Source: Candidatus Geothermincola primus
GTDB taxonomy: Bacteria; Actinomycetota; Geothermincolia; Geothermincolales; Geothermincolaceae
Length of the DNA stretch: 35,963 bases
NCBI GenBank assembly: GCA_015711725.1
Contig: JACVIX010000017.1
Location: 1-35,963, forward strand
Direction: 5' to 3'
Shown: piece by piece, positions 1 to 35,963 of the stretch
Layout: every line of letters begins with the position of its first letter
Position numbering within the stretch: position 1 is the first letter of the stretch
Notes under the pieces: model-generated
Told to the model about the DNA's origin: nothing
Seen by the model: only the letters and a program-made list of their open reading frames with translations
The model's database searches: none
Made by a program: the position numbers and the translations under genes

Positions 1-137
1 AAGGTAGCCACGCTGCCTAGGAAACATATCCACTTCCTTAAGGTGGGCGCCTTCTTGGGAATGGTTAATATGACCGCCAGCGATATCCAGGGCAAAAGCA
101 AAGTAATCAAAGGTACTACGGAATTTACTCTGTCCAT
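1..137 (-). CDS. Partial antiporter-like membrane subunit (N-terminus only)
   Basis: Only the first 45 or so codons lie in the window; the gene runs off the left edge. It starts at an ATG (135-137 read on the minus strand) preceded by a strong GGAAGGAG ribosome binding site, 54 bases after the mnhD stop. The visible protein starts MDRVNSVVPL and continues with a hydrophobic segment, a short basic loop and a second hydrophobic segment, the usual start of NuoL/NuoM/MrpD-type proton-translocating subunits. Its place after mnhD fits a second large antiporter subunit. In complexes where the MrpA C-terminal domains are separate genes, as here, this could be the subunit standing in for the MrpA antiporter module. 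MbhI or another complex I-like subunit is also possible; the fragment is too short to decide. Confidence 0.6.
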   Translation of the reverse strand, partial: MDRVNSVVPLITLLLPWISLAVILTIPKKAPTLRKWICFLGSVAT

Positions 138-191
138 TTACACTCCTTCCACCTCAAGATTAAGATTATCCTCTCAACTCAAGACTCTCAA

Positions 192-1679
192 TCATCGTAT
201 TATAAGAAACGTCGCCGCTTGCTGAAGAGATGGTATAATCAGGAACGAGATCACGCCAAAGACGAAGGTGGACAAAGAGAGAGTCCAGACGGGAATTAGG
301 ATCCTCAAGGGCGCCTCATCCACCTTTCTCGACCACTTCTCTTCATCCGGCGCTAAAAAGAAAATATAATATATAATCCTAAGGCAATAAACCGCCGCCA
401 GAACACTTCCTACTAGGAATATCACCGCATAGAGATAATATCCTCCAGCTATACAACCCCATATAAGATACCATTTGCTGATAAACCCTGCGGTGGGAGG
501 AATCCCTATTACGGAGAGGGCGGCGAGACTGAAGGCGAAAGAGGTCCAGGGCATCTGCCTCGCCGCTCCTTTCAAATCTTCAATCCTGCGGTAACCTTTC
601 TTATAAATAAAGGCGCCCGCGCAAAGGAAGAAACAAGCTTTGGCCATCCCATGATCGAAGATATGAAATACCGACCCTGTCAGGGCTTTGTCATTCATCA
701 CGCTGATTCCCAAAAGAATGTAGCCTATATGACTGATGGTGGAATATGCTATCATCATTTTGAAATCTTTCTGGGTAATTGCTAGTATCCCTCCGAAAAG
801 TACTCCCGCTGCGGAGATTATTCCTAAAACCTCCGACGTGCCGGAGAGGGTTGGGGAACTTGTGGTGAATACCGAGAACAATATTCTTAAGATGGCGTAA
901 GCTCCCACCTCCACCACCAGGCCAGAGAGCATGGCGCTGATGGGTGAGGGGGCTATAGAGTGGGCATCGGGAAGCCACATATGAAGGGGAAAAAGCGCGG
1001 CTTTAACCCCAAAACCGATAAGAAAGATCACAATAGATGCGAATAACACTTCCCGATACCCCGAATCCGCAATCTTAGCGGAGAGGTCCGCCATGTTGAG
1101 GGTCCCGGTCACCGAATAAAGCAAAGTGATGGCCAGGAGCACCATGATGGATGAGGGGGCCCCCATCAGCAAGTACTTGAAAGCCGCCCTGACCGCTTCC
1201 CGATTCCCAGCGATAGCCACCAGTGCATAAGATGAAAGGGCGAGTATCTCCATGAAAACGAACATGTTGAAGATATCACCCGTGGCAACGAAACCCAGCA
1301 TGGATGCGGTGAGCAGGAGGAAAAGACAGTAGAAGGAAGGTATCTTGTTTGCCTCCAGCTCTTTTAGTATGTACTTCTGGGAGAAGATGGCCACCAGCAA
1401 GCTGATTGCGCATATGGTGGCGAGAATGAATAGGCTTAAGAAGTCGATCCTAATCTCTATTCCGAAGGGAGGCTCCCAAGAACTCATATGATAGCTCAGG
1501 TATCCCTCCGGCTTTACACGGAAAAAAAGCAATCCGGTGAGCGTCGTGGAGGACAACAGTGCCACAACCACCGCTTTGGGGCAGTATTTCTCGTTCTTAT
1601 ACCCAATCGCAGGCATCAACACTGCCATCACCATGGGGATAGCGATGATGAATATGGGAAAGTGGCTGTAAGCCCCCAC
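192..1679 (-). CDS. mnhD: Mrp/Mbh antiporter subunit D (NuoM/MnhD-like)
   Basis: A 495-residue polytopic membrane protein of the proton_antipo_M family, the size expected of MnhD/MbhH. It has about 14 hydrophobic segments and the family signature around residues 240-265 (LPDAHSIAPSPISAMLSG), with conserved charged residues within membrane segments. In Mrp antiporters and in complex I-like hydrogenases this subunit forms an ion-translocating channel in the cytoplasmic membrane. The start is a GTG that overlaps the mnhC stop by one base (TAGTG), so the two are translationally coupled. It is the seventh gene of a leftward operon with Mrp order E-F-G-(MbhD)-B-C-D. Whether it serves a stand-alone Na+/H+ antiporter or a larger ferredoxin-linked complex depends on genes beyond the left edge. 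Confidence 0.93.
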   Translation of the reverse strand: MGAYSHFPIFIIAIPMVMAVLMPAIGYKNEKYCPKAVVVALLSSTTLTGLLFFRVKPEGYLSYHMSSWEPPFGIEIRIDFLSLFILATICAISLLVAIFSQKYILKELEANKIPSFYCLFLLLTASMLGFVATGDIFNMFVFMEILALSSYALVAIAGNREAVRAAFKYLLMGAPSSIMVLLAITLLYSVTGTLNMADLSAKIADSGYREVLFASIVIFLIGFGVKAALFPLHMWLPDAHSIAPSPISAMLSGLVVEVGAYAILRILFSVFTTSSPTLSGTSEVLGIISAAGVLFGGILAITQKDFKMMIAYSTISHIGYILLGISVMNDKALTGSVFHIFDHGMAKACFFLCAGAFIYKKGYRRIEDLKGAARQMPWTSFAFSLAALSVIGIPPTAGFISKWYLIWGCIAGGYYLYAVIFLVGSVLAAVYCLRIIYYIFFLAPDEEKWSRKVDEAPLRILIPVWTLSLSTFVFGVISFLIIPSLQQAATFLIIR

Positions 1680-2044
1680 TATTCCTCTTCCTCCCTCATC
1701 AGCTTATCCACATCCAAAGTCCCGTACTGTTTATATAGCAGTATCACTAGAGCCAGGGCCACCGCAGTGGTGCTCACCGCTACCACGATCCCCGTAAGTA
1801 TCAACGCCTGGGGTATGGGGTTGACCATCTGTCCGGCCTCTACGCCATTGACGTATATGGGAGGTTGTCCCTTAGAGAGATAACCCAGGGAGACCAGGAA
1901 AAAGAAGACGGAGGTTTCCATAATATTCAAACCGATGATTTTCTTGATGATATTCTTTTGTATTATCACCGAATAGAGGCCTACACAGAACAGTATCACC
2001 GCTCCTATATAATGGAAATTCTCCAGAAGCCTAGTACCCGACAA
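1679..2044 (-). CDS. mnhC: Mrp/Mbh antiporter subunit C (NuoK-like)
   Basis: A small protein of about 121 residues with three hydrophobic segments, homologous to NuoK and MnhC/MbhG. It is a membrane subunit that packs against the MnhD channel. The longest reading begins at a GTG (2050), but that codon abuts the Shine-Dalgarno sequence GAGGAGG directly. The TTG at 2044 has a normal six-base spacing and is the more likely start. The gene overlaps the 3' end of the preceding mnhB by 14 bases and the next gene mnhD by one, so all three are probably translated together. The loop after the second helix (YVNGVEAGQMVNPIPQALIL) matches the conserved MnhC/NuoK segment ending in PQALxLTxIVI. Confidence 0.92.
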   Translation of the reverse strand: MSGTRLLENFHYIGAVILFCVGLYSVIIQKNIIKKIIGLNIMETSVFFFLVSLGYLSKGQPPIYVNGVEAGQMVNPIPQALILTGIVVAVSTTAVALALVILLYKQYGTLDVDKLMREEEE

Positions 2045-2777
2045 CTCCACCCTCCTCTCTCAGCAGAGCAAAGAGTATGGAGATAAAAACCATGGCGCCC
2101 CCAACTCCGATTCCGATCTCCACTAGCAGGGTAAGCCAAGTTCTCACCGCGGGTTGTAAGCTGGTGGTCAATCGGGGAAGCGTATAAGTAAGAAAGTTCC
2201 CTCCCCCGATTATCCCGATCGCTCCCACGGAGAAGAAGGAGAGCAATGCCGCCCCTTCCAGAGGAAACCTCAACTTCTGGGGGATTCGTGACGTCGACTC
2301 CCATAGTCCAAAGATGGTAGTGAAGATGATCAGACTGGCCCCGATGATGGCGCCTCCTTGAAATCCCCCGCCCGGGGACACATCGCCATGCAGAATGGTG
2401 TAGAAAGAGAAGAGAAGGATCAAGGGAGCGAGGAAGATAATAGCTATACGCACGATCACGCTAGATGCTATCTCCGACAAATCGGTGTAGGCGTAATTTT
2501 TTCCTCTTCTCTCCCTCCCGATGATGGCGATCACCGCCGCTAGACCAGTGAAGATCACCGTTACCTCTCCCATGGTATCGTATCCCCTGTAATTGAGGAT
2601 TACCCCGGTTATGACGTTCTCGGTTCCCGTCTCCTCTTCAGCGTTTTCCAGATAGCGAGGTATCACATTCTGGCGAGTGGGTACATCCTCCTCCCCCATG
2701 CCCGGCATATTTGACACCACATAAAGAAGTAGAATGGCTAGAGCCGCTATAAAAAGGAGGGAGAAAAATTTCTTCAT
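2031..2777 (-). CDS. mnhB: MbhE-MnhB fusion, Mrp/Mbh antiporter subunit B
   Basis: A 248-residue membrane protein with two parts. Residues 1-105 resemble MbhE, equivalent to the last domain of MrpA, including the segment NYRGYDTMGEVTVIFTGLAA. Residues 110-248 form a MnhB domain with the signature HGDVSPGGGFQGGAIIGASL. A classical MnhB is only about 140 residues and Pyrococcus-type MbhE and MbhF are separate, so this is a domain fusion. It starts at ATG 2777 with a four-base ATGA overlap with the MbhD-like gene. It sits between the MbhD-like gene and mnhC, exactly where MbhE and MbhF lie in Mbh operons. The role is structural and ion-conducting within the membrane arm of the complex. Confidence 0.9.
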   Translation of the reverse strand: MKKFFSLLFIAALAILLLYVVSNMPGMGEEDVPTRQNVIPRYLENAEEETGTENVITGVILNYRGYDTMGEVTVIFTGLAAVIAIIGRERRGKNYAYTDLSEIASSVIVRIAIIFLAPLILLFSFYTILHGDVSPGGGFQGGAIIGASLIIFTTIFGLWESTSRIPQKLRFPLEGAALLSFFSVGAIGIIGGGNFLTYTLPRLTTSLQPAVRTWLTLLVEIGIGVGGAMVFISILFALLREEGGVVGY

Positions 2778-3019
2778 CTCTCCTCCTTTCTTCTAGTCTT
2801 AAATATAGTGATCACGAAGAAGACGGTTGTTACTCCCGCCCCCACCGCCGCTTCGGTGAAAGCTAGGTCGGGAGCTTGCAGTCTCTGCCACATTAAGGCC
2901 ATGATCATGCTATAGCAGGAGAAGATTATCACCGCCGCCAGAAGGTCACGTGCCAGAATGGCAGATACCGCGGTGGCGATCAGAAGGGCGATCAAAACGA
3001 GATTGATGACCCAGTCCAA
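2774..3019 (-). CDS. MbhD-like antiporter subunit (DUF4040 type)
   Basis: An 81-residue membrane protein with three hydrophobic helices and the conserved motif APDLAFTEAAVGAG near residues 48-62. This motif is typical of MbhD and of the equivalent domain near the MrpA C-terminus. In canonical Mrp systems the domain is part of the very large MrpA; here it is a free small protein, as in membrane-bound hydrogenase (Mbh) operons. It starts with ATG, is followed by mnhB through an ATGA overlap, and begins four bases after mnhG ends. The organisation suggests an Mbh-like or split-MrpA antiporter module. Confidence 0.88.
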   Translation of the reverse strand: MDWVINLVLIALLIATAVSAILARDLLAAVIIFSCYSMIMALMWQRLQAPDLAFTEAAVGAGVTTVFFVITIFKTRRKEER

Positions 3020-3023
3020 TTCC

Positions 3024-3341
3024 TCACTCCTCCCTCTCCAAACCTTTTTTCCAGATGGGGATACCCTTCACAAAGGCGGACCTACCGATGGCATGCCCGC
3101 AGGTGGCGCTGCTGACCAAAAGGAAAGCCACAATGAGAAGGAGTTTCAGGGTATCAAAGGAAAATCCACTATGCACCATCAATCCTATCAAAACAGAGCA
3201 TCCGCCTAAGGTATCGCATTTGGTGGAGGGGTGCAATCGGGAGAATACATCGGGCAGTCGCAGCAGTCCGGTGGTTCCCAGGATGAAAAAGAACGTGCCC
3301 ACCGCGCATAAGATTCCTGCGATTATATCCCTGGCCATCAT
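3024..3341 (-). CDS. mnhG: Mrp/Mbh antiporter subunit G
   Basis: A protein of about 105 residues with three transmembrane helices and the diagnostic MnhG motif GLLRLPDVFSRLHPSTKCDT. MnhG/MbhC is a small accessory subunit needed for assembly and activity of Mrp antiporters. A longer reading starts at 3356, but the ATG at 3341 overlaps the mnhF stop as ATGA and lies just behind GGAGGGAGG. A second ATG follows directly at 3338 and is equally possible. The C-terminus is a short charged tail (residues WKKGLEREE). It belongs to the E-F-G trio that opens this operon. Confidence 0.92.
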   Translation of the reverse strand: MMARDIIAGILCAVGTFFFILGTTGLLRLPDVFSRLHPSTKCDTLGGCSVLIGLMVHSGFSFDTLKLLLIVAFLLVSSATCGHAIGRSAFVKGIPIWKKGLEREE

Positions 3342-3610
3342 CCCGCCTCCCTCCATCCCTCAGTTTCCAGGTATCTGGAGACCGCCACGGTCACCACGAA
3401 ATTCAAAAGCGCATAGACCATGGCGATATCCAGAAAATGTACCTCACTAAAGATATAGGTGATCAGGACGATGGTTATCAGCGTCTTGGTTCCCACTATG
3501 TTGACTCCCAGTACCCGATCCTGGATGGTGGGTCCGCGAACGGCGCGATAAAGGCAGATAAAAGCGTTAAGGGCGATGATTATAGCCACCGCCAGCAGAT
3601 AGTTATGCAT
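3338..3610 (-). CDS. mnhF: Mrp/Mbh antiporter subunit F
   Basis: A 90-residue protein with three hydrophobic helices and the MnhF signature RAVRGPTIQDRVLGVNIVGT around residues 22-41. MnhF/MbhB is a small membrane subunit of Mrp antiporters and Mbh complexes. It starts with ATG inside the last codons of mnhE (overlap 3603-3610) and ends overlapping the mnhG start, so the three genes E, F and G are translationally coupled. The length is normal for the family and no key region is missing. Confidence 0.93.
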   Translation of the reverse strand: MHNYLLAVAIIIALNAFICLYRAVRGPTIQDRVLGVNIVGTKTLITIVLITYIFSEVHFLDIAMVYALLNFVVTVAVSRYLETEGWREAG

Positions 3611-4115
3611 CTTTTCTCACCCCGAACAGATAAGCCACCATGCGCTCCAGTTTCCCCTCATGTAAACCTTCCTCGTGATGTGCGGCCAGACAGTGGACAT
3701 AGAGTTTGTCGTCCTCGATCTTGAGGGTCACCGTTCCAGGAGTTAAGGTAATGGAATTCGCGAACACCGTCTTGGGTAGGTCACCAGGTAAGTAAGTTCG
3801 ATACTCGGTAATCCGGGGATCGATGGGCAACTTGGGGTTGATGATAATCTTAGCCACGTCGTAGTTGGCCTTGACTATCTCCCACCCTAGCCTTACAGCG
3901 AAGATGGGCAGACGAAGAATAACCCCCAAAGTTATCTGGGGATCTAGCACCCGTCCCAGTATAGCCGCAGAAACAGATGCGGTAAAGGCGGAGCAGATCG
4001 CTCCCAAAACGATGTTCACTGGAACCAAAGTAGAGGTAAGAACTATCCAGAAGAGAAAGAGGACCGCCGCAAGGATTATCTTTCGGTAAAAGATACTGCC
4101 TTCACTAGTGTGCAT
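3603..4115 (-). CDS. mnhE: Mrp/Mbh antiporter subunit E, first gene of the operon
   Basis: A 170-residue protein with two hydrophobic helices in the first 50 residues and a soluble C-terminal half carrying the MnhE signature (ANSITLTPGTVTLKI, then LYVHCLA). MnhE/MbhA is a structural subunit of the antiporter. It starts at ATG 4115 with GAGAGGAG nine to ten bases upstream and is the first gene of the leftward operon, since the preceding 465 bases hold no gene. The N-terminal stretch before the first helix (MHTSEGSIFYRK) is slightly longer than in typical MnhE but offers no better start. Confidence 0.93.
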   Translation of the reverse strand: MHTSEGSIFYRKIILAAVLFLFWIVLTSTLVPVNIVLGAICSAFTASVSAAILGRVLDPQITLGVILRLPIFAVRLGWEIVKANYDVAKIIINPKLPIDPRITEYRTYLPGDLPKTVFANSITLTPGTVTLKIEDDKLYVHCLAAHHEEGLHEGKLERMVAYLFGVRKDA

Positions 4116-4303
4116 ATCCTTCTCCTCTCAGAGTGGATAAATTGCTATGTATATATCCGTAAATATGTTCAGGGGCGTGAACCAGAGCGAAAATACGCAA
4201 TTATTCTAGCATAGGAAGGGCTCGCTGTGAAGATAATTAAAAGATTGCAAAAGGGTGAACGTCTGGCAATGCGGACAGGAAAATTTTGTCCTTCGCCTCA
4301 TGT

Positions 4304-4365
4304 CACATTTGACAATTTGAAAATTTTTTATATGCTCGTACACGATTTCCTAATTATCAAATGTG
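4304..4365. repeat. Inverted repeat, 14-base arms, possible operator
   Basis: The left arm CACATTTGACAATT (4304-4317) is the reverse complement of the right arm AATTATCAAATGTG (4352-4365) at 13 of 14 positions, with a perfect nine-base core. The spacer is 34 bases of AT-rich DNA. It lies 187-250 bases upstream of mnhE. A regulator site for the antiporter operon is possible; chance pairing in AT-rich DNA is not excluded. Confidence 0.4.
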
Positions 4366-4533
4366 GACTCTCAATTTTCGTCTATCACAGTCATATTGGG
4401 CGTCTTTCAACGCGCATCTCTGGCCTATAAGAACAGCTATTTCGGTTCCTCGCTTTCCAGAAATAATCCCGTTTTCGCTCTGACTGTCCTAAGTTTAAAT
4501 GACAACGTGGCTATATGACGCTTGCATCAACAT

Positions 4534-4558
4534 AAAAGAAGGGGCGGATGTCCGCCCC
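4534..4558 (-). terminator. Rho-independent terminator of the acyl-CoA ligase gene
   Basis: A perfect eight-base GC-rich stem (GGGGCGGA at 4541-4548, TCCGCCCC at 4551-4558) with a two-base apparent loop. On the minus strand it is followed by TTCTTTTATG. It starts 22 bases after the ligase stop and separates that gene from the antiporter operon. Confidence 0.85.
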
Positions 4559-4580
4559 TCATCAAACCTTCACGAAAAAC

Positions 4581-6086
4581 TCAATCCTCTATGAGATCCT
4601 TCACTATATTTCCTGAAGGATCCTTGGTAAAGGAACGAACGAACTTGACGAACTTAGGGGTCTTGTAATAAGGGAGCTTCTCCTCGCAGTACTCCAGGAT
4701 CTGCTCCTCGGTGAGGCTGGATCCCGGCTTCAGCTTGACATAAGCCTGTACTTCTTCCCCCAGATACTTGTTGGGCACTCCCACCACCGCCGCCTCAGAG
4801 ATTAACGGATGGGAAGTGAGCACCTCTTCTACTTCCCGAGGATGGATATTGAAGCCCCCTCTTATGATAAGGTCTTTCTTCCTGCCCACCAAGAAGTAAT
4901 AACCATCCTCGTCCACATAACCCATATCCCCAGTGTAGAGCCATCCATCTTTAAGGGTTTTTTGCGTCTCTTCCTCTTTATCATAATAACCCTTCATCAC
5001 GCTCTTGCCCCTGACAAGAATCTCTCCCACCTCGCCCACGTCTACTTCTCGTCCCTCCTCATCAACCACTTTCATCTCCACGCCTTTTAAAGGTTTCCCG
5101 ATGGAGCCTGCCTTGTAGACGCCACTTTGAGGCTGAATGGAAACTGCTGGACCGGCCTCAGAAAGACCGTATCCCTCGTAAATCTTGTACCCCAGCTCAT
5201 TATTCCATCTCTCGATAACCTCTTTGGACAGGGGAGCTCCACCTGCCACCCAAAGTCTCACTGAGCTCAGATCATACTGATATATCAGAGGGTGATTAAG
5301 TATATAAACATACATGGTGGGTACGCCCAAGAATATGGTGGCTTTTTCCTGCTGTATGGATTTTAGTACCTCCCCGGGGATGAAGGATTCATGAAGAATT
5401 ATCTTGCTCCCCGCCCGCACAGACGCGTTCATCACGCAAGTCTGGCCATAGGCAGCGAAGAAGGGCAGGACACCCATCACTATATCTTCCGAGCTCAAGG
5501 AGATTTCCTCTATCCAGATGGAGCAATTATGTTCGAGGTTTGCGTGGGTGAGCATGCAACCTCTGACCACTTTGGCAGAAGTGGGGGAGTAGATAAGCAC
5601 CGCGATATCATCATCGCTCATCTCCACAGGCTGGAAATCTTCCGAGGACTCCTGTACAATTTTCTCGTAATTGATCACTCCCTCTAGTTCAGGACAGTCA
5701 CTCACGATAATTCTGGCAATCTGGGAACAGGAGGAATCGCGCAGCTTTTTCACCATGTCATCGAACTCGAAATTGGTGATCAGCGTCTCCGTGCCACAAT
5801 CGCAGACGATCTTTTCCACTTCCTCGGCGAGGCACATGTAACAGAGAGGCACTACCACCCCGCCAATGGAAAGTATGGCGTAATAGGATACCAAGAACTC
5901 TGGGCAATTCCTCATCAATATGGCTACCTTACTTCCTTTTCCCAAGCCCATATCCACTAATGCGTTGGCCAGCCGATTAGTCTGCTTTACTAACTCTTCA
6001 TAGGTTACAGTCTGATGACCAAAAAAGAGAGCAGGGGCTCCGGGGTTTTTCTCCGCAGTGCTCTGCAACATCCGGGCTAAATTCAT
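4581..6086 (-). CDS. AMP-dependent synthetase/ligase (acyl-CoA ligase-like) with degenerate active-site motifs
   Basis: A 501-residue protein with the full ANL fold, like medium/long-chain acyl-CoA ligases. The A5 motif reads YGLSEAG and the A7/A8 region YTGDMGYVDEDGYYFLVGRKKD. Canonical enzymes activate a carboxylic acid with ATP and join it to CoA. Two motifs are unusual. The phosphate-binding loop, normally of the form SGTTGxPKG, reads PTSAKVVRG at residues 168-176. The C-terminal catalytic lysine of GKI (motif A10) is Asn493 in SGNIVKD. Both changes were read directly from the DNA. The protein may therefore be a weakened or repurposed ligase, although the rest of the fold is intact and the gene shows no frameshift. 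It is transcribed alone, with its own terminator, and lies downstream of the Wood-Ljungdahl operon. The substrate is unknown. Start: ATG 6086. Confidence 0.85.
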   Translation of the reverse strand: MNLARMLQSTAEKNPGAPALFFGHQTVTYEELVKQTNRLANALVDMGLGKGSKVAILMRNCPEFLVSYYAILSIGGVVVPLCYMCLAEEVEKIVCDCGTETLITNFEFDDMVKKLRDSSCSQIARIIVSDCPELEGVINYEKIVQESSEDFQPVEMSDDDIAVLIYSPTSAKVVRGCMLTHANLEHNCSIWIEEISLSSEDIVMGVLPFFAAYGQTCVMNASVRAGSKIILHESFIPGEVLKSIQQEKATIFLGVPTMYVYILNHPLIYQYDLSSVRLWVAGGAPLSKEVIERWNNELGYKIYEGYGLSEAGPAVSIQPQSGVYKAGSIGKPLKGVEMKVVDEEGREVDVGEVGEILVRGKSVMKGYYDKEEETQKTLKDGWLYTGDMGYVDEDGYYFLVGRKKDLIIRGGFNIHPREVEEVLTSHPLISEAAVVGVPNKYLGEEVQAYVKLKPGSSLTEEQILEYCEEKLPYYKTPKFVKFVRSFTKDPSGNIVKDLIED

Positions 6087-6210
6087 AACTCATCTCCCCC
6101 GTCAGTCTTTATACCGCCTGACATCCTTTGCCATATCGGATATCAACACCGTTTGTTATCTATTCTACCATTACTTTTTACTTCATTCAGTATAATCCTC
6201 GAACAATTTG

Positions 6211-6234
6211 AAAAAAAATGTAATTTGTTACATT
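6211..6234 (-). terminator. Putative AT-rich terminator of the Wood-Ljungdahl operon
   Basis: On the minus strand the stem AATGTAA / TTACATT (seven base pairs, four-base loop CAAA) is followed by an unbroken run of T (the eight A residues at 6211-6218, which overlap the stem by two). It lies about 55 bases after the fdhA stop. The stem is weak (AT-rich), but the long U-tract is typical of an intrinsic terminator. Confidence 0.6.
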
Positions 6235-6289
6235 GTCTCGCATCCGCCGCGTCGATCCCCGCAAGGGCTAATACGCGCTATCGCCAAGC

Positions 6290-9007
6290 TTATACCACGC
6301 TTATCTTCTTCATCTCTTTTCCCACAACCAACCTGACGGCGCTAACCTTGAATTCCGGAATCTTCGCCACCGGATCCAGAGCAGTGCCAGTGAGAGCGTT
6401 GGCGGGGGATTCCGCGAAATGGAAGGGAATGAAGAGCACGCCGGGAGGGACAAAATCGGTCACCCTAGCCTCCAACCTAATAGCCCCACGACGCGATTCC
6501 ACCACTACCTCCTCGCCACCGCTCAAACCATATTGCTCGGCGTCCCGAGGGTTTATCCATACGCGATTGTGAGGAACCAATTGATTGAACGGTTCAATCC
6601 TGCGAGTCATGGTACCGGTGTGGTAGTGAGTGAGCAATCTTCCCGTGGTGAGCAAGAGGGGGAACTCATCGTCCACCTCCTCTGCGGGAGGCCGATAGGC
6701 AACCGCATGGAATAATCCTTTACCTCTTGTAAATTTTTCAGTATGTAAAATAGGTGTTCCAGGATGATCTTCCGAGGTACATGGCCACTGGATTCCCTTC
6801 TCCTCCAGCCTTTGGTAACTGATTCCCGCATAGCTGGGTGTAAGGGAAGCGATCTCCTTCATCACCGCGGAGGCCTCCACATCACCCATATCATAACCAA
6901 GCCTGCGGGATATCTCCGCAACAATCCAGGAATCCTCCCTAGCTTGACCCGGGGGCGAGACCGCCTTGCGTACCCGCTGTACCCGCCTCTCCGTGTTGGT
7001 GAAGGTGCCCTCTTTCTCCGCGAAGCAGGTAGCGGGCAAAACAACGTCCGCGTACTCCGCGGTCTCAGTGAGGTAGATATCCTGAACCACCAGAAACTCC
7101 AGTTTCTCCATGGCTTCCTTCACGTGCTGGATATCCGGATCGGAGAGAATAGGATTTTCCCCCATGATGTACATTGCCTTGATCTTTCCCTTATACGCCC
7201 CTTCCATCATCTCCATGAGGGTCAGCCCGGGAGCTCCCGGCAGGTAATCCACGCCCCAAGCTTTTTCGAACTTCTTTCTGACTTCAGGGTTATCCACTGG
7301 CTGATATCCAGGGAAGACGTTGGGCAGTCCACCCATGTCGCAGGCTCCCTGCACGTTGTTCTGGCCTCTTAACGGATTGACCCCGGTTCCTTCCCTTCCT
7401 ATATTGCCAGTCAGCATGGCCAGGTTAGCCAGGGATAGTACGTTATCCACTCCGGTGACGTGCTGGGTTATACCCATGCTGTAGACTATGGCCGCGGACT
7501 TAGCAGAGGCATAAGCGCGGGCGGCCTCCCGGATGGTATCCGCGTCCACCCCGGTGATTTCCGATACCTTCTCCGGGGGGTAATCCTTGATCATCTCCTT
7601 GAATTCCTCGAAACCCTCGGTTCTCTCCTTGATGAACTCTTCATCCGCCAACTCTTCCTCAAGTATCACGTGCATCATCCCGTTGAGCAGAGCCACATCG
7701 GTACCAGGACGCTGCCTCATCCAGATAGACGCATAATAACAAAGTCGGATATGGCGGGGTTCCGCCAGGATTAAAGTACAGTTATTCTTCATCACCGCCC
7801 GCTTTATCCGGATGCCGGTGATGGGATGGTTCTCCGTGGTATTGGATCCGATAACCAGGATACAGTCTGCTTTCTCCAAATCATCGAAGGAATTGGTCAT
7901 CGCCCCGCTTCCAAAACTTTTCGCCAGACCGGCGACGGTTGAGCTGTGTCATAAACGGGCGCAGTGATCGATATTGTTGGTCCCCACCGCCGCCCGGGCT
8001 AGTTTCTGCATCAGGTAGTTTTCCTCATTGGTACAACGAGCGGAAGTGAGAAATGCCACGCTGTCTGGGCCGGAGGTATCCACCGCCTTCCGAATGCTTC
8101 TCGCCACCAGATCCAGTGCTTCTTCCCAGCTGGCTTCCACCAGTTTCCCTTTTTTTCTGATAAGAGGGGAGGTGAGTCTATCCGGATGGTCGATAAAGCC
8201 GTAACCATATCTGCCCTTCACGCAGAGATTGCCCTCTCCTGGACCCACCATAACCGGAGAGGATACCTCCACCACCTTGCCCTCGCGCACATGCAGATCG
8301 ATCTGGCAGCCGCACCCACAATAAGTGCAGGTGGTGCGAACCTTTTCCACCTGCCATATCCTCCCCTTCCCTTTGGAAGGGATGGAGGTAATGGCACCGG
8401 TGGGACAGGTGGAGACGCACTGCCCACAGAACTCGCAGGGAGTCTCCTGCAAGGGTTTCCCGTAGGGAGTCCCCGGGACCGCTTTGAAACCACGGTTGAC
8501 GAAATCGTAAACCCCCACCCCCTGGACCTCCCGGCATATGCGGATACATCTTCCGCAGAGCACGCATTTGTTATAATCCCTCTCGATGAGGGGATTATCC
8601 GCCAAAATGTCGTAGACGTGGACTTCCCCTTCGAAGGGCGATTTCTTAACCCCGTATTCATAAGCTAGGTCCTGCAGCTTGCAGTTGCCGGCACGCTCGC
8701 AAGTCATACAGTCCACGGGATGATCCGAGAGAAGCAACTCTATGATGGTTTTACGAATCCTGTGCAGCTCATCAGTATTTGTCCTGATCACCATACCCTC
8801 GGTTACCCGGGTGTAACATGAGGGTAAAAGACCCCGAGCGCCCTCCACCTCCACCAGGCAGATGCGGCAGGAGCCGTAAGGTTCTAGTCTCTCCTCGTAG
8901 CAGAGGTTGGGAATCTCTATACCATGGTCCCTCGCCGCCTCCATGATGGTGCGATCGGCGGAAGTCACTATGTCCCTGCCATTGATATTTATCTTTATCT
9001 CTTCCAT
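6290..9007 (-). CDS. fdhA: Selenocysteine-containing formate dehydrogenase catalytic subunit FdhA
   Basis: One gene read through an in-frame UGA at 7949-7951, giving about 905 residues. The context of the [17 protein letters not shown], is the conserved active site of selenocysteine formate dehydrogenases. The two halves are otherwise contiguous and in the same frame. Domains in order: NuoG-like [2Fe-2S] domain ([15 protein letters not shown]); a His/Cys cluster region ([14 protein letters not shown]); two [4Fe-4S] sites ([11 protein letters not shown] and [11 protein letters not shown]); a further [4Fe-4S] site of the molybdopterin oxidoreductase (CTYCGCGC); Mo/W-bis-MGD domains; and a C-terminal dinucleotide-binding domain ([17 protein letters not shown]). 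It reduces CO2 to formate, or runs in reverse, in the cytoplasm. ATG 9007 is chosen because GAGGAGGG precedes it; a longer frame to 9049 overlaps nuoF. It is the last gene of the operon, with nuoE/nuoF-like partners directly upstream. Expression requires SelA, SelB, SelC and SelD encoded elsewhere. Confidence 0.95.
7912..7951 (-). promoter_or_regulatory. bSECIS element and selenocysteine UGA codon of fdhA
   Basis: The UGA at 7949-7951 is followed by a hairpin with stem CGCC/GGCG around the apical sequence GGUCU. The GGUCUG starts exactly 18 bases after the UGA, the same spacing and apical sequence as I recall for E. coli fdhF. This is the SelB-binding bacterial SECIS element and marks the stop as selenocysteine rather than a nonsense mutation. 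Confidence 0.93.
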
Positions 9008-9018
9008 GATTCCCTCCT

Positions 9019-10812
9019 CTACTCCGCCCAGATCGATTCGGTGGGACAACGGCTAAGGCAAAGCTTGCAGCGAATACAGAGCTCCGGGTCGATCTTATGG
9101 GGCTCTTTCTTCTCCCCGCTTATCGCCCCGGTGGGGCACACTTTCAGGCAAGCCCCGCACCCGGTGCAGGTCTCCTCGTTGATAAACAGGGTGATCAAAG
9201 CGGGGCAGACTCCCGCGGTGCATTTATGACGGAGGATATGATCCTCGTACTCGTTTCTGAAATATTTGAGGGTGGTGAGCACCGGGTTGGGAGCGGTCCC
9301 CCCCAGGGCGCATAGGCTGGCGGCCTTGATATCCGCGGCCAGGGTCTGCAACTTCTCCATGTCCTCCGGCACTCCTTTGCCCTCACAGATACGCGTAAGT
9401 ATCTCCAGCATACGTTTGGTGCCGATGCGGCAGGGTACGCACTTACCACAGGATTCCTCCTGGGTAAAAGAGAGGAAATAGCGGGCCAAATCCACCATGC
9501 AGGTGGAGGAATCCGCCACGATCATTCCTCCTGAGCCCATGATCGCCCCGGTAGCGGTGATGGCCTCGTAGTCCACTGGAGTGTCCAGAAGCTCGGCGGG
9601 AAGGCATCCACCCGAGGGCCCTCCCATCTGTACTGCTTTGAACTCCTTCCCCTCGCGTACCCCTCCCCCCACATCGAAGATAACCTGCCTCAGGGTATAT
9701 CCCATGGGCACTTCCGCCAGCCCGCTGCGTCTCACCTTGCCGGCCAGGCAAAAGACCTTGGTGCCCTTGCTCTTCTCCGTACCGAGCTCAGCGTACTTAT
9801 CCCCACCATGGGAGATAATCCAAGGTACAGCGGCCAGGGTCTCCACGTTATTGATGTTGGTGGGCTTTCTCCACAGCCCCTCGTTGGCTGGGAAAGGAGG
9901 CCTGGGATTGGGCATGCCCCGCCTGCCCTCGATGGAAGCCATCAGCGCGGTCTCCTCCCCGCAGACGAAGGCGCCCGCTCCCTTCTTTATTTTGATGTCG
10001 AAATCCCAATCGGTTCCGAAGATTCCCTTTCCTAGGTAGCCACGCTGATGTAGGTGATCGATGGCGATCTCTAGCCTCTTTAAGGCGAGGGGATATTCCG
10101 CTCGGCAATAGATGTAACCCTGCTTCGCCCCGATGGCATACCCAGCGATGATCATCCCCTCGATAACCGAATGGGGGTCACCTTCCAGAACGCTTCTATC
10201 CATAAAAGCCCCGGGGTCTCCCTCATCGGCGTTACAGACCAGGTATTTCTCCTCTCCTCTGGCTTTGCGGGCGAAACCCCATTTGGTTCCGGTGGGAAAT
10301 CCAGCACCGCCCCTTCCTCTTAATCCGGATTTACTCACCTCGTCGATAACTTCTTCGGAGGTCATCTGGGTGAGGGCTTTTCGCGCAGCTTGGTATCCCC
10401 CGACGGCGATGTATTCGTCTATGCTCTCCGGGTTAATCCGCCCGCAGTTGCGCAACACTATCCGGTGCTGGTTGGCCAGGAAGTCTCCCTCCCCAAAGGA
10501 GGGATCATCGCTCTTCCTCACCACCCACTCTTCTATTACACGCCCATTTAAAATGTGTTCCTCCAATACTTGGAGAACCTTCTTAGCGTCCAGGTCTCCG
10601 TAGACCACGGAATAATCGCGCTCCCTGTCAGTCACCTCGATGATGGGCTCTTTGAAGCAGTAACCCATGCAGCCGGCGATATCTAGATCCACATCGTAGG
10701 AACCCTTTTCCACCGCCTCCTCCAAGGCGGTCTTTACCGCGTTGGCGCCCGCGGCGATTCCGCAAGTCCCATATCCAAGTACCAACTTGTACCTAGTCCT
10801 TTCCTCGCCCAT
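9019..10812 (-). CDS. nuoF: NuoF/HydB-like flavoprotein subunit of the NAD(P)-linked formate dehydrogenase
   Basis: A 597-residue protein of the NuoF/HydB/HndC family. It has an N-terminal thioredoxin-like domain (residues 1-110, Cys17, Cys48, Cys52), then an FMN site (GRGGAGFPTGTKW) and an NAD-binding segment (NADEGDPGAFMDR). A [4Fe-4S] site (SCGKCVPCRIGTKRM) follows, then a C-terminal extension with CTAGVC and two ferredoxin-type [4Fe-4S] motifs (CTGCGACLKVCP, CIRCKLCLSRCP). It passes electrons between NAD(P)H, FMN and iron-sulfur clusters. The first of the four usual Cys ligands in the N-terminal [2Fe-2S] domain seems absent. The gene starts two bases after the nuoE-like stop and ends 11 bases before fdhA. 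The trio thus looks like a cytoplasmic NAD(P)-dependent, possibly electron-bifurcating, formate dehydrogenase. A hydrogenase role is unlikely because no HydA is present. Confidence 0.93.
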   Translation of the reverse strand: MGEERTRYKLVLGYGTCGIAAGANAVKTALEEAVEKGSYDVDLDIAGCMGYCFKEPIIEVTDRERDYSVVYGDLDAKKVLQVLEEHILNGRVIEEWVVRKSDDPSFGEGDFLANQHRIVLRNCGRINPESIDEYIAVGGYQAARKALTQMTSEEVIDEVSKSGLRGRGGAGFPTGTKWGFARKARGEEKYLVCNADEGDPGAFMDRSVLEGDPHSVIEGMIIAGYAIGAKQGYIYCRAEYPLALKRLEIAIDHLHQRGYLGKGIFGTDWDFDIKIKKGAGAFVCGEETALMASIEGRRGMPNPRPPFPANEGLWRKPTNINNVETLAAVPWIISHGGDKYAELGTEKSKGTKVFCLAGKVRRSGLAEVPMGYTLRQVIFDVGGGVREGKEFKAVQMGGPSGGCLPAELLDTPVDYEAITATGAIMGSGGMIVADSSTCMVDLARYFLSFTQEESCGKCVPCRIGTKRMLEILTRICEGKGVPEDMEKLQTLAADIKAASLCALGGTAPNPVLTTLKYFRNEYEDHILRHKCTAGVCPALITLFINEETCTGCGACLKVCPTGAISGEKKEPHKIDPELCIRCKLCLSRCPTESIWAE

Positions 10813-10814
10813 CT

Positions 10815-11333
10815 CTACTCATCCTCTTCCTTGGGTTCCCCATAGTAACTCTTCAGAATCTTCTTGATGGCGGTGGGTTTGAGCTTGCCGTGGGTATCCT
10901 CTCCCACGATCATAATGGGGGAGAGTGAGCATGCCCCCACGCACATCACCGACTCCAGCGTGAATTTGCCATCTGGTGTGGTCTCCTTCTCCTTGATGCC
11001 TAATTGATTGCAGACCTCCTCGGTTATCAAGTCCGCTCCCGCCACATGGCAAGCCGTTCCATGGCATACTTTGATAAGGTATTCCCCTATAGGCTGCAGT
11101 CTGAATTGGGTGTAGAATGTGGCCACGCCATATATCTGGCTGAGCTGGTAACCTGCCTTCTTGGCCAGCATCCTCATAATCTTCTCATCCAGATAGCCGT
11201 AGGCCTCCTGGGTCTCCTGGAGCAGAGGTATCAGAGCTCCCTTCTCTTTTTCATATCTCTTAAGAATCTCTTCTAGCGGCCTCAAATCATCGACGCTTGC
11301 GAACCGATGCTTGTGGTTGCAGCCCTCTTCCAT
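10815..11333 (-). CDS. nuoE: NuoE/HydC-like [2Fe-2S] subunit of the formate dehydrogenase
   Basis: A protein of about 172 residues of the NuoE/HydC/HndA family. It has an N-terminal helical bundle (residues 20-85) and a C-terminal thioredoxin-like domain binding one [2Fe-2S] cluster through CHGTAC and CVGAC. It transfers electrons with the NuoF-like partner encoded directly downstream (two-base gap). The longest frame begins at 11372, but ATG 11333 follows GGAGGCGGAG and gives the normal family length. The N-terminus MEEGCNHKHRF is Cys/His-rich but short. It is part of the nuoE-nuoF-fdhA trio at the end of the large operon. Confidence 0.93.
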   Translation of the reverse strand: MEEGCNHKHRFASVDDLRPLEEILKRYEKEKGALIPLLQETQEAYGYLDEKIMRMLAKKAGYQLSQIYGVATFYTQFRLQPIGEYLIKVCHGTACHVAGADLITEEVCNQLGIKEKETTPDGKFTLESVMCVGACSLSPIMIVGEDTHGKLKPTAIKKILKSYYGEPKEEDE

Positions 11334-11420
11334 CTCCGCCTCCTTCCAAGAGCCAAGACAAACAGCCCCCAAATTACATTATCCTGTAAAAACCCATCAA
11401 AGCGGGTTGCCATTCGTGGT

Positions 11421-12302
11421 TCACAGTTCAAGATAAGAGTGACAGTAGAGGGTTTCTTCTATGAAGCACTTATAAGTCTTCCAAGCCTGCACAGAGATGG
11501 GATTGCTCTCGTCCACCTCGCCGCTGACCACCTTTTCGATTATCTGGTATTCCTCGTTGCGATTGGCCACTCCCATAAGCTTCTCGTCGTTGGGATCCAC
11601 AATGGCCGCAGTCAGCCCTTTAGCCATTAGCACGCCCAATAGGACACGATTTATCAACTTAGCCAGCTCTTCATCGGGAACCCCATTAGAAACATTGGAG
11701 AGCCCCACTACCGTTCCTGGGGGCTCCGGGAACTCCGCGAAGATGCCCTGAAGCATGTCCATGGAGTCGATAAGAGCATGAACCTGATCCTGGGTTACGC
11801 TGATGGGAAGCACGATGGGGTCGATGAGGCATTTGCTTAAGGGAAGGCCGTACTCTTGCGCCGCCATGATTAAATTGTAAGCCACTTCCACCCGCTCATT
11901 GGCGTCCCGGGGCACGTTACCCTGGGCGTTGAGGGTGAGCAACACCGCCCAGGCGTCATATTGCTTTGCCAGGGGCATAAGGGCTTCTATGCGCTCGGGA
12001 ACCGAATTGATGGAGTTGATCATCACCTCACCCTTGACTGTTTCCAGACCCGCCTTCATCGCCTCTATATTCATGGTGTCCAGAGCTAAGGGGACGTCGG
12101 TTACCTCCTGCACTGCCTCTACCACGAACTTCATCCGTTCCGGCCCCTCCTTAGTGGCAGGACCAAGGTTGATATCTAGCCAATTCGCTCCACCTTCCAC
12201 CTGGAGCAGAGCCATCTCCTGGATGGGCTTCTTATCCCTCTCCTTCATGGCGTTGCCAATTCTTTTGGTGATCACGTTGATCTTCTCTCCGATGATGATC
12301 AT
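11421..12302 (-). CDS. acsE: Methyltetrahydrofolate:corrinoid/iron-sulfur protein methyltransferase AcsE
   Basis: A 293-residue pterin-binding TIM-barrel protein starting MIIIGEKINV, the typical AcsE/MetH-pterin domain start, with the pterin-site segments DINLGPATKEG and LDTMNIEAMKAGL. AcsE transfers the methyl group from 5-methyltetrahydrofolate to the cobalt of the corrinoid iron-sulfur protein AcsC/AcsD, the step linking the methyl branch to acetyl-CoA synthesis. The C-terminus is about 30 residues longer than I recall for the Moorella enzyme. The ATG overlaps the lipA stop as ATGA (12299-12302). Within the operon it is separated from acsA-D by metV, metF, a MetE-like gene and lipA. Confidence 0.93.
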   Translation of the reverse strand: MIIIGEKINVITKRIGNAMKERDKKPIQEMALLQVEGGANWLDINLGPATKEGPERMKFVVEAVQEVTDVPLALDTMNIEAMKAGLETVKGEVMINSINSVPERIEALMPLAKQYDAWAVLLTLNAQGNVPRDANERVEVAYNLIMAAQEYGLPLSKCLIDPIVLPISVTQDQVHALIDSMDMLQGIFAEFPEPPGTVVGLSNVSNGVPDEELAKLINRVLLGVLMAKGLTAAIVDPNDEKLMGVANRNEEYQIIEKVVSGEVDESNPISVQAWKTYKCFIEETLYCHSYLEL

Positions 12303-13243
12303 CTTTCCCTCCTTTTCGCATCAAATGTAACCTTCCCGGTTATACGCTCCATACTTTCTTTGGCTCGATAAGAGCTACGGACCAGAGGGGCGGCCACTAC
12401 CTCCTTGATTCCCGCCTCCCGCGCCAGTTTTTCCAGGCGAGCGAATTCCGCAGGCTTATAAAACCTCTCCACCTCAAGGTTTTCCTGAGAAGGCCGGAGA
12501 TATTGCCCTAAGGTCAGGATGTCACATCCCACCTTCGCCAAATCCTCAAAAGCTGCGGTCAAGTCCTCCCATTCCTCGCCTAAACCCACCATTACTCCGC
12601 TCTTGGTGATTAGTTGAGGGTTCACTCGTTTGGCCGTTTCAAGCACCTCTAGGGAGCGGCGGTATGCCGCTTCGCTCCTCACCATGGGGTAGAGCCTTTC
12701 CACGGTTTCGATATTGTGGTTCAAAACCTCGGGACCAGCGCTTATCACCTCCAGGATGCTTTCTTCCCTTCCCTTGAAGTCAGGGATGAGCACCTCTACC
12801 GAAGCTCCAGAGTTGACTCCCTTTATGGCTCTCACGGTTTCGCCAAAGTGCGCCGCGCCCCCATCCGCGAGATCATCCCGGGTCACCGAGGTGACTACCA
12901 CATGTTCCAAGTTCAGCTTTTTGGAAACCTCGGCGACTCGCACAGGCTCCAAAGGATCCAAAGGAAAGGGTTTCCCTTTTTTCACCCCACAGAAAGAGCA
13001 ATGCCTAGTGCATATATCCCCCATGATCATGAAGGTGGCGGTTCTCCGAGAAAAACATTCCATGCGATTAGGACACTTGGCGCTCTGACATACCGTGTGA
13101 AGTTGGTAATTTTTAAGAAGCGCCTCCACCTCTCGCATGTCTCCATTGGATCTCACCGGTTGAAGAAACCAGCGGGGCAAGCGCTCCCGGTAATGGGCAC
13201 ACCCCTCGGATTTCTCAGCATATGTCTTTTTTTCCGCCAACAA
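12299..13243 (-). CDS. lipA: Lipoyl synthase LipA (radical SAM)
   Basis: A 314-residue protein with all LipA hallmarks: the auxiliary cluster motif CQSAKCPNRMEC (residues 52-63), the radical SAM motif CTRHCSFC (78-85), and the C-terminal RSSY motif (residues 292-295). It inserts two sulfur atoms into protein-bound octanoyl groups to make lipoyl cofactor for the glycine cleavage H protein or 2-oxoacid dehydrogenases. The start is a TTG at 13243, with GAGGGGTG upstream; no ATG precedes the conserved region. It overlaps acsE by four bases and follows the MetE-like gene by 12 bases, so it is co-transcribed with the Wood-Ljungdahl genes. A link to glycine cleavage (another route into methylene-THF) is a reasonable inference, but no gcv gene is in the window. 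Confidence 0.95.
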   Translation of the reverse strand: MLAEKKTYAEKSEGCAHYRERLPRWFLQPVRSNGDMREVEALLKNYQLHTVCQSAKCPNRMECFSRRTATFMIMGDICTRHCSFCGVKKGKPFPLDPLEPVRVAEVSKKLNLEHVVVTSVTRDDLADGGAAHFGETVRAIKGVNSGASVEVLIPDFKGREESILEVISAGPEVLNHNIETVERLYPMVRSEAAYRRSLEVLETAKRVNPQLITKSGVMVGLGEEWEDLTAAFEDLAKVGCDILTLGQYLRPSQENLEVERFYKPAEFARLEKLAREAGIKEVVAAPLVRSSYRAKESMERITGKVTFDAKRRER

Positions 13244-13255
13244 TCACACCCCTCG

Positions 13256-14344
13256 TTAAACCGCCGCCTCATGCTCTAGCTTACTCGCTAATTTTTCGGT
13301 GATATCGTAAATTTTCTCGGCGGTCTCCTCATCCACCGTTCCACCCATTCCGCAAGAAGGCGTGATCAGGAAGCCTCCTTTCAATAAACCATCCACGGAG
13401 CCAGCCTCGTTCTTTACCTGCAGCAACTCCTCGGGCACACCTCTCTCGATCAATAGTTCGCGGCCTCTTTTGAACCTATCTGCCAGACTGGAGACGCTCT
13501 CGCCGTGGATAGCCTGGGAATTGGGGACGATTCCCCAAGCAAGGCAACCACCCCTCTGTAAAAAGGCAGTAAGCTCTCGAGGGTATAACGCTAGGTTTTC
13601 CATGTACTCGAAAGCGTCGAAGTTAAGAATGTCTATCTTCGTCTTCATCAGCAGGGACCAATCAGTATTGCCGCAACAATGCACCCCGGTCAGACATCCC
13701 GCCTGTTCAGCACAGAAGTTAAGCGCCTCTACCACTACATCAGGGTTCACACTTACCAGCGCCGAGCCCACCATATAAAGGTAAGGCTCATCGAAGAAGA
13801 TGAGAACCTGATCCGCGCATGTCACTTGTTCCAGCATTCTCTTCATCCACTTGGCCTTCATAGCCAGAAGTTTTACCATAACATCGGCCAGGACTTCGTC
13901 GTAAAGTATAGGTCGGTTGTTAGAGTCGGTTACTGCTAGGCCGAAACTAACCGGTCCGGTGACCTGGCCCTTGATCATCGGGTAGGTCTTCTCCTCTTCA
14001 AACTCCAGGATATCCACGAAATCGTGGAGGCCTAGGGCGTAATCTACACTTATGTCGAAATAATCTAGATCTTCCTCCATGAAAGCGGAGTAAAACTTCT
14101 CTATCTCCGCCCAGTGTAATTCCTTGTCCTCACAGTAGACTTTCTGCCGGTCTAAGTCGATGACTCTTCCAGGGAGCCCCTCGCTGAATTGAGCGTACAT
14201 GTTCTCTAAAAAACTTCTTCTGGGAAGCTGGGGCCATACCGGAACTTGGGTGAGATTGGCCAGAGTCATAAAAACGGCATCTCTCGCATCTTTGTGCGGA
14301 AGACTACCGATGGCAGTGGCCAGGCATCGCCGCTTTCTAGGCAC
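13256..14344 (-). CDS. MetE-core-like methyltransferase, probable folate-independent methionine synthase (MesC-like)
   Basis: A protein of about 362 residues of the MetE/uroporphyrinogen decarboxylase fold. It begins with the MetE-type segment ATAIGSLPH. Putative zinc ligands occur in the MetE order: His and Cys in VHCCGN, an acidic residue in LNFDAFEYME, and Cys in PSCGMG (His244, Cys246, Asp265 and Cys353 counted from the longest frame). It lacks the MetE N-terminal folate-binding half. Such short core-MetE proteins are known as folate-independent methionine synthases that take methyl groups from corrinoid proteins. Its place between metF and lipA in an operon encoding the methyl-corrinoid protein AcsC/AcsD suggests that protein as donor. 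The start is uncertain: a TTG at 14410 gives 384 residues, but its ribosome site abuts the codon; GTG 14344 after GGGGGA is better placed. A UroD-like methyltransferase of other function is the alternative. Confidence 0.72.
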   Translation of the reverse strand: MPRKRRCLATAIGSLPHKDARDAVFMTLANLTQVPVWPQLPRRSFLENMYAQFSEGLPGRVIDLDRQKVYCEDKELHWAEIEKFYSAFMEEDLDYFDISVDYALGLHDFVDILEFEEEKTYPMIKGQVTGPVSFGLAVTDSNNRPILYDEVLADVMVKLLAMKAKWMKRMLEQVTCADQVLIFFDEPYLYMVGSALVSVNPDVVVEALNFCAEQAGCLTGVHCCGNTDWSLLMKTKIDILNFDAFEYMENLALYPRELTAFLQRGGCLAWGIVPNSQAIHGESVSSLADRFKRGRELLIERGVPEELLQVKNEAGSVDGLLKGGFLITPSCGMGGTVDEETAEKIYDITEKLASKLEHEAAV

Positions 14345-14414
14345 AACTTCCCCCTTGGTCTTATATCCTGAAAAAGAGGTTCGGACAGGACTCCCCGCGG
14401 TGCCCTTCAACCTT

Positions 14415-15344
14415 CTATAGTTTGGTTATATCGACCCCGGCCTCCTCCAGAATCTGGGGAACTACATCCTCCTTACCTATAGCCATGATGTGCACCCCAT
14501 CACAGAGCTTCTCGTCTATGCACATGCGAATCTGCCGCGCACATATGCGGATTCCGGTAGCCAGACGTTCCTCCTTGGGCGCCTCCTCCATCTCCTTCGC
14601 TAGGTTCTCTGGAACGAAAACGCCGGGGACGTTATTGTTCATGTACTTGATCTGACCAGGACCGGTGAGCAGAACCAAGCCGGCGCATATTTTCACTTTG
14701 TCGTCTATTTTGCGGGCTTGCTCCATGAAACGCTTAAAATTGTCCATGTCGTATACCGCTTGGGTTTGGAACCACTGGGCTCCCGCCTCGATCTTTTTTC
14801 TGAATTTAAGCATCTGAGGCTCAATGGGGTTGGCTTCCGGGGTGACGATAGCGCCCTTGTAGAAGCTCACTGGCTCGTTCAACTCGTTTCCGCCCAGGTC
14901 TTTGCCCTCTTCCATATTTCTGATCAGCTGCAGGAGCTGCACGCTCTCGATATCAAAAACGCTCTTCGCGTCTTTATGGTCCCCCACCGGGATGGAGTCC
15001 CCAGTAAGGCAGAGCACGCTGCGAATCCCCCTGGTATAGGCGAAGAGCAAGTCCGCCTCGATGGCCAGCCGGTTGCGATCGCGGCAGGTAACCTGCAAGT
15101 TAGGTTCGCCCCCCCGCTCCTTGATGAGTATCGCGGTGCCCAGGGAGGGATAACGCATCACCGAGGACTGGTTGTCGGTGATGTTCATTGCGTGCACCTT
15201 GTCCTTTAAAAGGTCGATATGATGTATCATCTCATCGATATTACTTCCTTTAGGAGGGCCTATCTCCCCCGTGACCAGGAAAGTGCCGGACTCGAGAATC
15301 TCCTGGATGCTGGGCTTGGCGTGTTTTTCGATCAAAAGGGTCAT
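14415..15344 (-). CDS. metF: Methylenetetrahydrofolate reductase MetF
   Basis: A 309-residue TIM-barrel flavoprotein of the MetF family, with the conserved N-terminal GEIGPPKG (catalytic Glu in VTGEIGPP), the pterin/FAD segment MNITDNQSS and the FAD-binding region CLTGDSI. It reduces 5,10-methylene-THF to 5-methyl-THF, the last step of the methyl branch. It starts with ATG one base after the metV stop, and the pair MetV/MetF is the two-subunit reductase of acetogens. No rnfC2 or hdrABC-like gene lies next to it, so the immediate electron donor is not given by context; reduced ferredoxin or a flavin carrier is possible. Confidence 0.95.
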   Translation of the reverse strand: MTLLIEKHAKPSIQEILESGTFLVTGEIGPPKGSNIDEMIHHIDLLKDKVHAMNITDNQSSVMRYPSLGTAILIKERGGEPNLQVTCRDRNRLAIEADLLFAYTRGIRSVLCLTGDSIPVGDHKDAKSVFDIESVQLLQLIRNMEEGKDLGGNELNEPVSFYKGAIVTPEANPIEPQMLKFRKKIEAGAQWFQTQAVYDMDNFKRFMEQARKIDDKVKICAGLVLLTGPGQIKYMNNNVPGVFVPENLAKEMEEAPKEERLATGIRICARQIRMCIDEKLCDGVHIMAIGKEDVVPQILEEAGVDITKL

Positions 15345-15345
15345 A

Positions 15346-16005
15346 TTATTCGCCCCCCTTCTTCTCGAAGATCACCCTCCCGGGCTTCATATTGGCCTGC
15401 CAGTTCTTGGGGCCATATATCCTGCTGAAGCGGTCCAACTTACCCTCCTTCTCCAGTTGTTTGTAGATGAGGGTCCAGGCGCAGTCCTTCTCCCGGTCGG
15501 TCTCGCATTTTCCATTATCCGTTCCACCACAGGGACCGTTAAGTATCCCTTTGTGGCAGCGGGTAACCGGGCAGATTGCCCCGAAATCCTCAAGCACGCA
15601 CTCCCCACAGAGGGAACATTTCTCCTCGAAATTGCCCAGCCGAAGGATATTCCCTAAAAAGACGGTGTCACATGCGGGGTGAACCGCTTTTTCGGTGGCT
15701 TCGCGCACCGACTGGCAACCGGCTCCACAGCACATTACCAGGAAACCCTCGGCGGCCTCCACCGCCTCCTTGTTCTCGCGAAACTTACGCTTGGTATTGA
15801 GCTCGTGGCAGACTTCCTCGTACACGGTGGTGCCGGTAACTGTCTTGCCCTCCTCCTCCAGCCTCTTCTTCATCTCCGCTACTTGTTCCTCTCCACCAGT
15901 CTCGCAGGTGGTGGCGCAGGAACCGCAACCCACGATGAAGATCTTGCTCTCGCCCTCAAGCTCCTTGAGGACTTCTTCGAACGGCTTGGACTTGGTGATA
16001 ATCAT
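15346..16005 (-). CDS. metV: MetV, iron-sulfur/zinc partner of methylenetetrahydrofolate reductase
   Basis: A 219-residue protein rich in cysteine. Visible motifs include GCGSCATTC near residue 27, CCGAGC near 93, and a C-terminal Cys-rich block (CSLCGEC, CPVTRCHKG, GPCGG, CETDREKDC). This is the MetV family (MTHFR C-terminal domain), which brings iron-sulfur clusters and zinc to MetF and relays electrons to its flavin. It starts with ATG after GGAGGAACGGAG and is followed by metF with one base between. It is separated from the upstream acsC by 121 bases, long for this operon. Confidence 0.93.
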   Translation of the reverse strand: MIITKSKPFEEVLKELEGESKIFIVGCGSCATTCETGGEEQVAEMKKRLEEEGKTVTGTTVYEEVCHELNTKRKFRENKEAVEAAEGFLVMCCGAGCQSVREATEKAVHPACDTVFLGNILRLGNFEEKCSLCGECVLEDFGAICPVTRCHKGILNGPCGGTDNGKCETDREKDCAWTLIYKQLEKEGKLDRFSRIYGPKNWQANMKPGRVIFEKKGGE

Positions 16006-16126
16006 CTTCTCCGTTCCTCCTTCATTTCTTCGATTCCAAAGGCTTCAAACGTTGCTCCAAGCCTCTAACTACAACGACATTCTTTATAACAAAACCCTTG
16101 AAAGGCAGTAACGTCATCCTGTGCTC

Positions 16127-17476
16127 TTAAGAGGTGGAGAACTGTCTTAAGAAAGCCGGTATATCTGCCGCTTCGCGGGTTCCAATGACGATCTCCCAAT
16201 CTGGCAGCTCCTCTTCCAACTCTCCGGAGATCTGCGCCACATATCCAGGGATAATCAGTTTACGGTGTTTGACCTTCTCCGCGATCCCCGAGGTGTTGAT
16301 AAACTTGGCTATTACCTCGGGAACGAACTTGCCCGCAGCCCAGGCGGTGAGCACTGACTGCCCATCGGTATCCACCACGCCCAGCCAGGAAGGAACTTTG
16401 CTTCCTTCTATCTCCCCGGAGACGATGAAGTAGGTAAGGGAGAAGTTACTGGTCACCAGTACCGGGCTATTCTCATCCGGGGAACCGATTTCGTAGAACT
16501 TGGAATCAACCGCCATGGGCCTCTGTGGATCGGTATATATGTTCAGAGCCAGCACCAACAGGGGATACATTCTCCACTGCTGCGCATGGGAGAGAACCAC
16601 TATCCCACCATATTTACACACGTATACCGCGGCTATCACGGTCTCGTAGAGCTCGTCGTCGGTCTCCTCGCAGGGGAAGGTGATGGTGGGGTAACCGAAA
16701 GGTTTGAACTTGTCCTTGAGCGCCGCTCTGCGCATAGCCACTAAATCCACGAAAGTTTCTTTTACCTTCCTGGGAGCTGGATCAAGAACCAGATCCTTGA
16801 CCCCCATACCGGTGAGTTTTTCCGAAAGCTCCGCCAGTTTTTCCAGGTCGGCGGATTTTACCGCCAGGGGCAGCTCCTTCTCTTTGGCCAACTCGCCTAT
16901 GGCATCCACGTTAGCCTCGGTGGCCGCGTAAAGCAGGGGACGGCTATCTCCTGCAGCTTCCACTCCCGCCTTAAGCACCTCAACATCCTCGCTCATGAGG
17001 ATTAGAGGTTTAGGGGTCAGGCCCTTTACCTTTTCCACCAGGGATTTGAAGGAAGCCGAGTCTCCTTTGGCCGCTTTGACTGCCACGGCTCCCATTTTGA
17101 GGATAACTCCCACTCTCTCATGCTCGCACTCATTGGCCTCTTTGACCAATTTCTCCACTTGGTCATCTGCCATATCGTCGGCGACCAGAACCGCGAAGAC
17201 GGTGGGGTTGAAGAAAGTCTTCTCATGGCGGAAGAGGACCAGCTCCTCTCCTACCTTGAAAGCCTCGTCGCCCACTCCCACGGTGACTCCACGGATGGGT
17301 GGAGCGCTGGCTTCCGATAATTCCGCCCGTACCTCATCGGTCACATAAGGGCAGTCGTCCAGGTTGGCCTGGCCAGCCGCCAACTTCATTGCAAAAGCCA
17401 AGCAGGTGGGAAACTTGCATTCGCCGCAGTTAGTCTTGGGCAGTTTCTTGAAGATATCCAAGCCTGAAAGTCCCAT
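16127..17476 (-). CDS. acsC: Corrinoid/iron-sulfur protein large subunit AcsC
   Basis: A 449-residue protein with an N-terminal [4Fe-4S] domain of pattern CX2CX4CX16C (NCGECKFPTCLAF, Cys at residues 17, 20, 25 and 42). A TIM-barrel and a C-terminal corrinoid-binding domain follow. With AcsD it forms the corrinoid iron-sulfur protein that carries the methyl group from AcsE to the A-cluster of AcsB. The [4Fe-4S] cluster delivers electrons to reactivate cobalt. ATG 17476 has AAGGAG at correct spacing. It follows acsB after a 126-base gap that holds a near-perfect palindrome. Confidence 0.96.
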   Translation of the reverse strand: MGLSGLDIFKKLPKTNCGECKFPTCLAFAMKLAAGQANLDDCPYVTDEVRAELSEASAPPIRGVTVGVGDEAFKVGEELVLFRHEKTFFNPTVFAVLVADDMADDQVEKLVKEANECEHERVGVILKMGAVAVKAAKGDSASFKSLVEKVKGLTPKPLILMSEDVEVLKAGVEAAGDSRPLLYAATEANVDAIGELAKEKELPLAVKSADLEKLAELSEKLTGMGVKDLVLDPAPRKVKETFVDLVAMRRAALKDKFKPFGYPTITFPCEETDDELYETVIAAVYVCKYGGIVVLSHAQQWRMYPLLVLALNIYTDPQRPMAVDSKFYEIGSPDENSPVLVTSNFSLTYFIVSGEIEGSKVPSWLGVVDTDGQSVLTAWAAGKFVPEVIAKFINTSGIAEKVKHRKLIIPGYVAQISGELEEELPDWEIVIGTREAADIPAFLRQFSTS

Positions 17477-17536
17477 TTTATATCTCCTTCCTCTTCATAT
17501 ATGGCGATCCTGCACCTCCATCCCGTCTATCCCGAC

Positions 17537-17556
17537 GAGGGAGTGCGCATTCCCTC
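17537..17556. promoter_or_regulatory. 20-base near-perfect palindrome between acsB and acsC
   Basis: The sequence GAGGGAGTGCGCATTCCCTC reads as its own reverse complement except for one mismatched pair. It lies in the 126-base gap between the acsB stop and the acsC start. In the minus-strand mRNA it can form a hairpin of up to eight pairs with one A-C mismatch. It has no U-tract, so it is not a terminator. It could be a processing or stability hairpin, or a repressor-type site. Confidence 0.4.
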
Positions 17557-17602
17557 CTTGCAATCACTCTCTTCATGTATGATACCAAATATGCCCACAT
17601 GC

Positions 17603-19783
17603 TTATGTCAACATGGGCTCCATGGTCAAAGCCGGATGTCCCTTCTCCTCCAGCCAGGGAAGAATCTCTTCCTCGGTCTCCCCCACGTCTTCGTCAGCGA
17701 TCTTGTTGATGAAGTCGGGGTCCCCGATCTCCTCGCAGCGTCGAACCAATTGCTCATGGAGGGTCTCCTTCAAGGCTTTGGGCATCCAGACAATCCTCTG
17801 GAAACCACCGTCGGCGGAAATGAACTTCTTGGAAGTGATATATACCTTTCCGATACCGATGAAACCGGGGGTCTGCGCCCCTCCACCCACCGATCCGGCA
17901 AGGGTGGAGAAGGTCATGCCGCAGGGAGTCATCCCTCCGTATTCTCGGTTGACGATCATCACCCCGTTGCACAAGGGCAGGAAGGCCACGATACACTCGA
18001 AACAACCGCAGGAAGTCATGGGGTCTTCCATCATGGTGTAAGCGTTGAACTTCTCGCTCACGCCACCCGACTTCTCACGAACGAAATCGTTCACATTCTT
18101 CCACTGGCCCTTCACCTCATCGATAGGGTCTCCCTTTTTGATGGGTTGATTGGGACCGGTGGGATCAATCTCGTAAGCGGCCTTGCCATCTAGCCAGTTA
18201 TATGCCCCACAGAGCCCAAGACGCTCGGGGGTGATCACGCACACATGGGTGGGGGCAAAGGACTGACACAGGGTGCAAGAATAGAAGGTATCCACCGATT
18301 CGTCGGTCATCCCGGCGGTCTTTTCGTCGCGATAGCGGTAAGCCTGGCGCGCGATCTCCAGCCACTTAGCCACATCCTCTTCGTTGGTGTAGATAGTCAC
18401 CTGAACCTTGTCAACGATGGCGGGGAAGTCAGAGAGCAACTTGGCATGGAGTATCTCGCCATAGTGTTTGATCTTGAAGCCCTTCTCTTTGGCTTTTTTA
18501 CTGATGCGAGTCCAAACAATATCCCGCTGCCCCATATGCCATACACCCTCCGCCCCGTTGATGAGGTGATGGCATTGGCGTTCCAAGATAGATTCGAAGT
18601 CCTCCTGCATCTTGCGGCCCGCCACCTCCACCACTATACCCAGAGGCAAGGCGGCGCCTTCCTCTACGTCGTCGATCTCCGGGCCTATAACCTCGATCTT
18701 TCCATCGGTGACCTCGTCCATCTCCCGCATGCGCACATATTCGAAGGCAGGGGTGATGTTGCCTCCGAACTGCACGTACATATCCTCCTTGCGGATGCGC
18801 TCCCCCTCGAAGGCGGGTCCGTAAGCCATAGGTATGGGGACTTTGGTGATCTGGATCTTTAACCCCCGCACCTCCACGCACTTTTGGACGATCTCCTCCT
18901 CCGGCACATTGGATACCACGTGCTCGTAGGTGCATACCCCAGTAGGGAGAATCTCCGGTATGGGGGTGTTGGCGATGGTAGGGAAACCGTAATTGATGGC
19001 TCCAGCGGCATAAGCGTATTTCTGCTCATCCACATAGTCTAGGGCTAACACGAAGGCGAAGATACGATTCTTGTTGTACCTAAGAACCTTCTTAAAGTCA
19101 CCTGGCTGCGCCCCACCGAAAGACATAGCCGCTCTGGCGGCGAAGCCTAGAGAATAGACGGCCGAGGACATCTCCTTGCCATAGGGAACCGTCCGGGTAT
19201 CCCAACCTAGCTGGCGGCCCCTCTCCAGGAGCTGCTCGGTGATAGTCTTGCCGTTGATATGCCCGGACATCCATACATAGAGGTTTTTCTCTAAGAGTTC
19301 GATGAGGATCTTCTCCGCCATCTCCGCGCTAGAAGCTAGGCCAGTCAAAGCGCAGAACCCTGGAGCGGTGCCGTCCACAAACTCCACTCCCCGTTCCCGC
19401 ATGATTACGTCATCAGCTGCCCCCAGCCAGATATCGTCCACTGGGGGATTGGTCACATACTTGCAACCTTCTATAATCTCTCCAGCGAAGAGGGTGGCGA
19501 TTCCCGCGTCAAGAGCGTGTCCCAAGTAAGGCACCCAATGCTTGGCGCGGGGCACCGGCGGAAGAAGTTCTTTGCAGAGGTCGAGCACCTTGGCCATGTC
19601 CTCAACTTTTTCCACCTTTATCCCGGAGAGCCCATATATTATCGGCAGATAATAGGCGGTGTTGGGAAATTCCACTTTGGCGGTTGCCCCCGCCGCCTCT
19701 AGAGTCTCGTTGAACATGCGTTCTGCTTCGGCCACCTCTTTGTAGGCGCCTTTTATCGCTGCGGTAGCTATTATCCTGCTCAT
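17603..19783 (-). CDS. acsB: Acetyl-CoA synthase AcsB (CODH/ACS beta subunit)
   Basis: A 726-residue protein of full bacterial length, including the N-terminal CODH-interacting domain that archaeal CdhC lacks. The A-cluster ligands are all present. Cys503, Cys506, Cys515 and Cys525 bind the [4Fe-4S] unit (CTLCQSFAPTHVC, GLC), and the Cys-Gly-Cys near residue 592 (SCGCFEC) binds the distal nickel. The numbering is offset by three from the Moorella enzyme. It condenses CO, the corrinoid-bound methyl group and CoA to acetyl-CoA. Its ATG overlaps the acsA stop by one base (TAATG), implying coupled translation of the two subunits in equal amounts. Confidence 0.97.
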   Translation of the reverse strand: MSRIIATAAIKGAYKEVAEAERMFNETLEAAGATAKVEFPNTAYYLPIIYGLSGIKVEKVEDMAKVLDLCKELLPPVPRAKHWVPYLGHALDAGIATLFAGEIIEGCKYVTNPPVDDIWLGAADDVIMRERGVEFVDGTAPGFCALTGLASSAEMAEKILIELLEKNLYVWMSGHINGKTITEQLLERGRQLGWDTRTVPYGKEMSSAVYSLGFAARAAMSFGGAQPGDFKKVLRYNKNRIFAFVLALDYVDEQKYAYAAGAINYGFPTIANTPIPEILPTGVCTYEHVVSNVPEEEIVQKCVEVRGLKIQITKVPIPMAYGPAFEGERIRKEDMYVQFGGNITPAFEYVRMREMDEVTDGKIEVIGPEIDDVEEGAALPLGIVVEVAGRKMQEDFESILERQCHHLINGAEGVWHMGQRDIVWTRISKKAKEKGFKIKHYGEILHAKLLSDFPAIVDKVQVTIYTNEEDVAKWLEIARQAYRYRDEKTAGMTDESVDTFYSCTLCQSFAPTHVCVITPERLGLCGAYNWLDGKAAYEIDPTGPNQPIKKGDPIDEVKGQWKNVNDFVREKSGGVSEKFNAYTMMEDPMTSCGCFECIVAFLPLCNGVMIVNREYGGMTPCGMTFSTLAGSVGGGAQTPGFIGIGKVYITSKKFISADGGFQRIVWMPKALKETLHEQLVRRCEEIGDPDFINKIADEDVGETEEEILPWLEEKGHPALTMEPMLT

Positions 19784-21720
19784 TAGACTTCCAACTCCCT
19801 CCTCATGGCCATGTCGAATAGCACCCTTTCTCGCTTGGCGCTGATGCCTAGCGCCTCACGCTTGTTGTCGATGTGACTGAGGATCTTGCCCACCATCTTC
19901 TCGGGATCTGGCTCAAAATCCCAGGTGTTCTTGAATAGCTCCCCGTACTTCTGGAAGAGAAATTCGGTGACGTTCTTGGAACCCAGGGTGGGCCATTTGA
20001 CCCCAAAGACGGTATAGACTCCGGAAGCCACGAAGTATTCCCCGATGGAGATGGCTTTTTCGCTCATCCATTCCGGCGCGCACCCCGCCACAGGCAGCTC
20101 GCTGATGTCGTCTCCTAAGCCGCCCTCGTGCACCATGGCGGTGCAGGCGATGAGAATGCGGCTGTTGTCCACGCAGGACCCACAATGAAGCACTGGTGGA
20201 ATGCCCACCGCTTCGCAGATTTCCCAGAGGCCCTGGGGGCAGATCTTTCGAGCCACCTCGGGCAGCATCAATCCCGTCTTGGCCACCGACTGGGCGGCGC
20301 AACCAGTCATGACCACAAGGCAACCGTTGGCCACCAGCTCTTTGGTAACCCGGACGTGAATGTCATCGTGGGTGACTCGGGGGTTGTTGCAACCTACTAC
20401 GCCTACCACGCCGCGGATACGCCCATCGATCACTCCATCGTTTAATGGTCGGTAGGAGGCGCGGAACTTGCCTCCCAACATATAATTTATGTACTCGTGA
20501 TTGAAGCCGGCAATCAGGGACTCCCGCACGTCGGGGATGCTCACCTTACCCCGCTTGGGGAAATTCTCGATGGCCGCAGAGACGATTTCCTTTGCTATAT
20601 CTAAAGCGCGGTCCTCGTGGAATTCGATGTGCCGGGCATAGGGCATCTTCGCCTTGGGAGAGGTGGTGATGATGTCGGTATGAATGCAACTGGCTATCTG
20701 TCCTATACCTTGGTAGATGCACTGAACGTCCACCACCATTGCCTCCACCGCCCCAGTGAGCAAGGCTAGCTCCTGCTGAAGCACGTTGCCTGCGATAGGT
20801 ATTCCATGGCGGGTAAGTATCTCGTTGGCGGTGCAACAGATGCCTGCCAGATTGATCCCCTTGGCTCCCACTTGCTTCGCCTTCTCTTGCATCTCCGGGA
20901 GACTAGCTGCCAACACGATCATCTCGGAGAGGATGGGCTCGTGCCCGTGGACCACGATGTTTACCTCGTCCTCCTTGAGCACGCCCAGGTTAATTTTGCT
21001 CTCCAATGGCACCGGGGTCCCGAAGAGGATGTCTTGTAACTCCGTTCCCACCATGGAGCCTCCCCAGCCGTCGGCGAGGGCGCAGCGGGCGCATGCCATG
21101 AGTATATTTTCATAATCCTGGTCCACGCCAATGTTGGTACGGTGCATGAGCTCAACCACCTCGCGGTCGATACCCCTCGGGAATACGCGCAGATCCCGCC
21201 AGATCTCCTTTCTGGGTTCCGGAGCCCTCAGGGCGAAAGCCAGCTCTCCTTCTTGCTGGCCAAACATAGCCAGGCAGCGTTCGCCCACCTCCAGGGCAAT
21301 GTCGTTTATCTCCCGCTCGCCGATCTCAACTCCCAGGTCCGCCGCTACCTCCAGCAGCTTGATGCGATCCTTGATCTCATAATCTTTGGCTTCCCCTTTG
21401 GCAGCCAAGATGAGGGTTTCTGCTACCGCCCGGCCGTGATCTGAATGGGCGGAGGTACCCCCGGCCACCATGCGGGCGAAATTGCGAGCGACGATGGTGT
21501 CTATATTCGCGCCACATACTCCCCGGGACTCATCAGGTTTCTTAGGATTGATGCGGCAGGGGCCCATGTTGCATAGACGGCAGCAAGACCCCGCCTCACC
21601 AAAGGCGCATCCTTTCTGCTGCTCCACCCGCTGGAAAGCGGTATCCATCCCTTCCGCCTCCGCTTTCTTGAGCATTTCGATGCTCGCTTTACAAACTGTC
21701 TTCTCTTCGTTTTCAGCCAT
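19783..21720 (-). CDS. acsA: Ni-Fe carbon monoxide dehydrogenase AcsA/CooS
   Basis: A 645-residue CO dehydrogenase of normal length. The N-terminal Cys-rich block (GCAFGEAGSCCRLCNMGPCR, about residues 37-56) provides the D- and B-cluster ligands. C-cluster residues are seen in VHGHEPILSE, GICCTANEIL, VVGCNN, TGCAAQS and VAGCAPEWMSEKA. It reduces CO2 to CO with reduced ferredoxin, and the CO passes through an internal tunnel to AcsB. It starts with ATG about 50 bases after acsD and is coupled to acsB by a one-base overlap. The adjacent acsB and the corrinoid protein genes indicate the AcsA role rather than a respiratory CooS. Confidence 0.97.
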   Translation of the reverse strand: MAENEEKTVCKASIEMLKKAEAEGMDTAFQRVEQQKGCAFGEAGSCCRLCNMGPCRINPKKPDESRGVCGANIDTIVARNFARMVAGGTSAHSDHGRAVAETLILAAKGEAKDYEIKDRIKLLEVAADLGVEIGEREINDIALEVGERCLAMFGQQEGELAFALRAPEPRKEIWRDLRVFPRGIDREVVELMHRTNIGVDQDYENILMACARCALADGWGGSMVGTELQDILFGTPVPLESKINLGVLKEDEVNIVVHGHEPILSEMIVLAASLPEMQEKAKQVGAKGINLAGICCTANEILTRHGIPIAGNVLQQELALLTGAVEAMVVDVQCIYQGIGQIASCIHTDIITTSPKAKMPYARHIEFHEDRALDIAKEIVSAAIENFPKRGKVSIPDVRESLIAGFNHEYINYMLGGKFRASYRPLNDGVIDGRIRGVVGVVGCNNPRVTHDDIHVRVTKELVANGCLVVMTGCAAQSVAKTGLMLPEVARKICPQGLWEICEAVGIPPVLHCGSCVDNSRILIACTAMVHEGGLGDDISELPVAGCAPEWMSEKAISIGEYFVASGVYTVFGVKWPTLGSKNVTEFLFQKYGELFKNTWDFEPDPEKMVGKILSHIDNKREALGISAKRERVLFDMAMRRELEV

Positions 21721-21771
21721 TATCCGTCTTCCTCCTGTCCTTTATTTATCAGGCTCCACGCCTGGCACATG

Positions 21772-22713
21772 CTATGAAGATAGGTCGCCGATCAGCTGCT
21801 TTATAAGCTTGATGCTCTCTGGGTGCCGCAGGATTAAAATATCCGCTCCCGCCATGAGCAAGGAAGCAGCGGTAATGGTCTCCCACATTATTCCCCTCTT
21901 CTCGGGGTCCCCCCACTGGGGGTACTCTTCCTCGGAGCTCTTGGCTTCTTTAGTCTTCCAGGACTGAAATCCTATGTTAGCCAGCAAGGGCATCTGGGTC
22001 ATGGTGTCATCTTGGTAAAGAGCGGCGATCTTCAGACGTTCCATAACCGAGTAGGTGTATTCCAGACCGTAACCAAGCGCCCCGGTGGTGGGGTCTATAA
22101 TTAGCTTATCCGCCTCCATCCCCAGGTTGGTGAGGAGGATATTCAGCTGCTTTGCCAAGTTGACGTCGATAGGGGTCATGGCGGCCACGTCCTGTTTGTA
22201 TCCTATGGCCGCCGCCCCGATGGTCTTGTGATTCTCCTCTTTGGCCGGTCCCAGCACCACGTTTTTACCCTCCACTTTGGATGCCACCGCCTTCATCACC
22301 TCGGCATCCTTGTCCAAATCCTCCGTTCCATATACGAAGACGGGAATATTCACCGCGTCGGCCACTTTAGCCACCGTCTCCGCCGCTTGCTCAGGTGGAG
22401 CGTCGGTGGCTTTGGGGTCGGTGGATGTAAGCACCAAGGCGATGGCGTCCACTCCCCATTCATCCTGGGCCTTCTTCGCCCAAGCAACCGGATCGTTCTT
22501 CACGTCCCCCAAAACCTTTTCCAGGGCAGGTGGAAGTTCTTCCACCTCATCGGATACCTCCGCCGCGATAATCGGCCGATTGGGCATCTCTCCTTCCCAC
22601 AAGTGGAAGGGGAGTACGTTTTCTCCCCCCACCTTCAATGACTTTTCGCCCGTTCCTATAGTTACTTCTCTGATCTTTCCCTTTGCGGTTTCCACCGGCA
22701 GGTTATAAGCCAT
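21772..22713 (-). CDS. acsD: Corrinoid/iron-sulfur protein small subunit AcsD
   Basis: A 313-residue TIM-barrel protein, the CdhD/AcsD family, with conserved segments such as LIIDPTTGALGYGLEYT and the C-terminal ADILILRHPES. It pairs with AcsC to form the corrinoid iron-sulfur protein and helps hold the cobamide in the methyl-transfer position. The longest frame starts at 22743, but ATG 22713 lies six bases after AAGGAG and starts the conserved protein (MAYNLPVE). It sits between folD and acsA, away from its partner acsC; this split order (D-A-B-C) differs from Moorella, where acsC and acsD are adjacent. Confidence 0.95.
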   Translation of the reverse strand: MAYNLPVETAKGKIREVTIGTGEKSLKVGGENVLPFHLWEGEMPNRPIIAAEVSDEVEELPPALEKVLGDVKNDPVAWAKKAQDEWGVDAIALVLTSTDPKATDAPPEQAAETVAKVADAVNIPVFVYGTEDLDKDAEVMKAVASKVEGKNVVLGPAKEENHKTIGAAAIGYKQDVAAMTPIDVNLAKQLNILLTNLGMEADKLIIDPTTGALGYGLEYTYSVMERLKIAALYQDDTMTQMPLLANIGFQSWKTKEAKSSEEEYPQWGDPEKRGIMWETITAASLLMAGADILILRHPESIKLIKQLIGDLSS

Positions 22714-22743
22714 CTTCTCTCTCCTTTCCCACTTGAAGCGCAA

Positions 22744-23682
22744 TCACTCCAGACCATGCTGAATCCTGCAAGCCCTTAAGGCGTTCTTCATCAACATGCG
22801 ATTGGTCACCGATCCCACGCCTCCAGGAACCGGGGTAATCGCTTTGGTCTTGTCTTTGACCGCATCGAAAGATACATCCCCCACCGTCTTGGTTACCGGC
22901 TTGCCTTTCTCGTTCAGGACCGGTTCCCCTTTCTCATCCAGCACCTTCACCCGGTTGATGCCCACATCAACCACGATGGCACCCTCCTTGACCAAATCGG
23001 GCCCGATTAAGTCCGCCTTCCCAGCGGCAACGATGAGGATGTCCGCACCGGTGGTGTGCTTTGCTAGGTTGCCCTTCATGCTGGTGAATATGTGACATAC
23101 GGAGGTGGTGGCATTGCGATTGAGCATGAGAAACGCCACTGGTTTGCCCACAATATTGGAGTGGCCCACCACCACGATCTCCGCCCCTTCATAGAAGTCC
23201 TTGGGGTCCATTTTCTCATATTCCCTGGCATAACGGTCCAGGATCTCCACCACCGCGGAAGGGGTGGCTGGTGGGAAGGTGGGTTCGCCCAGTGCTAATT
23301 TTCCCATGTTGAAGGGGTGGAAGCAGTCGATATCCTTTCCCACATCTATTGAGTTGATCACCGCCGAATCCGAGATATGTTCGGGGAAAGGTCTCAAAGG
23401 AAGTATCCCGCTCACCGCGGGGTCATCGTTTAATTTTTTAACGATCTTGATGACCTCCTCCTCGCTCACATCCGCCGGCGGATTCTCGTTCACATAGTTG
23501 AAACCAGCCTCCTGGCAGAACTTCTCCACTTGCCCCCTATACATCTTCGCTCCAAAATCCTCTCCCACCAGGAGCGTGGCGATTCCCGGGGTGATTCCTT
23601 TGGACTTCAGAGATTCCGTCTCCGCTACAATCTCCTTCATCAACTCATCCCCGATGGCTACGCAATCGATCACGACGCTCAT
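22744..23682 (-). CDS. folD: FolD-family methylenetetrahydrofolate dehydrogenase, cyclohydrolase residues lost
   Basis: A 312-residue FolD homologue with an intact NAD(P)-binding domain (VVVGHSNIVGKPVAFLML) and the C-terminal TPVPGGVGSVT signature. Bifunctional FolD uses a Tyr-X3-Lys motif and a Gln (VQLPLP) for cyclohydrolase activity. Here the Lys position is Val52 (MYRGQVEKF) and VQLPLP reads PLRPFP, so both catalytic positions have changed. Asp119 in KDIDCFHP is retained. The protein is therefore predicted to act mainly as methylene-THF dehydrogenase, with FchA, encoded immediately upstream, supplying the cyclohydrolase step. It also has an insertion of about 15 residues (VLDEKGEPVLNEKGKPV) before VGDVSF. 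ATG 23682 with AGGAG nine bases upstream is preferred to the TTG at 23688. Confidence 0.92.
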   Translation of the reverse strand: MSVVIDCVAIGDELMKEIVAETESLKSKGITPGIATLLVGEDFGAKMYRGQVEKFCQEAGFNYVNENPPADVSEEEVIKIVKKLNDDPAVSGILPLRPFPEHISDSAVINSIDVGKDIDCFHPFNMGKLALGEPTFPPATPSAVVEILDRYAREYEKMDPKDFYEGAEIVVVGHSNIVGKPVAFLMLNRNATTSVCHIFTSMKGNLAKHTTGADILIVAAGKADLIGPDLVKEGAIVVDVGINRVKVLDEKGEPVLNEKGKPVTKTVGDVSFDAVKDKTKAITPVPGGVGSVTNRMLMKNALRACRIQHGLE

Positions 23683-23729
23683 ATTCAATCGCTCCTTTCC
23701 TCTACGAAATGTGTCTCTTACCAGCTCCC

Positions 23730-24356
23730 CTATCCCAGCTTCTCATAGGTAATGCGCATCACTCTCTCCCTCAACTCTCCTGTTTCCTTGAGTATCTCCT
23801 GTATCCTATTCCACTTTTTTTCACAGAAATCTGCGTCCTTGATGCTATTGATATTAATCTTAACGTTCAGGGCGGCGCTCTGCGCAGCGCTCTCCGCCAG
23901 CAGGACCGCCACCCCAGCGTCGCTCACCGCGCCCACGTTGCCAATCTCCGCGGCAGTCTGAGAGAGCCTGGCCACCTCCAGACATTTCTCCGCTACCTGA
24001 AAGGGTACCTCGGTGGCGATCAATAGGGCCTCCTGCACTTTTTTCTCCCTTTTCGCCTTCTCTTCCTCAGTATCCCGGGGCATCTTGAAGGCGGCGGAGA
24101 GTTCCGCGTAGACCTGGGTGTCCTTTTGAATGAGGTCTTGCAGCTCACTTCTTAAAAGTTCCGAAGCCTTGAGCAGCTCCTCGATCTGCCCTTGCACCTG
24201 AGCGTACTTTTCCTTACCCAAAGTCAGGTTTCCCACCATGGAGACCAAAGCCGCTCCCAGCGCTCCCACTAAGGCCGAGACGCTGCCTCCGCCTGGCTCC
24301 GGTGACCTGGAGGCTAGTCTGTCCAGGAATACGATCATGGGCTTCTCTATGTACAT
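23730..24356 (-). CDS. fchA: Methenyltetrahydrofolate cyclohydrolase FchA (cyclodeaminase family)
   Basis: A 208-residue, mostly helical protein of the formimidoyl-THF cyclodeaminase/FchA family. It carries the folate-binding motif SPEPGGGSVSALVGALGAAL near residues 18-37 and the later helix SDAGVAVLLAESAAQSAALN. It interconverts 10-formyl-THF and 5,10-methenyl-THF, between Fhs and the dehydrogenase. ATG 24356 follows GGGAGG by six bases; a TTG at 24362 is less well placed. The neighbours fhs, acsV and cooC upstream and folD downstream support a C1 role over histidine degradation. Confidence 0.9.
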   Translation of the reverse strand: MYIEKPMIVFLDRLASRSPEPGGGSVSALVGALGAALVSMVGNLTLGKEKYAQVQGQIEELLKASELLRSELQDLIQKDTQVYAELSAAFKMPRDTEEEKAKREKKVQEALLIATEVPFQVAEKCLEVARLSQTAAEIGNVGAVSDAGVAVLLAESAAQSAALNVKININSIKDADFCEKKWNRIQEILKETGELRERVMRITYEKLG

Positions 24357-24441
24357 CTTCAACCTCCCTGGTCCAATCTCATATTATGCCATCTAATCAG
24401 AATTAAATCCAATGATATATACCAATTCCTCTGCCATAAAC

Positions 24442-25203
24442 TCAAACTGGATGTAACTTCTCCTCCAATATCTCTTTGACCGCCCGTAACGCGGGACTTT
24501 CCTCCGGCAAGCGGGTCAAGGGAATGCCGCTCGAATCCATCTCCACGATGTAGGGGTCGAAGGGGATGGTCCCTACCACCTCCAGCCCTCCCTCCTTAGC
24601 CATCTCGACCAGTTGCTGAGGCAGCCCATCCTGCAACCTGGAAATCACTAAGCCCAATTCCTTGATGTTCAACTTCATCTCCTCAGCCAGCCTCTTTATC
24701 CGCAACGCGGTCTCCACTCCCCGGACGGTGGGATCAGAGAGAACAAACATAAGGTCGACTCCCCGGGTGGTCCTTCTAGAGAGGTGTTCCATTCCCGCCT
24801 CATTGTCCATCACCACGAAATCATAATTATTGACCAAAATATCCAGATATCTCCTAAATATATTATTTAGATAACAGTAACAACCGGGGCCCTCCGGCCT
24901 GCCCATGGAGATGAGGTCGAATCCCTTCTCCTCAACCAGAGCTTGCTGCACCAAGCTCTCAACCCAAACCTCCTTGGACATCCCCGCGGGTATCTTGGAG
25001 ATGTTCTCGGTTAGATATTCCCTAAGGGAACCCACCGTCTTTCCCGCCTTGGTTCCCAATACCTGGTCCAGATTGGAGTTGGCGTCGGCGTCCACCGCCA
25101 AGATTGGTTTGCCGAAATTGTCCACCAAGTACTTCACTGTGAGGGCGGCCATGGTGGTCTTGCCAGTCCCTCCCTTACCCGCCATGGCGATCACGAAACT
25201 CAA
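24442..25203 (-). CDS. cooC: CooC/AcsF-type nickel-insertion ATPase
   Basis: A 253-residue MinD/ParA-type P-loop ATPase. It has the deviant Walker A motif GKGGTGKTT at residues 9-17, the ADANSNLDQVLG segment, and the CXC motif (GPGCYCYLNN) by which CooC dimers bind metal. It matures the Ni-Fe-S C-cluster of CO dehydrogenase and possibly the A-cluster of AcsB. The start is a TTG at 25203 behind GGAGGAG (11-base spacing); any later start would cut close to the P-loop. It lies 21 bases after acsV and upstream of fchA. Confidence 0.93.
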   Translation of the reverse strand: MSFVIAMAGKGGTGKTTMAALTVKYLVDNFGKPILAVDADANSNLDQVLGTKAGKTVGSLREYLTENISKIPAGMSKEVWVESLVQQALVEEKGFDLISMGRPEGPGCYCYLNNIFRRYLDILVNNYDFVVMDNEAGMEHLSRRTTRGVDLMFVLSDPTVRGVETALRIKRLAEEMKLNIKELGLVISRLQDGLPQQLVEMAKEGGLEVVGTIPFDPYIVEMDSSGIPLTRLPEESPALRAVKEILEEKLHPV

Positions 25204-25224
25204 GTTATAATCATCTCCTCCGGT

Positions 25225-27189
25225 TCAAGCCTGGCCGGCCATGCGCTGTTCCCTCCTGACCTCCTCTAGCTGTTCCCTCACTCTGGGGAAGTCATCCAGG
25301 TGGGTGTGGGGAATGAAGAGCGCGCTAACGTATTTCTCCATGAAGCTGGGATTCATAGAAAGCTCCAGATAAGTCATGGTGTTGGCGATCTCCTTGGTTT
25401 TGCTTAGCATCTCCCGGGAAAGGGCGGCAAGATGGGCTCCAAGCAAAGATCCGTTGCCCACGAACTTAATCTTCTCGTAACCGATATCGGGTAAAAGACC
25501 CAAGGTGACCGCCTTATCTATCTCCAGATACCTGCCGAAAGCCCCCGCTATGAGCAACTCGTCTATAGCGCTCACATCCAGATCCACCGAGGAGAGCAGC
25601 ACTTCTATTCCCGCATATACCGCAGCCTTGGCGCGCATCAGGTTATCGATGTCCACCTCGGTGATGACGATATCCCTGCGAGTGGCGGAGTCCTCCGCCC
25701 ATACCAGCACATATTCCGCCCCGGTATCGGTCTTGCGCACCCGGTCGGTGGGAAGATCTAGGTTGAACTTGCCCTTTTCATTGATTATCCCCGCGAGAAA
25801 GAGTTCCGCCAGGGTATCGATAAGCCCGGAACCACATATCCCTATGGGCTTATGGTGATCCACGGTGATGATCATAGGCTCATAGTTAGACTTGTTGATG
25901 CGCACTTGCTCGATGGCTCCCCGGGTGGCCCTCATCCCATGCCTCACCCCGCCACCCTCGAAGGCGGGTCCGGCGGAACAGGAGCAAGCTAAGAGCCAAT
26001 CCTTATTTCCCAGCACCATCTCCCCATTGGTGCCGATGTCAATGTATAAAGTCATCTTGTCGGTGTTGAAGATTCCGGAAGCCAGCACCCCGGCGGTGAT
26101 ATCCCCTCCCACGTAACTAGCCACACAGGGTATGGCGTATAGATATACCCCGGCGGCGATGCGCAAACCGATATCGCTCGCCTTAATCCACGGAAAAGAT
26201 GTCGCGGAAGGTATGTATGGTTCCTCCCTTATGTATTTGGGGTTGAGGCCGAGGAGAAGATGGGTCATGGTGGTGTTTCCCGCCACCACGATATGAGTGA
26301 TATTGCAATATTCTATATCCGCTTTCTCCACAAGGGTTTTTATCAGGTTCCAGATGGTACCCACCACCACCGACTGTAGTTTAGCCAACCCAGTGCCTTT
26401 GGTAGCGTATATGATGCGGGTGATTACGTCCTCTCCGAAAGCCACTTGGGCGTTGTAATCGGAAGCGCTTGCAACCACTTCCCCAGTCTTCAAGTCGATG
26501 AGTTCCGCGCTGATGGTGGTGGTTCCCACATCGATGGCGATGCCCGACTGTCTTGCCGTGGTGTCCCCCTGCTCGATGCGAACTGCTCTGAGCTCCTCCC
26601 CCTGGTCCAGCACGGTCACGGTGACGTCCCAGCCGCTCTGTCTGAGCATATTGGGCAATCGTTGCAACACGGGGTAGTCGATCACCACATCTTTCATCCC
26701 CGCCTCCATGGAAAGGCTCCTCTTCACTCGGTCTGCGTCGCTGGTGTTATCGTCCAGGGTGGGAGGGTCCATCACGATGTGAATTTTTTGGGTAGCGGGG
26801 TCCAATTCCCATTCCGGAAGACGCTCTTCCCAGTCCGTGGCGGAGAGCAGGTGGCCATAGACGGGTTCCGGCACCTTCCGCTCAAAGATGCGTTTGTCCC
26901 CAATGCGCGACTCCAGAGGGATGCGTACCTCCAGATCGCTCCATGCGGTTGTCTGACAAGCGAGGGCGTAACCTTTGGCGATGTCCGCCTCGCTTAGCTT
27001 GAGGTTGGGTTCTCGTTTCACCTCGCCTTTCTCGATCACCACTCGGCACTTTCCACAAGAACCGGAACCCCCGCAGGAGGCGTTGATGTGCACGTCGGCG
27101 TTCATGGCCGCTTTCAACAGGTTCTCCCCAGGTTTGGCCATGATATACCGGTTCTCGGGGAGAAAAAGAATTCTGACGCTCTCTTCCAT
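25225..27189 (-). CDS. acsV: AcsV, reductive activator of the corrinoid protein (RACE family)
   Basis: A 654-residue protein with an N-terminal plant-type [2Fe-2S] ferredoxin domain (Cys39, Cys45, Cys48, Cys78; CGGSGSCGKC). A linker of about 110 residues follows, then a large ASKHA-type ATPase domain (DUF4445) with the phosphate-1 motif IAIDVGTTTISAELIDL and later DIGTNGEM and GAFGRYL. RACE proteins use ATP to drive reduction of inactive Co(II) corrinoid to Co(I). In this operon the client is the AcsC/AcsD protein. ATG 27189 has GAGG seven bases upstream. It lies 77 bases downstream of fhs. Confidence 0.94.
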   Translation of the reverse strand: MEESVRILFLPENRYIMAKPGENLLKAAMNADVHINASCGGSGSCGKCRVVIEKGEVKREPNLKLSEADIAKGYALACQTTAWSDLEVRIPLESRIGDKRIFERKVPEPVYGHLLSATDWEERLPEWELDPATQKIHIVMDPPTLDDNTSDADRVKRSLSMEAGMKDVVIDYPVLQRLPNMLRQSGWDVTVTVLDQGEELRAVRIEQGDTTARQSGIAIDVGTTTISAELIDLKTGEVVASASDYNAQVAFGEDVITRIIYATKGTGLAKLQSVVVGTIWNLIKTLVEKADIEYCNITHIVVAGNTTMTHLLLGLNPKYIREEPYIPSATSFPWIKASDIGLRIAAGVYLYAIPCVASYVGGDITAGVLASGIFNTDKMTLYIDIGTNGEMVLGNKDWLLACSCSAGPAFEGGGVRHGMRATRGAIEQVRINKSNYEPMIITVDHHKPIGICGSGLIDTLAELFLAGIINEKGKFNLDLPTDRVRKTDTGAEYVLVWAEDSATRRDIVITEVDIDNLMRAKAAVYAGIEVLLSSVDLDVSAIDELLIAGAFGRYLEIDKAVTLGLLPDIGYEKIKFVGNGSLLGAHLAALSREMLSKTKEIANTMTYLELSMNPSFMEKYVSALFIPHTHLDDFPRVREQLEEVRREQRMAGQA

Positions 27190-27266
27190 CTTTTGTCCTC
27201 TTCAATTTCGAAACGATGCCCCGGCCATCAGACCAGGGCACCGCCGATATAACTCAAACGCTACCC

Positions 27267-28976
27267 CTAGAAGAGGCCCATGGTCCTTCCATCCTCGTCG
27301 ATATCCACGTCCACCGCTGCAGGCCTAGAAGGCAGACCGGGCATGGTGCGCATCTCGCCGCAGAGGGGATAGAGGAATCCCGCTCCAATCGAGGGACGGA
27401 CATCCCTTATGGGAAGGCGGAAGTTCTTGGGCACTCCCTTGAGATTGGGGTCATGGGAGAGGGAGAGATGGGTCTTGGCCATGCAAATAGGGAGTTTGTC
27501 GAAACCTGCCTCAGTAAATTGCTTGATCTTCTGCTCGGCGAGAGGCGAATAATCCACCCCATCGGCTCCATAGACCTTGGTGGCGATTATCTCGATCTTT
27601 TCCTTGATGGACATATCATCTTCATAGAGAAATTTGAACTGCTTGGGCTGATCGCAAGCCTCCACTACCGCCTGAGCGGCTTCCTTTCCTCCTTCTCCAC
27701 CCTTGGCCCAAACCTCGATGGGCACACAAGCAACTACGCCTGCTTCCTCCGCCATCTTCTTTACCAGCTCTATCTCCTTGTCGGTATCGGTCACCCGACG
27801 GTTGATGGTGACCACCACCGGGACCCCGAAGAGCTTGGCGTTCTCGATATGCTTGACCAGATTTCCAGTGCCCTCCTCTAGAGCAGGCATGTTCTCCTTC
27901 TTCACCAACTCCTCATCGAGGGGCTTACCTGGGCGAGCTTCGAATGCCCCACCATGCATCTTTAGGGCGCGGATAGTGGTTGTGACCACCACGCAGTCAG
28001 GAGCGAGGCCCGAGTAACGACACTTGATGTTCATCATCTTTTCCATGCCACAGTCCGCCCCGAACCCGGATTCGGTCACTACATAATCGCCGCACTTCAG
28101 CGCCACATAGTCCGCCACGATGGAGTTGTTTCCGTGAGCGATGTTGGCGAAGGGACCGGCGTGCATGATGCAGGGATTGTGCTCAAGGGTCTGAATGAGG
28201 TTGGGCTTTAGCGCTTCTTTTAAGAGAACGGTCATGGCGCCCGCAGCTTTTAAGTCCTCGGCGGTCACTGGCTTGCCTTCATAAGTGTACGCCACCACTA
28301 TCCTGGAAAGGCGCTCCCTTAAATCCTTTAAACTGGTGGCCAACGCCAGGATTGCCATTACCTCGGAGGCCACGCTGATGTCAAAACCGGTCTGGCGGGG
28401 GTAACCGTTCTCCCTGCCCCCCAGCCCGATTACGATATCCCTTAGCGCCCGGTCGCTGATGTCGATAACCCTCCTCCAGGAGATGGTAAGGGGGTCGATA
28501 TTTAGTGGGTTTCCCAACAGAATGCTGGTATCGATCATGGCGGCGAGAAGATTGTTGGCAGCGGTAACCGCATGAATATCTCCTGTGAAATGCAGGTTGA
28601 GGTCCTCCATGGGGATTACCTGGGAGTAGCCACCTCCCGCCGCCCCGCCCTTGATGCCGAAAACCGGTCCCATAGAGGGCTCCCTCAGGGTGAGAACCAC
28701 ATTCTTCCCGATCTTAGCCAGGGACTCGGTGAGGCCGATGGAGGTCACCGTCTTTCCCTCTCCTAAAGGGGTGGGGGTGATGGCGGTAACGTCGATATAC
28801 TTCCCATTAGGTTTGTCTTTCAGCCTTTCCAGCACCTTCTCGAAATCGATTTTGGCCTTGTATTTTCCGTAAAGATCGATTTCGTCCTCCTTCAAGCCCA
28901 TTTTTTTAGCTATCTCCACAATGGGCAAGATCTCCGCAGCCTGCGCGATCTCCAGGTCGCTGGGCACTTTAACCAT
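27267..28976 (-). CDS. fhs: Formate-tetrahydrofolate ligase Fhs
   Basis: A 569-residue protein of the usual size, with the P-loop TPTPLGEGKT near residues 68-77, the FTGDIHAVTAANNLL segment and the C-terminal region PSRPAAVDVDIDEDG. It joins formate to tetrahydrofolate with ATP, the entry step of the methyl branch. Two in-frame ATGs open the frame (28982 and 28976). The first directly abuts the AAGGAG ribosome site, so the second, with six-base spacing, is chosen. It is the first gene of the large leftward operon, preceded by a 784-base gap. Confidence 0.96.
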   Translation of the reverse strand: MVKVPSDLEIAQAAEILPIVEIAKKMGLKEDEIDLYGKYKAKIDFEKVLERLKDKPNGKYIDVTAITPTPLGEGKTVTSIGLTESLAKIGKNVVLTLREPSMGPVFGIKGGAAGGGYSQVIPMEDLNLHFTGDIHAVTAANNLLAAMIDTSILLGNPLNIDPLTISWRRVIDISDRALRDIVIGLGGRENGYPRQTGFDISVASEVMAILALATSLKDLRERLSRIVVAYTYEGKPVTAEDLKAAGAMTVLLKEALKPNLIQTLEHNPCIMHAGPFANIAHGNNSIVADYVALKCGDYVVTESGFGADCGMEKMMNIKCRYSGLAPDCVVVTTTIRALKMHGGAFEARPGKPLDEELVKKENMPALEEGTGNLVKHIENAKLFGVPVVVTINRRVTDTDKEIELVKKMAEEAGVVACVPIEVWAKGGEGGKEAAQAVVEACDQPKQFKFLYEDDMSIKEKIEIIATKVYGADGVDYSPLAEQKIKQFTEAGFDKLPICMAKTHLSLSHDPNLKGVPKNFRLPIRDVRPSIGAGFLYPLCGEMRTMPGLPSRPAAVDVDIDEDGRTMGLF

Positions 28977-29078
28977 GCTCATCTCCTTTCACTCATCCTT
29001 CGATCGGTCAACCCTGATCTCCACATTTCGCGATAAAGGGAAATTTTTTAGTTGTGGGCAACTACTCCTTTCCTCGCT

Positions 29079-29106
29079 ATAATACAACGCTGCCAACTCT
29101 GGTCAC
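29079..29106 (-). promoter_or_regulatory. Candidate sigma-70-type promoter for the Wood-Ljungdahl operon
   Basis: On the minus strand a -35-like GTGACC (29101-29106) and a -10-like TATTAT (29079-29084) are separated by 16 bases. It would start transcription about 95 bases upstream of fhs. Each element matches consensus only partly, and the same -10 region reads TATAAT on the plus strand (29078-29083), so direction and use are uncertain. Confidence 0.35.
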
Positions 29107-29695
29107 ACTCGCCCAGTTAACGTGAAGCACTTGTTCGTTTTCTTATTGAGGGTGATAAGCAGTAAATATAATTAAGCTCAACACCTTGCCTATTATATCC
29201 AAAGGTCATCCTCATTTCAATACGTCTTCAGTGGCAGTAACAACTAGGATTGCCTCGAATAAAAAATACATATCTTCGCCTATTCGCAGTCCCATAGAGG
29301 CGGGCAGAAAGACTATCCACGCTTGCTCTTTGGACAAGTCGACCTCACCTGGAGAATAACGAAAGGCGGGATGCTACCTAGGAAGAACGCCATCTAACTG
29401 AGAATCTAGATTATTAAGCTACTCACGTGGAATCATCCCAATTCGAGGTCTGATTCGGGAAATGAAAGTAGTAAAAGATTGAACAGACCTATTCCGACGA
29501 CTGGGGCTTGGTTCTACGCCAAGTCATGATTGTTAAGACTTGAGGAAAAAAGCTTGAACATAATTTTGTGTATGTTCGTATTGTTTTAGATAACACGCTT
29601 TCGAGGTTTTCACATAAAAGGGGCCGAGGAAGACGAAGGTTTAAATGGAGTAAATCACAGATAATCGTGATAAACGCATAAGTAGTGTGTTATAT

Positions 29696-29727
29696 GAAAT
29701 TAATATTATAAGAAATTAATATTATAA
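29696..29727. repeat. Tandem 16-base AT-rich repeat, two copies
   Basis: The unit GAAATTAATATTATAA occurs twice without interruption (29696-29711 and 29712-29727), followed by a partial GTTAAT. Each unit contains the small palindrome TAATATTA. It lies 40 bases beyond the alpha/beta hydrolase stop. Confidence 0.85.
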
Positions 29728-29766
29728 GTTAATGTGCCTTCCCTTCATATCGGCGCAGCCATGCTT

Positions 29767-30459
29767 TCACATCAGGTAGCCATAATTATGAGGTTCTCGG
29801 ACAATATCACCCTGCCTGAAAAAGTCGATCACCTCCCTAGCCACTTCCCCTTCCCTTCCGAAGAGAAAGTGATCAGCTCCCAAGAGAACCTTACTTTGGG
29901 CTCCTAGCTTTCTCGCCAGGTCATCCATTTTGGCTTCTTCGATGAACTGGTCGCGCTCCCCGTATATCATCAAAACTTTTTTGTCCGGGGGCGGCGAAAT
30001 ATCCTCAAGGAAATAGAAGAAGTCGAAGCCTACAGTGGGAGGACTGATCAAAGCCAATCGACTTACCTCCCCAGCGCTCAATCCCCAGCGCAATCCCACC
30101 CAGGAGCCGAAAGACCATCCCGCCATATAAACACCCTCCACTTGAAACTCATCCTGCTCGCGCAACCAGCGCGAGGCTCCCCGCAGATCCTCCACCTCGT
30201 TAACCCCTCCGGAGAAGATGCCGGTGCTCCCCCCCACCCCTCGAAAATTAAAGCGCAGGGCGCCCATGCCTTCGTCCTCCATCATCCTGGCCATCACCAC
30301 TATAAGGGGAACATCCATACACCCGCCGCCTAGCGGATGGGGATGACAGAGCACCGCCAAAGGGATTGCTCCGGTAAGATTACGAGGAAGATGCAGAACC
30401 CCCTCCAGTCTTATAGTTTCCTCACTCTCCGAGTAGAAATTTATTTTCCTCTCCACCAT
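29767..30459 (-). CDS. Alpha/beta hydrolase (COG2945-like)
   Basis: A 230-residue alpha/beta hydrolase. The nucleophile elbow is GWSFGS (Ser116), the acid is probably the Asp in YGERDQFI, and the His lies in GADHFLFG. The N-terminal CHPHPLGGG motif, in the oxyanion region, is typical of the small COG2945 hydrolases of unknown substrate. There is no signal peptide, so it is cytoplasmic. It begins 13 bases after the radical SAM gene and is the last gene of a four-gene leftward cluster. ATG 30459 sits one base after AGGAGG; the following GTG (30456) has slightly better spacing. The substrate is unknown. Confidence 0.85.
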   Translation of the reverse strand: MVERKINFYSESEETIRLEGVLHLPRNLTGAIPLAVLCHPHPLGGGCMDVPLIVVMARMMEDEGMGALRFNFRGVGGSTGIFSGGVNEVEDLRGASRWLREQDEFQVEGVYMAGWSFGSWVGLRWGLSAGEVSRLALISPPTVGFDFFYFLEDISPPPDKKVLMIYGERDQFIEEAKMDDLARKLGAQSKVLLGADHFLFGREGEVAREVIDFFRQGDIVREPHNYGYLM

Positions 30460-30472
30460 ACCTCCTCTTATG

Positions 30473-31531
30473 TTAACTGGCGAAATCAGTTACCGCCGAG
30501 CAAGCGCCGCAACGCACGCATCCCGCCATTTGAACGTTCTCCTCAAATCCCTCCGCCTCTCGCAATCTAGCCGTCTCTTCATACAGTTTCAACATGCGTC
30601 CCGGAGATGGAGGGAAGCTGTCTCCCAGGGGAGTGCCAGGAATGGGCCTTAGGGGCAACAAGAACGGAAACACACCTAAGGAGAAGAGTAATTTTACACC
30701 ATGTAAAATAGATTGGTCATCCTCGCCCATACCAGCGATAATGAAACTGGAGACTCGACCCGGCCCAAAGATCTCCACCGCCCTGGACCAGGCTCGCACA
30801 TAATCCTCAAGGCTTCTCGAACATTTCCCGGGAGCCATTCTTTCCCTTACCCGCTGGTCAAAAGTCTCTATGTGAATGCCCACCGTGTCCACCACCCCCG
30901 AAAGAGCCTCCAAGGACTCCATGTCTTCCGGCGGCTCGAACTGGACATGTACGGGCAAGCCTTGGTTCTTCATCGCCAGGGCGCAATCCCGCAAACGTCC
31001 TATACCGCAATCGGCATCCGCAGGAGTTCCCGTGGTAAGAACCGCGTGTTGGAACCCCTCCGCCTTGGCCAGCCTGGCTACCTCTTCCAACTGGCGGGGG
31101 TCTTTCTCAAGAATAGTCAATCCCCTCCTTAAACTCTCATCGATAGCGCAGAAGGAACATCTGGGGGAATGATGGCAAGCCTGCCAAACCGTGGAGCCCA
31201 ACGCATCCCGTCCATGCCTCACCGCTATCTTATACATCTCGATACCCTGGGCGGTTTTCTCCTGGTAATATCTGGGTGTTTGGGGAAGCTCAGCCCAACA
31301 GAGAAATTTCCCATTCCGAGAGAGGAAAAAAGAACCGTCTTCCTCCTCCAGGACCCAAGGGGACTTGACCGCGAAAGGCGCCTGCACTGGAACGGTAGCC
31401 ACCTTTTCCTCGAAGAAGAGGGTAATCCCCTCTGAGGGCCCCGCCCCTCCCAACCTTGCCTGGACGCTCGCCTCAACCCTCAACCCCTGGCTTTGCAGAT
31501 AAACTTTCAATTCCCGAGCATCCAAATGCAT
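30473..31531 (-). CDS. Radical SAM protein, MSMEG_0568-like (NitD-type)
   Basis: A 352-residue radical SAM protein. Features recalled from the MSMEG_0568 family are visible in order: the N-terminal LGGAGPSEG, the segment YKIAVRHGRDALGSTVWQ, the cluster motif, LTTGTPADADCG, VQFEPPED, and the C-terminal AGCVRCGACS. The SAM cluster motif is CHHSPRCSFC, spacing CX5CX2C instead of the usual CX3CX2C; the DNA reading is unambiguous. In other bacteria this family is encoded in the Nit1C cluster next to a nitrilase and linked to cyanide use as nitrogen source. No nitrilase, acetyltransferase or AIR-synthase-like partner is present here. The reaction is unknown. Start: ATG 31531, without a strong ribosome site. 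Confidence 0.8.
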   Translation of the reverse strand: MHLDARELKVYLQSQGLRVEASVQARLGGAGPSEGITLFFEEKVATVPVQAPFAVKSPWVLEEEDGSFFLSRNGKFLCWAELPQTPRYYQEKTAQGIEMYKIAVRHGRDALGSTVWQACHHSPRCSFCAIDESLRRGLTILEKDPRQLEEVARLAKAEGFQHAVLTTGTPADADCGIGRLRDCALAMKNQGLPVHVQFEPPEDMESLEALSGVVDTVGIHIETFDQRVRERMAPGKCSRSLEDYVRAWSRAVEIFGPGRVSSFIIAGMGEDDQSILHGVKLLFSLGVFPFLLPLRPIPGTPLGDSFPPSPGRMLKLYEETARLREAEGFEENVQMAGCVRCGACSAVTDFAS

Positions 31532-31593
31532 TACCTCATCACCTTATTTGGTACCTGGGATTTTCCGCCTTTACCAACCATCCCCTCGCCGCT

Positions 31594-31881
31594 TTACCGC
31601 CCAGACCTCGGTTCTGGAGGCTGGGAATTGGCGATATCCACGAATTCTTTTAACTTTTGGGTAAGAGCGTCCGCCGCTTCCGCGATGGCTTCCACCAGCT
31701 CCCTTACTTCCTCGGGCTGGCTGGAAAGGACTTCCAGCTTATCCCTGAGCAGATCCGCGTGAGATTTTATCACCGTTAGGGGATTTCTCAGTTCGTGCGC
31801 AGCTTTCAATATAAGGTCTCTCCTGCGTTTCTCGAATTCTTCCAGCTGGGCCAAGCGCTTCTGAGTTTCTTCCGGTTTCAT
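31594..31881 (-). CDS. Stand-alone histidine kinase dimerisation (HisKA/DHp) domain protein
   Basis: A 95-residue helical protein with a clear H-box, KAAHELRNPLTVIKSH (phospho-acceptor His, followed by Glu-Leu-Arg-Asn-Pro), and a second long helix. This is the complete DHp domain of a class I sensor kinase, but no sensor domain precedes it and no ATPase domain follows; the frame stops at residue 95. ATG 31881 is well placed behind AAAAGGAG (the frame extends to 31911). No response regulator is adjacent. It could be a phosphotransfer or dimerisation adaptor, or a remnant of a larger kinase; no frameshifted HATPase sequence was seen in the 62 bases before the radical SAM gene. Confidence 0.7.
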   Translation of the reverse strand: MKPEETQKRLAQLEEFEKRRRDLILKAAHELRNPLTVIKSHADLLRDKLEVLSSQPEEVRELVEAIAEAADALTQKLKEFVDIANSQPPEPRSGR

Positions 31882-31994
31882 CCTTTCTCCTTTTGGTTCT
31901 TTTCGCCTCATCCCCAGCCATCACCGTCGTGTCGTGGGAATCATTATGGCTTTAATGACCGAGTATGGACGTCGTTAATCCCTTGTGGAAGTGC

Positions 31995-32936
31995 TCATCC
32001 ACCCTCGGATGATCCCCCCGGAACCATTACCGAAAGGGCGAGGTGAACGTTCTCGAAATGGAGGGGCGTCTCCCCAAAAACCTCCCCATCTGGCTGGAGG
32101 AGCATCCTTTCCTGGGATTGGACATCAATTACTTTCCCGGTAAGCTCCTCGATCTCCGGAAGTTCCAGATGGGACCCCTTGTAAACCTTGGGGAAGTTCA
32201 TCACCAGCCTCCGTCGGTTGGACTTCTTCATCACTATGATATGGAAGAGACCATCGTCTACCTGAGAATGGGGGGAGATGAGCATGCCTCCGCCGTAACT
32301 GCGCCCGTTAGCCACGATCACCCCGGCCACCTCTCCCAGGTCGCGCTCCTCGCCGTCCACATTCAAACGCACATGTTTCGCACGGAAGCGGGCTAGCTCG
32401 ATGAATACGCTGAGCAGATAAGGCAGGGTGCCCCCCAGGAAACCAGGCATGCGGTTGGCTCGGGCGGTTACCTCCGCGTCAAAGCCTAAACCCGCCACAT
32501 TGAAAAAGAACCTCTCCTCCTCTTTGCCATCCAGGATATATCTCATCAACCCAGCGTCGATTTTCCGAGGGGAACCCTGGACAATGGTCTGAACCGCTTT
32601 CTCCGCTTCCACGGGTATCCCCAGCGTTCGGCAGAGATCACTGCCCCGTCCCCCGGGTATAATTCCTAACCGGGGTAGGTCTCCCTCCCCATGCGCGCTC
32701 AATATGCCGTTGCCCACCTCGTTGAGCGTTCCGTCCCCTCCCACCGAGACCACCAGCTCCCGCCCCTGGAGCGCAGCTCTGCGACCCAGCTCAATGGCAT
32801 GACCTGGATACTCCGTGATAATCACCTCATACTCAACCCCGTTGGCTTTGAGGGCGGACTCCGCCTGGGGCCATTTCAACTTGCCCGTCTTCCCACCACT
32901 GGAAACGGGATTGACGATAAATAGAGCTTTCCCCAT
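31995..32936 (-). CDS. Diacylglycerol kinase family lipid kinase (YegS/DgkB-like)
   Basis: A 313-residue protein with the DAGK catalytic motif GGDGTLNEV (residues 66-74), followed by GIIPGGRGSDLCR in place of the common GTxND, and the C-terminal lipid kinase domain (VANGRSYGGGM, PDGE). Members phosphorylate diacylglycerol, sphingoid bases or related polyprenyl lipids at the membrane. ATG 32936 follows GAGGAAGGGGGAG. It opens a leftward cluster with the DHp protein, radical SAM protein and hydrolase, though the 113-base gap after it leaves co-transcription open. The substrate is not predictable. Confidence 0.9.
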   Translation of the reverse strand: MGKALFIVNPVSSGGKTGKLKWPQAESALKANGVEYEVIITEYPGHAIELGRRAALQGRELVVSVGGDGTLNEVGNGILSAHGEGDLPRLGIIPGGRGSDLCRTLGIPVEAEKAVQTIVQGSPRKIDAGLMRYILDGKEEERFFFNVAGLGFDAEVTARANRMPGFLGGTLPYLLSVFIELARFRAKHVRLNVDGEERDLGEVAGVIVANGRSYGGGMLISPHSQVDDGLFHIIVMKKSNRRRLVMNFPKVYKGSHLELPEIEELTGKVIDVQSQERMLLQPDGEVFGETPLHFENVHLALSVMVPGGSSEGG

Positions 32937-33564
32937 CGCTCCCCCTTCCTCCCGAAGAAATCTTTCTAGGAAACACTCAATAGCGATTGCGCTGATGGGT
33001 TCATGACTTTACAATCCGGAATCGCCAACTTTTCCGAACCGCCAACGTTTATATTATATAGACTAGCAAAGCCTACTGGAACGGGAACGAGCAGATTCGG
33101 GTAAAGGCTTCCGGTAATAAGAATAGGTATGGGTATACGCGGGGCAATATTTAAAGGATATGTGCAGGATATCTAAAAATTACCGTTAAATATTTAAAAA
33201 TTATTATTAGATACTCGCATCGCTCGGTTTGGGTTGTTCATTTCTTAATATTCAGGATAACTGATGCTTATTTTGTAGGGAAAGGCGCAAAGTAGGCTCC
33301 GCGGAAGTTTCAATATTCCGTCTAGAAGGGGAAATTTGTCGTCCGCGTTTATCGCTCAGCCTTACTGCGATAACGATTAAGTTATTATTTGACTATTATG
33401 ACGCGATACCATCTATCTCTCCTAACTGTCCTGGCGTTCTTATGTGACCTCTCCTCGCGGCTACTTTATACCGACGAAACAATGGGTTATTATTAATGGG
33501 TTATCTTTGTTGCTCGAGCGAATTAACTCGTTTTTCACTGTTCCCATTAAAGGCGGAGGTGGAT
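32937..33564. other. Divergent intergenic region
   Basis: These 628 bases separate the leftward lipid kinase gene from the rightward FAD oxidoreductase and must hold both promoters. No gene is supported. An AT-rich inverted repeat (TATCTAA at 33170-33176, TTAGATA at 33207-33213) and a repeated AATGGGTTAT (33481-33490 and 33495-33504) are visible. No confident promoter, tRNA or riboswitch was recognised. Confidence 0.7.
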
Positions 33565-34860
33565 ATGGATGCGGACGTTTTGATTATAGGAGGAGGTTAT
33601 GGGGGCTTGGCCACCGGCGCCCTGCTCGCCCATTCCGGGTCTAAGGTTCTCCTGCTGGAAAAATCCTCTATTCTAGGGGGAAGGGCTAGTTATATGGAGA
33701 GGGATGGCTTTCTTTTGGACTATGGGCTTCACGACAATCGCTTTGCGGACAGCGGTCCGGCGGCGATCCTCTTTCGCAGACTGGGAAAGGAACTGGAATT
33801 CATCGAGCCTGACCAACCGGTTTTCTTCAGCGAGGGGACATTTCAGGCCATTCCCAATAGCCTGCCTAAAATCGTTCGCTCCAAAAGCCTCTCTTTCTCA
33901 TCTAAAATCAGGGCTGCACGCTACTTAGCCCAGCTGCTTCTATCCAGAACCGAGAAAAAATACGAAGTCAGCCTGGAGGAATTTCTCTCCCGTTGTCCTT
34001 CCGAAGAACTTAAGGAACTTTTTTCGGTGCTTTCTGGCATAGGCTTGATCGCGCCGGATTTAAGCAACGCATCCATGGGAGAATTCGCCAGCTTTCTCCG
34101 GAACGCCCTCAAGGCTAAGGTGAAGGTGGGCTATCCCCGCAACGGAACTCGGCAGATTATCGAGGGGTTGAGAAAGATAATCGAGGAAAACGGACAGATT
34201 TTCCTCAACTCAAGAGTGGAAAAATTTTCCTTAAAAAAAGGCAGGATAACCCAGGTACACACCAAGAATACCTCCTACGCTGCAGAGGTTGTGGTCTGCG
34301 CGGTGCCCGTCCAGCAGGTTCCCTCGCTCTTCGGGGGGAAGGACCTTCCCATCAATTTCGTGAAATACGCGAAATCCTTGATTCCCACCGCGGGCATCAC
34401 CCTAGATTTGGCGTTAAAGGAATCCGTTTCTGACTTAAGAGGCCTCATCGTTACTCCTCAACCCTTGACTATGGGACAGTTCACCTCAAATATCGATCCC
34501 TCCACCGCCCCGGAAGGGATGCAGCTGGTCTCCTGGTTCTATCCCCTGCCCGCCCAATGGATGAAGAACCGCGAAAGGATGGAAAAGGAGGAATCCAGGC
34601 TCAAAAGTCTCCTATCAGAGATGTTTCCGGGAATTTGGGAAAAGATGGAATGGGAGAGGGTCATGCGGCTGCCTATGGTCGACGGTTTTCTGCCTAAGCC
34701 CGGGCAGACAGTGCTGGATAGACCGGGATACAGCATTAGAAATATAGAGAATTTTTTCCTGGTGGGAGACACCACCTGTGCCCCGGGGAACGGGGGAGAC
34801 GTCGCTTTTAACTCCGCGCTGGAGGCGTTACCCCTGATTCAGCAGTATCTCGGGGAATAA
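33565..34860 (+). CDS. FAD-dependent oxidoreductase, phytoene desaturase (CrtI)-like
   Basis: A 431-residue flavoprotein. The N-terminal Rossmann motif is DVLIIGGGYGGLATGALLA, followed by the GRASYMERDGFLLDYGLH region, and the C-terminal FAD motif GDTTCAPGNGGDVAFNSALE. This is the NAD(P)/FAD amine oxidase-CrtI superfamily, acting on carotenoids, retinoids, polyprenyls or other lipids. ATG 33565 follows GGCGGAGG; an upstream in-frame ATG at 33496 lies inside AT-rich DNA and would add a non-homologous 23-residue leader. The gene stands alone on the plus strand. No carotenoid genes are visible, so the substrate is open. Confidence 0.85.
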   Translation: MDADVLIIGGGYGGLATGALLAHSGSKVLLLEKSSILGGRASYMERDGFLLDYGLHDNRFADSGPAAILFRRLGKELEFIEPDQPVFFSEGTFQAIPNSLPKIVRSKSLSFSSKIRAARYLAQLLLSRTEKKYEVSLEEFLSRCPSEELKELFSVLSGIGLIAPDLSNASMGEFASFLRNALKAKVKVGYPRNGTRQIIEGLRKIIEENGQIFLNSRVEKFSLKKGRITQVHTKNTSYAAEVVVCAVPVQQVPSLFGGKDLPINFVKYAKSLIPTAGITLDLALKESVSDLRGLIVTPQPLTMGQFTSNIDPSTAPEGMQLVSWFYPLPAQWMKNRERMEKEESRLKSLLSEMFPGIWEKMEWERVMRLPMVDGFLPKPGQTVLDRPGYSIRNIENFFLVGDTTCAPGNGGDVAFNSALEALPLIQQYLGE

Positions 34861-35165
34861 CCTTCTGCTCGATAAAACTCCATCTGGAGCAAGAGCGTAA
34901 CATGGGAGAGTTGGGGTTGGAAAAAGAAAAAGATTATATGCACTTATAAGCGGTGCGATCCAGTCAGACGGGAAGCAGAATCTCACCCGACAAACCCCTT
35001 TGGCAATGACGGGATGAATTTGAGTTCAGATGTCGTTTAAGCAACTCCGGTGGCTATCCTTCCCCATTAGCTAAGAGGACATACCATAACGGTCTCCTTT
35101 TGCGAAAAAATTAATACTAAATAAGGGAAAAGAAGGGGAAACGACCGGCAGAAAGGAAAGGAGGG
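34861..35165. other. Short intergenic region before the isochorismatase-family gene
   Basis: These 305 bases contain no gene. A small CTCCA/TGGAG hairpin (34880-34891) follows the oxidoreductase stop but lacks a U-tract, so it is not a convincing terminator. The stretch just before the next gene is AT-rich and ends in a strong ribosome site. Confidence 0.65.
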
Positions 35166-35723
35166 ATGATGAGGCACACCCATCTTTTAAACGCCGAGGA
35201 AGCAGCGCTGGTGATAGTGGATCTCCAGGAGAAGCTGGTGAAGATGGTGCACAACCGCGAGGAGGTGGTGAAGCGCTCCACGCTCATGATCGAACTGGCC
35301 AAGATCTACCATATCCCCATATTGATGACCGAGCATTATCCGGAGGGACTGGGTTATACCATCGAGGAGATCAAAACCTGTCTCCCCGCCTACGAGCCGA
35401 TCTATAAGCGCATCTTCAGCTGCTTCGGCGTAAAGGAATTCAGGGACGCGTTAGTGCGTCTGGAGCGGAAACAACTTATGGTCCTAGGCATAGAGACCCA
35501 CATATGCGTGAACCAGACCGTGCATGACGCCCTTCTCCGGGGTTACCAAGTTCACGTTATCTCCGACGCCCTGGGCACCAGGTTTCCCCATGACCATCAG
35601 GTGGGCATGGAGAAGATGCGGGACGCGGGAGCAATCATAACCACCTCGGAGATGGCCATCTACGAGATTGTGGAGCGGGCGGACACGGAGGAGTTCAAAG
35701 AAGTTCTTAAATTGGTAAAATAG
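35166..35723 (+). CDS. Isochorismatase-fold cysteine hydrolase
   Basis: A 185-residue protein of the isochorismatase/nicotinamidase superfamily with a complete catalytic triad: Asp19 (VIVDLQEKL), Lys81 (IYKRIFSCFG) and Cys114 (GIETHICVNQTV), the last preceded by the cis-peptide region. It resembles the small YcaC-like hydrolases of unknown substrate more than true isochorismatase, which has a different active-site set. Two ATGs open the frame (35166 and 35169) behind AAGGAGG; the second has better spacing. It is cytoplasmic. It may share a transcript with the partial membrane protein gene that follows. Confidence 0.88.
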   Translation: MMRHTHLLNAEEAALVIVDLQEKLVKMVHNREEVVKRSTLMIELAKIYHIPILMTEHYPEGLGYTIEEIKTCLPAYEPIYKRIFSCFGVKEFRDALVRLERKQLMVLGIETHICVNQTVHDALLRGYQVHVISDALGTRFPHDHQVGMEKMRDAGAIITTSEMAIYEIVERADTEEFKEVLKLVK

Positions 35724-35844
35724 AAATTCGGTGAGGGAGTGGAGCGAGCGAGCCGGCCGGGAAAGGAGGCGGGCCCGCGCCTGGAAAATGGATATCATGC
35801 CCAATTTCTCCCGCCCCTCAATATGAATTCTATAAAGGAAGGGA

Positions 35845-35963
35845 ATGGGATTTCCGGGAAAGTTGCGCGAGAAGAAGATAACCATGATAATGTACCTATT
35901 CGTTCCCGCGGTCACGTTGCTGGCGGTGGGTCTGATAATCGATAATTATTACCTCACCATCTT
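35845..35963 (+). CDS. Partial membrane protein (N-terminus only)
   Basis: An open frame starts at ATG 35845 with AAGGAAGGGA directly upstream and runs off the right edge after about 39 codons. The visible protein is a short basic N-terminus (MGFPGKLREKK) followed by a strongly hydrophobic helix (MYLFVPAVTLLAVGLIID) and then NYYLT. This looks like a membrane protein. An internal ATG at 35884 is another possible start, without a clear ribosome site. Too little is visible to name a family. Confidence 0.5.
   Translation, partial: MGFPGKLREKKITMIMYLFVPAVTLLAVGLIIDNYYLTI

Follow-up and report, generated by a model that had tools for sequence, protein, structure and literature searches.

A predicted MesB-type core methionine synthase encoded within the Wood-Ljungdahl operon of Candidatus Geothermincola primus

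Which enzyme is encoded by the gene between metF and lipA in the Wood-Ljungdahl operon of Candidatus Geothermincola primus, and from which donor would it take a methyl group? In the window analysed here (contig JACVIX010000017.1, 35,963 nucleotides), positions 13256-14410 contain a single open reading frame, which runs on the minus strand from 14410 down to 13256. A TTG start at 14410 would give a protein of 384 aa, but GTG at 14344 (362 aa) is the better and probably the true start, because this codon (14344-14342) follows a probable ribosome-binding site, AAGGGGG (14356-14350), after 5 nt (14342-14356 together, minus strand, read directly), and because homology begins a few residues downstream. 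The product consists of one domain and lacks a folate-binding half, as the original prediction had stated. It has zero matches to Pfam, including PF08267 and PF01208, and its sole NCBIfam match, to NF002119 “methionine synthase”, is sub-threshold (29.7 bits vs a cut-off of 258). The zinc ligands of MetE (HxC, an acidic residue, C), likewise part of that prediction, are kept as H222, C224, D243 and C331 in the 362-aa numbering. Since the same residues are preserved in more than 150 homologues, the reading frame is not a chance product. Directly before the last ligand, the VKNEAGSVDGLLKGGF region (window 13340-13420, minus strand) forms a 13-residue insertion, which is absent from all other homologues in the alignment (A1).

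The genes around mesB are arranged in the order fhs-RACo-cooC-fchA-folD-acsD-acsA-acsB-acsC-metV-metF-mesB-lipA-acsE-fdh, all in the same direction on the minus strand, and comprise the complete carbonyl and methyl branches of the Wood-Ljungdahl pathway. This annotation agrees with the predicted location between metF and lipA-acsE, with acsC/acsD in the same run. Upstream lie genes for formate-THF ligase (fhs, 27267-28982), the reductive activator of the corrinoid iron-sulfur protein CoFeSP (RACo/AcsV, 25225-27189), a cooC-type nickel-insertion ATPase (24442-25203; PF01656, name inferred from context), an fchA-type methenyl-THF cyclohydrolase (23730-24362; PF04961) and folD (22744-23688). They are followed by acsD for the small CoFeSP subunit (21772-22743; PF03599, 168 bits), acsA for the CO dehydrogenase catalytic subunit (19783-21720; TIGR01702), acsB for acetyl-CoA synthase (17603-19783) and acsC for the large CoFeSP subunit with FeS and CdhD domains (16127-17476; PRK04165, 623 bits). 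A metV-type gene (methylene-THF reductase C-terminal protein, 15346-16005; PF12225) and metF (methylene-THF reductase, 14415-15344; PF02219, 131 bits) directly precede mesB. Downstream are lipA for lipoyl synthase (12299-13243; TIGR00510, 343 bits, above the cut-off of 310) and a gene of the acsE type for methyl-THF:CoFeSP methyltransferase (11421-12302), whose best model, PRK07535, scores 228 bits and thus falls under its cut-off of 259. A formate dehydrogenase module with nuoE-like (10815-11372) and nuoF-like (9019-10812) subunits and the alpha subunit, fdhA (6290-9049), completes the operon. In fdhA, the in-frame TGA at 7951-7949 is flanked as CARL-*-HSS, where selenocysteine is normally located, and is a probable selenocysteine codon, so that two listed reading frames represent one 920-codon gene. 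The position of lipA between mesB and acsE recurs throughout the class, and its presence perhaps relates to lipoylation for the glycine cleavage system. An Rfam scan of the window found no riboswitch and no other RNA family, so that the operon is not preceded by a SAM or cobalamin riboswitch.

To which family of methionine synthases does the protein belong? The original prediction named the MesC type; judged by its sequence, the protein is a MesB and not a MesC. The reference for this assignment was a 343-aa protein (L179; class of the Dehalococcoidia locus L112) from a genome of 1.4 Mb, one of 30 with a homologue. It carries W69, H122, H215, C217, D236 and C312 at exactly the positions published for MesB of D. 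mccartyi CBDB1, and its length and these six residue numbers led us to infer that it is the Dehalococcoides MesB. The window protein aligns with it over its whole length with 39% identity and 253.5 bits (phmmer), which exceeds both published MesB cut-offs against DET0516/cbdbA481 by phmmer, namely 130 bits (Results) and 173 bits (Methods) (Price 2021, PMC7857596). It also has the His, Cys, Asp/Glu, Cys ligands required of MesB, in the form HCDC (SDHCDC motif), a single catalytic domain within the size limit of 386 aa (362-384 aa, depending on the start), and a genome that encodes AcsC and AcsD, both in the mesB operon. Biochemically, a MesB is further defined by methylating homocysteine from methylcobalamin and not from methyl-THF, with CoFeSP as the predicted donor in vivo. 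In the majority of MesC proteins, His replaces the second zinc ligand, which corresponds to Cys643 (PMC7857596); MesC, compared by its published description, is rejected on the Cys at this position and on the strong MesB match. MesA is excluded by the NF002119 score given above, with this model (close homologues of METE_METTM) taken as MesA-like, and a two-domain MetE by the missing folate-binding N-terminal half and Meth_synt_2 domains. MesD is defined by at least 560 bits to ACIAD3523, a MesX partner and an aerobic host, and the window protein falls outside this definition, the comparison being made through structure 3RPD only, which a MesB profile search against the PDB found weakly (E 0.33). 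A phmmer search of the PDB with the single MesB sequence returned nothing meaningful, only a chance lectin-repeat match. The window gene is thus a new example of an already described type, a solid and largely expected result.

The case for methionine synthesis also depends on what else the genome, which is 99.7% complete, encodes. The absence of metH and metE had been named as a check on the original prediction, and the search came out in its favour: across the whole genome there was no match to PF02574, the homocysteine domain of MetH, BHMT and MmuM, and nothing above cut-off for PF01717, i.e., no MetE/MesA-like gene. A hidden MetH is ruled out as well, since the matches to MetH models are corrinoid-binding and pterin-binding pieces with no homocysteine domain, some of which belong to a cluster of UroD/MtaA-type methyltransferases on contig C21. 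No strong MetB/MetY-type enzyme was seen in the genome; HcyBio (PF01837, homocysteine formation) is present with 515 bits, so the cell should make homocysteine. With this enzyme present and no known alternative found, MesB is the best candidate for the methionine synthase of this genome. A second, divergent MesB homologue (P0002; contig C6, 31977-33047; L074:7975-9048) lies away from the acs genes; it is 31% identical, with 148 bits to the Dehalococcoides protein. In P0002, the Ser is changed to Ile and the Asp ligand to Asn (ligand set HCNC). It belongs to a separate MesB-like clade, also carried by most genomes of the order, in which Ser is replaced by Ile/Val, and Asp by Asn in this family only. 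The P0002 gene adjoins glutaredoxin-like and Crp/Fnr genes, and a gene for a CooC-like ATPase follows at a distance of about 3 kb. This clade possibly serves a different acceptor or corrinoid partner, and P0002 could contribute to methionine synthesis.

The distribution of MesB among relatives follows that of acetyl-CoA synthase (ACS). In a phylogenetic profile of 59 genomes, which are related and therefore not independent samples, MesB-type proteins occur in 35, ACS in 38 (four of these on a weak match) and PF02574 in 21. MesB and ACS are found together in 34 genomes (34 of the 35 with MesB), and the pattern of MesB, ACS and PF02574 gives a Fisher p of ~7e-11, which, given the relatedness of the genomes, is not an independent-sample probability. 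MesB and PF02574 coincide only in G045, where the MesB-like copy (L071:5638-6669) is very divergent and has lost the Asp ligand (SDHCTC); this genome has MetH and no ACS, and the protein probably has another function. A genome of the same class (G018, 99% complete) has acetyl-CoA synthase and no match for MesB or PF02574. The source genome also encodes a lone protein of 271 aa with a CdhC domain (acetyl-CoA synthase beta; 38 bits; contig C49:5385-6200, L196:4386-5201). Its gene shares a run with those for two 2-hydroxyacyl-CoA dehydratase D-like proteins, for two activases of the BadF/BcrA type and for a CooC-like ATPase, and most genomes of the class show similar weak CdhC matches. The order metF-mesB-lipA is conserved in 24 of 26 loci from the own class, and the remaining two end at a contig edge. 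Outside the phylum, mesB lies beside acsA, acsB, acsC or acsD in at least 13 of 80 loci, among them loci from Aminicenantes, Acidobacteria, Clostridia, LCP-89, Auribacterota, Eisenbacteria, Chitinispirillaceae, Desulfofustis and others. Since the text of Price et al. named methanogen operons, these bacterial loci provide useful added support. Thermodesulfatator autotrophicus, a cultivable autotroph, likewise combines MesB with the absence of PF02574.

Very probably, then, the gene encodes a MesB-type core methionine synthase for which methylated CoFeSP is the most likely donor, and which is the best methionine synthase candidate here. Of the original prediction, the core MetE-type synthase fed by a corrinoid protein thereby stands as the best reading, and only the family name was wrong. 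Activity, zinc binding and the donor are predicted along the following lines. Zinc held by the four ligands would activate homocysteine as a thiolate, which would attack the methyl group of a methylated corrinoid, yielding methionine and cob(I)amide. Most likely, this corrinoid would be that of CoFeSP, whose subunits AcsC and AcsD are products of the same operon and which could be methylated via AcsE from methyl-THF made by Fhs, FchA, FolD and MetF/MetV, or alternatively from acetyl-CoA via AcsB. Methyl-CoFeSP would be the most economical donor; it has already been proposed for MesB (Deobald 2020, PMC7005905; Price 2021, PMC7857596), and remains a prediction for the characterised MesB, too. 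A different donor for a genuine MesB, either another methyl-corrinoid protein (e.g., of the MtaC/MttC type on contig C21) or free methylcobamide, with the operon reflecting co-regulation only, is unlikely. The genome does offer about eight MtaC/MetH-type corrinoid proteins in addition to the UroD/MtaA-type methyltransferases, and free methylcobalamin is a usable donor for the characterised MesB in vitro (PMC7005905). However, the KM of that enzyme for this compound, ~240 uM, was judged to be far above the level of free cofactor in the cell (Deobald et al., PMC7005905), and both the linkage of mesB to acsC, acsD and acsE, conserved across the whole class and several other phyla, and the co-occurrence of MesB with ACS speak for CoFeSP.

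Fold and residue conservation bear on the reaction itself. The AlphaFold2 model of MesB is of high quality (pLDDT 92.3, pTM 0.92), with its weakest part at residues 314-317, within the insertion. Searched against the PDB with Foldseek, it retrieves 3RPD (MesD) and several MetE structures at the top (E 5e-8 to 8e-8), the methyltransferase MtaA (4AY7) at rank 10 and UroD from rank 32 onward. Across 161 homologues, the His ligand, the first Cys ligand and the substrate Asp are invariant; only a few lack the acidic ligand or the last Cys, and some of these are incomplete sequences. Because the fold is shared with MtaA 4AY7 and UroD, another reading would be a related member of the UroD/MtaA superfamily, a zinc methyltransferase with a different thiol (e.g., coenzyme M) as its substrate. 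This is highly improbable: the window protein retains the Ser and Asp with which methionine synthases bind the amino acid, MesD and MetE rank first in the structural search, and PF01208 detects the genome's own URO-D members and gives no match to MesB. Placement with UroD had been named, as had a complete metH, among the outcomes that would overturn the original prediction, and both attempts at refutation failed. Moreover, this organism is not one in which coenzyme M would be expected. That the protein is a non-enzymatic or altered homologue, as described for Chloroflexales (PMC7857596), where the zinc ligands are lost, and as the G045 copy might exemplify, is hardly credible, given that the window protein keeps its four zinc ligands together with the Ser/Asp substrate residues and that the genome search revealed no synthase to replace it.

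What does this locus add to the understanding of MesB? The methyl source of MesB was previously predicted mainly from co-occurrence and methanogen operons. The window provides a particularly clear genomic setting for a mesB gene: every step from formate to methyl-CoFeSP is encoded with mesB in one bacterial operon, and no other methionine synthase can be recognised in the genome, which makes the locus a good test system for the donor prediction. Because no Pfam model reaches the MesB family, such genomes should not be read as lacking a methionine synthase. A wider reading, for which the balance is about even, is that throughout the class all methionine synthesised de novo, and with it all SAM, would pass through CoFeSP, with MesB taking the methyl group directly from AcsC/AcsD and no route leading from folate to homocysteine. 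In that case, CoFeSP would be essential not only for acetyl-CoA but also for methylation chemistry, the class-wide order metF-mesB-lipA-acsE would mark a dedicated methyl branch point, and the CoFeSP-donor hypothesis could be tested directly with the proteins of one operon.

Among known systems, MesB (core-MetE) of D. mccartyi CBDB1 (cbdbA481; PMC7005905, PMC7857596) shares the single catalytic domain, the HCDC ligands and the Wood-Ljungdahl context. However, the window gene lies within the acs operon alongside metF and acsE, two genes that are missing from Dehalococcoides, and it accompanies a full CO2-fixing pathway, unlike its counterpart. The window protein further differs from Dehalococcoides MesB by the loop insertion before the last Cys ligand and by a Gln at the position of His122. 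This His, part of an HxxG motif, was proposed as the lower corrinoid ligand in MesB (Deobald et al., PMC7005905), but Gln occupies the position in 142 of the 161 homologues, and His122 is therefore not a general corrinoid ligand. MesC (the Methanosarcina MA_0053 family) is likewise a core methionine synthase predicted to use CoFeSP, but is archaeal and mostly has His where the window protein has Cys as second zinc ligand. MesD (PDB 3RPD) and MetE have the fold and the HxC-acidic-C zinc site of the window protein, with 18% sequence identity to 3RPD in the structural alignment; MetE has a second, folate-binding half, which is missing here, and MesD requires MesX and oxygen. The closest parallel in gene order comes from the mesB-acsC-acsD operons of methanogens (Price 2021, Fig 3B), where mesB adjoins the CoFeSP genes as it does here, whereas the window operon is bacterial and places metV-metF upstream and lipA-acsE downstream of mesB.
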